Below are positions 1 to 64,000 of a stretch of 64,000 nt of DNA, piece after piece. Where the stretch lies: positions 47,074,406 to 47,138,405 of the forward strand of contig CM055101.1 in the NCBI GenBank assembly GCA_029204225.1. The letters run 5' to 3'. Both the position numbers and the translations under genes were made by a program. Numbering within the stretch: position 1 is the stretch's first letter; each line of letters starts with the position of its first letter. The notes beneath the pieces were generated by a model. That model had not been told where the DNA came from and ran no database searches. It saw only the letters and a list, made by a program, of their open reading frames with translations. Source of the DNA: Diphasiastrum complanatum. Its lineage: Eukaryota; Streptophyta; Lycopodiopsida; Lycopodiales; Lycopodiaceae.

Positions 1-195
1 GTAGAGGATGATAATCCTTCTTGGTTGCATCATTGAATTTTCTAAAATCTTGGCATACACGGATTTTTTCTGTTTTCTTTTTCGGAACAATAACAATAGG
101 TGACGCCCATTTGCTAATCAAAACTGGATAAATAATCCCTGCTTCAAGATATTTATCCAATTCAGCTTTCACCAGTCTTGAGTTAAGTGCTCTAT
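1..195 (-). pseudogene. Ty3/gypsy reverse transcriptase fragment (fossil)
   Basis: Read on the minus strand, this stretch gives the start of a gypsy-type reverse transcriptase: a GIIYP motif, then SKWASPIVIVPKK, then RVCQDFRKFNDAT and a YHPL end. This is the finger region that binds the template in plant Ty3/gypsy pol. The reading runs off the left edge of the window, and the coding signal is lost to the right within about 30 bases. Only a fragment is visible, so the lineage within gypsy cannot be set. Confidence 0.85.
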
Positions 196-199
196 TCCT

Positions 200-3100
200 A
201 GCAAGGAAATAGCAATCATTCAATCTTGATAGACTTGTTTGCCTCCTAATTAATCAGAGATTTAGGTTGAAAATAGTACACAAGCATTCCTTGACTACAA
301 TCTATAGTAGAATTTTATCCACTAAAATAAGCAAATTCCTCAGAAGTAAAGAATTACTTGATGAAAATGCCTGTGAGATCCACACAATCTCAAGTATGTG
401 CAAGAGTAAACAAATTTAAATTCCCAAAGAATTAATTTAAATTTTTTACTCACACAATTGATCAAGAATTACTCATCTCTTAAGAATTATCATATTTCCA
501 TATAATCTTCTAATGATCTCTAAGTATTAATTTATGATCTATCAATCATAAACATTTAGAATCTTATGAATTACAGGATTCCAAAACCATACTTCATCAT
601 TGAAAGATACAAGAGTATATGTATAACACACCACTCAGGAAATATAAAAAACATTCTAAAATCTTTTCCACAAGGAAAATTATTGGATTCCAAGAATATT
701 CTTACAACTTGATTCTTAACCAGATTATGAGTTCCAAATTCTACAATCAATCAAGTATTTAAAGACCATTTTAGCACCCATCTTTAACAATCATAAACTT
801 CAGACAATCATCTAGAACAATATCTAGAGATTACAAAGTTCTACTAAATTTCAACTAAATTCAGTAGTTATCCATGATATTAGTTAGACTTTGTCATCCA
901 AGATGAGCTCACTGGTACAGTCAATAATTTAGAATATATTTCTCATTCAAGAAATATTCTATATCAAGAATCTTCTATATTCTATGCACACAACTTCTAT
1001 AGATGAATCTTGATGACTCACAAATCATGCGTCTTATAAGCAATATAGATCGAAATAAATAGTTCCTGGTGAATTCTCTTCACACAGCTTATTCAACCAA
1101 TTAACTTTTAAATAGGAGTAATCCAATTACTCAAGTCAATTGTAAATGATTCATAAATCTTAAATGTAGAGGTATCGAATTCATATATTCTAGAACAATA
1201 CAACATTTAGATCCTCATCCAAACCATCAATAAGTTAATGAATTATCCTTTTCGCAGAAAGAATCATGAACCTGCACTGTTCCACACATTACTTGTTCAT
1301 ATGTACTCTGACTAGTTTAAGTATATGATATAAACTCAGTACATAGGAAACACATAGCATATCCACAAGATCAGGATGTACATTACCAACATATCCAACT
1401 ATGTTCCTATAGATAAACATAGGTGCATAAGCATAGGCTATTATTTGGCAGATATATCCATAATCCGTATACGTTGCTCACATTAATCACTGAGAATCTT
1501 GCAACTCAGCTACGAAAGAACTCTATTTCTCATGAGTAAATAACATTTATGGAAAATTTTTGAAGTGAATAATTCCACATCCCAAGTTTTCCAACTATCT
1601 AACTCTTATTAACAAAGTTTTTTCTACCAATCAGCCTACCACAGATCTTAGCATTCAAACCAAGATTAGGCCAACTTATACATACATCTTTGGACAAAAC
1701 GTTAAGATTAAAGCTTTATTCTATTTGATCCAATTCATAATAAAATGGCACTTGGTAAACCAATCAATGAATCTTAATTTAATCTTTACCACCACTTCCC
1801 ATATTCATAAATATCTCACAACTCAATATCCCCAAAACTCCTCTAGTTCTAGATTATTCAAAACAATCACTTAGAGAGTTTCTCTATTTCAACTGGATAG
1901 TTTAACCTTTGCACACACACCAGATTCCTCAAAAGAAATCTATGCAACTTGTTGATCCCATGAAAGTCTTATTCCTGCCTTTTCTTCTCTCCCTTTTAAA
2001 ATAAATTCCATAATTTCAATTAAAAAGTCCTCTGGAGACAACGTATAAGATATCGGAGATTCGAAAAAGTCAGTAATGAGTATCCAATACTACTACAAAC
2101 CATACGTTTTCCTCAAAATTATAGAATACCTTATCCTAGATGATAGAAATATGACATCTCAAGAATAACTATCAAATACATATAATCGTTTGGGTCTAGG
2201 AAGTCTAAATTCCACTGAACTAATTGAAAACCACAATAGATTCTGAGCCAATTCAGAAACCTTATATGGAAGTATAATTTCATATAACTAAACTGTCCTT
2301 CAGAACCAAGTTCCACACTGGAAGGAGTTATATGATCCAATTGTCTTGTATCTAAGAAATTTCTAAAAAGTAGAGGTCTAAATTAAAAGAGAAATAGCTT
2401 TAAGAGTTACCAGATTTTGTAAATAATGAGATACCATTTTGGGATCGATCTATATCTCATAATTTCCCAAAATACCCTAAACAAAAGCCCAATGGATTTC
2501 TTTATTAGTATTACCATTACAGTAATCACTAATCATCGGTCTACAAATTATTTTCACACAAGAAATTCCCTTTGGAATCACTAATGTCCCATACCACCAG
2601 CTTTTCCTCCAAGAATTCTTTGCTTCTACATATGTTTTACCCAAAAAGTCAAAAAGACTAATTGGCTAGCCTATACCAAGATACAGGATCAGATTCACAA
2701 CCAATTCTATGAGATACTTCTAACATTGAAATCCGTCATGCCCCTTAAGTGCTACTCAAAGAATACCACTCCGCATTGTACCCCGGCATGGACAAGACGA
2801 AATGTATCTATCATTCAAGTATAGTTTAAATGCCGCAAGTGTATTCACTAACCCAAAAGGAACATGGATCTCAACAAAACCGAATACCATACTAGATATC
2901 CAATATCTATTCCAGAATTGGTAAAAAGAACTTAATTCTCTTACAGTTAGAATTTCTCTTGGTTGTCTCAGTCATTACAAAGAAACACTCTATAATGCCA
3001 CAAAAAAAAATCCAAATTACGAGATTCATGTATGGAACACCTTCAATCTGCTTTCACTTGCAAGATCCAAATCCAATTGCAAAACGAAATTCCAACTAAC

Positions 3101-3590
3101 ACTAGAAAAAAGGAATCCAAATTTTGAGAGACTGTTTTCTAAATTAATTGCCAATTGTTATTCTCACTTGCTATCACTTATACTTCAGGAATTGACAGTA
3201 AATTAACAACGCTGATCGGCTTGGTCAACCAATCAACTACCCCTCAGGCTTCATCTCTTTCCTCCCTACCAAATATGATTCAAGCTGAAATCACCAAATT
3301 TGGCTAGGAAAAAGACCAATCAGTACATTAACTACTAATAAACTAGACACTTGGTCTTTATTGATCCAAAAACCAAGAAATGCCCTCATTAGTTAATAGA
3401 GTCCAAAATCTTCAACTAAAAGTGAATGGAACTGTGACCTTAAAAATCTGACTAATTTCAACTCAGTAAGGTCATTCACTTTACAAGCAGTTTCTGTTTG
3501 ATCAATTACCAACGAATTTCAACAAATTCAAAACATTCATGGTTACTTCAAATTTTATGTAAACTGGGTTTTTCAAATTTCGTTCGATAT
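200..3590. other. AT-rich stretch without a recognisable gene
   Basis: More than 3 kb of AT-rich sequence with no long reading frame on either strand. Short open stretches such as 2131-2340 (minus) match no family I know. Its flanks are gypsy pol pieces, so it is probably decayed retroelement DNA. One short stretch inside it (2760-2885, listed separately) faintly resembles gypsy reverse transcriptase. Confidence 0.6.
2760..2885 (-). pseudogene. possible decayed gypsy reverse transcriptase patch
   Basis: The minus strand reads VPFGLVNT followed by an AAF..YLND pattern. This resembles the conserved MPFGLxNAPATFQxLMN block of gypsy reverse transcriptase. The match is short and surrounded by non-coding sequence, so it is a weak call. 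It would be a separate copy from the fragment at the left edge. Confidence 0.3.
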
Positions 3591-3594
3591 GGAA

Positions 3595-3722
3595 ATAAAC
3601 TGTGAAAATCAATCTAAAACATCGACTTGCAGTTTCACAGTTAGCATCACATTCCAAAAGGATTCCAAAACATCCGTCATGCATCAGACATGACATGCAG
3701 TGTTTTCTGAAAAAAAACAACT
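3595..3722 (+). repeat. dispersed repeat, copy 1
   Basis: About 125 bases that recur at 55964-56085 in the same orientation, at roughly 75% identity by eye. Shared blocks include gtgaaaatc, cagtttcac, atcacatt, aaacatcc and catgcatca. In both places the repeat sits beside retroelement parts (gypsy integrase here, a copia primer site and CCA-rich leader there). It is probably a retroelement leader or LTR piece rather than an independent element. Confidence 0.6.
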
Positions 3723-3743
3723 TAGCCCAAGCATCGTTTGAAA

Positions 3744-4245
3744 AGTGAGGATTTGATTATATTGGTCCAATTCACCCTGCAGCAAGAAGTACCCAAGCTC
3801 GATACATAATCGTGGCCACCGACTACCTCACCAAGTGGGTCGAAGCCAAGGCAGTGAGAGTAGCTAATGCTAGGACCACTGCCAAGTTTCTCTATGAAAA
3901 TATCATTGTGCACTTTGGATGCCCAGTGGAGATAGTCAGCGATCGCGGGAGACATTTAATCAATGAGACCTTCAAGGTCATGTTGGAGGAACGCCTTATT
4001 ATCCTCGCGGTAATGGGCAAGCAGAGTCATCCAATAAGCTCCTATGTAACGTACTCACGAAAACAATTGAAGCTAGCAGATCGGATTGGGAAACCAAGTT
4101 GTATGTTGCTCTGTGGGCATTCAGGACAACATATAAGAGAAGCACTGATCAGACGCCATTCCAATTGGTTTATGGTCAAGATGCTATAATGCCAGTAGAG
4201 TTTTTAGTCCCTTCATTAAGGATTGCCACAATGCAACATCTTGAT
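3744..4245 (+). pseudogene. Ty3/gypsy integrase fragment (fossil)
   Basis: The plus strand encodes a gypsy-type integrase core. FDYIGPI and ATDYLTKWVEA surround the first acidic residue of the DDE triad, and IVSDRG surrounds the second. A later stretch carries the NGQAES-like block with the glutamate, then a WAFRTTYK and TPFQLVYG tail typical of plant gypsy integrases. No reverse transcriptase or LTR of the same element is joined to it. It is broken (at least one break) and ends just left of the copia LTR at 4268. The more GC-rich codon use differs from the AT-rich surroundings. Confidence 0.85.
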
Positions 4246-4267
4246 TAGTTCATATCTCTACAATTAT

Positions 4268-4917
4268 TGTGAAAGATTTCAGATCCTTAAGATCCAATCT
4301 ACTTGAATGATCTTTGGTTAGAAAGAGAAATACACTACCAATTTCACCAATGTAGAAAAATCAGCATCTACACATAATTTGAGATGCAAACACTAATAGA
4401 ACTTGATCAAACTTGAATGAAATGATTATGTACTGTTGCTATCCGAACAAAAGCAGCAAGCTACTGTATTTCACACGTGTGGATCCAAAAATAGCAAATA
4501 TAGATCATTCTACACATAGAATTGCAAGCAATCACCAAGATAGTGCACCAATGGATAGTAGAACCCAAGAGAACCATGTATAAGCATGAAATGAGATAGA
4601 GAAGAGAGAAGATGACTCTCTCCATGAGCTACATCCTTTTATAGCAGGTCCAAACCCTATTTGACCACTTGGCTTTCCCACCAAAATGCTAACCCTACCA
4701 ATTTTGGGTCTAGATTCAATGTACCCAACTTATTCAAATTGAATATACTCAAACTCGCATTCTATCTTTCCCACACTTTCAAAAAGTGTTTATTCAAATG
4801 AAATTTAGACTAATGAACTTTGAAAAGTCAACCTCTAAGTCTAAAACAAGTTTTGGCCTCAATATGCCAAATATGAAAATATTGCAAAATGTGATGAAAC
4901 TAGTTGAATCTTTCACA
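4268..4917 (-). repeat. copia LTR (3' LTR of the 4268-8200 element)
   Basis: A 650-bp LTR whose ends form a perfect 11-base inverted repeat (TGTGAAAGATT at the left, its complement at the right). It directly follows the polypurine-rich end of the minus-strand RNase H frame (reads GAAGAGGGAG, then TGTGAA). The solo LTR at 45059-45709 is the same family, in the opposite orientation and almost the same length (651 bp). I found no matching LTR to the right of the element. Confidence 0.85.
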
Positions 4918-5473
4918 CTCCCTCTTCAACTAGTTTTAGCATAGACTTTGATAATACTCCAAGTGAAGTCCTATGCTTCATGAACAAGTCTTTTCCCAAT
5001 GCTTTGGTGAAGATATCAGCTACACATTCCCTTGAAGACACATGTTGAAGCTCCACCTCCTTTGCAATGACTCGCTCCCTCACAAAATGATATTGTATCT
5101 CAATATGCTTGCTCCTCGCATGAAAGATAGGATTGGATGCCATTCTTTGGGCTGATTGATTGTCACAAAAGATGATTGGGCTCTCTGAAAAATCCAGCAA
5201 GTGAAGATCCTTGATCATCCTTTTGATCCATACCATCTCCTTTGTGCAATGTGTAAGAGCTTTGTACTCGGCCTCACTAGATGACAATGAGATAGTGGCT
5301 TGTTTCTTTGACATCCATGATATAGCTCCATCACCTATGAAAATACAATAAGAACTAATGGATTTCCTATCTATTACATCTCCAGCATAGTCCGAATCTG
5401 AAAATCCAAAAAGATTAGGTGATGATCCCTCATACAATATGCCAAAATCTCGAGTTCCAATGATGTACCTCAA
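4913..5473 (-). pseudogene. copia RNase H domain
   Basis: This 186-residue frame is a copia RNase H. It shows DSDYAGD, the block SKKQATISLSSSEAEYKAL with the catalytic Glu, FCDNQSA, and HARSKHIEIQYHFVRE, followed by the VADIFTKALG tail that ends copia pol. It ends right beside the 3' LTR. The frame is open throughout this domain, although the reverse transcriptase that should precede it is absent. Confidence 0.9.
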
Positions 5474-5634
5474 AACTCGCTTTCCTAGCTTCCAATGCTC
5501 CTAGCATAGTTTTTGCCAATAGAACTTTGATCCATCATAATAATGATCTTCTTCCTAAGAATAGATCTCCTTTCAATGATCATGTAATGCTCAAAATAGA
5601 AACAACCATAATTGATATAGAGAATAGTGTCCAC

Positions 5635-6620
5635 TTAAGATGCTTCACTATTTCTTACATCAACAATACATGTAAAAATGTGACTAGAACATGAAGAATC
5701 AAATAGAATGTAAATGAAATGATTCCACCATGCTTCCAACTCTGAACTCTCTGGAAAAATACAGCAAACAAACAATAAATGTGAGTGATCAACTTTTGCT
5801 TGCATGTCTCCTCCTCCTTTGTCCTTTGTTGCCTTGTATTCACCATGATACTCCATGAATGAGCCTCCATCTTCATCTTGCCACAAGAAACCATCAAACC
5901 TTGGAAATCCATGAGTAGGTGAGTACATAAATGATGCAAATCTAGCACCACATGACTCCATAAACCAAGTAGTTTGCACTAGTCCATCTTCAAGATCTAC
6001 TTGACACAAGAAAATGACCATGAATTCACCAAAAATTGACAATCTCCAAGTATTGGCACCAAGTAGCTCAACACTTGAGAACTTAGCCATGGATGAGTGA
6101 CATAATGAACCTCCAATAGCTTCATTTCCATCAACAAAATCAGCCAAGAATGCTAGTACAAATCCAACATCAAAACAAGGGTCACCAATGTAGCTAGTTT
6201 TACCATATCTTGACAATTTGCACACATCCACATGAAATTGCTCAAACATGAGATAGAAAAAATAAAGTAAACTTGAACAACACTTCCTTTCTGCTCCTTT
6301 GACCTTAATTGAGTCTTCAATATGCTGCAAAAACATATCCATAACACCTTTGCCAATTACCTCTCCTTTGATGCTCTTGACTAGCTCCAAATTGCCAACT
6401 TCCCTTTTGACTAGTTGAAGCGCTTTGAGATCAACCTCTTGATCTTCAGCTTGACCATCAAAGTCATTGAACAAAATTTGTTTTCCAAATCCATTACTTA
6501 ATTTTACAGCAAGATAACATCCATCCACTTGCATAGCTCCATGTACACAAGAAGATTCTCCAAAAGATGTTCCACTCTTCATAAGAGATTGATACTCAAG
6601 ATCCATTGCTTGGATCCACT
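5635..6620 (-). other. non-retroviral reading frame inside a copia element
   Basis: A long open minus-strand frame (342 codons, 5635-6663) begins with about 35 residues of copia pol (EEEWIQAMDLEYQSLM) and then continues into about 300 residues that match no retroelement domain I know. I see no motif that names a function. The part at about 6215-6470 recurs in a second carrier, split over 37769-37820 and 44042-44215, with mostly conservative changes when read in this frame (for example DSIKVKG followed by RKCCSSLL in both). Two copies in the same position relative to gag and LTR suggest a captured host or foreign sequence spread by the copia family. Function unknown. Confidence 0.5.
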
Positions 6621-7170
6621 CCTCTTCTTTCCTTGCTTGATCTACACTTGTAGGATCATCCAAAGAGGTTAGGAAAGCAACATAATTTTAAGAAACTACT
6701 TGCTTACCCTTTTGATCATATGTGAGCCTTGAAGGTACTTGTCTTTCTCTTGATGTTCTCCTTGGCTTTTGACTTGATGAAGGTCCATCATCACCACCAT
6801 CCAAAGTAGGATCCTTCTCATCAACATCAAGAATGTTAGAACCATCTACTTTACCATCAATCATGCTTGAAGACACCTTTGGAATGTTTCCCTCATCAAA
6901 AATGACATCTCTACCAACAATCACTTTGTTAGTAGAAGGAATGTAAAACTTGTAGGCTTTACTCACCTCACTATATCCAACAAAAATACCTCTTCTTGAA
7001 GATGGATCCTCCTTGGTCCTATCATCAAGAGTAATGTTGACATAGCATGTGCATCCAAAGGTTCTTAGAAAGTTGACACTCGGCCTCCTCTTGAATAGCA
7101 TCTCAAAAGGTGTCCTTCCATCCAAAATAGCACTCGGCCACCTATTGCACAAGAAATTGGCACACAACAA
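6600..7170 (-). pseudogene. copia integrase C-terminal part
   Basis: The frame reads LCNRWPSAILDGRTPFEMLF, FGCTCYV, GIFVGYSEVSKAYK and DVIFDE. This is the C-terminal half of a copia integrase with its usual linker, ending in an RRTSRERQVPSRLTYD stretch that leads to reverse transcriptase. The integrase core with the DDE triad is not present in this copy. Confidence 0.85.
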
Positions 7171-7194
7171 GAAAAGATTTGCCTTCTTAGAGTC

Positions 7195-7508
7195 AATACT
7201 CTAGAAGTAGACTTGGATTCATAAAGCTTCTTCAATGAATTCCAAGCTTCCAAAGATGATGTGCACTTACCAACTTCCTTGAGAAGTTCATTGGTAACAT
7301 TCATCTTTATCATGTGTAGAGCCTTCTTGGCCCTCTTGTCATACCTCAATTGATCTTGTTGTGTTGCTGGTCTCTCCTCCAAACCTACAACAATATCCAA
7401 AACATCATTCATCTCAAGAAGTGACTCCATCCTCACTTTCCATAATGAATAGTTACTTGAGGTAAGCCTATCATTGGCTTCCAACATGACTCCAATTGAG
7501 GTTGCCAT
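7195..7508 (-). pseudogene. copia gag N-terminal part
   Basis: Starts MATSIGVMLEANDRLTSSNY and continues with SLWKVRMESLLE and a KKLYESKSTSRVLTLRRQIF stretch, the conserved N-terminal half of copia gag (UBN2-type). The same start motif (MAT..FMLE or similar) is seen at about 18500 and 44725, which ties these elements into one group. The zinc knuckle half is absent. Confidence 0.85.
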
Positions 7509-7569
7509 GTAGCAATGACCTGATCTTCTCTTTCAACCTGCTTCAATGCACAAAGCACTCCTTTGAACA

Positions 7570-8215
7570 ACAACAAATGGATTCCACCAATAAGCCCCCC
7601 AATTTGTAGATCAGAGACCTCGATCTCAAGAACAGTGACAAAATAAGGGCAAAATTCACCAAAACTGATGGATCAGCCACCCAATATCTATCAGAACTTT
7701 TAGAAAATTACCTACAGTCAGATCTAACATGGATGTAACAGATTACCAGTTTGCAAAAATTAAGGATCAGAGAATCTCAAAGATCTCATCAAAAAACACT
7801 CAAAAAGAGCATTTTTTCATGATTTTTGGAGATCTCCTGGGAATTAGCTCTTGAAACTTGGACAGTCACTAGATCTGACTTAGATGCATCTATGAAAATC
7901 TTTACGAGAGTTACTGATGGAAAAAACATCATTTTTTAGTGTTTGCGAGGGTTCCAAAGAGCAGAATCTTCAGAACCTTTGCAGAGCATCCATATCATCA
8001 AATCAACCTTCGCAAGGGGCATAAATGGAATCAGAGCAATGAAATTGTCTACATGGTTTGATCTTAAAAATCCAACCACTAGAGCAATTTGTGCGAGCAT
8101 TTACTTCTTGTGAGGATTGAACCCTCGCAGACTGTTTGAACCCTCGCAGAACCTTTGCAAGGCAGCCAAATCACCTTCTGAACTCTCGCAGACTTCTCTG
8201 AGGTCTTAAAATTAT
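7570..8215. other. copia leader, with a short degenerate GAACCCTCGCAGA repeat
   Basis: No gene. The stretch lies upstream of the gag start at 7508 and probably is the element's untranslated leader. Between about 8110 and 8195 the motif gaaccctcgcaga or a close variant occurs three times at irregular spacing of about 20-45 bases. The 5' LTR and a clear primer site are not visible. Confidence 0.5.
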
Positions 8216-8295
8216 GTGAAAAGGACCCTTGCCAAAATTTGGATGGAACTGAACAAGGGAAAGTGGATTTCACCTAATATGCACTCTAAATTCCG

Positions 8296-8303
8296 CTATA
8301 TAA
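8296..8303 (+). promoter_or_regulatory. TATA box candidate
   Basis: TATATAAG lies about 270 bases upstream of the ATG at 8572 that opens the unclassified coding stretch. Its sequence fits a plant TATA box well, but position and function are inferred only. Confidence 0.4.
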
Positions 8304-8571
8304 GGCCTGAATTCGAATCATTTGTCACCTTTCCTAGCGAAGCTATGTTCAAATTTCGACCAAAATTTCTAAGTTCTCTAAATGTGACCAAACTTCATAC
8401 AAGCCATCATCTGCATACTCTGAACCTAGATCTATGCTCTGAACCATCGTCACTACCAGCCAGTTCCTGTTTCTACTGTTTTTCTCGTTTCCATCACTTT
8501 TACCAATTCCACCGATTTCCTTACTTTTTATCACTTTTTCTTTGTAACCAACTTTAACTATCACTACTAAC

Positions 8572-11539
8572 ATGGCCTACTCATCTTCTGATGACTCTGG
8601 CACCAAGCAGGTGATCCAGCGAGAAATACCATCAGCAACCCAGATTTGGCCCTTGCCTTCTAATGCCTTGATTAAACCAAGATTCAGATTGCTGGCCCAC
8701 TTCTTGAAGCAATGGGATTCTACCCAATGCTTTTCAGCTCTGACATCAACATGGGCCTTGCCCTTCATGCTTATGCCACCTGGGATGCGCTGAAGTCGCG
8801 TTTTCACTTCTTGTACCTGGGTACCATGTACAAGGTACAGATTAACGTGGACTCGATGGTCACCATCGGCATTATGTCCTGCGACCGCTAGCCCATCTCT
8901 CATCGTCAGACGAAAGCCCTGATAAAATTTGTAACCCAGACTTCACCTGAAATTTTGATCCAAGCTAACAACAGGTACATGATAGAGGCTACTACAAACC
9001 CAGTCATTCAGGTGGCCATGCATCTGCTGAACAACTTTTTGGTTGTTTCAACATTTTACAAGGACAGAATCCAGTCCAAGCTGCTTAGTTAGATTGTGGA
9101 GTCCTTCTTGGGATTTCCTGGCCCCACGGTTGTGCCATACGACTAGCATGCCTTCCTCATCCATAAACTAACAATCTCCATCAAACCAAACACTCGAGAA
9201 CGTATCGCAGCGGGCCCCTTGCTGTGTAACTTTGCTTGTGCACTTTTTGAGGTGAAGGTGCATGGGTTCCACCGTTCTAGCATCTTATCATCCACTGTGC
9301 CACACACTAACCTTTATCTTCCATCCACCACATCCACGTCTGCCCAACCTAGAGTCACTGACATGACGGCCAACAAAAGAATGTGTGGCGCTGCCCCCTC
9401 CTCCTCATCTCCACCTAATACTAGACGCCGCACCACCATCACCACACCAGTAACAGTTCTGGCTTCTACGACTGTCACTTCCTCTTCTGTAGAGCCCTCT
9501 ACCACTGTTTTTGTTGTTGTTCCTCTTTCTTCTATTCCATCCACAGCTCCTGCTTCTGTTTCCATTCCCATCTCCTCTGTAGATACTACTTCTACCTCTG
9601 TTCCATCTTCTACCACCCCTTCCATTACTAACACATCATCCATTCCCCCTGTTTCCACGGTTGTCCCTCTCTAGTTCAATTCTGTTGATTCACAATTGTC
9701 TTCGGACACCCTGGCGTGGATGCAGGTCATAAACTTTTCACTACCACACCCGGCCACTTTAGTCCCATCTTCTTCTTCCGTCCTCCACACCACCCTACAG
9801 TTCTCCTCTGTTCCCTCCATTCTCTCTTTTGGACAACTTGTCCCCATCCATGTCTCCACTTCTGTTCCTCTCACACCACCCACTTCTCCATCAAAGGCTG
9901 CCGAGGGCGACTGACCATTACCTGATGACGCATTTGTACAAACTGTTTTTATTCCATTTCCAGATCCTGCAGATCCCACTACACCTGATGAAAAGAGATC
10001 ACCAGAGCAATTCATAGAGGACGACGACGACGACATTGTACAGGTCGTCGGGGCCACTACCTCACAAGCCCCTGCAAGTGCAAGTATATCGACTGCTCCA
10101 ACAGACCTAACGATGGCCTACCAAGCCTTGGGGACATTCATCCAGGACAAGGTAGCAGCCAAAGCCTCATTGGATAGCCGGGTACTACATCTGGCAACCA
10201 ACAACACCCAGCTGCGAGCAGAAATCACAAAGCTACAGTAAGAGCTGATAATTGCTCAACAACATGAGCAAGACGGGCACCAAGAGATCATGAAGCTGCA
10301 GCAAAATGAGGGAGGCCTCAATCAGTATAATCAGAGCCTCTCCAAAGTGCTGATGGATGCTTCCAAAAAGGTGTTGGAGCTTCAGTCTGAAGCATCCCAA
10401 TGGCTTGCCCCCTCTGGCGCAACTCTGGATTTATGAAGCAGAAAACTCGTTTGGTTAGCACCTGACTCAAGGCCACTCTCTCAAGCATCAGGTGCAGGTC
10501 TACAGTCAAACTCAGAATAGCTACCAAACGGAGTTCAACAAGTATCGAGCCAGTGCAACTCAGGAGCTCGCCCAGGCCAAACAAGCCCTCAGGGCTTGTC
10601 AGCAATTTATGGAGCAGAAGGCTCACCCAAATCCAGTGGTAATTCCAATGCCACCTCTCTTTGATGCTGCACAAGCAAGCACAAGCCAAGATCAAGTCCA
10701 GCAGGCAGCAGGAGACACAAGTCAGGATTAGGGGTCAGGCGGGCAAGAACAAGGGCCTCCCGATACTGGAGCAGACACGCAGGACCAAGGCCAAGACACG
10801 GGCCCTAGCCAGAGCCAAGGAGAAGGACAAGTCTCATATTCATGAGGATCGCGCTCTATATCTGCCAACTGGGCCTTCAGACACCCCAAGTTTGTGGAGA
10901 AAAAGTTCAACGAATTCCTATCAAAATATCTCCACGAGTTTTCAAGAGGCAGTTGGCAGATCTCATTTACAGCCCAGACCATCAAAGGAAATGAGTTGCA
11001 AGCACTCCTTGCCCTCCAACCACAACCAGAGTGGTGCCAGCAGTTGTTTGAATGCAACCCTGCTACTATCAGGACGTACATGACTAGTCCGCAACAACTC
11101 AAGGTGATCCGCGCATTTCTTGCCATGCACACGACGATCCAAATGGGCGGAATGTGGCATCCCTCTGGACAAAATCATCCTCAATAATTGTAATTGGCCG
11201 AGAATTTCATCAGAATATGGGTGGAATATGTATGTAGACGCCTGAAGGACTCTCACCCAATTTTCTAGCAAATATCTCAACTGCCCTGACCCAACAATCC
11301 GCGCAGTAGCAACTTATGCCCGAGACTTGGAATATCTGATGTGTATAGAGACCAAGTGGGATAATTTCCTCCCGTCAATATATTTTGATCCTAATAAGGC
11401 ATTGGTCTCAAATCGCGTGGAAGATGAACTGCCAATCGCTCGTGTGTATTACCGAACCGCCCTTCTAGGCGAGCCATTTTCAAGCTTGGATCAATCAACG
11501 ATGGATCACTGGCGTCTACAAGTCCCTACACACAAATAA
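8572..11539 (+). pseudogene. unclassified decayed coding stretch (Ser/Thr/Pro-rich plus coiled coil)
   Basis: Over about 3 kb the plus strand keeps reading as protein but is interrupted several times, so it is not an intact gene. The order is: an N-terminal part (from MAYSSSDDSG, then a WDALKSRFHFLYLG region and a VIQVAMHLLNNFL region to about 9210); a Ser/Thr/Pro-rich part (9219-9910); a Gln/Ala/Glu-rich part with coiled-coil character (10110-10730, for example AKAS...LATNNTQLRAEI and EFNKYRASATQELAQAKQAL); and a C-terminal part (10894-11539, with MEKKFNEFLSKYLHEF and PIARVYYRTALLGEPF). The base composition is clearly more GC-rich and C-rich than the surroundings. I recognise no domain; it could be an old gag-like or transposon-associated protein, or a dead host gene. 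Confidence 0.45.
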
Positions 11540-11676
11540 AGACTTGAAAAATATTGGCAGAATCACATTTATGGAAGATGTAACGATGTACTTGATCAAC
11601 CAGCGGCGAGCCAAGTGCTCTCTTTACTGAACCGGTAGAGTGCCGAGGGACCGGCACTACTTCAGGCCATGGGTCC

Positions 11677-12246
11677 TGTTGGGGATATTCCCAACACAAC
11701 GTGAGAAAGGGATAAATTTAATAATAAATGTGTTGCGAGGGCATGGCTTCTTGCGCGTATAAGCCCATGGCCCAATGAGCACGCAAGCTAAATGTAAATA
11801 GAAATAATAGACCTGGGCCCTTTGTAATTAAAATAAAACTTGAGGCCCAAAGTCAAGTTAGAACTTAGAATTTACTTTTTTAGAGTTGGGTCCAATTTTG
11901 GATTCACATGACTCTTGTGATTTCTAATGTACTTTTTGTGGACCCTTGGATCAAGTTAGTTCCAAGATAAATGGATAGGATCAATGTGAATATTAGCCAA
12001 TAGGATTTTGGGGCAAGGGCCTTCCCCTTTTATAAAAAGGCACCATTTGTAGTCTATTTCCATGCTTAATGAGGAGGAGAAAACTCTACCATTTTTGGAA
12101 GAGAAGCATCCTCATTTGCTATTCAATGCTTGCTATTGCTCTTGTTGTTTTTCATTTGCTTTCAAGTTCATACTTTTTGGTTTCAATTGTTTATGTTTCT
12201 CCCTTAGCAAGTACAATGAGCATTTGAGCTATTCTCCACCCCTCCG

Positions 12247-12296
<50 letters not shown>

Positions 12297-12475
12297 AAAT
12301 AATGTGGAATGCTAGTTTAGGGGAGTAGAATTAGTGAGAGTAGTGTTAAAGTTAGTAGTGTTAGTGTAAGAGGTAGAGAACTATCTAAAAGTAGCATCTT
12401 TACATAGTTAGGTACCTATCTAACCCTTGTTGACAAGCGGGAGGGCTACTACTATGTGAGACCTTCGACCCTACA
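11677..12475 (+). repeat. gypsy-type LTR (probably solo), family E
   Basis: Begins TGTTGGGG, has a TATA box near 12031 (cttttataaaaagg), a CT tract at 12249-12294, and ends near 12475 beside a truncated copia gene. Its first part matches the minus-strand LTR ending at 61702 (tgcgagggcatggc, gcgtataagccc, cccaatgagcac). It is less similar to the LTR at 22028-22878, which carries a tRNA-Asp-type primer site; that links this family to plant gypsy elements of the Tat/Athila kind. The right edge is approximate and no target duplication was found. Confidence 0.6.
12249..12294 (+). repeat. (CT)n microsatellite within an LTR
   Basis: 46 bases of uninterrupted CT, about 215 bases downstream of the LTR TATA box. 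Similar CT or GA tracts sit at the corresponding side of related LTR copies at 46991-47099 and 56138-56241. Confidence 0.95.
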
Positions 12476-13660
12476 AGCATTCAAAGGCTTCAAATTTGTG
12501 CTTAATGAACATGACTGTAGACCATCTAGAATAATCATCTATGAAAGCGATAACATAGATTGCATCTCCTAAGGACGGAGTTGGCATTGGACCACAAAGA
12601 TCGCTATGTACAAGATCCAATACATGCTTTGTTTTCATGGAATGTGATTTTGAAAACTTTCTTCTAGAGTGCTTCCCATAGATGCATGATTCACAAAAAA
12701 AAAATTTCCTATCTAATGAAGAAGAGGAATTCAGTCCATCAACTAAATTATTACAACACATATAAGAAAGTGATCTTGTATTCACGTGTCCAAATCGACT
12801 ATGCCACAGAACAACACCGTCGTTTACATTTTCATTAGAGATACTAGCTAATGCAACTGAATTAGAGAGTACGTAAAGATTTCCAACTCTAGTGCATGTA
12901 GTCAGAGTAGTATCTTCCTCGAGTATTGTACATTGCTCAGATGAGAAAGTAACAGTGTAGCCCTCATCAGTTACTTTAGAGATTGATAACAGGTTCCCTG
13001 ATAACTGAGGAACATGAAGGATGTTAGGAACACAAACAGATAGATCGTTGTTGAAGGTGATCTTCACTATTCCTTTGCCTTCCACGTGTATGGTGCTAAA
13101 ATCTCCGAGGTAGATGGATTGATTCTGTTGTAAGCTGCATACTCGGTAGGTCATGTGTTGGGTAGAGTCGCTGTCCAGGTACCAGCTATCTTGAATCTTT
13201 GTTGTTGTTGCTATAAGCCATTAACAAGTGTGTATCCTACTCCTTATATTCCGCCGCGTTGGAGGAGTCTGGCTGCTGCTATTGCTGTTGCTTCTTTGTC
13301 TCGTTGTAGATCTGGATACAACACTCCTTGATGTCGTGATTAGCTCTCTTGCAATATCTACAGAAAAACTTCTTGCATAATCCACCATGCTCATCTTGAG
13401 TGTGAGGCTTCTATTGTTGTTGCTGCACTTAATTCTTGCCCTTGGAATAGTCTTTCTTCTTGGTGTATAGAGCTATGGATTTGTCTTTAATGGACAGACT
13501 GCTAGTCTTTCTCCACATTTCTTCTTGAAGAAGATGACTGATCACCTTTTGAAGAGTGAGGTCGGGTTTTGTAGAGACCATCACCACAAAGTGTTCATAC
13601 GATTTTGGAAGAGAAGAAAGCAAGGTCATAACGGCATCATCATCTTGAATAGAACATCCT
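12471..13660 (-). mobile_element. Ty1/copia fossil (gag end, protease, integrase start)
   Basis: Minus-strand order is: gag C-terminal half (13629-13429, with LPKSYEHFVVMVSTKPDLTL and a KKDYSKGKN tail), a zinc-knuckle region around 13360-13400, protease end (VPNILHVPQLSGNLLSISKV), GAG-pre-integrase (LWHSRFGHVNTRSLSYM, CESCIYGKHSRRKF) and the integrase start ([27 protein letters not shown]). It stops abruptly at the LTR on its left. The gag end is very close to that of the plus-strand element at 52940-55730, so both are one family. It is broken by several breaks. Confidence 0.85.
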
Positions 13661-14192
13661 GTTGGAATTTAATCTAACTTCTTCTCATTCCAACAGCCCT
13701 CCTTCCTTCTCTAATTTTTACTCTCTCAAATGTAATTTGTAGAAAATGAACTGTTTTTAAATAGTCTGCTTTTTTGAACTAATTGTCGCCACAGTCTGGT
13801 TTTTTACTCGCATTTTTACACAGCCGAAAAAATGCGAAAAACTCGACACTGAAATTTTTACATGCAGTTTTCAATAGGCGAAAAAGGCAAAAAACCCGAC
13901 ATTGTGTTTTTACACAGGTTTTCTGACAGGCGACACTTGCCCTTCAAATGCCGAAGGTGTCTTCCAAATGTCGAAGGTGTCTTCTCAAACCTGAAGGCTG
14001 CCCTCCGGTAAAGGCAACGACCAAAAGGCCAAGGAGTGTCACATTTCCAATCTACCAAAAAACAAAATACACAGATTGTCGCTATCAGACCTGAAAGCCT
14101 TCACGCTCCATCAACGAACTGATCCACTGATCAGTTTTACAACTATTAATCAATCTTGTAATTGTAAAGTTAAGTTAGTACACGATCTTCAG

Positions 14193-14232
<40 letters not shown>

Positions 14233-14440
14233 CATGTAATTGAACGAGGAAAATGATGAAAAAAAAAAAAAGAGGTAGATTCTTAAGCTCAGATAGCAGA
14301 GAATGCCTTTTAGCAGTAGCTGACTCCTCAGAGTTGGTGATCATAGAGAGAGAGAGAGAACTATTTTAGAACCTTAGCAATTGTCTTGAATTTGTTAGTA
14401 GGATCACACACCTATCAGTGCAATTGTATTGTGGTTTGAT
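13660..14440 (-). repeat. LTR-like sequence of a copia element
   Basis: Lies directly upstream of the minus-strand gag remnant. It holds the motif group seen in other copia LTRs here (aaaaatgcgaaaaactcgac, cgacattgtg, gcgacacttgcc), as at 19990-20070, 37240-37400 and 48080-48135, in the same orientation. A 37-base imperfect palindrome (tgttggaat...attccaaca) opens it. Both edges are uncertain. Confidence 0.45.
14196..14229 (+). repeat. (AT)n microsatellite
   Basis: 34 bases of uninterrupted alternating AT inside the LTR-like region. Confidence 0.95.
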
Positions 14441-14443
14441 GAT

Positions 14444-14687
14444 TGTATTTACAACTTTAATATATAGATTCGCTATTGTTCTACACCTCAACATTCTTGT
14501 TATATGATAACTCTCGCTCCTCTCACACAAACACTATTAAGAAGAGATTTGTATGGCTATCTCTAATGTCTGAATTAATTCTACACTCTCTTCATATCAA
14601 GATATCAACAATAGAGGATTGCATGGCTATTTCAGACGCCTATTTGTTTTTGCAATCTTTCTTTCACGGTAGTCTATGACTCCTACA
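14444..14687 (+). repeat. direct repeat, copy 1 (about 244 bp)
   Basis: Repeats at 14792-15036 with about 92% identity by eye, 348 bases downstream. The 104 bases between the copies are not similar to the sequence before copy 1, so this is a direct duplication with a spacer and not a simple tandem. Each copy is short-coding at best (67 codons open, no known motif). Confidence 0.85.
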
Positions 14688-14791
14688 TTGATAATCTGAT
14701 TTCACACACAAAGAACTGTTCATAACTCCATTCTCCAAGTAATCCACGATTCTGCTAGTGGTTATAACAATTTGTTTTTTCTAACAGGAGC

Positions 14792-15036
14792 TGTATTTAC
14801 AACTTCAATATACAAATTCGCTATTGTTCTACACCTCAGCATTCTTGTTGAATGATAACTCTCGCTCCTCTCACACAAACACTATTAAGAAGAGATTTGT
14901 ATGGCTATCTCTGACGCCTAAATTAATTTTACACTCTCTTCATATCAGGTTATCAGCAATAGAGGATTGCATGGCTGACTCAGATGCCAAATTGTTTTTG
15001 CAATCTTTCTTTCACGGCAGTCTATAACTCTTACAC
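14792..15036 (+). repeat. direct repeat, copy 2
   Basis: Second copy of the 244-bp repeat. Its right end touches the copia LTR that starts at 15039, so the insertion of that element probably cut the repeat here. Confidence 0.85.
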
Positions 15037-15038
15037 TG

Positions 15039-15746
15039 TGTGAAGTTTTTAGCATGTGTGAACTTCACCCCACACCTTACAGGATCTTAATGAGGTGTTG
15101 TGATTGCACAAGATTGATCAATGAACAGATTACTTGAAAAATCTAACGTAAGAGCACAATGGCATACATTAGACTAAAAAAACTAACTTCTTCCTATGAG
15201 GAATGAATGTCAGAAATAATTCTAAGTGCTCAGTATGGGAAAAATAGCCTGCTCTCGAGTAGAGAGAGAAAATCTGCTCATAAAACTTGAGTAGAGAGAG
15301 AATGAGCTCAAAACATTAAAATCTCAATATTCACAATGTGGCAAAACATGACAAAGTTTCCCTACATCAAAGAGGCTCAAATTCCTATAGTGGAGTTGCA
15401 TGGAAAGTCCACTTAACTTAGTTAACTCAACTAACAGGGATCCACATATATAACTGCATGCATGGATATTGCATGTACTGCATGTCATCTCTCAAAATTG
15501 CCTAGACATATGTAGATCATGAAATCTACTTTGCATGTTGCATGCACTGATTGCATGTTGCTTGCATGCACACTAAATGAAATTGCATGACATCAAGATT
15601 GAATCTACCTAACTCAAACTCGACCTATTCTAGAAGGTTATGTGCTCAATTCACATACCTTTATGTACAATAAAGTATACAATGGAAATAAGATAGGCAT
15701 GGTCCCAAAACTCGAGATAGGAAGATATAATTTTATAATCTTCACA
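15039..15746 (-). repeat. copia LTR (3' LTR of the 15039-19240 element)
   Basis: A 708-bp LTR with TGTGAAG at the left edge and its complement CTTCACA at the right edge, next to a purine-rich GGAGGAG tract at the end of RNase H. The style is close to the LTRs of the element at 37821-44041. No right-hand LTR copy was found near 18600-19240. Confidence 0.8.
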
Positions 15747-15758
15747 CTCCTCCTTAAA

Positions 15759-16471
15759 TTATATGTTCCTATCCAACATAGACTTTGAAATTAGGCCAAG
15801 GTTAGATCTCATCTTGATAAAAACATTCTTGAGCAATGGCTTGGTGAGAAGATCTGCAACACAATTCAAAGATCCAACATGCTCCAATAAGATCTCTCTC
15901 CCAATAACTTTTTCTCTTATAAAATGATGAGCTACCTCGATGTGTTTGCTCCTTGCATGGAACACATGATTATTTGCAAGAGCCTGAGCTGAGATGTTAT
16001 CATTTTTGGTAATTGGAAGGTCTTCATCTCCATAACACTTTACCTCCAAGAGTAATCTTTTGATCCATAAAACCTCTTTTGTTGTGGCTGTAAGAGATCT
16101 GTATTCAGCTTCACAGGATGATAAGGATATAGTTGCTTGTTTCTTTGATAGCCAAGAAACTAGATTTCCTCCAAGAAAAATTGTGTAAGCACTTGTGGAT
16201 TTTCTATCCAACCTGTCTCTTGCAAAATCTGAATCTGAAGAGGCAACTAAAGTCAGAGTTCTCTTTTGTAGATTAATCCATAGTCTAAGGTAGAAGATAT
16301 ATACCTCAAGATTCTTTTAGCCAACTTCCAATGATATATCTTTGGATCCTGCATGTGTTGACTTAGCTTATGCACACTAAAGCTTAGATCAGGCCTTGTC
16401 ACAGTTAACCATATAAGTGAGCCAATAAGACTCCTATAAAGAGTGATGTCCTCAAAAGGATTTTTCATCAT
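15759..16471 (-). pseudogene. copia RNase H and connection domain
   Basis: The parts read GSLIWLTVTRPDLSFSVHKL, HWKLAKRILRYI, then SAYTIFLGGNLVSWLSKKQA, SSCEAEYRSL and HARSKHIEVAHHFIRE with an ADLLTKPL tail. These are the connection and RNase H blocks of copia pol. The RNase H active-site block around the Glu in SCEAEY is recognisable. At least one break lies in this stretch. Confidence 0.85.
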
Positions 16472-17300
16472 CTTTCATAGGAACTTTTACAATGTGCTCC
16501 ATTGGTGTATCTATGCCTTTACAGTTTTCCATTTGGAATTTGTTGAGCATGGAAAGTGCATATCTACTTTGACTTATGAAGGCATGACCTTTCCAAAAGT
16601 CAATATAGTCAAGAACTCCTAAGTACTGCATCTCAAATTCACTACCAAGTGCATGCTTAGTTTCTTCAACTAGCTTCTCATTATTTCCACAAAGAATGAT
16701 ATCATATACATAGATGAGAAGAATAACTACAAATTTATTTACAAACTTAATATACAAAGAGGGGTCATATTCACTAAGACAAAATCCGAGTGATATGAGA
16801 AAGGAGTTGAGCCTTGCATAACAAGACCTTGGTACTTCTTTTAGTCCATAGAGAATTTTGAACAAAAGGCAAACTTTTGATTCTTCACCTTCTTTCACAA
16901 ATCCAGGTGGTTGCTCCATGTAAATCTCCTCCTCAAGGTAACCATTGAGAAAGGCATTAGAAACATCAAGCTGAAACATCCTCCAATTGTGATAACATTG
17001 CAAGAGATATGAGTATTCTAATTGTTACCATTTTTGCAACTGGTGCAAATATGTCTTCATAGTCAAGACCTTTGATTTGAGAGTAGCCTTTGGCACAAAG
17101 TCTTGTTTTATATTTGTTGATGGATCCATCATTATTATATTTGATCTTGAAAACCCACTTACATCTAATGACATGCATGTTGTTTGTTGGCTCCACAAGC
17201 TCCCATGTGTTGTTTGACATCAAGGCTTCAAAATCTTGGGTCATTGCTTCAACCCACTTCTTGGATTGAAGTCCTTCTTGGACATCTTTAGGCTCTTCAT
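16452..17300 (-). pseudogene. copia reverse transcriptase
   Basis: The stretch reads CKWVFKIKYNNDGSINKYK, then AKGYSQIKGLDYEDIFAPV, FQLDVSNAFLNGYLEEEIYM, LYGLKEVPRS and a catalytic block near LLIYVYDIILCG, where copia elements normally have YVDD. It is recognisably a copia reverse transcriptase and is broken in more than one place. Confidence 0.85.
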
Positions 17301-17499
17301 CTGATATGAAGAAAGCATGATAGGAAGTTTCACCTTCCACTTGCCTTCCTTCCTCATCATATGTGAGCCTTCTTGGCTCAGATCTTTCTCTTGTAGATCT
17401 TCTTGGTGTAGGTGCTTGAAGTTGCTCCTCCTCAAGCCTCAGCCTCACCACTTCTTGAGCATCATCAAGACTGATGATTGTAGATTTTGCATGAGACTC

Positions 17500-18201
17500 C
17501 TTGATCTGTGCTTCATCCAAGTTAAACTTCTGATCTTCATGAAAGATCACATCTCTACTTATACCATTCTTGTCAGTAGAGGGAAGATATACTTTATATG
17601 CTTTTTTAGTAGATGCATATCCTACAAAAATTCCTTTAACAACACTAGGATCATCTTTCTTCCTAGTCTCTAAAGGTAAATGCACAAAGCATACACAACC
17701 AAAGATCCTAAGCTGATCTACCTTAGGCTTTTTCTTATACAACATCTCAAATGGTGTTCTTCCTTCTATTGCAATATTAGGAAGCCTATTACAAAGATAA
17801 TTTGCACATGCAACTGCTTCTCCCCAAAATTCCTTAGGCAGAGATGCTTCTAGCCTAATGGCTTTTGCACATTCACACAAAGTCCTATCTTTTCTCTCAA
17901 CAACTCCATTTTGCTGAGGAGTATAAGAACAAGAAAATTCTCTTTGTACTCTCTCTTTCTCACAAAAGTCTTTAAACTTATTGAAGGTGTATTTACCTCC
18001 ACTATCACTTCTCAAATCTTTCAACTTGAAAGTAAACTGATTTTCTACATAAGCTTTGAAAGTAAGGAAAACATCATAAACCATGGCTTTAGAAGATAGC
18101 ATATAGATCCAATAATATCTTGTATAATCATCTACAAAGGAAACAAAGCAATTTGCTCCTCCTTTGCTTTTGGTTGAAGAGAAATGAACATCAGAGTGCA
18201 C
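17500..18201 (-). pseudogene. copia integrase
   Basis: Shows HSDVHFSSTKSKGGANCFVS, FVDDYTRYYWIY, LRSDSGGKYT, the YTPQQNGVVERK block with the catalytic Glu, LCECAKAIRLEASLPKEFWG and IFGCVCFVHLP. These cover most of the DDE core and the C-terminal part. The N-terminal zinc-binding part is separated from it. Confidence 0.85.
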
Positions 18202-19477
18202 GAGTTCAAATGGATGCTATGTTTTGATGTTTGATCTTAGAAAAGGCCTTCTGTCTGATTTTGCCAAAACACAAGCTTCACAAGGTTAAAGCTCCTTTGA
18301 CAGTGTCTTTGGTAGTCCAATAGCTTTTCCTTCCTTGACCATAGATTGCATGGCTTTGAAATTGGGATGACCCAATCTCTTATGCCACAGATCCTCCTGA
18401 AAATCATTCATCTCAAGCAAAGATTCCATCCTCACCTTCCAAGTTGAATAATTTGTTGAGCCTATCGTTGCCTTCCAACATGAAGCCACTTGAGGTTGCC
18501 ATGCTGCAATGATATGATCTTTCCTTTGAACCTGTTCCAATGCACTTAGCACTCTCTTGAAAATCAACAAATGAGACTCAAGAAGAAATCACAAAGATTT
18601 GGAAACAATCTAGTCTCTCCTTTTCTCTCTCTAGCAAATCCTAGCATGTAGAATGTTGATTTCTTCATCACAATAGATCTAAACACAATATGATGAACTT
18701 TTTCCAACACCTAAGATTGAAACACATTGTTGAAAAAGTCCATCAACTTAAAATCAAAAGATCCTATCAAATTTAGGGTTACTCCAAAAATGCAAAATAT
18801 TGATCAAGCAAAATCTATATGCAAAAGCTAGGATCTTGATATATCATCTAGAAGAATATAGCATCCATAATCATGAGCCATTTTTGTCTCCACATTCCAG
18901 TAAGTGGTATAAAAAATCGGCCTACTCCAAGTGATTTGACCTAAAATGATACTTGGATCACAAAGATCCACTTTCTAAACTTGAAAATGCAAGATTTGAG
19001 TTAGAAATTCCTCCAGATCCCAGATCCAGAACATACTTAATAGATCTCTAAGATCTTGACCAAATTTGGATGCACATATACATTTAGCTACAAGCTCAAA
19101 ACCATCAATTTTAGCATGCTAGAATTTCATAAATCACTAAATCTGATCATAAGCATAAAAGTACAATAAGGTACTATCCATGTCCATACAATAGCAGTAG
19201 CCTACTGTCCTTCACATGTGGAGGCATACATTTCCCAAATGATCTAATTATCTTCTATATGATAGTGGCAATTTCTGAATTTCTGTACCATGTATATATG
19301 TTGGAAAGAGGTGAGGATATGAGAGAGAAAATAATTCGACAAAGTCGAAGTAGGTGAGCGTGGCAGAAGAAACCTTCTTTCTTGTGCATAACTATGCCTC
19401 TCAATATTGAACAAAAAGTAGTGATAGAAATCATGGTCAATCTTTAGCAACTAAATTTGAAATCGCTAGCAACTAAG

Positions 19478-20215
19478 TGATTACATAGCCAAACATAAAG
19501 CATTGAATTATCAGACAAATAATAAGAGACTATCAATTAGAAAATAATTACAGAGATGCATGCATACTGATATGATACTGAACACAATAAAAGATAGATT
19601 GATTCAGTGAAAGAAACAAATCAAAATGGAAATGAGCACAAAGGAATTGCGGATCAAAGCCGCGTGCTCTGAGCTATCTCTGAGTAACTGTAACTCTGTC
19701 TGAATTAAGCACTTCCGCTAATAAGAAGTAAGCACAATGGCAAACTCTAAATCAACTCTAAAGAACTGATCTAGAATGTTCAAGAGTGTTCAAGCTTAAA
19801 AGCTTGAGAGAGATACTAACTATGCTTCAATATCAATTGCTTGCTAATGATCTATTAACGTAGAAGTACGAACTGCTATTTATACTAAGAGATTAGGTCA
19901 TCAATTGCGACATCCAGTTGGCTATGATGTGTTGGCACTCATCCAGTTAGGACTTCCCAAAAATTCACTTGCTGATAATTAATGCAAAACGGTGGCTTAA
20001 ATTCAAAACTGAATGTTATTGTCGCTCTGCATAAATGAATTGTTTTTGCGACAGCTGAAAAATGCGATGGACCAGAAGTCTTCAAAGTGACAATAACCAC
20101 CTATAAACCATTTTTGGATAGTTTTGTAGACTGTGTAAAAACATGAAGAAAACTGCAGGTCTGGATGATCAATTGAATGAAGATTAAAAGTCGATTGGTA
20201 GGAGAATATTCAACA
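19478..20215 (-). repeat. copia LTR, family B
   Basis: About 738 bp, TGATTACATAGCC at the left and ...ATTCAACA at the right, next to a purine tract (AAGAGAGAG) that ends the pol region. It aligns over most of its length with the LTR at 47485-48421 (shared blocks: agccaaaca, gattcagt, gtgttcaagct, cagctatttatacta, ttaggtcat). The left edge is set by where that similarity starts. Confidence 0.7.
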
Positions 20216-21990
20216 CTCTCTCTTAATCTGAATCCATGAATGCCTTGACCTTCAAAGTTAGTTCTGCACAAAACTTTTTGTGTGCATCCAAGCTTATGCT
20301 TGAGTAAAAATGTCTGTTGTGATATCTTGTGTTCGACAGTACTGCTAGTTAATCTCTTTCTTGAGAACTTTGCTTCTGACATAGTGATACTTGATCTCAA
20401 TGTGCTTACTCCTGGAATGAAATGGCACTTTGATTATCACAAAATAAAATCGTCGGAGCATATTGATTCAGACTGATATCTGAAATTAAATTCCTCAACC
20501 AAATTGCTTCCTTTGTAGCTTGAGAGACTGCGATATGCTCTGATTCAGTGGAAGATAAAGCTATCGATGATTGCTTGCGACTGTTCCATGAAATAGGACC
20601 ATTGTAGAGGAAGAATGTAAATTTAGAAGTGGATTTATGAGTGTCTACATCTCCTGCCCAAATTGCATCTGTAAAACCACTGAGAATGTAGTGTTTGTCG
20701 TTGTCTAATGCTCCATAACAAATGCAAAAATCCATAGTAACTCGAAGATATCTCATAACTCTGACAAGATCTTTCCAGTGTGTTATACCAGGATTGGTCA
20801 TAAACTGACTTAGGGAGTTGACTGCAAAGGCTATATCTGGTCTGGTACAGATCATGGCGTATATAAAAAATCCTATTATCGAATAATAAGAATACTCATG
20901 CATCTGCTCCTCCTTTTGAATTGTTTGAGGAATCTGGTCCTTTGACAAGTTGAGACCTGGTTTCATTGGTGAGAGAGCTATCTTGTAGTTAACCAAGATT
21001 ATATCTGATTAACATATTGTAGATGTACCTATGCTAAGTAATGTAGATTAACTTTTGATTTCTGTCTCTTTGGATTTGAATACCAAGGTAGAAATGAGCT
21101 TCGTCCAGATCGTCATGTCGAATTTGAATGATAGCATTGTCTTGGATTCTTTTATCAGATCGATATTGTTGTTGAAAAGCTGTGTGTCATCCACATATAA
21201 AGTGATGATGATAAAAGACTGCTGCACTGTCTTGAAGTAAACATTGGAATCTGAAGAGCTTGGTGTGTAGTTGTGATCAATAAGCAAAGTATTGATGCTT
21301 TGAAACCACGCTCGAACATATTGCTTCAAGCCATAAAGTGCTTTATGGAGCTTACACACATGATTGTGTTTACCTTCGATATTGCAACCTTCAGGTTGCA
21401 CCATGTAAATGTTCTCTTTGATAATTCCATTAAGATATGTTGTCTGTAGATCCATTTGATGTATTTCCAAATCTGCTGCTGTGGCAAATGATAGCAAAAG
21501 TCGAATAGAAGAATGCTTAACTACTGGACTGAAAGTCTCAAAATAATCGACGTTATGTAACTGCAAAAATCCTCTAGAAACAAGTCTGTCAATGCTTCCG
21601 TCTACCTTGTATTTGATTTTGAAATCCATTTGCAATGTCTACATTTCTGCTGGCAGGTAATTCGACAATCGTCCATGTCTAGTTCTTGATAAGAGATGAA
21701 TACTCTTTATCCATAGTTTTTTTTCCAGAGATCGGAATCGGGCTGACTGAGCGCCTCTTTGACAGTCGTCAACTCCTAAACAAGGTAAGCTGCTGACTCA
21801 TCGATATACCTATTAGGTAGTCTTAAAGTTCCTAATGATCTTCTAGGTAATAATTGAAGTTGATCATTTTCATCATGCTATACTTGCTGAACTGCAACAT
21901 CATTTTCTTCTGATTCCCTGCTGATAGGTTGTTCGTCATGAGTAGATGAGCTTGGACCTTTGATAGGAATAGTCGACTAAGGAACTGGAA
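19478..21990 (-). mobile_element. Ty1/copia fossil (3' half)
   Basis: Minus strand: a decayed linker (21990-21640), reverse transcriptase (21635-21048, with SFATAADLEIHQMDLQTTYLNG, LHKALYGLKQY and the intact-looking ITLYVDDTQLF block) and RNase H (20996-20406, with GFFIYAMICTRPDIAFAVNSL, SRKQSSIALSSTESEHIAVS and FCDNQSAI). The RNase H tail (about 20400-20216) and the 3' LTR follow. The 5' half (gag, protease, integrase core, 5' LTR) is absent, replaced on the right by a gypsy LTR at 22028. It is broken by several breaks. Confidence 0.85.
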
Positions 21991-22027
21991 AGTTCAATAT
22001 GTCGGAAGAGTCATACAAGTCGGCTAT

Positions 22028-22878
22028 TGTTAGCAACTGTACAACACAGTGAAAAATATAAAAAAGAGAAATAACATTCCATGGCATGTGTATTGTAAGC
22101 CCATGTATAAGTATTTGCCAATAAACTTCTACTATGGCATGTGTTTTGTAAATCCATGGGTAGGAGCTTAAATAAATAAAATAAGTTAAACTTAGACTTA
22201 AGAAACTTAAGCTTAGAAAGATTCTAAGTTATCTTAAATTCCAAAGTTAGAAACTTCTAAAGTTCTAAGTTCTAAGTTAGAAGTTTTAGAAGCCTTAGAA
22301 TGGCTAGTTTAGAATTAATCCCATAAGCTAGTGAAAGCTTATGGAAGGCCCTCCTTGCTATAAGAGGAGAGGTATTTCCCATGTACACAACACTTTGTGA
22401 TTAAGGCAAAATTACTATGGTGATTATCTTGTATTTCAATGTGTTCCCATTGGAAGGTGCATAGCTTGAGGGAAGGTGCTCGGGCCTCCTCTTGCCTCCT
22501 TTCATTGGCTTCTAATTGTGGCATGGTTTTTTTTGCTTATTGCTTATCTCCCTTTGAGTGTCAAAGTAGGATTTAGATTAAACATCTTGCTAGTTGGGAA
22601 GCCTTAGCAAGATCTTGATATTTTGTTCACCTTTGCTAGTTGGGTATCGCCTTAACAAAGTCTTAGTATTTCCAAGTAGTGGTTAGTTGGGTACCGCCTT
22701 AGCCACACTATTTTATTCCGAGCACCAGTTGGGAAGCCTTGGCGCTCCTTCTGTTTATGTTTAATTTCATAGTTTAAGCTTTGTAGGACTTAGAAGGTGG
22801 ACAACTGGTCTACCACTATACTACACATGATCCACTCATTAGACCTAGCCACTTAGTGGAGTAGATTTACTTGCAACA
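22028..22878 (+). repeat. gypsy 5' LTR (Tat/Athila type)
   Basis: An LTR of about 851 bp, starting TGTTAGCAAC and ending ...TTGCAACA, one base before a tRNA-Asp-type primer site. Inside it are three diverged copies of a unit with GTTGGG(A/T)A(G/C)CG or GCCTTAGC-like text (22592-22740). The start is inferred from the TGTT and from resemblance to the LTR at 11677; the end is firm because of the primer site. Confidence 0.7.
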
Positions 22879-22879
22879 T

Positions 22880-22893
22880 TGGCGCCGTTGCCG
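22880..22893 (+). other. primer-binding site, tRNA-Asp type
   Basis: TGGCGCCGTTGCCG matches the 3' end complement of plant tRNA-Asp, the primer used by Athila/Tat-type gypsy elements. It lies one base after the LTR end. Confidence 0.85.
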
Positions 22894-24575
22894 CTTTTTA
22901 AGTTATCGACCTAGCTTTCTTGTTTTCTATTCGCATTTCTAACGTGCTTGTGTGCATGCTGCCTATTGTTTTCTTCACACTCCAGCACCAGACTTCTCTT
23001 CAAGTCCTAACTGAGCTGCTGAGCAACCCATCAAGCTGGAGGGAAGCCACAAATGTGTCAACTTGGACATTTTCTCTAAAAGAAGGGACCCAAGTGAGGC
23101 TTTTTAACAACCAATCAGGTATATCAAAATTCGTCGAGCTGTCTACAGCCATAACAGACCCTGATCTTTCATCCTATCACCTCCATGAATTTTGACCCTA
23201 CTCAGCTTTTCTGAAAACAACTTGATATACTGTCAAAATCTCTTGTTTTCCAACCAAATCTTGGCTTTAGAAATTGTCAGCTTCACTGAGGCTAGATCTA
23301 TAAAATATCAGTCCTCCAGTAGCTCCGCGAATTTTATTTCAAAGATTTCACCTTTTTTCTATCAGAAAAGCATTTTTTCACTACTCACCTTACCTGTCAG
23401 TAAAACTTCAGTATTAGAAATCGCTGACCATTCCACAAAATCGCCCACAGTCTACATGATTTCCTGGCCCCCTCTATGAATTCCATCCCTTGAAAAAAAT
23501 TCCAAAAGACATTAAAAAACAATATTTTTCTTGTATAAAGACCTTGTCACGGATACTGTAATTTGATTTTTTAGCCTGTCCACAATTTTTACCCTTGTCT
23601 GCGAATTATGTTACTACAAAAAAAAGTTTTTTTGTCAAAATATGCTATTCTACAACAAAATTGTCATTTTGACCTTTTTGCCAAGTATAGTACTCTCTTG
23701 ATCTATACTATTATCCTACACCTCATACTGCATCATGTCACAAGATTGTGCTAAATCTTCCAATCTTGCTCCTCCATGACTAGAACGCAGAATCCCACTT
23801 ATCGATGCACCAAAGTATGATGGAGAATATGACCCAATTAGATTTCTCCAAAACTTTGATAATACATGCCGTTTCTATGGAGTCACCTCTGAAACTGAAA
23901 AGCTCAGACTATTCCGGATGGTACTCTATGGAATTGCCAAAGAGTGGTATCTCAACCTCAAAGCTCCTGATCTTGCTTCTTGGACTACCCTCAAGGACGC
24001 TCTCATCAAGCATTTCAAACCTTCTAAATTGACTCAGAGCCCATTCATCCAAATCAGACATGTTAAGATGCATCGCGAAGATCTTTTAGAAGTTACATTG
24101 AGTGTCTTAAATGTCTCAAAGTAGAATGTATTGACAAAAATATCAATGAACGAATGGCCAACAAACTATTTATGGTTGGACTTCCTAATCATACTTTATG
24201 ACGTCATGACTGATGCCATCCACGAAGAAGACAAAGGATCCATGAGGACTTTGATACTAGAGAAAAGAAATCAAAAAATCTCGAATGTCTTACTCATCAG
24301 AAGTTCAAAAATACCACCCAATTTTCAGAACTTCTACAACAAATAGAAACTTGGCAGAAATCTCAATAAACCCACATGGATAAACTTGTTACTAATTCTC
24401 AAATCACTATGAAAAATATTGCTGACAAATCATTTTCAACAAGAGAAAATATATGGTGTTCTATCTGTTCACAGAACCACACTGCCAATGAATGTCCCCG
24501 ACTGAAACACCATTATCGGGTGGAACCCAAACCCATGGATCGACAATACCATGCATTAGGGGAGTTTTGAGCTCC
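22894..24575 (+). pseudogene. Ty3/gypsy leader and gag fossil
   Basis: After a leader of about 890 bases, the plus strand encodes a Retrotrans_gag (PF03732-like) domain: PLIDAPKYDGEYDPIRFLQN, KEWYLNLKAPDLASWTTLKD and a CCHC-like knuckle later on (CSICSQNHTANEC, 24460-24498). This is the capsid and nucleocapsid region of a plant gypsy element of the Tat/Athila type. No pol follows; a copia 3' end begins at about 24600. The gag is broken by a few breaks. It makes one unit with the LTR and primer site to its left. Confidence 0.8.
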
Positions 24576-24599
24576 AAAAAGACCCTTTAAGAATTCGTG

Positions 24600-25390
24600 C
24601 AAGATGTCTTTTATATTATTAAAATATTATAACACTAATACTTTTGACTTTCCATAATTTTTTGATCATATCTCAAAAGTATGTCATGTAACATATAATT
24701 GGAAAGCCTTGTTGAGCGCTTTTCAATGCACCAAACTCCGCTAAATTTGGACTTACCACTAAAACGTTATGCCATAGCCGGTCACAACTGTCAACATTAA
24801 TGTACCTCGTAAACAATAACAATGAAATTTATCATTGATTTCTAACACTCTCCCTCAATGATAAAATTACATTCTTCTATTCCTGATAGAGTACGAAACC
24901 TCTCAAATTTACATCTACCTAATGACTTAGTAAAAATATCTGCCATTTGATCTTCAGATTTACAAAAAACAAGATCAATGGCTCCATCAAGAATTTTCTC
25001 TCGAACAAAATGGTAGTGTATTTCGATGTGCTTGGTTCGAGCATGTAGAACTGGAATGCAACTTTTATTACCGCAAGATATAGTAGTCACATCCACCTTT
25101 TTCCGTTCTGCAACTCTATTATGTTGTGGTGAATAGGGTGTAGTGGTTTGTCTCTTGATCCCCTGATCCTTGCAAAAGTTTATAAACTCTATCGAAAAAT
25201 ACTCATCGCCACCATCTGATCTGAAAGTCTTAATATAACAACCTGTTTGTTTTTCAACTAGAGCCTTGAACTCTCTAAACTTGGCAAAAGCATCAAATTT
25301 CTTGCTTATGAAATAAATCCAAATATGTCTACTATAGTCATCTAAAACAACTAAGACTTCTCGGGATTGGCGATGAGTAGCTCAGATTTT
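24600..25390 (-). mobile_element. short Ty1/copia fossil (integrase piece, RNase H end, LTR piece)
   Basis: Minus strand: an integrase core piece (about 25390-25110, with VVLDDYSRHIWIYFISKK, FRSDGGDEYF and TPYSPQHN), directly followed by an RNase H end (25096-24850, with HARTKHIEIHYHFVREKI and ADIFTKSLG). A purine tract (GAGGGAGAG) and the start of a 3' LTR (TGTTAGAAATC, right edge 24847) come next. It is heavily shortened. The LTR left edge is unclear (about 24600). Confidence 0.8.
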
Positions 25391-26075
25391 GATGTTGTCC
25401 CTTTCACTGAGCGGATTTGTTAGATGTAATGGCATTCAGATAGCTCGTCAGGGATGGTGGTTTCAGTGGATTGGAGTTGTTGTTTCCACTTATCGTCATG
25501 TTTTGGGGTTAATGTTGGGTTGCTGGATGTTGCTGGGTGCAATGATAGAGGCTCGACGCTGGGTTTGTGCACGAGTCAAGACCCAGGCTTCAATTGGCAA
25601 GATTTCTACTTGCACGGAGCATACAGGAGCAGCTGGTTTAGATCGGGAAGGACAATCCTTCACATGGTGTTCAATACCACAATTTTCGCAAGCTGGTGGA
25701 AAGCAAAGTTTGTCTGGACAGCCAATACTAGGATGTTTACCTGCACAGATAAAACATCCGCGTATTGTTGGAAGATGATGCGTTGCAAACACAACTTAGT
25801 TAGGATCATAGGTTTGGGCATTGAGGTCAACCACTTGAGCATTAGGATCATACGCGTAATATACAACTGTCTCAGTGGAGTACCCTGATTGAGTAGTCTC
25901 TTCCACATAATAAGTTGCTAGATCGATGGTATTGGGATCAAGATAGTGAACAACTTGTTGTGGAGTGGGTTGATTTACGACGAACTATTGACGTGGTGGA
26001 TACTCATTGGGTGCAGTTGGTCATGGTTGATAGACTCCTTGTTGCGGCATAGACTATTGTGGATTGTAAGCATTA
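25391..26075 (-). pseudogene. Ty3/gypsy gag fragment with two zinc knuckles
   Basis: The minus strand holds a Pro/Gln/Asn-rich stretch (about 26070-25810), then two CCHC-like knuckles, CFICAGKHPSIGC and CENCGIEHHVKDC, of spacing C-x2-C-x3-H-x4-C (about 25750-25630), and a basic stretch. The spacing is the one seen in plant gypsy gag proteins. It is oriented opposite to the gag at 23770-24570, so it comes from another insertion. Broken, with a few breaks. Confidence 0.65.
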
Positions 26076-26079
26076 GAGG

Positions 26080-26640
26080 AGTTCTAAATCCAAAATAGAC
26101 CCTTTGTAAAGATTCTTTTTATATTTTTTCTTAAATTTTTCTTACACATGGACCAATCAAAACACTCAAATTTGAGATCTACGTAACGTAATTTTTTGAG
26201 TCCACATTTTTTATTCCGGGGCCGTAGGCTAGTCTATTAGTCTACTCGTAGGTTTTCTCTCTCTATCAGGGGTTCAGGGTTTATTTGTACATTTTACATT
26301 ATGTATGAGTCAGAGTGATAGAGTGACAGTGCGTGTTCTTATTCCGCCTTATTGTGGTGATTGCTTATGGTGAATGCTTGATGTTGCATATCTAATTCTT
26401 GACAAATCATAAAACCCGGTAACACAAATAAATAGCATGTATCCATGCGAGAAGCCACGAACACATCCACACGCAATAGGCAGAGACAACACACACAAAA
26501 TTATCGTTCAAAAAACATTTTAAACATTTGTGCCTAATTTTAAACATTTAAACTACACAAATGTATCTAAAAAGTTTTTTTTAAATACGTGTCATTTTCA
26601 TAAATTAACCTAAATATTAAAAAAACAAATAAAATAAAAA
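26080..26640. other. intergenic, no gene seen
   Basis: AT-rich sequence with no reading frame of note between the retroelement remnants and the upstream region of the 11S-like gene. The segment at 26076-26120 resembles 24568-24610 (gagttctaaatccaaaatagaccctt against gagctccaaaaagacccttt), so the two retroelement pieces between them may share flanking sequence. Confidence 0.5.
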
Positions 26641-26852
26641 ACACGCAAGAATGTCAAATTTTGTGTATGATTACTATTTATGTAAGGCAGAGCCAAAAAG
26701 AGGGAGGGGTGGGGGTTGTTGGCATGAAAATGTTTTAAGAGTTCTTGGTCCCCGATTCCCCCACATGGCCTGGGTCACCGTTAAACAGAGTGACTTGTCG
26801 TCCTTGCCGCGGTTTAGACGGAGTGCCGTGGAGGATCGTCGCGTCCGGCCTC

Positions 26853-26895
26853 GCATGCAGCCATTCCCATCGTCTCTTATCCTTAAATGCATGCA
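26853..26895 (+). promoter_or_regulatory. two RY-type motifs (CATGCA) upstream of the 11S-like gene
   Basis: GCATGCA at 26853-26859 and TGCATGCA at 26888-26895 lie about 290-330 bases upstream of the TATA box. CATGCA(TG) is the legumin-box or RY core bound by B3 factors of the ABI3/FUS3 class in seed-protein promoters. Finding two within 43 bases fits a seed- or spore-storage gene. That the motifs act here is inference. Confidence 0.55.
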
Positions 26896-27122
26896 ACGCT
26901 CTCAGTTCTCCGCATCCCAAATAAGAATTTTATCTTCTGATGCAGCATTATTATCGAGCTTAGAGCCAGATTTATATATATTTGTTATTTGAATGTGCCT
27001 CTGATAAAATCGCTATGAGATAAATTTGATAAGTGAACCTTTTCCGAAATAGAAAGTTGTGGCTGATCATGCGATTGCTGTCCGAAAACGTTGATGCAAA
27101 TAAGAAATATTGGAAGAAATTG

Positions 27123-27128
27123 CACGTG
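27123..27128 (+). promoter_or_regulatory. G-box / ABRE core (CACGTG)
   Basis: CACGTG about 55 bases upstream of the TATA box of the 11S-like gene. bZIP factors bind this core in ABA-responsive and storage-protein promoters, usually together with RY motifs, both of which are present here. Confidence 0.5.
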
Positions 27129-27180
27129 AAATAACATTATCGAGAAAAATGTGCAGATACGTTATTCAGACGATCCGGTA

Positions 27181-27189
27181 TTATATATA
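27181..27189 (+). promoter_or_regulatory. TATA box of the 11S-like gene
   Basis: TTATATATA lies about 160 bases upstream of the start codon at 27350, a normal distance for a plant promoter with a leader of about 130 bases. Confidence 0.6.
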
Positions 27190-27349
27190 GAGGATGGATC
27201 GTTACTTTACTTGCATTAGTTTGAGTTGGTTTTGTTGCTTCATGTATCATAACGTGTTTTTGTTTTGCTGAAATCGTAACGTGTTATTGTTCTGCTGAAT
27301 TGCTTTTCAGTTAAGAGTAGTATCTTGGAGAGTTGCATCATCAGGAGCT

Positions 27350-29299
27350 ATGAAGAGTGCCGTTACTGCAATACTTTTGATGGTGGTGCTGTTATCCACC
27401 ACTGCTCTGGGACGACATGAGGATGAACGTGAACGTGAACGTGAACGCGAACGTCAGCGAGAACGAGAACGCCACAGACGGCAGGAGGGGCGTGGCGGTC
27501 GTTATTTTGAAGATCTTGAGCTCCGCAGACCGAAGCAGTTGATCAGGTCCGAAGGAGGGCAGTTAGAAGAATGGACTAGCGACGACTTTAAAGCACTTCG
27601 GGACGCAAACATGGCTGCAGCCAAGATCACGCTGAATCCGCGTGGATTGGCGCTTCCTGCTTACATTGACAATCATGCAATTAAAGTTATAGTAGCAGGT
27701 GATTCTTTATGCTCTTTTGTGGTAATGCCCATGCAAATTCGTGTCTGAATTCAGGTTTTACATAAGCAGTATGTGCATCAGCTATATATAATATGAGACT
27801 GTTGATGTCAAGTGCAGGAAGTGCGAGGATGGGGCTTGTCTTGCCATGGGGGGATAGAGCTATCCAGCGCAACGTGTATCGTGTTCAGAAAGGAGACGTG
27901 GTTGCAATTCCAAGGGGAGTGCCGAACTGGTGGTATAACGATGGTGACGAGCGTACTGAAATTGTTGCCATCGTTGATACTGTGGGAGGCGAACAACCTG
28001 GCCGTGTTGAAGTAAGTTGCCCAGAGTCTTATTAGCGACTGTTTACATTGGCCTTCATCGTGTGCTATTGATTCTTGAGCTTTTTGATTGAATCTCGGCA
28101 TGTACAGTGCTTTGATCTTGCCGGAGGCCGTGAGGGACGTTATGGAAGCGTTCTACGGGGATTTGATCGAGAGATTCTCGCTCAAGCTTGGGACGTCGAT
28201 GAGCAGACAGTAACACGCCTGCTTGAGAGCCAAAATGAGACTGGCATTATTCGAGTTAGAGAAGGTATTGAAATGCCCGAAGTTGCAACAGAAGGATCAA
28301 ATACATATTTTGCTGATTTTGTCTACCGCGTGGAAAGATCCCACGCTGATGTACGGGTCGAACGGGGAGGGCAACTGCATGTTGTCAATCGATACAAGTT
28401 GCCAGTGTTGAAGCATTTGGATTTGGGGATGGCTTGCGTCAAGCTTGAGCCAGTACGTCAAAATCAATAGTTCAATTTTCCCTAAAGAATTGGCGTTTGA
28501 TACCTATCGTTATTTATCGTATGAATAAATCTGAACATGTTATAGTATTTTTTCCACCGCCGCCTCTAAAATTTTGAAGGTTTTCACAGCAACAATGTGT
28601 TTACATTTGTAAAATTTTATATGCGCTCCTGGCTGGTAGTAAATGCACACTTTTTATCTATGTAAATTGTTCACTGCCGGATTGAAGTGAGCATCTTACA
28701 ATTTCACTTTGTTTTGTAGAATGCAATACGTGCTCCAGGATGGACTGTGAATGCACACCAGGTTATTTACGTTGTGCGAGGCAGTGGTAGAATCCAAATC
28801 GTCCGGAATAATGGTGAACAGGCTCTTGATACTGAAGTTAAAGAAGGATCGTTGGTTGTAATTCCTCGATCCTTCCCCGCCGCCAAGATAGCAGGAAGCG
28901 ACGGGCTCGACTATCTTTCTGTTTTGACTTCAGACATGTACTGTTTCTATTGAAAATTTTGCTTATTTCTTTCTGTGATTTAGCCTAATTTACAAGTACT
29001 TATAGAAATGTTTAGTTTCTTTTTGGTCATTACTTCGGATCGCAATGCTTTGATTTTCTTGCAGGCCGCTTACTCAAGAACTTGCTGGAAGGAACTCGGT
29101 GTACAATGGGATTCCCTCTGCGGTTGTAGCACGCGCATTTAATATAGACGAGGATCTTGAAAGGAAGTTACGGGAACGTCGTAGTGAAGAAGCTTTCATC
29201 CTGCCTCCACGATCGGGACGCGAGCGAAGGAAGGAGCAGCCAAGAGATAATGTCGCGGCGGAGGCATCTAGTGAATTTCTTCGCTTTCTAGGATTTTGA
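27350..29299 (+). CDS. 11S-globulin-like (legumin-type) bicupin storage protein, 5 exons
   Basis: Exons 27350-27698, 27818-28011, 28108-28452, 28720-28937 and 29065-29299 join in frame (1341 nt, 446 residues); all four introns are GT-AG. Residues 1-21 form a signal peptide ending TTALG, so the protein enters the secretory route, as vacuolar storage globulins do. Residues 22-50 are an Arg/Glu-rich run. Two cupin domains follow (about 55-190 and 285-430), with 11S hallmarks IRSEGG, FDLAGG, LRGFD, NVDEE-like DVDEQ, VNRYKLPVL, WTVNAHQVIYVVRGSGR and LAGRNSV. The Asn-Gly-x-Glu-Glu cleavage site of 11S precursors is not present; the aligned spot reads EGSNTYF. The two cysteines that link acidic and basic chains are also missing. 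A sequon NET lies at residue 224. It looks intact. Most likely a storage globulin that stays a single chain; the family call is firm, the processing claim is inference. Confidence 0.9.
27699..27817 (+). other. intron 1 of the 11S-like gene
   Basis: 119 bases, donor GTGATT, acceptor TGCAG, phase 1. Splicing here restores the cupin frame (VIVAG then SARMGL). Angiosperm legumin genes usually have three introns; this gene has four. Confidence 0.85.
28012..28107 (+). other. intron 2 of the 11S-like gene
   Basis: 96 bases, donor GTAAGT, acceptor TACAG, phase 0, between GRVE and CFDLAGG. Confidence 0.85.
28453..28719 (+). other. intron 3 of the 11S-like gene
   Basis: 267 bases, donor GTACGT, acceptor TGTAG, phase 0, between VKLEP and NAIRAPGW. 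It lies just ahead of the second cupin barrel, where 11S genes commonly have an intron. Confidence 0.85.
28938..29064 (+). other. intron 4 of the 11S-like gene
   Basis: 127 bases, donor GTACTG, acceptor TGCAG, phase 2, within the second cupin domain (between LTSDM and PLTQEL). This is the extra intron relative to the three usual in angiosperm legumin genes. I recall a four-intron legumin gene reported from a gymnosperm, but cannot check positions here. Confidence 0.8.
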
Positions 29300-29559
29300 A
29301 AAATCTGATCCTCGAAAAAAGCAGGTGCTTTCAAAAACTAGATAAACTTTAAGAAATGCGGAAATGTAAAGTTTTGCAGAGCTCTTATACAACTCTTAGG
29401 GAGGGTAAGAGGAGAAAGAAGAGCAGGGAGGGAAGAGACTAGACGAGGAGAAAGAAAGAACAGGCAGGGGGTTCCGGGGGGGAGAGGAACTTAGAGAGTT
29501 GAGGTTTGTTTTGTGTACATGTGGGATATGAAATAGAATGAATAGATATATGTTTTCAA

Positions 29560-29750
29560 GAAGTTCCGTCATCCCCAAGTGGGAATTGCATTTGTTGCCA
29601 ACGTTATGTGTGTTTTCTGTAAACTTTCGTTCCCAAAAGTGTTTTCATATGTGGTTCATAGTTGTTGCCAATGTGATGTGTGCCTTAAATCTTCTTTTGC
29701 TGCCAAAAGTGTTTGCATATGGATTTGTCAATAAATTGCCAAAATGATGG
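29560..29750 (+). repeat. diverged short tandem units in the 3' region
   Basis: Three diverged units of roughly 60 bases, each with a text like TTGCCAA(C/T)GT(T/G)ATGTGTG or TTGCCAAAATGATG and CAAAAGTGTTT(T/G)CATATG. They lie downstream of the stop codon of the 11S-like gene and overlap its likely poly(A) region. Confidence 0.5.
29730..29735 (+). terminator. possible poly(A) signal
   Basis: AATAAA about 430 bases after the stop codon of the 11S-like gene. It is the first canonical copy downstream. A shorter 3' end using a weaker signal is also possible. Confidence 0.35.
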
Positions 29751-31716
<1,966 letters not shown>

Positions 31717-31721
31717 TGCAC

Positions 31722-32426
31722 TGATAGCAATCGCGGAGTTTCGAAGATGAAGGTCGGATAGGGTCGATTTGATGGGAGTAGCTATTGCTACTCACTGTTG
31801 TCCAATTCTCTTCCAAGCTTTTGATCGTTTGGGACATTTCATTGTAAAATTAAACTTGTAAACAACATAAAATGTTGAGTAAGACAACAGCGGAAAGTTA
31901 TCTACTACTAGCATGCATTCCAATATTGTAGATTATACACATTACAGAACAGAGCATTGCTGGAATCGCTTCTATTGTTAGAACTAAATTTACAATATTT
32001 TCTTGAGCGCTGTCTGTGTCCCAAATCAGCACGTTGGCGCAAGAGAGATGTTCTCCCCCATGAATAATATGATTAGCTATTCCTACTCTGTAAATTCACT
32101 CTCGAGATATCTCAAACTTTTACAGTTCTATACGTGTGACAACATCAGTCTGTATCTGTGATCTCCTTATTTACTGTATCTTTTGTTGAACCTTTTATGC
32201 GATCAATTCAGAAAACTGATTAAGTTAAAAGATTTAATAAAAAGAAATACATTAGGCTTAATCAAAAGTGAATCTAGTTATGACCAAGAATTGCGGACTG
32301 GTTGAAACAGTTCAAAATTGCAGACTATGCAAAACATAGTTCAAAATGCAACAGTCATGAAAAATAACAAAGAAAAACTAAGAATAATACCAAGGCTTTG
32401 AAAGATAGAAACTCTTAGTTTCTTCA
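31722..32426 (-). repeat. 3' LTR of the 31722-37608 element
   Basis: 705 bp, TGATAGCAA at the left and TTTCTTCA at the right, directly after the polypurine tract GAGAGAGAGC of the minus strand. It lacks an internal block of about 300 bases that is present in the 5' LTR. Confidence 0.9.
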
Positions 32427-33029
32427 GCTCTCTCTCAAAGCTGATATTTTTTTGATTCCTAGGCTTGCATGCTGCTTCTCAAAAAATTGCCTTGTCAAGA
32501 GGCTTTGTGAAAATATCAGCCACCATCTGCTTGGTTGGAATAAACCGGTCTTTAGCCTGTCTTTCTCAACCAGATCTCTTACTAGATGAAATCTGATAGC
32601 AATGTGTTTTGTCTTGGAATGAAACACTGGATCCTTCATTAGATGAATGGTGGATATGTTATCCATAAACAGTAGCAGCGACTCGTTGGAGTTCTCTCCC
32701 AGTCTGTCAAGGAACTGCTTGAGCCATGTAAGCTCGTTCGCCATCTTGGTTGCTGCAACATACTCTGCTTCGCAGGATGATTGCACAGTTATAGTCTGCT
32801 TCTTGTTGACCCATATCATAGCTGTATCGGCTGCTATTGCACATCCTCTGGAGATGTTCTTGTAGTCATCCTTCAAGGATGTCCAACTTGCATCGTTGTA
32901 GGATTTTATAAAAAATCCTTCATGCTGAGAGAAACAAAGCCCATAATCTTTCGTCTGTTGAAGGTATTGCAGAATTCTCTTAGCTATCTTCCAGTGCGTA
33001 GGTCTTGGATTGATATTGAACTGGCTCAT
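32424..33029 (-). pseudogene. copia RNase H (31722-37608 element)
   Basis: Shows HWKIAKRILQYLQQ, the SSCEAEYVAATKMANELTWL block with the catalytic Glu, LFMDNISTIHLMKDPVFHSK and HIAIRFHLVRD. The whole domain is open. The final residues overlap the polypurine tract. Confidence 0.9.
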
Positions 33030-33099
33030 TCTGAAATTGCATAAGCAATGTCAGGGCGTGTATTATCTGCCAAGTACATGAGTGATCCGATCAGCCTCT

Positions 33100-34334
33100 T
33101 GTAGGACACGTTCTGCATGGTTTTCTGCTCTTCTGCATTCTACGGGCAGTCCTGTTTTGTCAGAAATTGTTCCAGACACCATTGGTGTGTTAGCTCCATT
33201 GCAGTCCATCATTTGAATTTCATCAATGATTTTTTGGATGTATTTTGACTGGTGAAGATACAGCTTCCCTTCGTCAAGGTCTTTGTCAATCTACAATCCT
33301 AGGTAGCATCTCGTTTCCCCTAGGTTTGATATTTCAAAATGCTATGAAATATCATGCTTCACCTGAGCAATCAAGTCATCTCTTCTGGACAAAATCAAAG
33401 TGTCATCAACGTAGACATCAATGATTATGATTTTCTCATCTGTGACCTTTGTATAGACATTGTAGTCGGCCATCAATGGCTGAAATCCTAAGGATATGAG
33501 GGTGTGATCCTTCTTCTTATACCACTACCTGGCAAACTACTTCAGTCCGTATATGCTTCTTTGCATTTGGCAGGTGTAGTTGGCAAAGGATATACAAATG
33601 AATCTTGGAGGTTGGTCCATGTAGACCTCTTCATTCAGCTTGCTATATAAGAAGGTGGTCTTTTCATCCACTATGTGGATCTTGAGACTGTATGTTGCTG
33701 CATATGCAAATAGTAGGCATATGGATGAATGCTTTACGACTAGAGAAAAGGTTTCAGTATAGTCAATACCATACTTCTGAGAGAAACCTTTTGCTACCAA
33801 TCTGGCCTTGTACTTTGATACGTTGCCATCAGGTTCATACTTGTATTTGAAAACCCACTTGCACTTTACAGTCTTCATGTCTGCTGGTAATGGCTCCAGA
33901 TTCCAGACTTTGTTCTGCTCCATGGAATTCATCTTGTCTTCCATTGCTTTAATCCACTTGTCCTTATCTGGACAGCTGATAGCTTCCTCATATATTTGAG
34001 GTTCTTCCCCAAATCCACAGAATTCTTCTGTTGCATAAGATGAGCTATTAGGGATGAATCTGACATGTGCTCTTCTTTCTCTCATGGATCTTCTTGGAGA
34101 GTCTGCAGTCATATCGATGGCCTTGTCTTTGTCAAGTTTCTTGCCTTTGCTGACTGCTGAACTGTGGTGAGTAGTCGGTGTCCTGGTGAATACAGATTGC
34201 ATGTCTTGTTGCTCGTCATCTGGACAGTCAATTTGTCCATCTGGAATTTGAACATCTTCTTCCGGATGCTCAGGGTCCGCTCCCTCCGTTGATGTTGGCA
34301 TGTTGATAGTCTTGATCTGTCTGTTGTCAAGCAT
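33100..34334 (-). pseudogene. copia reverse transcriptase (31722-37608 element)
   Basis: The larger open part (33537-34334) begins with an acidic linker and continues with RRSMRERRAHVRFIP, KDKWIKAMEDKMNSMEQN, VKCKWVFKYKYEPDGNVSKY, RLVAKGFSQKYGIDYTETFS and MDQPPRFI. The C-terminal part with the catalytic aspartates lies around 33390-33430. Several breaks. Confidence 0.85.
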
Positions 34335-34382
34335 GTAGATCCTATAGTATGATGAATGAACATCATATCCTACGAGGAATCT

Positions 34383-35147
34383 CTATTCCACCTTTTCATC
34401 CAGTTTCTTTCTTTTATGATCTGGAATGTGGGCATATGCGACGCATCCAAAAATGTGCACATGTGTCAGACTTGGTTTGTTGCCCCACCAAATCTCGTGT
34501 GGCGTGGTATGTGCAACACTAGATCTACCTCTCCTGTTCTGCAGGTAGTTGGCTACAGCTACTGCTTCAGCCCATAAAAAGATGCCTTTGATTAGGCCAT
34601 CATGGATCTCGTAGCTTCCATGAGAGTCCGATTTCTCCTCTTTGCTGCACCATTGTGCTATGGTGTGTAGGCTGAAGTCTTCAAGTGAAGTATGCCTTTG
34701 CTGGTGCAAAACTCTACAAAGTGTTTGGAGACATATTCTCCTCTTGTGTCCGTTCTCAGCTGCTTCACCTTCTTTGTCAGTCCATTTCTCAGCCCAATTC
34801 ACAAACTTTGTGAATTTGTCCAGGGCCTTTGACTTATTGTGGATGAAGTACATGGCTGCAAACTTGTTGAAGTTGTCAATGAAGGTAATGTAGTACTTTG
34901 AACCTCCCAAGGAGACCACATCAAACGGTCCACAGATGTCGGAGTGTACCAGCTCCAAGAGTTCTTTCATTATGAAAGAGTCCTTGGTGAATGGTATACA
35001 TGACATCTTGCCTTTGTTACAGGCATCACAGGACTTCAAGCATGTTGTGTCTTTGATATTCACTCCAATGAATGCTCTACTCCAGCTAGAGTTGTATAAA
35101 ACAACTGTATTCATGTGATATAGTCTCATGTGCCATACAATATCCAT
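34383..35147 (-). pseudogene. copia integrase (31722-37608 element)
   Basis: Shows the N-terminal HHCC end (CDACNKGKMSCIPF), LELVHSDICGPFDVVSLGGS and ITFIDNFNKFAAMYF around the first Asp, and the C-terminal KGIFLWAEAVAVANYLQNR, TTPHEIWWGNKPSLTHVHIFG and AYAHIPDHKRKKLDEK. Broken between the two halves. Confidence 0.85.
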
Positions 35148-35221
35148 CGATTCATTGATCTGGTGAGCTTTCTTTGAGGGTACTTAGATTCTATGGTGAT
35201 ACAGGTTCCCCTTTCATTTTC

Positions 35222-35706
35222 CTATGGTGACAAGTTGAGTGGTTGCAGGTTCAACCACTTCACAGGTATCACCTTCAAAGGTCCTACATCTACCATCTTA
35301 GCAACAAATAGTAGGTCCTTCTGAAGAGTGGGCATGTATAGAGTGTCATTGAGCCTTCTGTCTCTTCCTTTGGTGCTTAACCACAAAGCTCCAGTTCCAC
35401 TAAATTTGTGTCTGGAACCATCCCCCAAGATTATATATCTGGAAGATTCTGATCCTTGATAATCATTAATCTTGTGTCTTGTTGCCACGAAGTGTGACGT
35501 TGCACCTGAATCAAGAATTATTTCTTGTGTATCTGACGTTGATGTCGCACATACATCACTACACAAGTAAGTTGTTGGGTTCTTGTCGTTGTTGGCTCTG
35601 TCTTTGGCCATCTTGGAGGACTCGGGTTCATCCATGTAGGATGAGCTATTGTCACTCTCCCGTTTGCTTTGAGATTTCTTGTTGCAAGGATTTTCGTAGC
35701 AGTCAA
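35222..35706 (-). pseudogene. copia protease region (31722-37608 element)
   Basis: Contains the aspartic protease motif ILDSGATSHF with the catalytic Asp, followed by YIILGDGSRHKFSGTGALWL and TLYMPTLQKDLLFVAKMVD, the usual flow from protease into GAG-pre-integrase. Confidence 0.85.
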
Positions 35707-36063
35707 CAGCTGCGTGACCCTTTTTGTGACAGTGGATGCACTCTATTTTTGGATTGAGCCAGCACTTATCAATAGTGTGGCCTTCTCATGTGCATCTCGT
35801 GCAGGTCTTCTTCCACCATTCTACTAGCTCGGTTTACTTATGCTCATCCATTTGTCTTTTTTGGCTCTCTCTGACTATTGCTTTAGATCTTGTCTTTGGT
35901 CTAACTCCCTCCTAGGCTTGAAATTCTTCTTTTGCTTATCTTTGTTGTACAGAGCTTGATCAGAGCTATCCTTGTCATCAAGATGTTCACAGGCTTTCAC
36001 CTCTTCTTTGATCTCGATAACAGCCTTCTCGAGGGTCATCTATGGGTCTTTAGCAAGCAATGT

Positions 36064-36567
36064 TCAGGTCGTTTGAAACGATCTTGGTAGAGCTAGCAGT
36101 AGGTATGTGAGCTGCTTTTCTTCTGAGACTGCACTCTTTGTTCCGGAGTTGTGTAGTGAAAGGAACAGATCCTTCATTCTTCTAATGAAGGAGGTGAGGT
36201 CTTTACCATTCCATCTTAGATTGGTCAGCTGATCTTCAAGAAGCATAATTTGGCTTCGTGACTTCATTGGAAATCTGGTCAGCAAAGTATCCCACATTTC
36301 TCTCGCATTGGAGAGTGTGGCTAGATCAAGCATTAAGATGTCTTCGATGGAGGAAGATATGACAGCTACTGCCTTGTTGTTTCTTTCTCTCCATTCCCAT
36401 AGCTCTTTGCCAATGGTTGTGGAAATCTCTTTTGTGCCATCAACCCATGGCCATAGACCTTCTCCTTTCAGTATGAGAGAAGTCTTCACCTTCCATGCTA
36501 GGAAGTTTGATTCTGAGGAGCCAAGGATCGTGAAGATCTTTGATTGAATGTTGCTAATGGATGCCAT
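36064..36567 (-). pseudogene. copia gag (31722-37608 element)
   Basis: Starts MASISNIQSKIFTILGSSES, then FLAWKVKTSLILKGEGLWPW, LATLSNAREMWDTLLTRF and MLLEDQLTNLRWNGKDLTSF. A copia gag of a different lineage from the MATS/MSSM-type gags elsewhere in the window. The zinc knuckle follows further downstream at about 35715-35810. Confidence 0.85.
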
Positions 36568-36590
36568 AGCCTGAAGGAATCAAGGCAGGG

Positions 36591-36602
36591 CTCTAATACC
36601 AC
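36591..36602 (-). other. primer-binding site (initiator Met tRNA type) of the 31722-37608 element
   Basis: The minus strand reads TGGTATTAGAGC, one mismatch from the usual TGGTATCAGAGC complementary to initiator Met tRNA, next to the 5' LTR end. Confidence 0.75.
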
Positions 36603-37608
36603 TGATGGAAACCGCGGAGTTCTAGAGATGAAGGCCAGATAGTGCCGACTTGTAGGAGTAGCTATTGCTACTCACAGCAGTCCAATTCTCTTCTAAGCCC
36701 CAGATGGTTTGTGACAATCCATTGTAAAATTAAACTTGTAAATAGTAGACAATGTTGAGTAAGGCAACAACGAAACGTTATCTACTGCTAGCATGCATTC
36801 CAATATTTCATATCATACACATTACAGAACAGAGCATTGTTGAAATCGCTTCTATTATGAGAACGGAATTTACAATATTTTCTTGAGCGTTGTCTACTTT
36901 CCATATCAACGCGTTGGCACAAGAGAGATGTTCTCTCTCATGAATAAAATGACTAGCTACTGCTAATCTGCAAACTCACTCTCGAGCTATCTCAAACTTT
37001 TATAGTTCTGTATGTGTGATAGTATCAGTCCGTATCTGTGATCTCCTTATTTACTATATCCTTCATTAATCCTTTTATGTGATCAATTCAGGGAACTGAT
37101 TAAGTTAAAAGATCTAATAAAAAGAAATGCATTACGCTTAATCAAAACTGATTCTAGTTTTCTGTCACTGTTCTCCGTGCATCGGTCCCTTTCTGCCCGT
37201 TAGACAGAGTCTTCACGTCGCAGACCTTTGCATTTTAGAAAAAGACATTCGCATTTATCAAGGGAATTTGGAGACAGTGTCGCATTTTTCCAAAGGGTGA
37301 AAAATACAACAAACTCGAAGGTAGGCTTGAAAAACATTTCTAAGGCATTTACAAGACAATGTCGCATTTTTTTCGGAATGCAAAAAAAGTGACAGTGTCG
37401 CGAGAGTTGGCAAAAAATATTTTCTAAGTGTTTTTGACTTAGTGCTGTATTTTCCTTATGACCAATAATTGTGAATTGTGCGACGAAATAGTTCAAAATT
37501 GCAAACTGTGCAAAACATAGTTCAAAGCGGCAACAGTTAGGAAAAACAACAAAGAAAAACTAAGAAAAATGCTAAGGCTTTGAAAGATAGAAACTCTTAG
37601 TTTTTTCA
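36603..37608 (-). repeat. 5' LTR of the 31722-37608 element
   Basis: 1006 bp, starting TGATGGAAACC and ending TTTTTTCA. It contains about 300 bases (roughly 37158-37456) absent from the 3' LTR. That block holds three GTCGCATTTTT-like units, the same motif class found in the LTRs at 13790, 20040 and 48090. Confidence 0.9.
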
Positions 37609-37820
37609 TGCACATTATTGTATGGTTACAGTAACACACTAATCATTTTCAATTTCCATTGTCTCACTTGCTAGTGCAAGAGCCACAAAAATTCCTAAGA
37701 AGTGTTACTTCTAAATAGCTTAAGCGGATAGAGTTGGTTCCATTCACATTACATCATATTATATTGTTTCACACACATCCACACAAAATTGCTCAAACAT
37801 GAGATAGAACAAGTAAAGTA

Positions 37821-38557
37821 TGTTGAATTTCACATGTGTGGACTGTCCACTACATGTACTTGTGATCTCCTAAGGTGTGTAGATGCACCAAGATCAAGAC
37901 TAGATTGAGATTCAAGATCAATCTTGAATCCTATGGCAAAAACACACTACTACATGCATTCAATCACTTCCAACTCTCACTCACACGTGTGGGAAGTATT
38001 CAAAAAATAATCTAAGTAAAAACAAGCTGCTCTCCTTGGGTAGAGAGAGAAAATGCATCATGAGCTCTCGGGTAGAGAGAGAAAGCTAGAAATCCAATAA
38101 CTCACAAAATCCATAAAATCACCAAATCAATTAGCTTCAAAATGAGGAGTACAATGATACTAGTAGGTCCACGAGCTATCACTATGCTTAACTATGATTG
38201 GACCATATTTTGTCACCTCTTGATCCTATTGGATCATTGATCCATGCACCTCTTAATTCTATTGGACTATATTCAAGCACACCTCAATTTCCTATTGGAC
38301 CTCACAAGGTTCCACCTCTAAATCCTATTGGACCTCTTGGAATTCATCAAACAAAAAATTTGCACTTGTCTACACTCTAATTGGCAAGTGTTTAGCCTCT
38401 TACTCTATTTTGGCTCAATAGTGGCATTACAAGTGGAAATGCATAATTTGCCATCTATGCCAAATTTATTCCTATCAACATCCTACACCTAGATGCTTGA
38501 TGTAAAAAACATAAGACCCCTATATCTAACATAGATAATCTTTTTCAATTCTTCACA
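37821..38557 (-). repeat. 3' LTR of the 37821-44041 element
   Basis: 737 bp, TGTTGAATTTCACA at the left, CTTCACA at the right next to the polypurine GGAGGAG on the minus strand. Confidence 0.95.
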
Positions 38558-38575
38558 CTCCTCCTAAAAAATTAT

Positions 38576-39853
38576 CTATGAAGATTTGAGCATTGATCTT
38601 GATATAACTCCAAGATTAGATCTATGCTTGATGAAAGCACTTTTGCTCAAAGGCTTGGTGAGTAGATCGGCAATACAAGAGGACGAGTTGACATGCTCCA
38701 AATATATTTCTCCTCCAATAAGCTTTTCTCTCACAAAATGGTGTGCCACTTCTATGTGCTTGCTTCTTGCATGAAATATGGGATTATTGGCAAGAGCTTG
38801 GGCCGAGATGTTATCACACTTGATCATTGGTAGATCATCCTCCTTGATGCACTTTAGTTCCATTAATAACCTCTTGATCCAAAGCACTTCTTTGGTAGTT
38901 GTAGTGAGTGCTTTGTACTCGGCCTCACATGAAGAGAGAGATATAGTATCTTGCTTTTTGGAAAGCCAAGATATTAGATTGCCTCCAAGAAAGATAGTGT
39001 ATGCACTAATAGACTTTCGATCCATCTTGTCACTAGCAAAGTCCGAATCCGAGTAGCCAATAATGGATAGATCTTCACTTTTATAGAGTAGACCATAATC
39101 ACAAGATGAAGATACATATCTTAGAATCCTCTTGGCTATCTTCCAATGATGGATCTTAGGATCTTGCATAAATTGACTCAATTTGTGCACACAAAAACTA
39201 AGATCGGGCCTAGTAATGGTAAGCCAAATCAAGGAGCCTACAAGACTCCTAAAAAGTGTGATGTCCTCAAAGGATCTTTCATCACCTTTATTAGGATCTT
39301 TTACAATTTGCTCCATTGGAGTATCTATGCTCTTAGAATTTTCCATATGAAATTTTTTCAACATAGAGTTAGCATATCTAGATTGGCATATAAAGACATG
39401 ATTTTCATAAAAATCAATTTCTAGGCCTAGGATGTAATGTATCTCTCCTAGATCTTGCATTTTAAACTCACATCCAAGTGCTAGCTTGGTTTCATCAACT
39501 AGCTTGATACAACTTCCACAAAGAATAATGTCATCAACATAAATTAGAAGAATGAAAATATTGCTATCAACAAACTTTAGATACATGGAAGGATCATAGT
39601 CACTAAGAGTAAATCCTAGTGAGATAAGAAAAGAGTTAAGTCTTGAATACCATGATCTTGGTGCTTGCTTGAGTACATAAAGACTTTTGAAGAGCAAGCA
39701 CACTTTGGACTCATCCTTGATGAATCCTTGAGGTTGTTCCATATAGATCTCCTCCTGAAGATAACCATTTAGAAAAGCATTGGATACATCTAATTGGAAC
39801 ACCTTCCACTTGAAAAAACAAGCAAGAGAAATAAGAATTCTTATTGTCACCAT
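38576..39853 (-). pseudogene. copia reverse transcriptase and RNase H (37821 element)
   Basis: A 425-codon open frame. Reverse transcriptase: FQLDVSNAFLNGYLQEEIYM, VCLLFKSLYVLKQAPRSWYS and the catalytic ILLIYVDDIILCG. Connection: SLIWLTITRPDLSFCVHKL. RNase H: SDSDFASD, SLSSCEAEYKALTTTTKEVL, IKCDNISAQALANNPIFHA, HIEVAHHFVREKLIGGEI and ADLLTKPLSKSAF. The catalytic motifs look complete in this part. Confidence 0.95.
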
Positions 39854-41448
39854 CTTTGCAACGGGTGCAAGGTCTCCTCATAATCAAGACCATGGATTTG
39901 AGCAAATCCTTTGGCACATAATCTTGCTTTATGCTTGTTGATGGTGCCATCATGATTGAACTTGATCCGAAATACCCACTTGCAACCAATCACATGCTTG
40001 TTGGATGGAGGATCCACAAGCTCCCAAGTATTGTTGGTGATCAATGCATCATACTCTTGCTTCATGGCATCATACCACTCCTTGGTATTGAGTGCCTCTT
40101 GTACATTCTTTGGCTCTTCATGAGAGACATAAAAAACATAATTAGTGGAATCAAGATCCACTTGTTTGCGTTTGTCAACATATGAGAGCCTCTTAGGCTT
40201 GGATCTATCTCTCATGGATCTTCTTGGTGAAAAAATCCGAGGAGAGTCTTCTTCAAATCTCGAACCCATCACATCATGATTGCCTTCAAAATCAATAATT
40301 GATGATGCATCCATAGATTTCTTGATCTCGACCTCTTCAAATGATGAGTGTTGATCTTCATGAAAGACAACATCTCTACTTTCAATAACTTGAGAAGTAG
40401 AGAGTATAAAGACTCTATAGGCCTTCTTGGTGGATGAGTATCCAACCATGATCCCTTTGCATGCACTAGGATCTTCCTTCTTCCTTGTTTCCAAGGGAAT
40501 ATGGACAAAGCATAAGCATCCAAAAACTCTAAGGTGATCAACCTTAGGCTTCTTCAAAAATAAGATTTCATATGGTGACCTTCCTCCAAGAGCTATATGT
40601 GGGAGCCTATTGCAAAGATAATTTGCACAATTAATGGCTTCTCCCCAAAAATCTTTGTGCAAAGATGCCTCAATTCTCATAGATTTTGCACATTCACATA
40701 GAGATCTATTATTTCTCTCGGCCACTCCATTTTGAGATGGAGAGTAGGCACAAGAAAACTCTCTTTTAATGCCTTCAAGCTCACAAAAATCTTGAAATTT
40801 ATTGGAGATATATTCACCACCTCCATCACTTCTAAGAGCTTTAATCTTGAATGAGAATTGCTTCTCTACATAAGCTTTGAAAATAAGGAAATGATCAAAC
40901 ACCATAGATTTTGAAGCAAGAAGATATATCCAAGTGAATCTTGTGTAATCATCAATGAAAGTAACAAAACAAGTGGCTCCTCCCTTGCTTGTAGTTGATG
41001 AGAAATGCACATCCGAGTGGATTAACTCTAAAGGATGCTTGCTTTTGATAGAAGATCTTGTAAATGGCTTTTTGTGATATTTAGCAATAGCACAAGCCTC
41101 ACAAGGCTTGATCTTCTTGGAGAATGACTTTGGCAAGCCAATAGCTTTGGATTCTTTGATCATAGAGAGCATGGATTTGTAGTTGGGATGTCCCAACCTC
41201 CTATGCCATAATTCCTCCATAGAGAGCTTGTTCACAAGAGCAACATTACAAGCATTCACATACTCATTTGGATCTAGTTTATAGATGCCACCAAATCTAG
41301 ATCCTAATGCAAGTATCTCATCATTCTTCTTGATAGTGCAAGTATCAACATTGAATTTTACATCAAGGCCATTATCAAGCAATTGGCCAACACTAATAAG
41401 ATTCTTGGTAAGCTTAGGTACATAAAGAAAGAACTTTAGAGGATGCAA
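39847..41448 (-). pseudogene. copia integrase and reverse transcriptase start (37821 element)
   Basis: A 533-codon open frame. It starts in the protease tail (PLKFFLYVPKLTKNLISVGQ) and goes on with GAG-pre-integrase (LWHRRLGHPNYKSM, CEACAIAKYHKKPF). The integrase core follows (LELIHSDVHFSS, TFIDDYTRFTWIY, LRSDGGGEYI, SPSQNGVAERNNR), then the C-terminal part (VFGCLCFVHIPLETRKKEDP). The frame ends in a reverse transcriptase start (WELVDPPSNKHVIGCKWVFR). All three DDE residues are visible. Confidence 0.95.
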
Positions 41449-42601
41449 GCTTCAAGGGAATGTTCCCTATGCCTTCAATAGGACATTCAAAATCATTTGC
41501 AGTGTATATTGATTTCTTGACTCCATCATAAGGTGCAATAGAAGAGAAAGAGTCCTTGGAGCTACACATATGTGAAGAGGCTCCACTATCAATATACCAT
41601 AGGCCGTCCTTCTTGAAAGGAGTAGATGAGAAACTAGAGACCATAAGAGATCCCTCTCCATCACTTGCAATATTGTCTTCCTTCTCATTGGTAATATTGG
41701 CTTGCTTGAGTTGATTCTTCTTTTTGAAGCAATTGGTGGCATAATGACCTTTCTTGCCACAATAAAAGCACTTGATCTTCTTCTTCTTGAGCTTGGATGA
41801 TGAAGCATTAGAGGAATCATGTTCCTCCTCATCTTTGTCTTTGGATTTGACTTTGTCCTTGCTTGAGGATTGTTGATGTTGGTTCTTGCTCCTCCCTTTA
41901 TGCTTATCCTTGGCAAAGAGAGCTTTGCCATCATTATGAGTGAGAGAAAGCTTGTCCATCCTCAAGAGCTTGTACTCTTGTCTTGATTCTTCTGAAATTA
42001 GCACACTTTGGAGAGCCTCCAAACTTGGTAGCTCCTCCTTAATGGCATAGGATTGGACAAGGTTATCAAATTCACTTCTCAAGCCATTGAGAATGACTTG
42101 AACTAGCTCATTTTGATTGGTGGAATCACCAATGCAAGCAAGCTCTCTATGAATATCTTTTACTCTCAAAACATAACTAGATGCACTCTCATCACTCTTT
42201 TGGCTACTTTGAAAGATTTGATTCCTAAGAGTGAGAAGCCTAGAGGTATTCTTAGCCTCATAGATAGTCTTGAGACAATCCCAAGCTTCTTTGGCTATTG
42301 TACAAGTACCTATCTCCCTCAATATCTCATTAGAGACATTCATCTTAATGTAGTGGAGAGCCATCCTAGCTCTCTTTTTGTATTTTTGAACCTCTTGAAG
42401 AACTTGTGGTTCTTCTTCAAGGCCAAGAACTATGTCCATCACGTCTTGAAGGATCAAGATGGACTCCATCCTCATTTTCCAAATTGAATAATTTGAAGTG
42501 GTCAATCTTTCACTTGGTTCCAACAAGGATGAACCCATTGAAGACATTTGAAGTGAAGAAAACTCAAATGATGAACAATAAATGTTGTTACACACTTTCA
42601 A
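41414..42601 (-). pseudogene. copia gag and protease (37821 element)
   Basis: A 395-codon open frame; the likely gag start is the MSSMGSSLLEPSERLTTSNY methionine near 42547. Gag body: WKMRMESILILQDVMDIVLG and NTSRLLTLRNQIFQSSQKS. A Ser/Lys-rich stretch follows, then a CCHC knuckle (CFYCGKKGHYATNC) and the protease motif LWYIDSGASSHMCSS. Confidence 0.95.
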
Positions 42602-43291
42602 TAGGATCCAATAATTGAGTACTATCTCCTCCTATGAAAGATCTTGCAACAATTTGTGAATTGATTCTCACTAGCTACTCAAATCTCTCTAAAACAAGAT
42701 CTATTTCACATCAAATGATGGAGTATAGGCAAAGTTAGGATCTAACACTCTTAGCACATGTGAAATACACTAAGAAACCAAATTTGACTCAAATACAATG
42801 ATATTGCATGAAACAAAATGGCTAAGATCTCAAAACAGTGCCTAGATCACATATAGATGAGATTGGCAAGCATACAACTGTGATTTTGGATCAACCAAGC
42901 AATCTCTTGACCAAACCAAATGTGTCCACCCAGGTCTAGGTGCCCTACCTAACCCTCTTCAAAAGCTTATAACTTTTGATTGGCTCAACCAAATGGAATG
43001 AAACTGATTGCAACAGAAACTAGACAAAAATAGCTTTAAAACAAGCTATCAAGCAAGATAAATGGATCAAACATGAGAGAGAACTTCCAAACTGAATTTG
43101 GATGTTCCTCACACGTGTCTGAGCACCTGATTCCGTACAGTACCAGGTCAGACCCAATCAATGTCCTTTTGATCTCTTTTGATCCAAGATTGAACAAGAT
43201 AGCTAGGAAAATGGGCCTTGACAACTTCTAGCTCAAGATTAATGAAAAAAATTTCACTTAGATGGATCAAAATGCATGGTAACCTTAGGTA

Positions 43292-43304
43292 GGCTCTGAT
43301 ACCA
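43292..43304 (-). other. primer-binding site (initiator Met tRNA) of the 37821 element
   Basis: The minus strand reads TGGTATCAGAGCC immediately after the 5' LTR, the standard copia primer site. Confidence 0.95.
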
Positions 43305-44041
43305 TGTTGAATTTCACACGTGTGGACTGTCCACTACATGTACTTGTGATCTCCTAAGGTGTGTAGATGCACCAAGATCAAGACTAGATTGAGATTCAAG
43401 ATCAATCTTGAATCCTATGGCAAAAACACACTACTACATGCATTCAATCACTTCCAACTCTCACTCACACGTGTGGGAAGTATTCAAAAAATAATCTAAG
43501 TAAAAACAAGTTGCTCTTCTCGAGTAGAGAGAGAAAATACATCATGAGCTCTCGGGTAGAGAGAGAAAGCTAGAAATCCAATAACTCACAAAATCCATAA
43601 AATCACCAAATCAATTAGTTTCAAAATGAGGAGTACAATGATACTAGTAGGTCCACGAGCTATCACTATGCTTAACTATGATTGGACCATATTTTGTCAC
43701 CTCTTGATCCTATTGGATCATTGATCCATGCACCTCTTAATTCTATTGGACTATATTCAAGCACACCTCAATTTCCTATTGGACCTCACAAGGTTCCACC
43801 TCTAAATCCTATTGGACCTCTTGGAATTCATCAAACAAAAACTTTACACTTGTCTACACTCTAATTGGAAAGTGTTTAGCCTCTTACTCTATTTTGGCTC
43901 AATAGTGGCATTACAAGTGGAATTGCATAATTTGCCATCTATGCCAAATTTATTCCTATCAACATCCTACACCTAGATGCTTGATGTAAAAAACATAAGA
44001 CCCCTATATCTAACATAGATAATCTTTTTCAATTCTTCACA
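43305..44041 (-). repeat. 5' LTR of the 37821-44041 element
   Basis: 737 bp, nearly identical to the 3' LTR (about 11 differences by eye). It abuts the primer site on its left and AAGTA on its right. Confidence 0.95.
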
Positions 44042-44727
44042 AAGTAAACTTGAACAACACTTCCTTGCTGATCCTTTGACCTTAATTGAGTCTCCAAACA
44101 CCTACAAAAATAGATCCAAAAGATCTTTGCCATTTAACTCTCCTTTGATGTTTTTGTCTAGCTCCAAATTGCCAGAAGCCTTTTGAGACCAACCTCTTGA
44201 TCTTTCTCTTGACCATCGAAGATATGAATATCTTCAAACCTGAACCTCTGGAAATACTCCCTCTCAAACATATGACTTAGATCCAACAAGATCTCATCAA
44301 TGCTTGATCTCGACTTTCTACAAAGGTTAGCGAAAACAATGCCACCATCATAAAGCAAAAGATAGATTCCAAACTCTCCATCCAACATGAAGTACAGTAG
44401 GTGAAGATGAGTATCAAACTTAATCAATCCAGCCCTCTTGAGTCCATAACAAACATCAATAAGCTCACCAATGAGATAATATCCCTTGCATTGAAGAAAT
44501 TGCCTCTTGATTTGCTCCATGTAGTCTTCTCCAACCAACCTTTTGACATCTCAACCATGAGTGAACATTTCACCATAGTCATAGAATTCTTTGAGTTGAT
44601 GAAGAGATGCGAGATCCATGCCTTGGATCTTCCCAAGAACCAATCTTCCATTGCCCTTTCCTTCACAAGACTCCCTCTTAATGATTGCATCGCTTTCCAA
44701 CATAAAGCCTCCATTTGTAGCCATGTT
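44042..44727 (-). other. gag start fused to a non-retroviral reading frame, second carrier
   Basis: On the minus strand the stretch opens with a gag-like start (MATNGGFMLESDAIIKRES) and then runs into sequence unlike any gag: DYMEQIKRQFLQCKGYYLIG, HLHLLYFMLDGEFGIYLLLY, RSSIDEILLDLSHMFEREYF and DGQEKDQEVGLK. The last motif has a partner DGQAEDQEVDLK at about 6435-6470 in the element at 4268, and similarity continues to the left (to 44042, then 37820-37769 beyond the nested element). The frame is not intact. I cannot name the source protein. A few gag codons followed by foreign coding sequence is the arrangement known from host-gene capture by LTR elements such as maize Bs1. Confidence 0.55.
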
Positions 44728-45058
44728 GCAATGACCTGATCCTCTTTTTCAACCTATTCCAATGCACAAAGCACTCTCTTGAATGTCAACAAATGAACTC
44801 AAGAAGAAATCACAATATCATGAACTTTGGTACTTGCTAAACTTGAAACACACTCTTGAAAAGTCCAACAACTTAAAAAACAAGAGATCCAAACAAATTT
44901 AGAGTTTTGACAAAAGTATAAAAAATTGAATCATCCAAATTCTATATGCAAATGCTACAAAGTTGATATAGAATCTTGTATTCTTCAATGAGAGCTTCTT
45001 AATGCAATTGAATTTTCCCAAACCCATTAAGTGAAGTGTGAAATCTGCCAAGTTCATA

Positions 45059-45709
45059 TGTGAGAAATTGTCAACTAATTTGATCTATTTTGGTCTATGT
45101 TGACTATTTGGCAATTTAGGCCAATATGCATTTCATACTTAGAGAAAAACTTTATGAAGTTATTTTTAGCCTAAGTACATTTGAAATTACCACTTTTAGA
45201 AAGTGAAAAAGTAGAAAGTCGAGTTTGGACACATTCAAATGTGAATGTTAGATACATTGAATCTAGTTCATATTGTGATAGAGTTTTTGATCTAGAGGTT
45301 TCTATGGAGGGAATCCAAGCTCATTAATGAGGCATGGACTTGTCATAAATAGATGTACAATCATGGGAAGAGTATGATATTCTTTCTCTTATTTCATTTC
45401 ATGCTTATACATGAGTTTTCTTGGGTTCATCTATCCATTGGTGCACTATATTGATGATCTCTTGTAATTTTGTGTGTAGAATGCTTTGATTTATGGTTCA
45501 TTGGGTTCACACGTTTGAAATACAATAACTTACTATTTTTGTATGGAAAATAACTTCATTTTATGATGTGTTTGATATTTGATCAATATCTTTTTGAGTT
45601 TGCATCGTAGATGTTGATTTTCTACATTGCCAATGGTGCTATTTGTGTTGTCTTTCTAAACCAAAGATCAATAGATGTTTTTGGATCTTAGTGATTCATA
45701 AACTTCACA
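45059..45709 (+). repeat. solo copia LTR, same family as 4268-4917
   Basis: 651 bp, TGTGAGAAATT at the left and AACTTCACA at the right, in plus orientation. It matches the 4268-4917 LTR on the complementary strand in many blocks (for example cttgggtt..tatccattggtgcactat, tgtgtagaatg, cacacg..tgaaatacaata). The flanks share CATA on both sides, so it may be bounded by a short target duplication. No internal region in plus orientation follows. Confidence 0.8.
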
Positions 45710-46984
45710 CATAATGTTACATCCATGTCCAGTATGTGGTATTCGGAATAATTTTTGAGATGGATAGCCGGTCACTCCAATGTATATGGTTATTACTTAT
45801 GCCTCGTCATTCCGGGCTTGGCCGATAAAGTAATTAATAATCATATGTGGGCCCAGACCTATATTTGGACATAGGAGCAATTGCATGGTGTTTGACTACT
45901 CTAATGCAAGAATAGGAAGCCAATTGCTATTCCAAGTTGCATGGGGATCCTAAGAGGAATATTCCTTCCTCCTGGGAGAGAATATATACTAGCATAAACT
46001 TGCTCATCTACCTAATGGATTTTCTGATCCTTGTAGCCAAGATCCCCTCCTCTCTTGCAATTATTCACCATAACATGGGGGTGAAGTGGTTAGGGTATTG
46101 ACTAGCCATTTCCTGTTGGTTGGGTGGTTTTGCTCTACAAGTGTCCTTTTGGTTGGATGCAACAAGATCTAGTCGGATCCTTACTAGGCGATCCTTATAG
46201 TGGTATCAGAGCTTGGCTTTGCATCAATTGGAAGGTGGAGTTGCTTCATGTTTTGTCCCAGCTTTTTGGTGGTTTCTCCTTGCTTGTTACTTCCAAGTGG
46301 TGGAATTGATCTCCAAGTAGGTGGATTCTCTGGATTTGGTGTACTTTTAGCCTATTGATCATGATTATGGATTTTTTTCCATAGATTTTGATGGAAATCA
46401 ATGGATTTTTTATGGTTTTTTGTGATTTTTCACCTAGAATTGAAAATTTTGGCTTGGAATTTATCACTGCTATTGATCTAGTATGTTTTTCATATTGTAC
46501 TTGTTGTTTACAGTCATTATTGATTGGATCTAATGATTTCATGTCGGTTGAAAAGTAAAAAGAGTGCTTAAAGAGTGACTTTTAGCCAAAAATTGGGGCT
46601 ATAAGAACCATAATTGAAAAATGCATTTTTTGCATGATCTGGGCCTACGATTGCTTGTTGTACTTGATAGAAGTCTCTATGCCTCTCTAATGAACCTTAG
46701 AAGAGTGCTTGTAACCTCTGATTGGATGCTTATTGGGCTATAGATGGATTTTTGATGAATCAACCTTGAGAAAGTGCACCCTCCTACCTGTTTTTTGGTC
46801 AATTATAGCTTGCACGTGTGAAGCCTAGGTGGTAGGGTGATGTGGAAAGTGTCTTGTAGACTAATCTCCCTTAGTATTGTGCTTATAGTGACCAATTTGG
46901 TGTCCTGTAGAGAAAGTTATGGCTATCAGAAGTTTGGCAATTTTTGAACTAAAACTCAAAAAAATTTCAAATTGTTCTGATGCA
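45710..46984 (+). other. retroelement leader-like stretch without a gene
   Basis: No reading frame of note. A TGGTATCAGAGC primer site at 46201-46212 shows that an LTR ended near 46199 and a copia leader followed, in plus orientation. The LTR itself could not be recognised, and no gag follows before the GA tract at 46991. Confidence 0.5.
46201..46212 (+). other. copia primer-binding site (initiator Met tRNA type)
   Basis: A perfect TGGTATCAGAGC. The base pair before it is AG and not the expected CA, so the LTR end is decayed or one or two bases away. Confidence 0.65.
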
Positions 46985-47478
46985 TGCATGGAGAGAGAGA
47001 GAGAGAGAGAGAGATAATGCCTTGTCTAGGAAAGGCTTTGGAGGCTCGAGCACCTTCCCAAAGCTATTCGGTCCTAACCAAAAAGAGAGAGAGAGAGAGG
47101 AGAGGAGAGAGCTTGAATGAAACCTGCAGAGTGTTATTAGAAATAGAATATAGATACAATACAAAGGAAATGGCTCCCTTTTATAGATTCCCAAGGTGAG
47201 CCTCCTTCACTTTGATTGGCCACTTCCTTGGGGAAAAGATTCTAATCCAAGTCCTTAAAACAAACACAAACTTAATCTAATAGTTCTAAGAAAGTACAAA
47301 GCAAGTCACATGAACCATGTGAGTCTTACTTTGACCAAATTAGATTCCTTATTTGCAACTTGAGTTTGTAACTTAGACTTTGGCCTTTAACTTATTTTAT
47401 TTAAACCTAGGTCCCAAGTCTCTATGGAACAACTTGAAACAACTAGCAATGTGCTCATTGGGTCGGGCTTATACAGTA
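46985..47478 (-). repeat. gypsy-type LTR piece, family E
   Basis: Minus orientation. It shares the block ggctcgagcaccttcccaaa and gctattcggtcc with the complement of 56242-56278, and the block caatgtgctcattggg.cgggcttata with the LTRs at 11677 and 61702. A TATA-like ctataaaaggg lies at about 47170-47182. GA tracts at 46991-47014 and 47084-47099 lie downstream of it. The distal part is missing; copia LTR sequence begins at 47485. Confidence 0.6.
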
Positions 47479-47484
47479 CTATAG

Positions 47485-48421
47485 TGATTAAGTAGCCAAA
47501 CAATAAAGCTTTGAATTATCAAACAAGTAATTTGTCGCAAATCATTCGCGAATTAGTCGCAAATCACAAGACAAATAATTAGTTGGAAAGAAAATACAAA
47601 AACGCATATACTCTGAGACGAAGCTGAACTCAATAAAGGATAGTATTGATTCAGTATGAAAACATAATAGAACTAAATGAGTACAATAAGTTGCAGATTG
47701 AAACCACGTACTCTAAGCAATTTTTGAACGGCTGAAAGAAAGTCTGAATTAAGCGCAATGCTGATAAGCAGATAGCAATCTCTAAACAACTCTAAGAAGT
47801 GAGCTAGAATGCTCATGAGTGTTCAAGCTCGCAGGCTTGAGAGAGAGAGAGAGAGAGAGAGCTAACTATTCGAATTCTTCTGATAATCTTAAAACTGTAT
47901 GAATATGAACAGCTATTTATACTAAAAAATTAGGTCATAAATTGTGATTGCGAGTTGGTTGGCATCCATCCGGTTCCTTGTCATTGATTGTTGATAAGCG
48001 ATGAGAATTGGCCGTAAAGCGTTTGTCTGCATAGATGAACCAAACTGTCACTTTTACAGAAATGAACTAAAATAGCCATAAATGATATTGTCGCAAAAAC
48101 GACAGTATCGAAAATTTTGCGAAAAACCCGACAGTGCCTTAAAGATTGATTTAGGGTTGTTAGACACATTGCCAAAGTCATTTTCTTAACATTTGAGACA
48201 CTTTGGAGAAGCAAAAAAGGAGACTACATTTTTACACAAGATTCTTGACAAGCAAAAAATACAACACTGTGGTAACACTCCGTGTAATTCTGCAGACTGT
48301 GTAAAAACACTTATGAAACTACAAATTGTGTAAAGACACAAAAAAATCTGTAGAACTGGATAAACAACGGATGAAGATTATAACTGATTATTCGATCAGT
48401 AAGAAGGAGAATAATCCAACA
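47485..48421 (-). repeat. copia LTR, family B
   Basis: About 937 bp, similar over most of its length to 19478-20215, but longer because of a block with GTCGCAAAAACGACAG-like units and a GA tract (47838-47862). Right edge ...ATCCAACA. It serves as the 3' LTR of the minus-strand fossil to its right. Confidence 0.7.
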
Positions 48422-49218
48422 AATTGAACATCCTCTTGTCACAGACTTGCTGTCATTTTTGCAGCTTGCCCAGCTTGCATCACTGTGGTGTTGTACCTCA
48501 AATCCTTTGCCTTCGTTGTCTTCTTTGTAGGTCAATCCCATATTTTGGGTACCCTTTTGATATTGCAAGATTCGTTTCGTCATTTCCCAATAATTTGAAA
48601 AAAAAATTGGATTAAAGCATAGACAAAGAAAGCCAAATCAGGTCTAGTACAGATTGTGAGGTACATCAAACTACTGATCAGGTTTTGCTAGGGTGCACCT
48701 TCCATCTTTAGTCTCTCCTCATCTGTATTCAAGCAATCCGGCTTCGTTAGTCTGGCTCCAACTATCATTGTTGTGGTTTTTTCTTTGCAGTCCATCATTC
48801 GATATTGCTTCAGCACTTTCCGAACGTACTCTAACTGACTCAGATGCATTTCTCCTTTTATTCAATCTCTTCTGGTCTCCAGCCCAAGGCATTTTGTTGC
48901 TTCTCCTAGATCTGTGATTTCATAACTTTCAAAAATCTGACTCTTTGTCTCCTTGATTAGCATCAAGGAGATTCCTATTATTAGGGAGTCATCCACAAAA
49001 ATAGTCAAAATCACAAAATATCTTCCTACTTTTTTTATATAGACATTGCAGTCTAGTTGTATAGCATTGAAGTCTAGAGACTTCAGAAGAATGTCGAGCT
49101 TCTTGTACCAAGCTCATGATGCCTACTTCAGACCATAAATGCACCGTTGCAACCGACAGACATATTGTCAATTGTCGGGGTCTTCGAGTCCTTCAGAATG
49201 CTTCATGAAGATTTCTTC

Positions 49219-49311
49219 TTCTAGATTTCCATGAAGAAAGGTTGTCTTCACATCAATCTGGTGAATTTCCAGATTGATGTGAAGACAACCTTTCTCCATG
49301 GAGATCTAGAG
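49219..49311. repeat. fold-back inverted repeat in a reverse transcriptase segment
   Basis: Arms 49235-49261 and 49269-49295 are perfect 27-base complements around a 7-base loop (tgaattt), and imperfect pairing extends about 16 bases further on each side. The same motif, VKTTFLHGxLEE of copia reverse transcriptase, therefore reads on both strands. This looks like a template switch or snap-back event. Confidence 0.9.
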
Positions 49312-50989
49312 GAATGCTTGTCATTTTGACCATTGGTGAATATGTGTCGAAATAATGAATTTCATACCTTTGTGTGTAGCCCTTTGCGACAAGCCTTGCT
49401 TTGTAACGTCCGACAGTTCCATCTGATTTGATTTTCCTTTTGTATACCCACTTGCAGTCGACGATCTTTTTATTTTTGGATAGTGGCTCTAGTGTCCATG
49501 CCTCGTGTTGCCTCATTGATTCGATTTCTTCTGATATTGCCTGCTTCCAGAATTCTCCCTATGGACTCTGGACAACTTCTAGATATGTAGTTGGCTCTTC
49601 AGTGAAGTTGTAATACTCGAACTCTGTGTCTTCGCTCCATTGAATATTGTCAGTGTATTGTTTTGGAGGTCTTCTTTGTCTTGTTGACCTTCTGGGTTCG
49701 ATTCGTCGCTGTTCGAATGTTCTTCTTCGTCAGGTTGATCTTCAGCTTCCTGCTGCTCTGGAGTTTGGGACTCAGTGTTTTGATTTGATGTCTGTCCTCG
49801 ATCTCTCTCTTGAATCGGCAACAGTGTGAAGATCTCATGGCCTTTTTTGTCCTTCAATCTAGGGAATGTGGACTCGTCGAACTTCACATCTCTACTCGAC
49901 ATGATTTTCTTTGTGGTTGGGTTGTAGAGTCTGTACACTTGTGATTCATTCGAGCATCCGACCGTGATTGTCTGTTCTGATTTTTCATCGAGCTTGCTTC
50001 TTTGTTCCTTTGGTATGTGCTTGTATGCTGCACAATCAAATACACGCATGTATAACAAATCAGGCTTCCTACCTATCCACATTTTGTAAGGTGTCTTGTT
50101 TTCTAGGGCTGTTGTTGTTGATATGTTCTACAGGTATACCACTGCAGCTATTGCCTCAGCCTAAAATTGACTTGGCAATCGAGCCTGTGTCATCATGCAT
50201 CTAGCTCCTTCGACTAGCGTCCTGTTTTTTCTTTCTGTGACACCATTATATTCGGGTGTGTACGCAGGAGTGAATTGATGTTCTATTCCTTGTTCTTGGC
50301 AGAATCTAAATTTTTTTTTGCTCTTCTACTCACCTCCATTATCAGATCTGATGATCTGAATCTTCTTTGAGGTGCGTCTCTCTGCAAATGCCACGAACTT
50401 CTTGACGGAGTCAAACACTTTAGATTTTTTCTTTAGATAATAGATCGTCGTCATCCGGCTATAGTCATCAATGAACGTCAAGAAATACCTAGATCCTGAG
50501 AGGCAATCGACTTTCGTCGGTCCATAGACATCTGAGTGGATGATCTCATGTACTTCTTTAGCTCTTTTTTCCTCATGAATGGATTCCAATGTTGTTTGTC
50601 CTTTTGATAGGCTTCGCAGAACTCAGTATCGGGTCTGGATACTTTCAGACCTGTGATTGTCTTTCTTACTCATGTCGTACAGGCTCCTCATGTTCAGATG
50701 ATACATTCTTCTATGCCAGAGTTGATCTTCATTTTCTGATGCATTTAGTATGCTATCAGAATTACTAATTATCTTGGTTTGGTAGAGATTTCCTTCTCTG
50801 CATCCAACTGCCAGCAACTTGTTTGTTGTTGTCTTGATCATTCAGCATGTATTGCCATCGAATAGAACTCGAATTTCAAGATCTGCCATCTTGGAGACTG
50901 ATAGCATGTCTCTTCTCAATGAAGATACGTTTTTGGTAGCTCTGCTTGACCTAATAGTGTTCACAGCTGTAGAGTCAAGATCTCCTTGA

Positions 50990-51112
50990 CATCGTTACCC
51001 TGTTCTGAGATCTATCTTGGTGAAATATTGAGCTTTACCCAAGTAATCTACAAGGTCATCCATCCTAGGTAACGGATATTTATTGTTGACAGTCACATTA
51101 TTTAAGCCCTTG
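50990..51112 (-). pseudogene. Ty3/gypsy reverse transcriptase patch between two copia pieces
   Basis: The minus strand reads [20 protein letters not shown], then DDLVDYLG and [12 protein letters not shown]. This is the conserved gypsy block (YRxLNxxTxxNxYPLPRIDDL...FSKIDLRSGY) and not copia, which has no such text. On its right the sequence returns to copia integrase at SISGS, and on its left to copia protease. The patch is about 120 bases. Confidence 0.85.
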
Positions 51113-52505
51113 TGATCCCGATATCGAGTCAACCGCCATAGGTCCACACAGATCTGAGTGTACCAAGTCAAGCGGCGCCTTTGCTCTGGTCACCTGCCCG
51201 AGAAGGGTTCTCAACTCAGTTTTCCTTGAGCACAAATCTGACAAAAATTTGGATGTGGTTGGCTTACATTCACCCCCATTGCCAAACCTTCCTTTGTCAT
51301 CTTGTAGAACATTCTCATGTTGATATGACCCATTCTTTTGTGCCATAGTTTTGATTCGCTGTTACAGGAGGTGGTAGCCAGTGCATTGTTCACTCCCTCA
51401 TAAACTGTGATCTGGTACAAATTTTCCCTTCTGGGTGTAGTTATAATGACCTTGTTAGAGCATCTGTCATGCACTCTGCATTCATTCGTATCAAAATAGA
51501 TCTTCATGCCTAGATCTACCATTCTTGTGACAAATAAAAGGTCCTTTTTTACTGATGGCACATATAGTGCTCCCTCTAGATCTCTATGTCCATTGGATGT
51601 GATCATCTGGATTATTCCAGTTCCTTCCACCTTTTGTTGGCTATCATCACCAAGCGTGACTGATCTAGATGTGCAGCTTGGTTGAGACTTTTGTAGGAGT
51701 TCTTTCCTACACGTAACATGGACAATAGCTCCAAAATCTATTATCATACTGGAACAATTCTCCTGTGTGAGATATGCAGTGTTTCCTTCTCCCTTTGTCA
51801 ACACCAATATGTTGGCATCGTCCTCTTGTTGTGGGGAGGATTCTGCTGGATGTACACTACTGTCCTTTCTAGGATTCTTTTTCTTGAAAGCATTTGATTT
51901 AGAATTGTACCAACACTCATTTGCATAGTGTCCTTTCTTCTGACAGTGATAGTAGGTGACATCCTTCTTGTCCTGCTTCTTTAAAACCATATACATTCTT
52001 TGCTTTTGGAGAAGTCTCATTGCTGGGCATTTCTTTTCCTTTTATAAATAGGACATTCTCATCATCCTCCTTCTGCTCACCCTACTGTCTTATCAACTTC
52101 TCTTCTATGACTGCCTTGGCCGCATCATCAAAGGTGATATCTGGAGATTGCATTAAGATTGTTCTTAATGACTGGTAAGCTTGTGGAAGTGATCTGATCA
52201 TAAATATAAATTGTTGTGCAAGGGATATTCTGTGCTCCATTCTCGTTGCTGCTAGCTAGGAAAAAATGGCTTTCATCTTGTTCACATGTGAATCAAGATC
52301 CGCACCATCCTAGTTCAAACCAAATAGTTGGTTCGTTAGGTGAAAGACATCTGTCTTGGTCTTTCTCTCATACTTTTCATGTAGGCTTTGTCAGATCTGT
52401 TGGCTGTGATCAAGATCGTCCACATTCATTAAAATTTCTTCTGTCAATGACAGAGTGATGAGAGCAACAACTTTGTCATCTTTTTTTCTCCATTCGTTAA
52501 TTCAT
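51113..52505 (-). mobile_element. Ty1/copia fossil (gag, protease, integrase start)
   Basis: Minus strand: a decayed gag (52505-52030), then a frame of 269 codons (52020-51211) with a zinc knuckle (YYHCQKKGHYANECWYN), the protease (MIIDFGAIVHVTCRKELL, SVTLGDDSQQKVEGTGIIQM) and GAG-pre-integrase (LWHKRMGHINMRMFYKMTKE, ICAQGKLS). The integrase start ([20 protein letters not shown]) follows at 51220-51130. In the protease the usual DSGA reads DFGA. Several breaks; no LTR recognised. Confidence 0.85.
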
Positions 52506-52639
52506 CGCTTCATTCTCTTCATTATTTGGTAATTCCCGAAAGATGGAAAACCATGTGGGAGCTAGTAAATGGGCCCTCTCAACTTGACATATGTTTTTTA
52601 TTAAAGGGGCCTCCCTAAGTTGTGTAAGTAAGGTGATAA

Positions 52640-52925
52640 TATTTTCATTCGATGTTGCATCCGATGACCTTGCACCCAAAGTTGCATCCGACAGTGTTGC
52701 ATCTGACAAATCCCATCCAACGATTGCATCTGACGTTGCATCTGTTGATCTTGTGTCCAACGTGCATCCAACGATTTGCAGCCGATAGTGTTGCATCTGA
52801 CAGTACATCTAAACTTAATTCCCATCCGACAGTTGTAGCCGACCTCTATATCCAATCTGCATCCGACACTATCAATCCAGTTGCATTCGATGAGCTTCTG
52901 CTCAAATCCGACAGACCATTTTTGA
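52640..52925 (+). repeat. degenerate GCATCYGAC tandem repeats
   Basis: About a dozen copies of a GTTGCATC(C/T)GAC core, spaced irregularly by 12-27 bases. In one plus-strand frame (52591-52788) they spell repeated VASD units (DVASDDLAPKVASDSVASDK). The block lies just upstream of the plus-strand copia gag fossil at 52940. Confidence 0.8.
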
Positions 52926-52939
52926 TAGAACTCCTATTG

Positions 52940-55730
52940 GAAATCTAATTCTTTTCTAAGCTATTGTCAATCAAATATTTCAAAAAAAGAAAAGAAAAGA
53001 AGAGAGAATTGAATCTGACTAGTTCTCATGGCCAACCTATCAGAAGAAGTTATGGATGAGTGTTTGCGGGGAAAAAGACCCCTTTTCCAAGTTATTTTTG
53101 ACAAAAAATCATCGCCACGCGCTATTATGCCAATGCGGAACCCCTTTCTACTACCATCACTTCTCACATTAGCAGTTTCAAATCTTTATTGGATCAATTA
53201 TCAGCTGCAGGATGTGCTATTCAAGATAAGATGTCGTTATGACCATGCTTTCTTCTGTTCCAAAGTCGTATGGACACTTTGTGGTGATGATCTCCACACA
53301 ACCTGACCTCACTCTTCAAAAGGTGATCAGTCATCTACTTCAAGAAGAAATGCAGAGAAAGACCAGTGGCATGTACATCAAAGACAAGTCCTTGGCCCTA
53401 TACACCAAGAAGAAAGACTATTCCAAGGGCAAGAATCAAGTGCAGCAACAATAGCAGAAGCCTCATACTGAAGCAGCTGAGAATAGTGGATCGCACAAGA
53501 AGATTTTCTGCAGATATTGCAAGAGAGCCAATCATGACATCAAAGAGTGTCGTATTCACATCTACAATGAGACAAAGAGGCAACAACAGCAGTAGCCAGA
53601 CTCCCCCAATGCGATGACATTCAAGGAGCAAGATACACACCTATTAATGGCTTACAACAGTGGCGAAGAAGACCACAATAGCTGGTACCTGGACAACGAC
53701 GCTACCCACAGCAGACGCTTGATTCTATGGTGGCCATCCATCCACAAGCAACAGTTTCAAGGGAAGGGAAAAGAGAGCTACCTACAACAACACGCGCAAA
53801 ATGATCATGGCATCATTCATAGAAGAATTGCAGCCTACACACCGTAGCACAATGGTGTTGCTGAACGAAAGAACAGGACCCTAATGGAAGCAGCCAGATG
53901 CATGATGGCCTATTCGAAGGCTCCAAGGACACTGTGGGCTGAAGCAGTAGCTACTGCCGCATACATCCAGAACAGGACAAGTAAATTTGGTGTTTCTCAC
54001 ACGACACCACATGAGCTATGAAAGCCCAACCTATCTCACGTCAGAATATTTGGCTGTGCAGCATATGTACATATTCCTGATAAGCTTCGCAAGAAGCTTG
54101 ATGAGAAAGTCGAGCAAGGGTTTCTGGTAGGTTATGACAATAATTCGTCATACTATAGAATCTACATGCCAGACACGAACACTGTGAAAACAGTGAGGGA
54201 TGTCAAATTCGACGAGAGCAGGACAATGGCCAACAAAGACCCTGTTAGCTATGAAGTTCTGGAAAGACAGTACTATGACCTGCCACCAACGTCAGAGGGA
54301 GCAGAGGGCGAACACGAAAACAAAGATTTTTGAGTCGTCTCCCATTCGAGCGACGAATCAGACGAAGAAAGATTCAAGAGGCAACGTGTCGTCGCAGTTC
54401 CTGTAAACCAAGATGGTTCTGGACCAAGCAGAGCAGACAAGGGTAAAGGCATAGCTATTTTGGGAGAATTTCCCAGAAGGTTAACAAGACCACAAAGAGC
54501 GCCAACAAGATTTGTGCCAGACAGTTCAGCTTTCACATCAAAAGAATTTTGCGGGTTCAGTGGCAAACCACAAACATTCGAGGAGGCGATTGAAGGTCCA
54601 GAAAAGGACAAATGGATCCAAGCCATGAACGAAGAGATGGAGTCCATGAGGAAGAACCAGGTATGGACGTTGGAGCCATTACCTCATAAGCGCAAGACTA
54701 TCAAATGCAAATGGGAATATGGACCAGACGGGAGTGTGACGAATACAAGGCAAGACTGGTAGCAAAGGGATTCTCTCAGAGATACGATATTGACTATTCT
54801 GAAACCTTCTCTCCTGTCATCAAACATTCGTCCCTACGACTGTTGTTCGCATATGCAGCAGCTTATGGCCTCAGGATCCACATTGTGGACGAGAAGACAT
54901 CCTTTTTGCATGGCGAATTAGACGAAGAGGTCTACATGGATCAACCCCCAGGATTTGTCTCGAATTCACTTCCTTACTATGTATGCAGAATGCATAGAAG
55001 CATCTATGGTCTGAAGCAATCAACCCAACAATGGTATAAGAAAAAGGATCAGGCCCTAATATCATTGGGATTCAAGCCTCTGTTGGCTGACTCCAATGTG
55101 TATGTCAGAGTTACAGATGGGCGGATCATTATAGTGGTTGTATATGTGGACGACACTCTGATACTTTGCAGGAGTGAGCAGCTAATTGTTGAAGTAAAGA
55201 CAGACATCTCGAAACATTTCGAGATAGTGGATCTGGGAGAAGCCAGGTGTTACCTAGGCTTACAAATTGAAAGGGACTATGAGGAAGGCAAATTATACCT
55301 TCACCAATCCAGATATACCCAGAAGATCCTAGAGGGTTTTGGAATGCTAACTGCAAAGGAGCAAACACTCCAATGCTCGCAGGAATGGTGTTAACAAACG
55401 ACGACTGTCCAAAGACTGAGGAAGAAAGAGAACAGATGCAGCTCACTCCCTACAGAAGGCTGATAGATTCACTGATGTACCTTGTAGACAACACACATCT
55501 TGATATTGCTTATGCAGTATTCAAGATGAGCCAATTCTGCACGAATCCAGGCTCGACACATTGGAAGATTGCGAAACAAATTTTGCAATATCTTCAATTA
55601 ATGAGGGATCATGGCTTGTGTTATTGTCGTGGTGCAGGTCTCAGGATACTTTCCTACAACGATGCCAACTGGGCATCTCTCAGGGACCACAGTGCACAGA
55701 GAACGCATCTGATCTCCATCTGAATCTCAA
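52940..55730 (+). mobile_element. Ty1/copia fossil on the plus strand
   Basis: Order: gag start region (53028, MANLSEEVMDEC), gag end (53239-53454, with LQKVISHLLQEEMQRKTSGM and KKDYSKGKN), a zinc knuckle (CRYCKRANHDIKEC, 53508-53550), a protease trace (SWYLDNDATHS), the integrase C-terminal half (HNGVAERKNRTLMEAARCMM, IFGCAAYVHIPDKLRKKLDE, VGYDNNSSYYRIYMPDT), reverse transcriptase (54460-55394) and an RNase H start (55373-55723). It is the same family as 12471-13660. Several breaks; no LTR of its own recognised on either side. Confidence 0.9.
54460..55394 (+). pseudogene. copia reverse transcriptase (52940 element)
   Basis: Shows EEAIEGPEKDKWIQAMNEEM, the VWTLEPLPHKRKTIKCKWEY block, RLVAKGFSQRYDIDYSETFS, LRIHIVDEKTSFLHGELDEE, VYMDQPPGFV, MHRSIYGLKQS and the catalytic VVVYVDDTLILC. 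Most of the domain is open. GC content is higher than in the minus-strand elements nearby. Confidence 0.9.
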
Positions 55731-55739
55731 AAGAGAGTC

Positions 55740-55825
55740 GCGAATGTCTTCGTGAAATTTTTCTTCTCACAATTCTCATCATTCGTATCGGAGCAACGCT
55801 CGACTCCCAACAGTGGTGTCAGAGC
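55740..55825 (+). other. LTR end and copia primer-binding site
   Basis: ACTCCCAACA ends at 55812; one base later TGGTGTCAGAGC (55814-55825) resembles the initiator Met primer site with one change. This marks the 3' edge of an LTR in plus orientation whose start I could not find. Confidence 0.55.
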
Positions 55826-55849
55826 GCTAACTCGATTTCTCATCATTGA

Positions 55850-55940
55850 CCTCCACTTCCACTACCACCACCACTATTGTTGATACCACCTCCACCACCA
55901 CCACTACCACCACCACCACCATTGTTGATACCACCACTGT
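55850..55940 (+). repeat. CCA-rich minisatellite
   Basis: Two main units of a CCACCACC..ATTGTTGATACCACC type inside a run of ACC/CCA triplets. On the minus strand it reads as Gly-rich text (SGGINNGGGG), which is not evidence of a gene. Confidence 0.8.
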
Positions 55941-55963
55941 CACTGTCTCTCTTAACCCCATTG

Positions 55964-56085
55964 TTATAAGTGAAAATCGGTCTAAAGCATTGACTTAACA
56001 GTTTCACGATTACCATCACATTTTGAAACATCCGGCATGCATCAGGTATGAAATGCAATGATTTCTAAAAAAATCAAATTTTTAC
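55964..56085 (+). repeat. dispersed repeat, copy 2
   Basis: Partner of 3595-3722, roughly 75% identical by eye, same orientation. It shares the order gtgaaaatc, cagtttcac, atcacattt, aacatccg(t/g)c, gcatca and ends in an A-rich run. Confidence 0.6.
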
Positions 56086-56134
56086 GTAAATTGCCCATAC
56101 ATTTTCAACAACTTAAAAGCACTACACTGAATTA

Positions 56135-57041
<907 letters not shown>

Positions 57042-57380
57042 CTCCCTCTTGAACCTTGCTACTTTGTATATTTAATCCAATTGTCTTTCTTTGCTTTGCG
57101 AAGAGTGGTTTCTCGAGCGGCTTCGTGAGCAGTTATGTACTAAACCTTGAGCTCTCCCTTCAAGATCAAGTCTTGAATATGATGGTACTTTAGAGGTATA
57201 TGTTTTGTCTTTGAATGGAAAACAGGATCCTATGACAAATATATGGCACTTTGAGAATCCATCATTAACGTGCATGGTTCTCCTTGTAGTATGCCAATTG
57301 CCTCCAATATCATCTATAACCATACTACCTCGTTTGCCATCTTTGAAGTTTCGACATATTCAGCTTTGTGAAGATAGGTC
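57042..57380 (-). pseudogene. copia RNase H end (fossil)
   Basis: The minus strand reads HKAEYVETSKMANEVVWL, MMDSQSAIYL, DPVFHSKTKHIPLKYHHIQD and LILKGE. These are the C-terminal RNase H blocks of a copia element. It is broken, and nothing of the rest of the element is present to the right. Confidence 0.8.
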
Positions 57381-57539
57381 AAACTAAAAAAGAAATGAAT
57401 GAAAAACAATGCATAAGGTGCCCTCGTAGTTATTATTCTAACTGTACAGTGTAATGTGGCGGGGCCAACTAGGTAAGGCTTGGCCAACAGTACTTTGAGT
57501 GGTGGGACCCACTTGTTTATTTATGTACAGGAAATACTC

Positions 57540-58300
57540 ACAACATACTCAAAAAGTTTCACGAACACGTAAACATAAGTACCGAAAAGACCAAAATGGA
57601 TTGTATGCGAGCTGCGAACACAAAAAAAAATAAAAAAATAGTACCAAATATGATAGTTTTATGGGTAAAATAGGGACAAGAAAAGTCTAAATAATACCAA
57701 CTTGGAAGATTTTAAAATAAAAATGAGACACTAAGTATAAAAGAACCTAATTTGGTAGTCAAGAGGATCAGAATTGATACACGATAAGTTCTTGTAGTAC
57801 CAATCATTTGTATTCAAGAGTTTTACCAACACAAAAATAGTACCAAAATAATACAAAATTTGTAAAATCAGTACCCGACTGTTGGAGTAATACTACCAAT
57901 TGGTGTAACAACACTAAAGCAGTACCAAAATAGATCGAATCGGGTCGTATGCAGACTGCAAATACGACCAAATTTTTTAAAAAAATTGTACCAAATGCTG
58001 TAGATTTTAGAATAAAAATGGTACACACTATAAATCTCAATAGACCAATTTGGCTAATTTTAGAATGAAAATGAGACACGAGGTATTAAAGAACCTATTT
58101 TGGTAGTCTAGAGTATCAAAATTGTTACACGATAAGTTCCAGTAGTACCAATCTTTGGTATTTGAGAGTTTCACCAACACGACAACACGACCAAAAGAGT
58201 ACAAAAATTGTAAAATTACCATCTAATGCTTAAACACTACCAATTCGGTAACAATACTAAAACAGTTCCATATAGGCCTAAACGAGTACCAACGTTGCGC
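57540..58300 (+). repeat. about 350-bp tandem repeat, roughly two copies, GTACCAA-rich
   Basis: Copy 1 starts near 57575 (gtaccgaaaagaccaaaatgg), copy 2 near 57920 (gtaccaaaatagatcgaatcgg) and a partial third near 58265. Common blocks include gagacac.a..tataaaagaacct, ttggtagtc, acacgataagttc and gtagtaccaatc. The short motif AGTACCAA or GTACCAA recurs more than ten times within and just after the array (to about 58470). No reading frame of note. Confidence 0.8.
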
Positions 58301-58479
58301 ACAATCTATGTTTGAACGGCACACAACTAGGATGCTTCTTTCCAATGCAAACATTCAATACAAATATTGCTTCATTAGTACCAATCAGTGGCAAATGATT
58401 TCGAGGCTTCAATCTTACAACAAAAAAGCAAACCAACATGTACCAACAAGTACCAATAAGTACCAATAGTATCAAACTT

Positions 58480-60800
58480 TGTACTTTGGGCAGTTGTTCC
58501 TCGGTTTTACATGTCACTTTCAGCTTTCCACAAAGTGTTAAACTAGTGTGATCATATGCTTATGTGTCATTGTGTGGTGAGTTTGAGCATCAAGCCACTT
58601 TTTTATGATAGTTAGATTGAAATCTCTATTTTTCAAACATTTTTCAACATTTCAATTATTTTTTCACTTTTGAAGCAAAGTTTGTTGAGATCGCAAACAT
58701 GTTGTTTAATTTTGGCCCTTTTGTGTTGGAGTGAAATCAATGAAATGAGAAAAATGATCAATCAACATGCTTTATATTTTTGCTCATAATGTTTTTTGGT
58801 GTCATACTACCAAATTTTAATATTGTGATTTAAAAACATATTTCGCTACACCATATTATGTGAAGCTACTTTGTAAGCCAACAAAAGATGATAATTCTTT
58901 TTTGGGGAAAAGATATATATAGAAAAGGTTTGTTGCAATCTATATGCATGTTCAAGGCTTGGACCGTGAGCATTATGAGTTTTCCAGCCCCGCATTTGGC
59001 CAGGGTTCCCCAAACCCATAATGCCCTATTTCATCCAAGCCTTTATCATGCATGAAATTTCTTCCATTAGGTTGAGAATTTAATGCCTTGAAGCTAGGGT
59101 CCTCAAATTACCCATTATGCCCTCAACCTAAGCCTTCATCCAACTAATTCTTCTTTTTCACTAATGTGCAAATGTACTCTAGCTGATATGACACATGCAA
59201 CATAAGGCTCCAAACATGTCACCAGCTCAAAAGACTGGTTAGAGCTTGCACCTCAATAGTAACGAGAATTTATCTCTTACACAACTTGCCCCACTTTAAA
59301 GGGCATTCCTCACCTGGCTAAGCCATTCACCCCCAAGTAGATTACCTCTAAGTATATGTGCACATTATATTTTAGAAAGTTACTTATACATTCCCCTCTT
59401 GAAAAGCACTTCTTTGGCAGGCAAGCTAAGAAGAGGTAATAGTTGTGAATGCAGCTATACGCTTGTATGGCAGCTGTAGTGTTTCTTGTATCTATCCATG
59501 GCTGTGACAGGCATGGTCCATTCCTCAGTACTGTAAAGCATAAAGTATAAGAGTTGAGTTTGCACGTCAATTCTTCCAACCAAAATTTTGTTCTTTGTTG
59601 ACAAGTACATGACCCTTTCGCCATGCTTTGTTATATATTGACAAAACTTTCCTTACAGCCCAACAGCATTTCGGGCTAGCAATTGGTTCCTGGCCTACAA
59701 CCTGGAGCCTGAAGTGAACTATGAACTAATGTTTGAAAATTTTGTGTTCAACTTTTCTTAGCTTCAGGCAAGATGAGATATTTTCCTTTGGTTGGTCTTG
59801 GAGTATGCACCTTTTCCCCAATGGATGTCTGCGCTTTATATTATGTAGACTGTCGCCTCAGATCAACGTATTACGGAGCCTGGAGGTGTCTAAATAGTAT
59901 TTCGTGCATGTGCATGCCAGCGATCCAGTGAGACAGCACGCTTGAAATAAGTGCCTGAAGCTGCTTAGAAATCAGACTCCAGAGTAATCGTCATTTCGCT
60001 TCAACACGTGATGGGGTTATGCTGCATTAATTAAGATGTATTGCTTCTAGAAACAGAATACTATAGCAAATCTGTGACAGTTAACGACGCTCGATAGACA
60101 CAGATCGTTAATCCAGGAATTAGAAGGCTGAAGCTGTGTATTTCAAAGCACAGGAATCAAAGCTCTGACTTTTCTGCAGGCAGGCAGATACAGATAAATT
60201 ATTAGGAAAGACTTTTGTGTCTTCAATAACAATAAAGTCTTAGGCCATGATCTACATTTTTAACTATATTTGCAAACGCCATTAGCGTCGCCATAGCTTC
60301 GATTTGCTCAACAATGAACAAACCGTCCCAGATATGGACGAGACTTGAGGGGTCATGGCCCATGGGTGGCTTTGCTTGACAATCTCCGAAGTTAGATAGC
60401 TCACAAGTGACAAAAGGGATTAGTGCAATCATTTATTTAGCTGAGCATAAATTTTCCTGAAAGAACGCTATATAGGGTTACAGCCTGACCTCTTTGCAAA
60501 GACAAAGGCAATATGTTTTTGACTAATGTCACTTAGAAGAACATTTTTTCTCTCCACATACAATCATTCTAAAAAAAAACTATCCTTCAAGTTTAAGTCC
60601 ATCCCAACAAGGGTGAGTTAAGTACAATTGTTTATGTGGCCAAGAATACATATCAAACCTTGACTATTGTCTAGCAGTGCTCATGAAAAATCATTTTTTT
60701 AACCTACTAAGAAACCTTTTACTTTTGAAATTTGTAGGTTTGTTTCAAAGTTGGGCTAAGAAAACCTATTGGTCCTAGTTTTATCGCTTAAATAACAATG
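58480..60800. other. no gene recognised
   Basis: More than 2 kb with no family I can name. Short minus-strand frames at 59310-59624 (104 codons) and 60223-60432 (69 codons) show no known motif and no splice partners that I could find. Two copies of a CCCATAATGCCCT or CCATTATGCCCTCAACC-type text occur at about 59016 and 59117. Confidence 0.5.
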
Positions 60801-60811
60801 TTTGAGCAGCC

Positions 60812-60813
<2 letters not shown>

Positions 60814-60856
<43 letters not shown>
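60814..60856 (+). repeat. (GA)n microsatellite
   Basis: 43 bases of uninterrupted GA, followed by a G-rich stretch (tagaggggaggggaggg). Confidence 0.95.
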
Positions 60857-60861
<5 letters not shown>

Positions 60862-61702
60862 TAGAGGGGAGGGGAGGGCGGCTGAAGGATGAAGTGGTCG
60901 CTGAAGGGCCCGTGGGCTGCTGAAGGCTGAAGGCTACATTGAGGCCCTTGCCTAGTTGTAGCTTGTAGGCCTAGTACCCTTTTTTAGCAAATAAAAAACT
61001 TACAAGTTTTTTTACAACAGGTTAAAAAGGAGTATTAGCTCTTTAGATTAATAGGCTTTAAGGACCCGTAACTATAAATCTAGTAGGTGAATACATAATT
61101 TTAAAAATGAGCTCATAAGGCTTTGTCGGTTTTTGGCGAAAAACTTTTTTTGATGACCTGCTAAAATTTCACACTAGGCTCTCTATTGCCACTGATGTAG
61201 AAACGTTAAAAAGTACTAAACAATGAAAGTAAGAAAACCATAAAAATTAGCAACATTTAGAAAGCATTAGACAAAATAGCATAGCACATGAGGATGCAAA
61301 TTGGTAGAGTCTCCTCCTCTCTATTAAGCATAAAATGGAGTACAAGAGGTGCCTTTTTATTCTTGGGGCAGCCCTCACCCCTGTGCTTCTATTGGCTACT
61401 TCATTGAGGCAAGGATTGAAATCCTAGACCTTCAAAGAAAATACAATTAAATCTATGGTGCATAAAGAAACACACTCTGCCTACCACCAATTTGACTTTG
61501 ACTAATAATTTGAGACTTAGAAACTTAGACTTTGGGCCTTTTTTTTTTTTTTTACATGGCCCAAGTCTATTTAATTCCTTGTACAGTATTTTACATGTGT
61601 TCATTGGGTTATGGACTTATGCTCGCATGATGCCACAACCCTCGCACCTATTTTTCTAATTTATTGGGCTTATTTATTTATATACTGAAAACACTCCCAA
61701 CA
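60857..61702 (-). repeat. gypsy-type LTR, family E (left edge uncertain)
   Basis: Minus orientation, right edge ...CTCCCAACA at 61702. On the minus strand its start matches 11677-11800 (TGTTGGG, tgcgaggg, gcgcataag-like gcgagcataagtcc, cccaatgaacac). A TATA region (aataaaaaggcacc on the minus strand) lies at about 61348-61362, 350 bases from the start, as in the 11677 copy. Confidence 0.6.
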
Positions 61703-62624
61703 AGGCCTAGTTCTAATTTCTCGTTTGAATATTTCCTAGCATTTAGTGCACAATAAACCTTCAAGCAATATACAAATGGAGTGATCATAGCGTGACATTT
61801 TTATTTGAGTGCTTAACACATAATACAACTTGTACTTTATAGCGCATTTACATTAAGTTAATTTTTTTTCTTTTCTAACAACTCACATTGCTCTTTTTTA
61901 AGGTTGTTGCATCGAATACTTCCGAAAGAAAATGTGATACCTAAAACACGAAAATAAGCACGAAAGATGATGATCGTGCTTGGAATGGATTACGACACAA
62001 TATATGCATGTCCAGAAGACCATGCTCTATATAGAGGTGAGCATTCAGAAAAGCTTCAATGTCCAAAGTGTAACGCTTCACGTTTTCGAGATGACGTACA
62101 AGGGGATAAAGTGCCACGAAAAGTGTTACGGCATTTTCCAATTATCCCACGATTGCAACGTTTATTTCGATGTAAATCTTTGGCACAACTAATGGATTGG
62201 CATGTCAAAAATTGATCTACGTATGATGTGATGCAAGTACCAAGTGATTCACCTGCATGGAAACATGTTGAAGACCAATGGCGCGAGTTTAAAAACAAAC
62301 CTCGTAATTTGAGATTTGGCCTTGCTATGGATGGCGTAAATCCTTTTAGCGTTCAAGCGTCAACTTGCTCCTCATGGCCAGTTGTGCTCGTTAATTATAA
62401 CATACTTCCATGGTTGAGTATTAAAACGGGACACTTGTTATTGGCTTTATTGACTCTAGGAAAGTACAAGGCCAAGAACATGGATGTGTATCTTGCACCT
62501 TTGGTCGATGAATTGTGCATTCTTTGGAATGGTATTCACGCTTACGACATCTCAAGACCTTTACAACATAGGAACTTCATTGTTCGTGGAATTCTAAACT
62601 ACCCCAATTTAAGTGAATGTTCAG

Positions 62625-62716
62625 GTATCTATATAATGAATCTAATCCATTTTAGGGTTTAATGTTTGAGTATATTTAACTAAGCTTATGTTTAATTTGG
62701 TTTATGAACTGTGCAG
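62625..62716 (+). other. intron in the CACTA transposase
   Basis: 92 bases, GTATCT donor and GTGCAG acceptor, phase 1. Removing it joins LSECSG to LTTSGYNACYICG, the order expected in TNP2 proteins. Confidence 0.75.
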
Positions 62717-63450
62717 GTTTAACCACGTCAGGTTACAATGCATGTTATATTTGTGGACCACTTTTGGAGGGTCGACATAGCACAAATATGTAAAAAAAAG
62801 TGGTGTACAAAAATCATTGCAAATACTTGTTGCCTGATCACCCTTTTCGAAGGTTGAATAGGCGATTTTTTGGAGGGCGAGGAGATAATCCTCTAACTAC
62901 ACCACCACCCCCATGCATGGGAGTAACAGAATGGCATGGTGAATGGCTTAAACATCATGACATTAATTCTTAATGGAATGAATCCATTGATGGTATGAAA
63001 TGGTTGTCTATTTTTCATGAATTACCCTATTGGAGGAATTTATTGATAAACCATCCTAAGCACATATTAAAAAAAGTCGGTGAATCCTTATGGAACCACA
63101 TCATTGGCATAAAAGACACCTCCGCAACTCGTAGAGATCTACAAACGGCTGATGTGAAAAGACCCTATTGGATTCAATACGCCAAAGGTGGAGATGAGAT
63201 TCTACCTAGCGTGCCGTGGATTCTTACAAAAGAGCAACTCTCATATGTTAAACATGTCATAAGACAAATGAGAACTCCAACAGGCTATGCACATTCTTTA
63301 TGCAAATCATTTACCAAAGATGATAAATTAAGTGGATTAAAAGCGCATGATTGGCATAAGATATTGCAAATTCATACTTCCACTTTCTATTCGAGGTCTC
63401 TTCAACAATGACATACAAAATATGCTTTACAATTTGTCATCGATGATTAG

Positions 63451-63538
63451 GTTTGTATATTTTTTTAAGCACTTGTATATATGTGTTATTTCAATATTTT
63501 TATGTGTTAAACAACCTAATGTATTATCAATCTTGCAG
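63451..63538 (+). other. second intron in the CACTA transposase
   Basis: 88 bases, GTTTGT donor and CTTGCAG acceptor. It joins NLSSMIR to WISSKEI at the TNP2/DUF4218 transition. Confidence 0.7.
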
Positions 63539-64000
63539 GTGGATTTCCTCAAAAGAAATAAAAAATAGTGAATTGGATTCCATGAAAATCCAAATGATCG
63601 ACATGGTATGTTTGTTGGAAAGAGATTTTTCAACTTCCTTTCTAGATATACAAGTTCATCTTCTAGTGCATTTGGTCAAAGAAGTATCAATTGCAGGACC
63701 TGTGCACACGAGATGGATGTTCTACCTTGAGCGCTTTATGAAAGTTTTTAAAGGCTTTGTGAGACAAAAGGCAAGGCCAGAAGATAGCATTGCACAAAGT
63801 TGGCTTGTACATTAATCTTTGTTTTATATCACCGAAATAATCTTACAATTGCATCCTACAAGTCCAAAAATGTGGTGTGAAGAAGAAGATGAACATGTTA
63901 AGGGTGAAGTACCACAAGGAAATGGTGTGCAAAAGAGACTTTCACCTCAATTAAAAGAGAAAATTGACACGTCCATATTATATAATTGTGGACAAATGGA

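Follow-up and report, generated by a model that had tools for sequence, protein, structure and literature searches.

Gene capture by LTR elements is described for maize, rice, sorghum, wheat and barley in the parts of the literature consulted. The maize LTR element Bs1 carries transduced segments of the genes for membrane ATPase, xylan endohydrolase and beta-1,3-glucanase (PMC13317346). For LTR-captured genes of rice, the mean Ka/Ks is 0.92 (PMC3726574). The titles and abstract openings listed by literature searches on lycophyte elements and genomes mention no cargo of the kind reported below.

The window, the whole 64,000-nucleotide stretch of Diphasiastrum complanatum DNA that was analyzed, includes two copia remnants, carrier 1 and carrier 2, all parts of which are on the minus strand. 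Both hold a related segment of non-copia sequence (the cargo). These are probably what is left of a non-autonomous copia family from a clubmoss (Lycopodiaceae): a captured foreign coding segment took over a large part of gag-pol and is now decaying.

Organization of the two carriers

Carrier 1 starts with a gag piece of about 100 codons (7200-7508, minus strand; start codon at 7508; ORF 7065-7532), identified by PF14223 (Retrotran_gag_2) with an E of 1.5e-14. The gag piece joins directly onto the integrase end, that is, the C-terminal part with its SH3-like domain (6688-7200, minus strand; PF25597, SH3_retrovirus, E 1.1e-27). After a stop codon at the end of integrase, an open frame of 350 codons follows (6687-5638, minus strand). 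A comparison by eye with two fuller copias in the window identified its first approximately 40 codons (6568-6687, minus strand), reading ...WIQAMDLEYQSLMKSGT, as the beginning of copia RT, and served to set the boundary as well. At this point RT ends, and non-copia sequence of approximately 1.05 kb (about 6567-5510) takes the place of the element's own polymerase. The coding-like cargo (5510-6567, minus strand) is open to 5638, and after the stop codon its similarity to the protein P0001 (see below) goes on to about 5510. The first-pass annotation had described a frame without retroelement domain in place of RT; this holds for the cargo, which lies in a minus-strand frame of 350 codons and matches nothing in Pfam at E<=1, but not for the first approximately 40 codons, which are copia.

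Integrase, RT start and cargo of carrier 1 share one frame. The end of RT and RNase H (4916-5500, minus strand; ORF 4913-5500), ending with SKSMLKLVEEGV, are read in a frame different from that of the cargo, which was counted against capture. RNase H gave no match in a Pfam search at E<=1 and was assigned by the DNA match of 5219-5412 to 38870-39063 of an intact copia. The backbone is thus that of a copia, with a copia-type gag and a minus-strand order of gag, integrase end, RT start and RNase H. The purine-rich GAGGGAGTG is located in the last pol codons, directly before the start of the LTR-like sequence, which would begin with TGAAAG at the TGA ending pol. Of the 3' LTR only a part was found (4308-4915, minus strand), 4308-4918 being 70% like 45060-45670 on the opposite strand. 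The 8-nt repeat CTATGCTA is present in the pol tail (4937-4944, minus strand) and at the joint between cargo and RT end (5502-5509, minus strand); these two copies, at 5509-5502 and 4944-4937, are the two edges of the RT-end/RNase H piece, and the third and last minus-strand occurrence in the window is at 61284-61277.

No RVT_2 match was obtained in Pfam for carrier 1, whereas the window's intact copia gave one with an E of 9.7e-50. Carrier 1 also yielded no protease, integrase core or RT, and therefore it should not move on its own. Within the window neither a 5' LTR nor a TSD was found for either carrier, and as neither of them shows both LTRs, their movement as one unit is hypothetical. An open frame that seems to resemble a gypsy-type integrase (3749-4189, plus strand) lies close to where the recognized part of the carrier 1 LTR ends.

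Carrier 2 has a gag start codon followed by approximately 10 gag codons (44692-44724, minus strand), recognized by DNA matches of 44695-44795 to 7479-7579 and of 44692-44815 to 18470-18594. These codons (MATNGGFMLE) lead straight into the cargo, which extends from 44691 downwards in the frame of the gag ATG. The first piece of this cargo (44042-44691, minus strand), fused in frame behind the gag codons, includes one TGA and later a frameshift and a second stop; the second piece (37768-37820, minus strand) is separated from it by a younger copia nested in the cargo (37821-44041, minus strand). The nested copia has an LTR pair of 98.5% identity, the TSD AAGTA (37816-37820 and 44042-44046), and gag, integrase and RT recognizable by Pfam. 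The frame of carrier 2 is shifted by a 19-nt gap, and its cargo is decayed.

The recurrence of the segment in a second carrier, claimed in the first-pass annotation, was confirmed by two DNA matches, one of 92% identity between 6221-6269 and 37772-37820, and one of 78% identity between 6264-6463 and 44041-44221. The similarity stops at 37768-37772. The 5' cargo joints differ between the two carriers, and the cargos themselves differ upstream of the common stretch, the latter being counted against capture; for approximately 100 nt of the carrier 1 cargo upstream of the common stretch, no match was found within the window.

Several other features were observed in the window. An LTR element just downstream of carrier 2 (31719-37608, minus strand) has LTRs of approximately 85% identity (31719-32426 and 36600-37608), the second being about 300 nt longer. 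Beside the leader of carrier 2, an LTR-like stretch (45060-46200, plus strand), 70% related to the carrier 1 3' LTR on the opposite strand, is followed at 46201 by a primer site that matches TGGTATCAGAGC perfectly. Two 247-nt direct repeats of 90% likeness, with starts 348 nt apart (14444-15038), lie just below another copia copy. A cupin (vicilin-like) gene at 27299-28470 (plus strand) lies in two pieces, which matched PF00190 at E 1.3e-08 and, short of the curated cut-off, at E 3.9e-04; the pieces probably belong to a single host gene that is broken or has an intron. At 30724-31104 (plus strand), a CT microsatellite produces an open frame of 126 aa with a long LS repeat, which is hardly a gene. 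Three open frames of 122-148 aa at 62216-63815 (plus strand) may resemble a CACTA-type transposon protein.

Coding character of the cargo frame

The length of the cargo frame was compared with that of frames in 2000 random sequences generated by a first-order Markov model of 5501-6700, none of which reached 350 codons (maximum 176 codons). The GC content by codon position of the carrier 1 cargo is 0.48/0.35/0.28. With a codon-usage table derived from the window's own intact copia, the coding frame of the cargo scored 0.135 in carrier 1 and 0.141 in carrier 2, while the ten other frames of both cargos gave -0.063 to 0.078. Among the controls, parts of the copia training set scored 0.142 and 0.138, the integrase and RNase H of carrier 1 scored 0.129 and 0.096, respectively, and the cupin scored 0.155. 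One reverse frame of the cupin, at 0.127, and one of the non-coding LTR, whose scores reach 0.078, were high as well; these controls, and the training of the table on copia from the same window, were counted against coding. Frame length and codon usage together suggest that the cargo was formerly protein-coding.

Between carriers 1 and 2, 73 codons can be compared, with 29 nucleotide changes distributed by codon position as 11/11/7. The motifs DSIKVKG and RKCCSSLL, pointed out in the first-pass annotation, are indeed kept in both copies in this codon comparison. The translations differ at 20 of the 73 codons, one difference being a stop, and 20.8 +/- 2.0 differences are expected without selection when the same changes are placed at random (5000 runs; P 0.43). 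The BLOSUM62 sum of 269 is likewise close to the 264 +/- 13 expected under no selection (P 0.37), and dN/dS, calculated with the stop codon left out and having little power at 73 codons, is 1.29. The earlier proposals that the copies differ mostly by conservative changes, and that this reflects past selection on a protein, were not borne out by these values. The copies in the window behave as under drift, and selection on the protein between them is not supported. Drift makes it mildly surprising that the frame of carrier 1 is still intact: the probability that its 350 codons stay free of stops is 0.016 when half of the divergence is placed on its branch and 0.11 when a quarter is, in a model that leaves indels outside.

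Relatives of the cargo

The coding frame of the carrier 1 cargo gave no Pfam match at E<=1, and none was obtained with the five other frames of 5501-6640 (X at stops) or with P0001. The carrier 2 pieces gave Pfam matches only at E 0.08-0.26, each under the curated cut-off. NCBIfam and PHROGs at E<=1 yielded nothing for the carrier 1 frame, P0001 or the carrier 2 cargo. The whole carrier 1 frame matched no PDB sequence at E<=10; further PDB searches gave nothing or isolated matches, at E 1.2, 2.5 and 2.6, the last of these obtained with a profile built from carrier 1 plus P0001 and taken as noise. None of six peptide patterns of the carrier 1 frame was found in a scan of IMG/VR. The predicted structure of carrier 1 (mean pLDDT 30.0) was too poor to use.

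The stretch GLIKFDTHLHLLYFMLDGEFGIYLLLYDGG of carrier 2 looked like a decayed kinase catalytic loop, and a kinase was therefore considered as a candidate and rejected. An 84-aa piece surrounding this stretch gave in Pfam at E<=10 one non-kinase match (E 0.1, under the cut-off), and in PDB none of 177635 sequences matched at E<=10. The best of 190 Foldseek matches had an E of 0.59, obtained with a model (mean pLDDT 43.8) too poor to weigh.

Protein searches for a parent gene covered candidates of 192-763 aa for the carrier 1 part and 103-763 aa for the carrier 2 part (192-612, 240-763 and 103-329 aa, as set by query length), and no parent was found among them, which was counted against capture; a longer parent, or a relative with few 5-residue words in common, may exist. 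Of these searches, the composite one (2025 candidates) and the carrier 2 one (68 candidates) gave none at E<=10. Among 751 scored candidate proteins, one alone matched carrier 1 at E<=0.001: a hypothetical protein of 233 aa from Diphasiastrum complanatum (O6H91_02G086300), here called P0001, which is 76% identical over 95 aa and 46% identical over a stretch of 144 aa.

P0001 and carrier 1 have the cargo end in common up to the 8-nt repeat CTATGCTA, and the residues TM of P0001 fit the spot of this repeat, at the passage from cargo to pol tail. The last 11 residues of P0001, KTMPKLVEEGV, agree at nine positions with the pol tail of carrier 1, KSMLKLVEEGV, both being followed by a stop. Taken alone, this tail match has an E of 2.1 when the window is searched blindly; here it was tested at one fixed place. 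From the likeness of its tail to the carrier 1 pol tail, P0001 is probably another copy of the element, that is, a third carrier, rather than the parent gene of the host. In that copy, by the simplest account, the RT-end/RNase H piece would have been lost between the CTATGCTA repeats, or else the reverse joint might have been formed via template switching. The missing RNase H and inner stretch could also be annotated introns, P0001 being a gene model known from its protein only.

Origin of the cargo and comparison with known systems

If the cargo was captured from a cell, RNA of a coding segment would have been joined to element RNA, by read-through or co-packaging, and reverse transcriptase may then have switched templates at short common stretches. 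The resulting chimera would have retained the gag start, pol tail, PPT and LTRs, which would have allowed helper copias to copy it in trans. One copy had the cargo open in frame behind the start of gag, and another had it open in the frame of pol.

The cargo might instead be an additional ORF (aORF) native to the copia family, without cellular parent, around which RT was lost. The only relative found seems to lie inside a copy of the same element, and no parent appeared among candidates up to 763 aa, as would fit the antisense aORFs, for which similar genes outside the elements are lacking and the origin is mostly unknown according to PMC7264820. The same paper, however, places aORFs most commonly between pol and the 3' LTR and describes transduced genes as usually sense and of one or few copies, as found here. 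Furthermore, an aORF comes on top of gag-pol, whereas in carrier 1 gag and integrase are truncated and RT is replaced by the segment, which in carrier 2 follows the first approximately 10 gag codons; no element within the window has the cargo ORF beside an intact gag-pol. A native aORF is therefore considered doubtful, though deserving of some weight. An open frame that arose by chance in decayed or rearranged transposon DNA and was never coding would agree with the dN/dS of 1.29, the codon-position differences of 11/11/7 between the carriers, and the lack of a recognized domain. It is unlikely in view of the 350-codon frame, which was reached by none of the 2000 Markov sequences and shows coding-like codon usage, and of the stop-free state of carrier 1 (P 0.016 to 0.11 under neutral drift).

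The window is full of nested elements, and the cargo could be the trimmed remainder of some other mobile element or virus that had been captured or had become nested here; the in-frame joints of both carriers, the lack of any Pfam or PHROGs match of weight, and the absence of all six carrier 1 peptide patterns from IMG/VR make this highly improbable. Capture of a foreign coding segment by the copia family is preferred among these explanations. A rather improbable extension would be that the capture also created a new chimeric gene, encoding a lineage-restricted protein of approximately 350-450 residues whose translation begins at the gag start codon, and that the element has spread this gene, live copies of which are under selection elsewhere in the genome. 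Cargo copies with different joints would extend capture by LTR elements to lycophytes, and the stages of capture would be displayed as gag fusion, pol fusion and possible loss between short repeats.

By their anatomy, the carriers look like a gene-capturing, non-autonomous LTR element of the Bs1 type. As in Bs1, foreign coding segments on an LTR element form a chimeric frame, but the parents of the Bs1 segments, as far as described, are three known genes (PMC13317346), whereas none was found for the carriers, which are lycophyte copias with RT replaced. The captured genes of rice and sorghum also reside on LTR elements, those of rice with a Ka/Ks near neutral, as here; they were matched to annotated genes (PMC3726574), whereas the present cargo matches none found. 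With the aORFs of plant LTR elements, the cargo shares the nature of an extra ORF whose only relative found appears inside an element, but these aORFs are mostly located between pol and the 3' LTR (PMC7264820), and the present cargo is in the place of RT.
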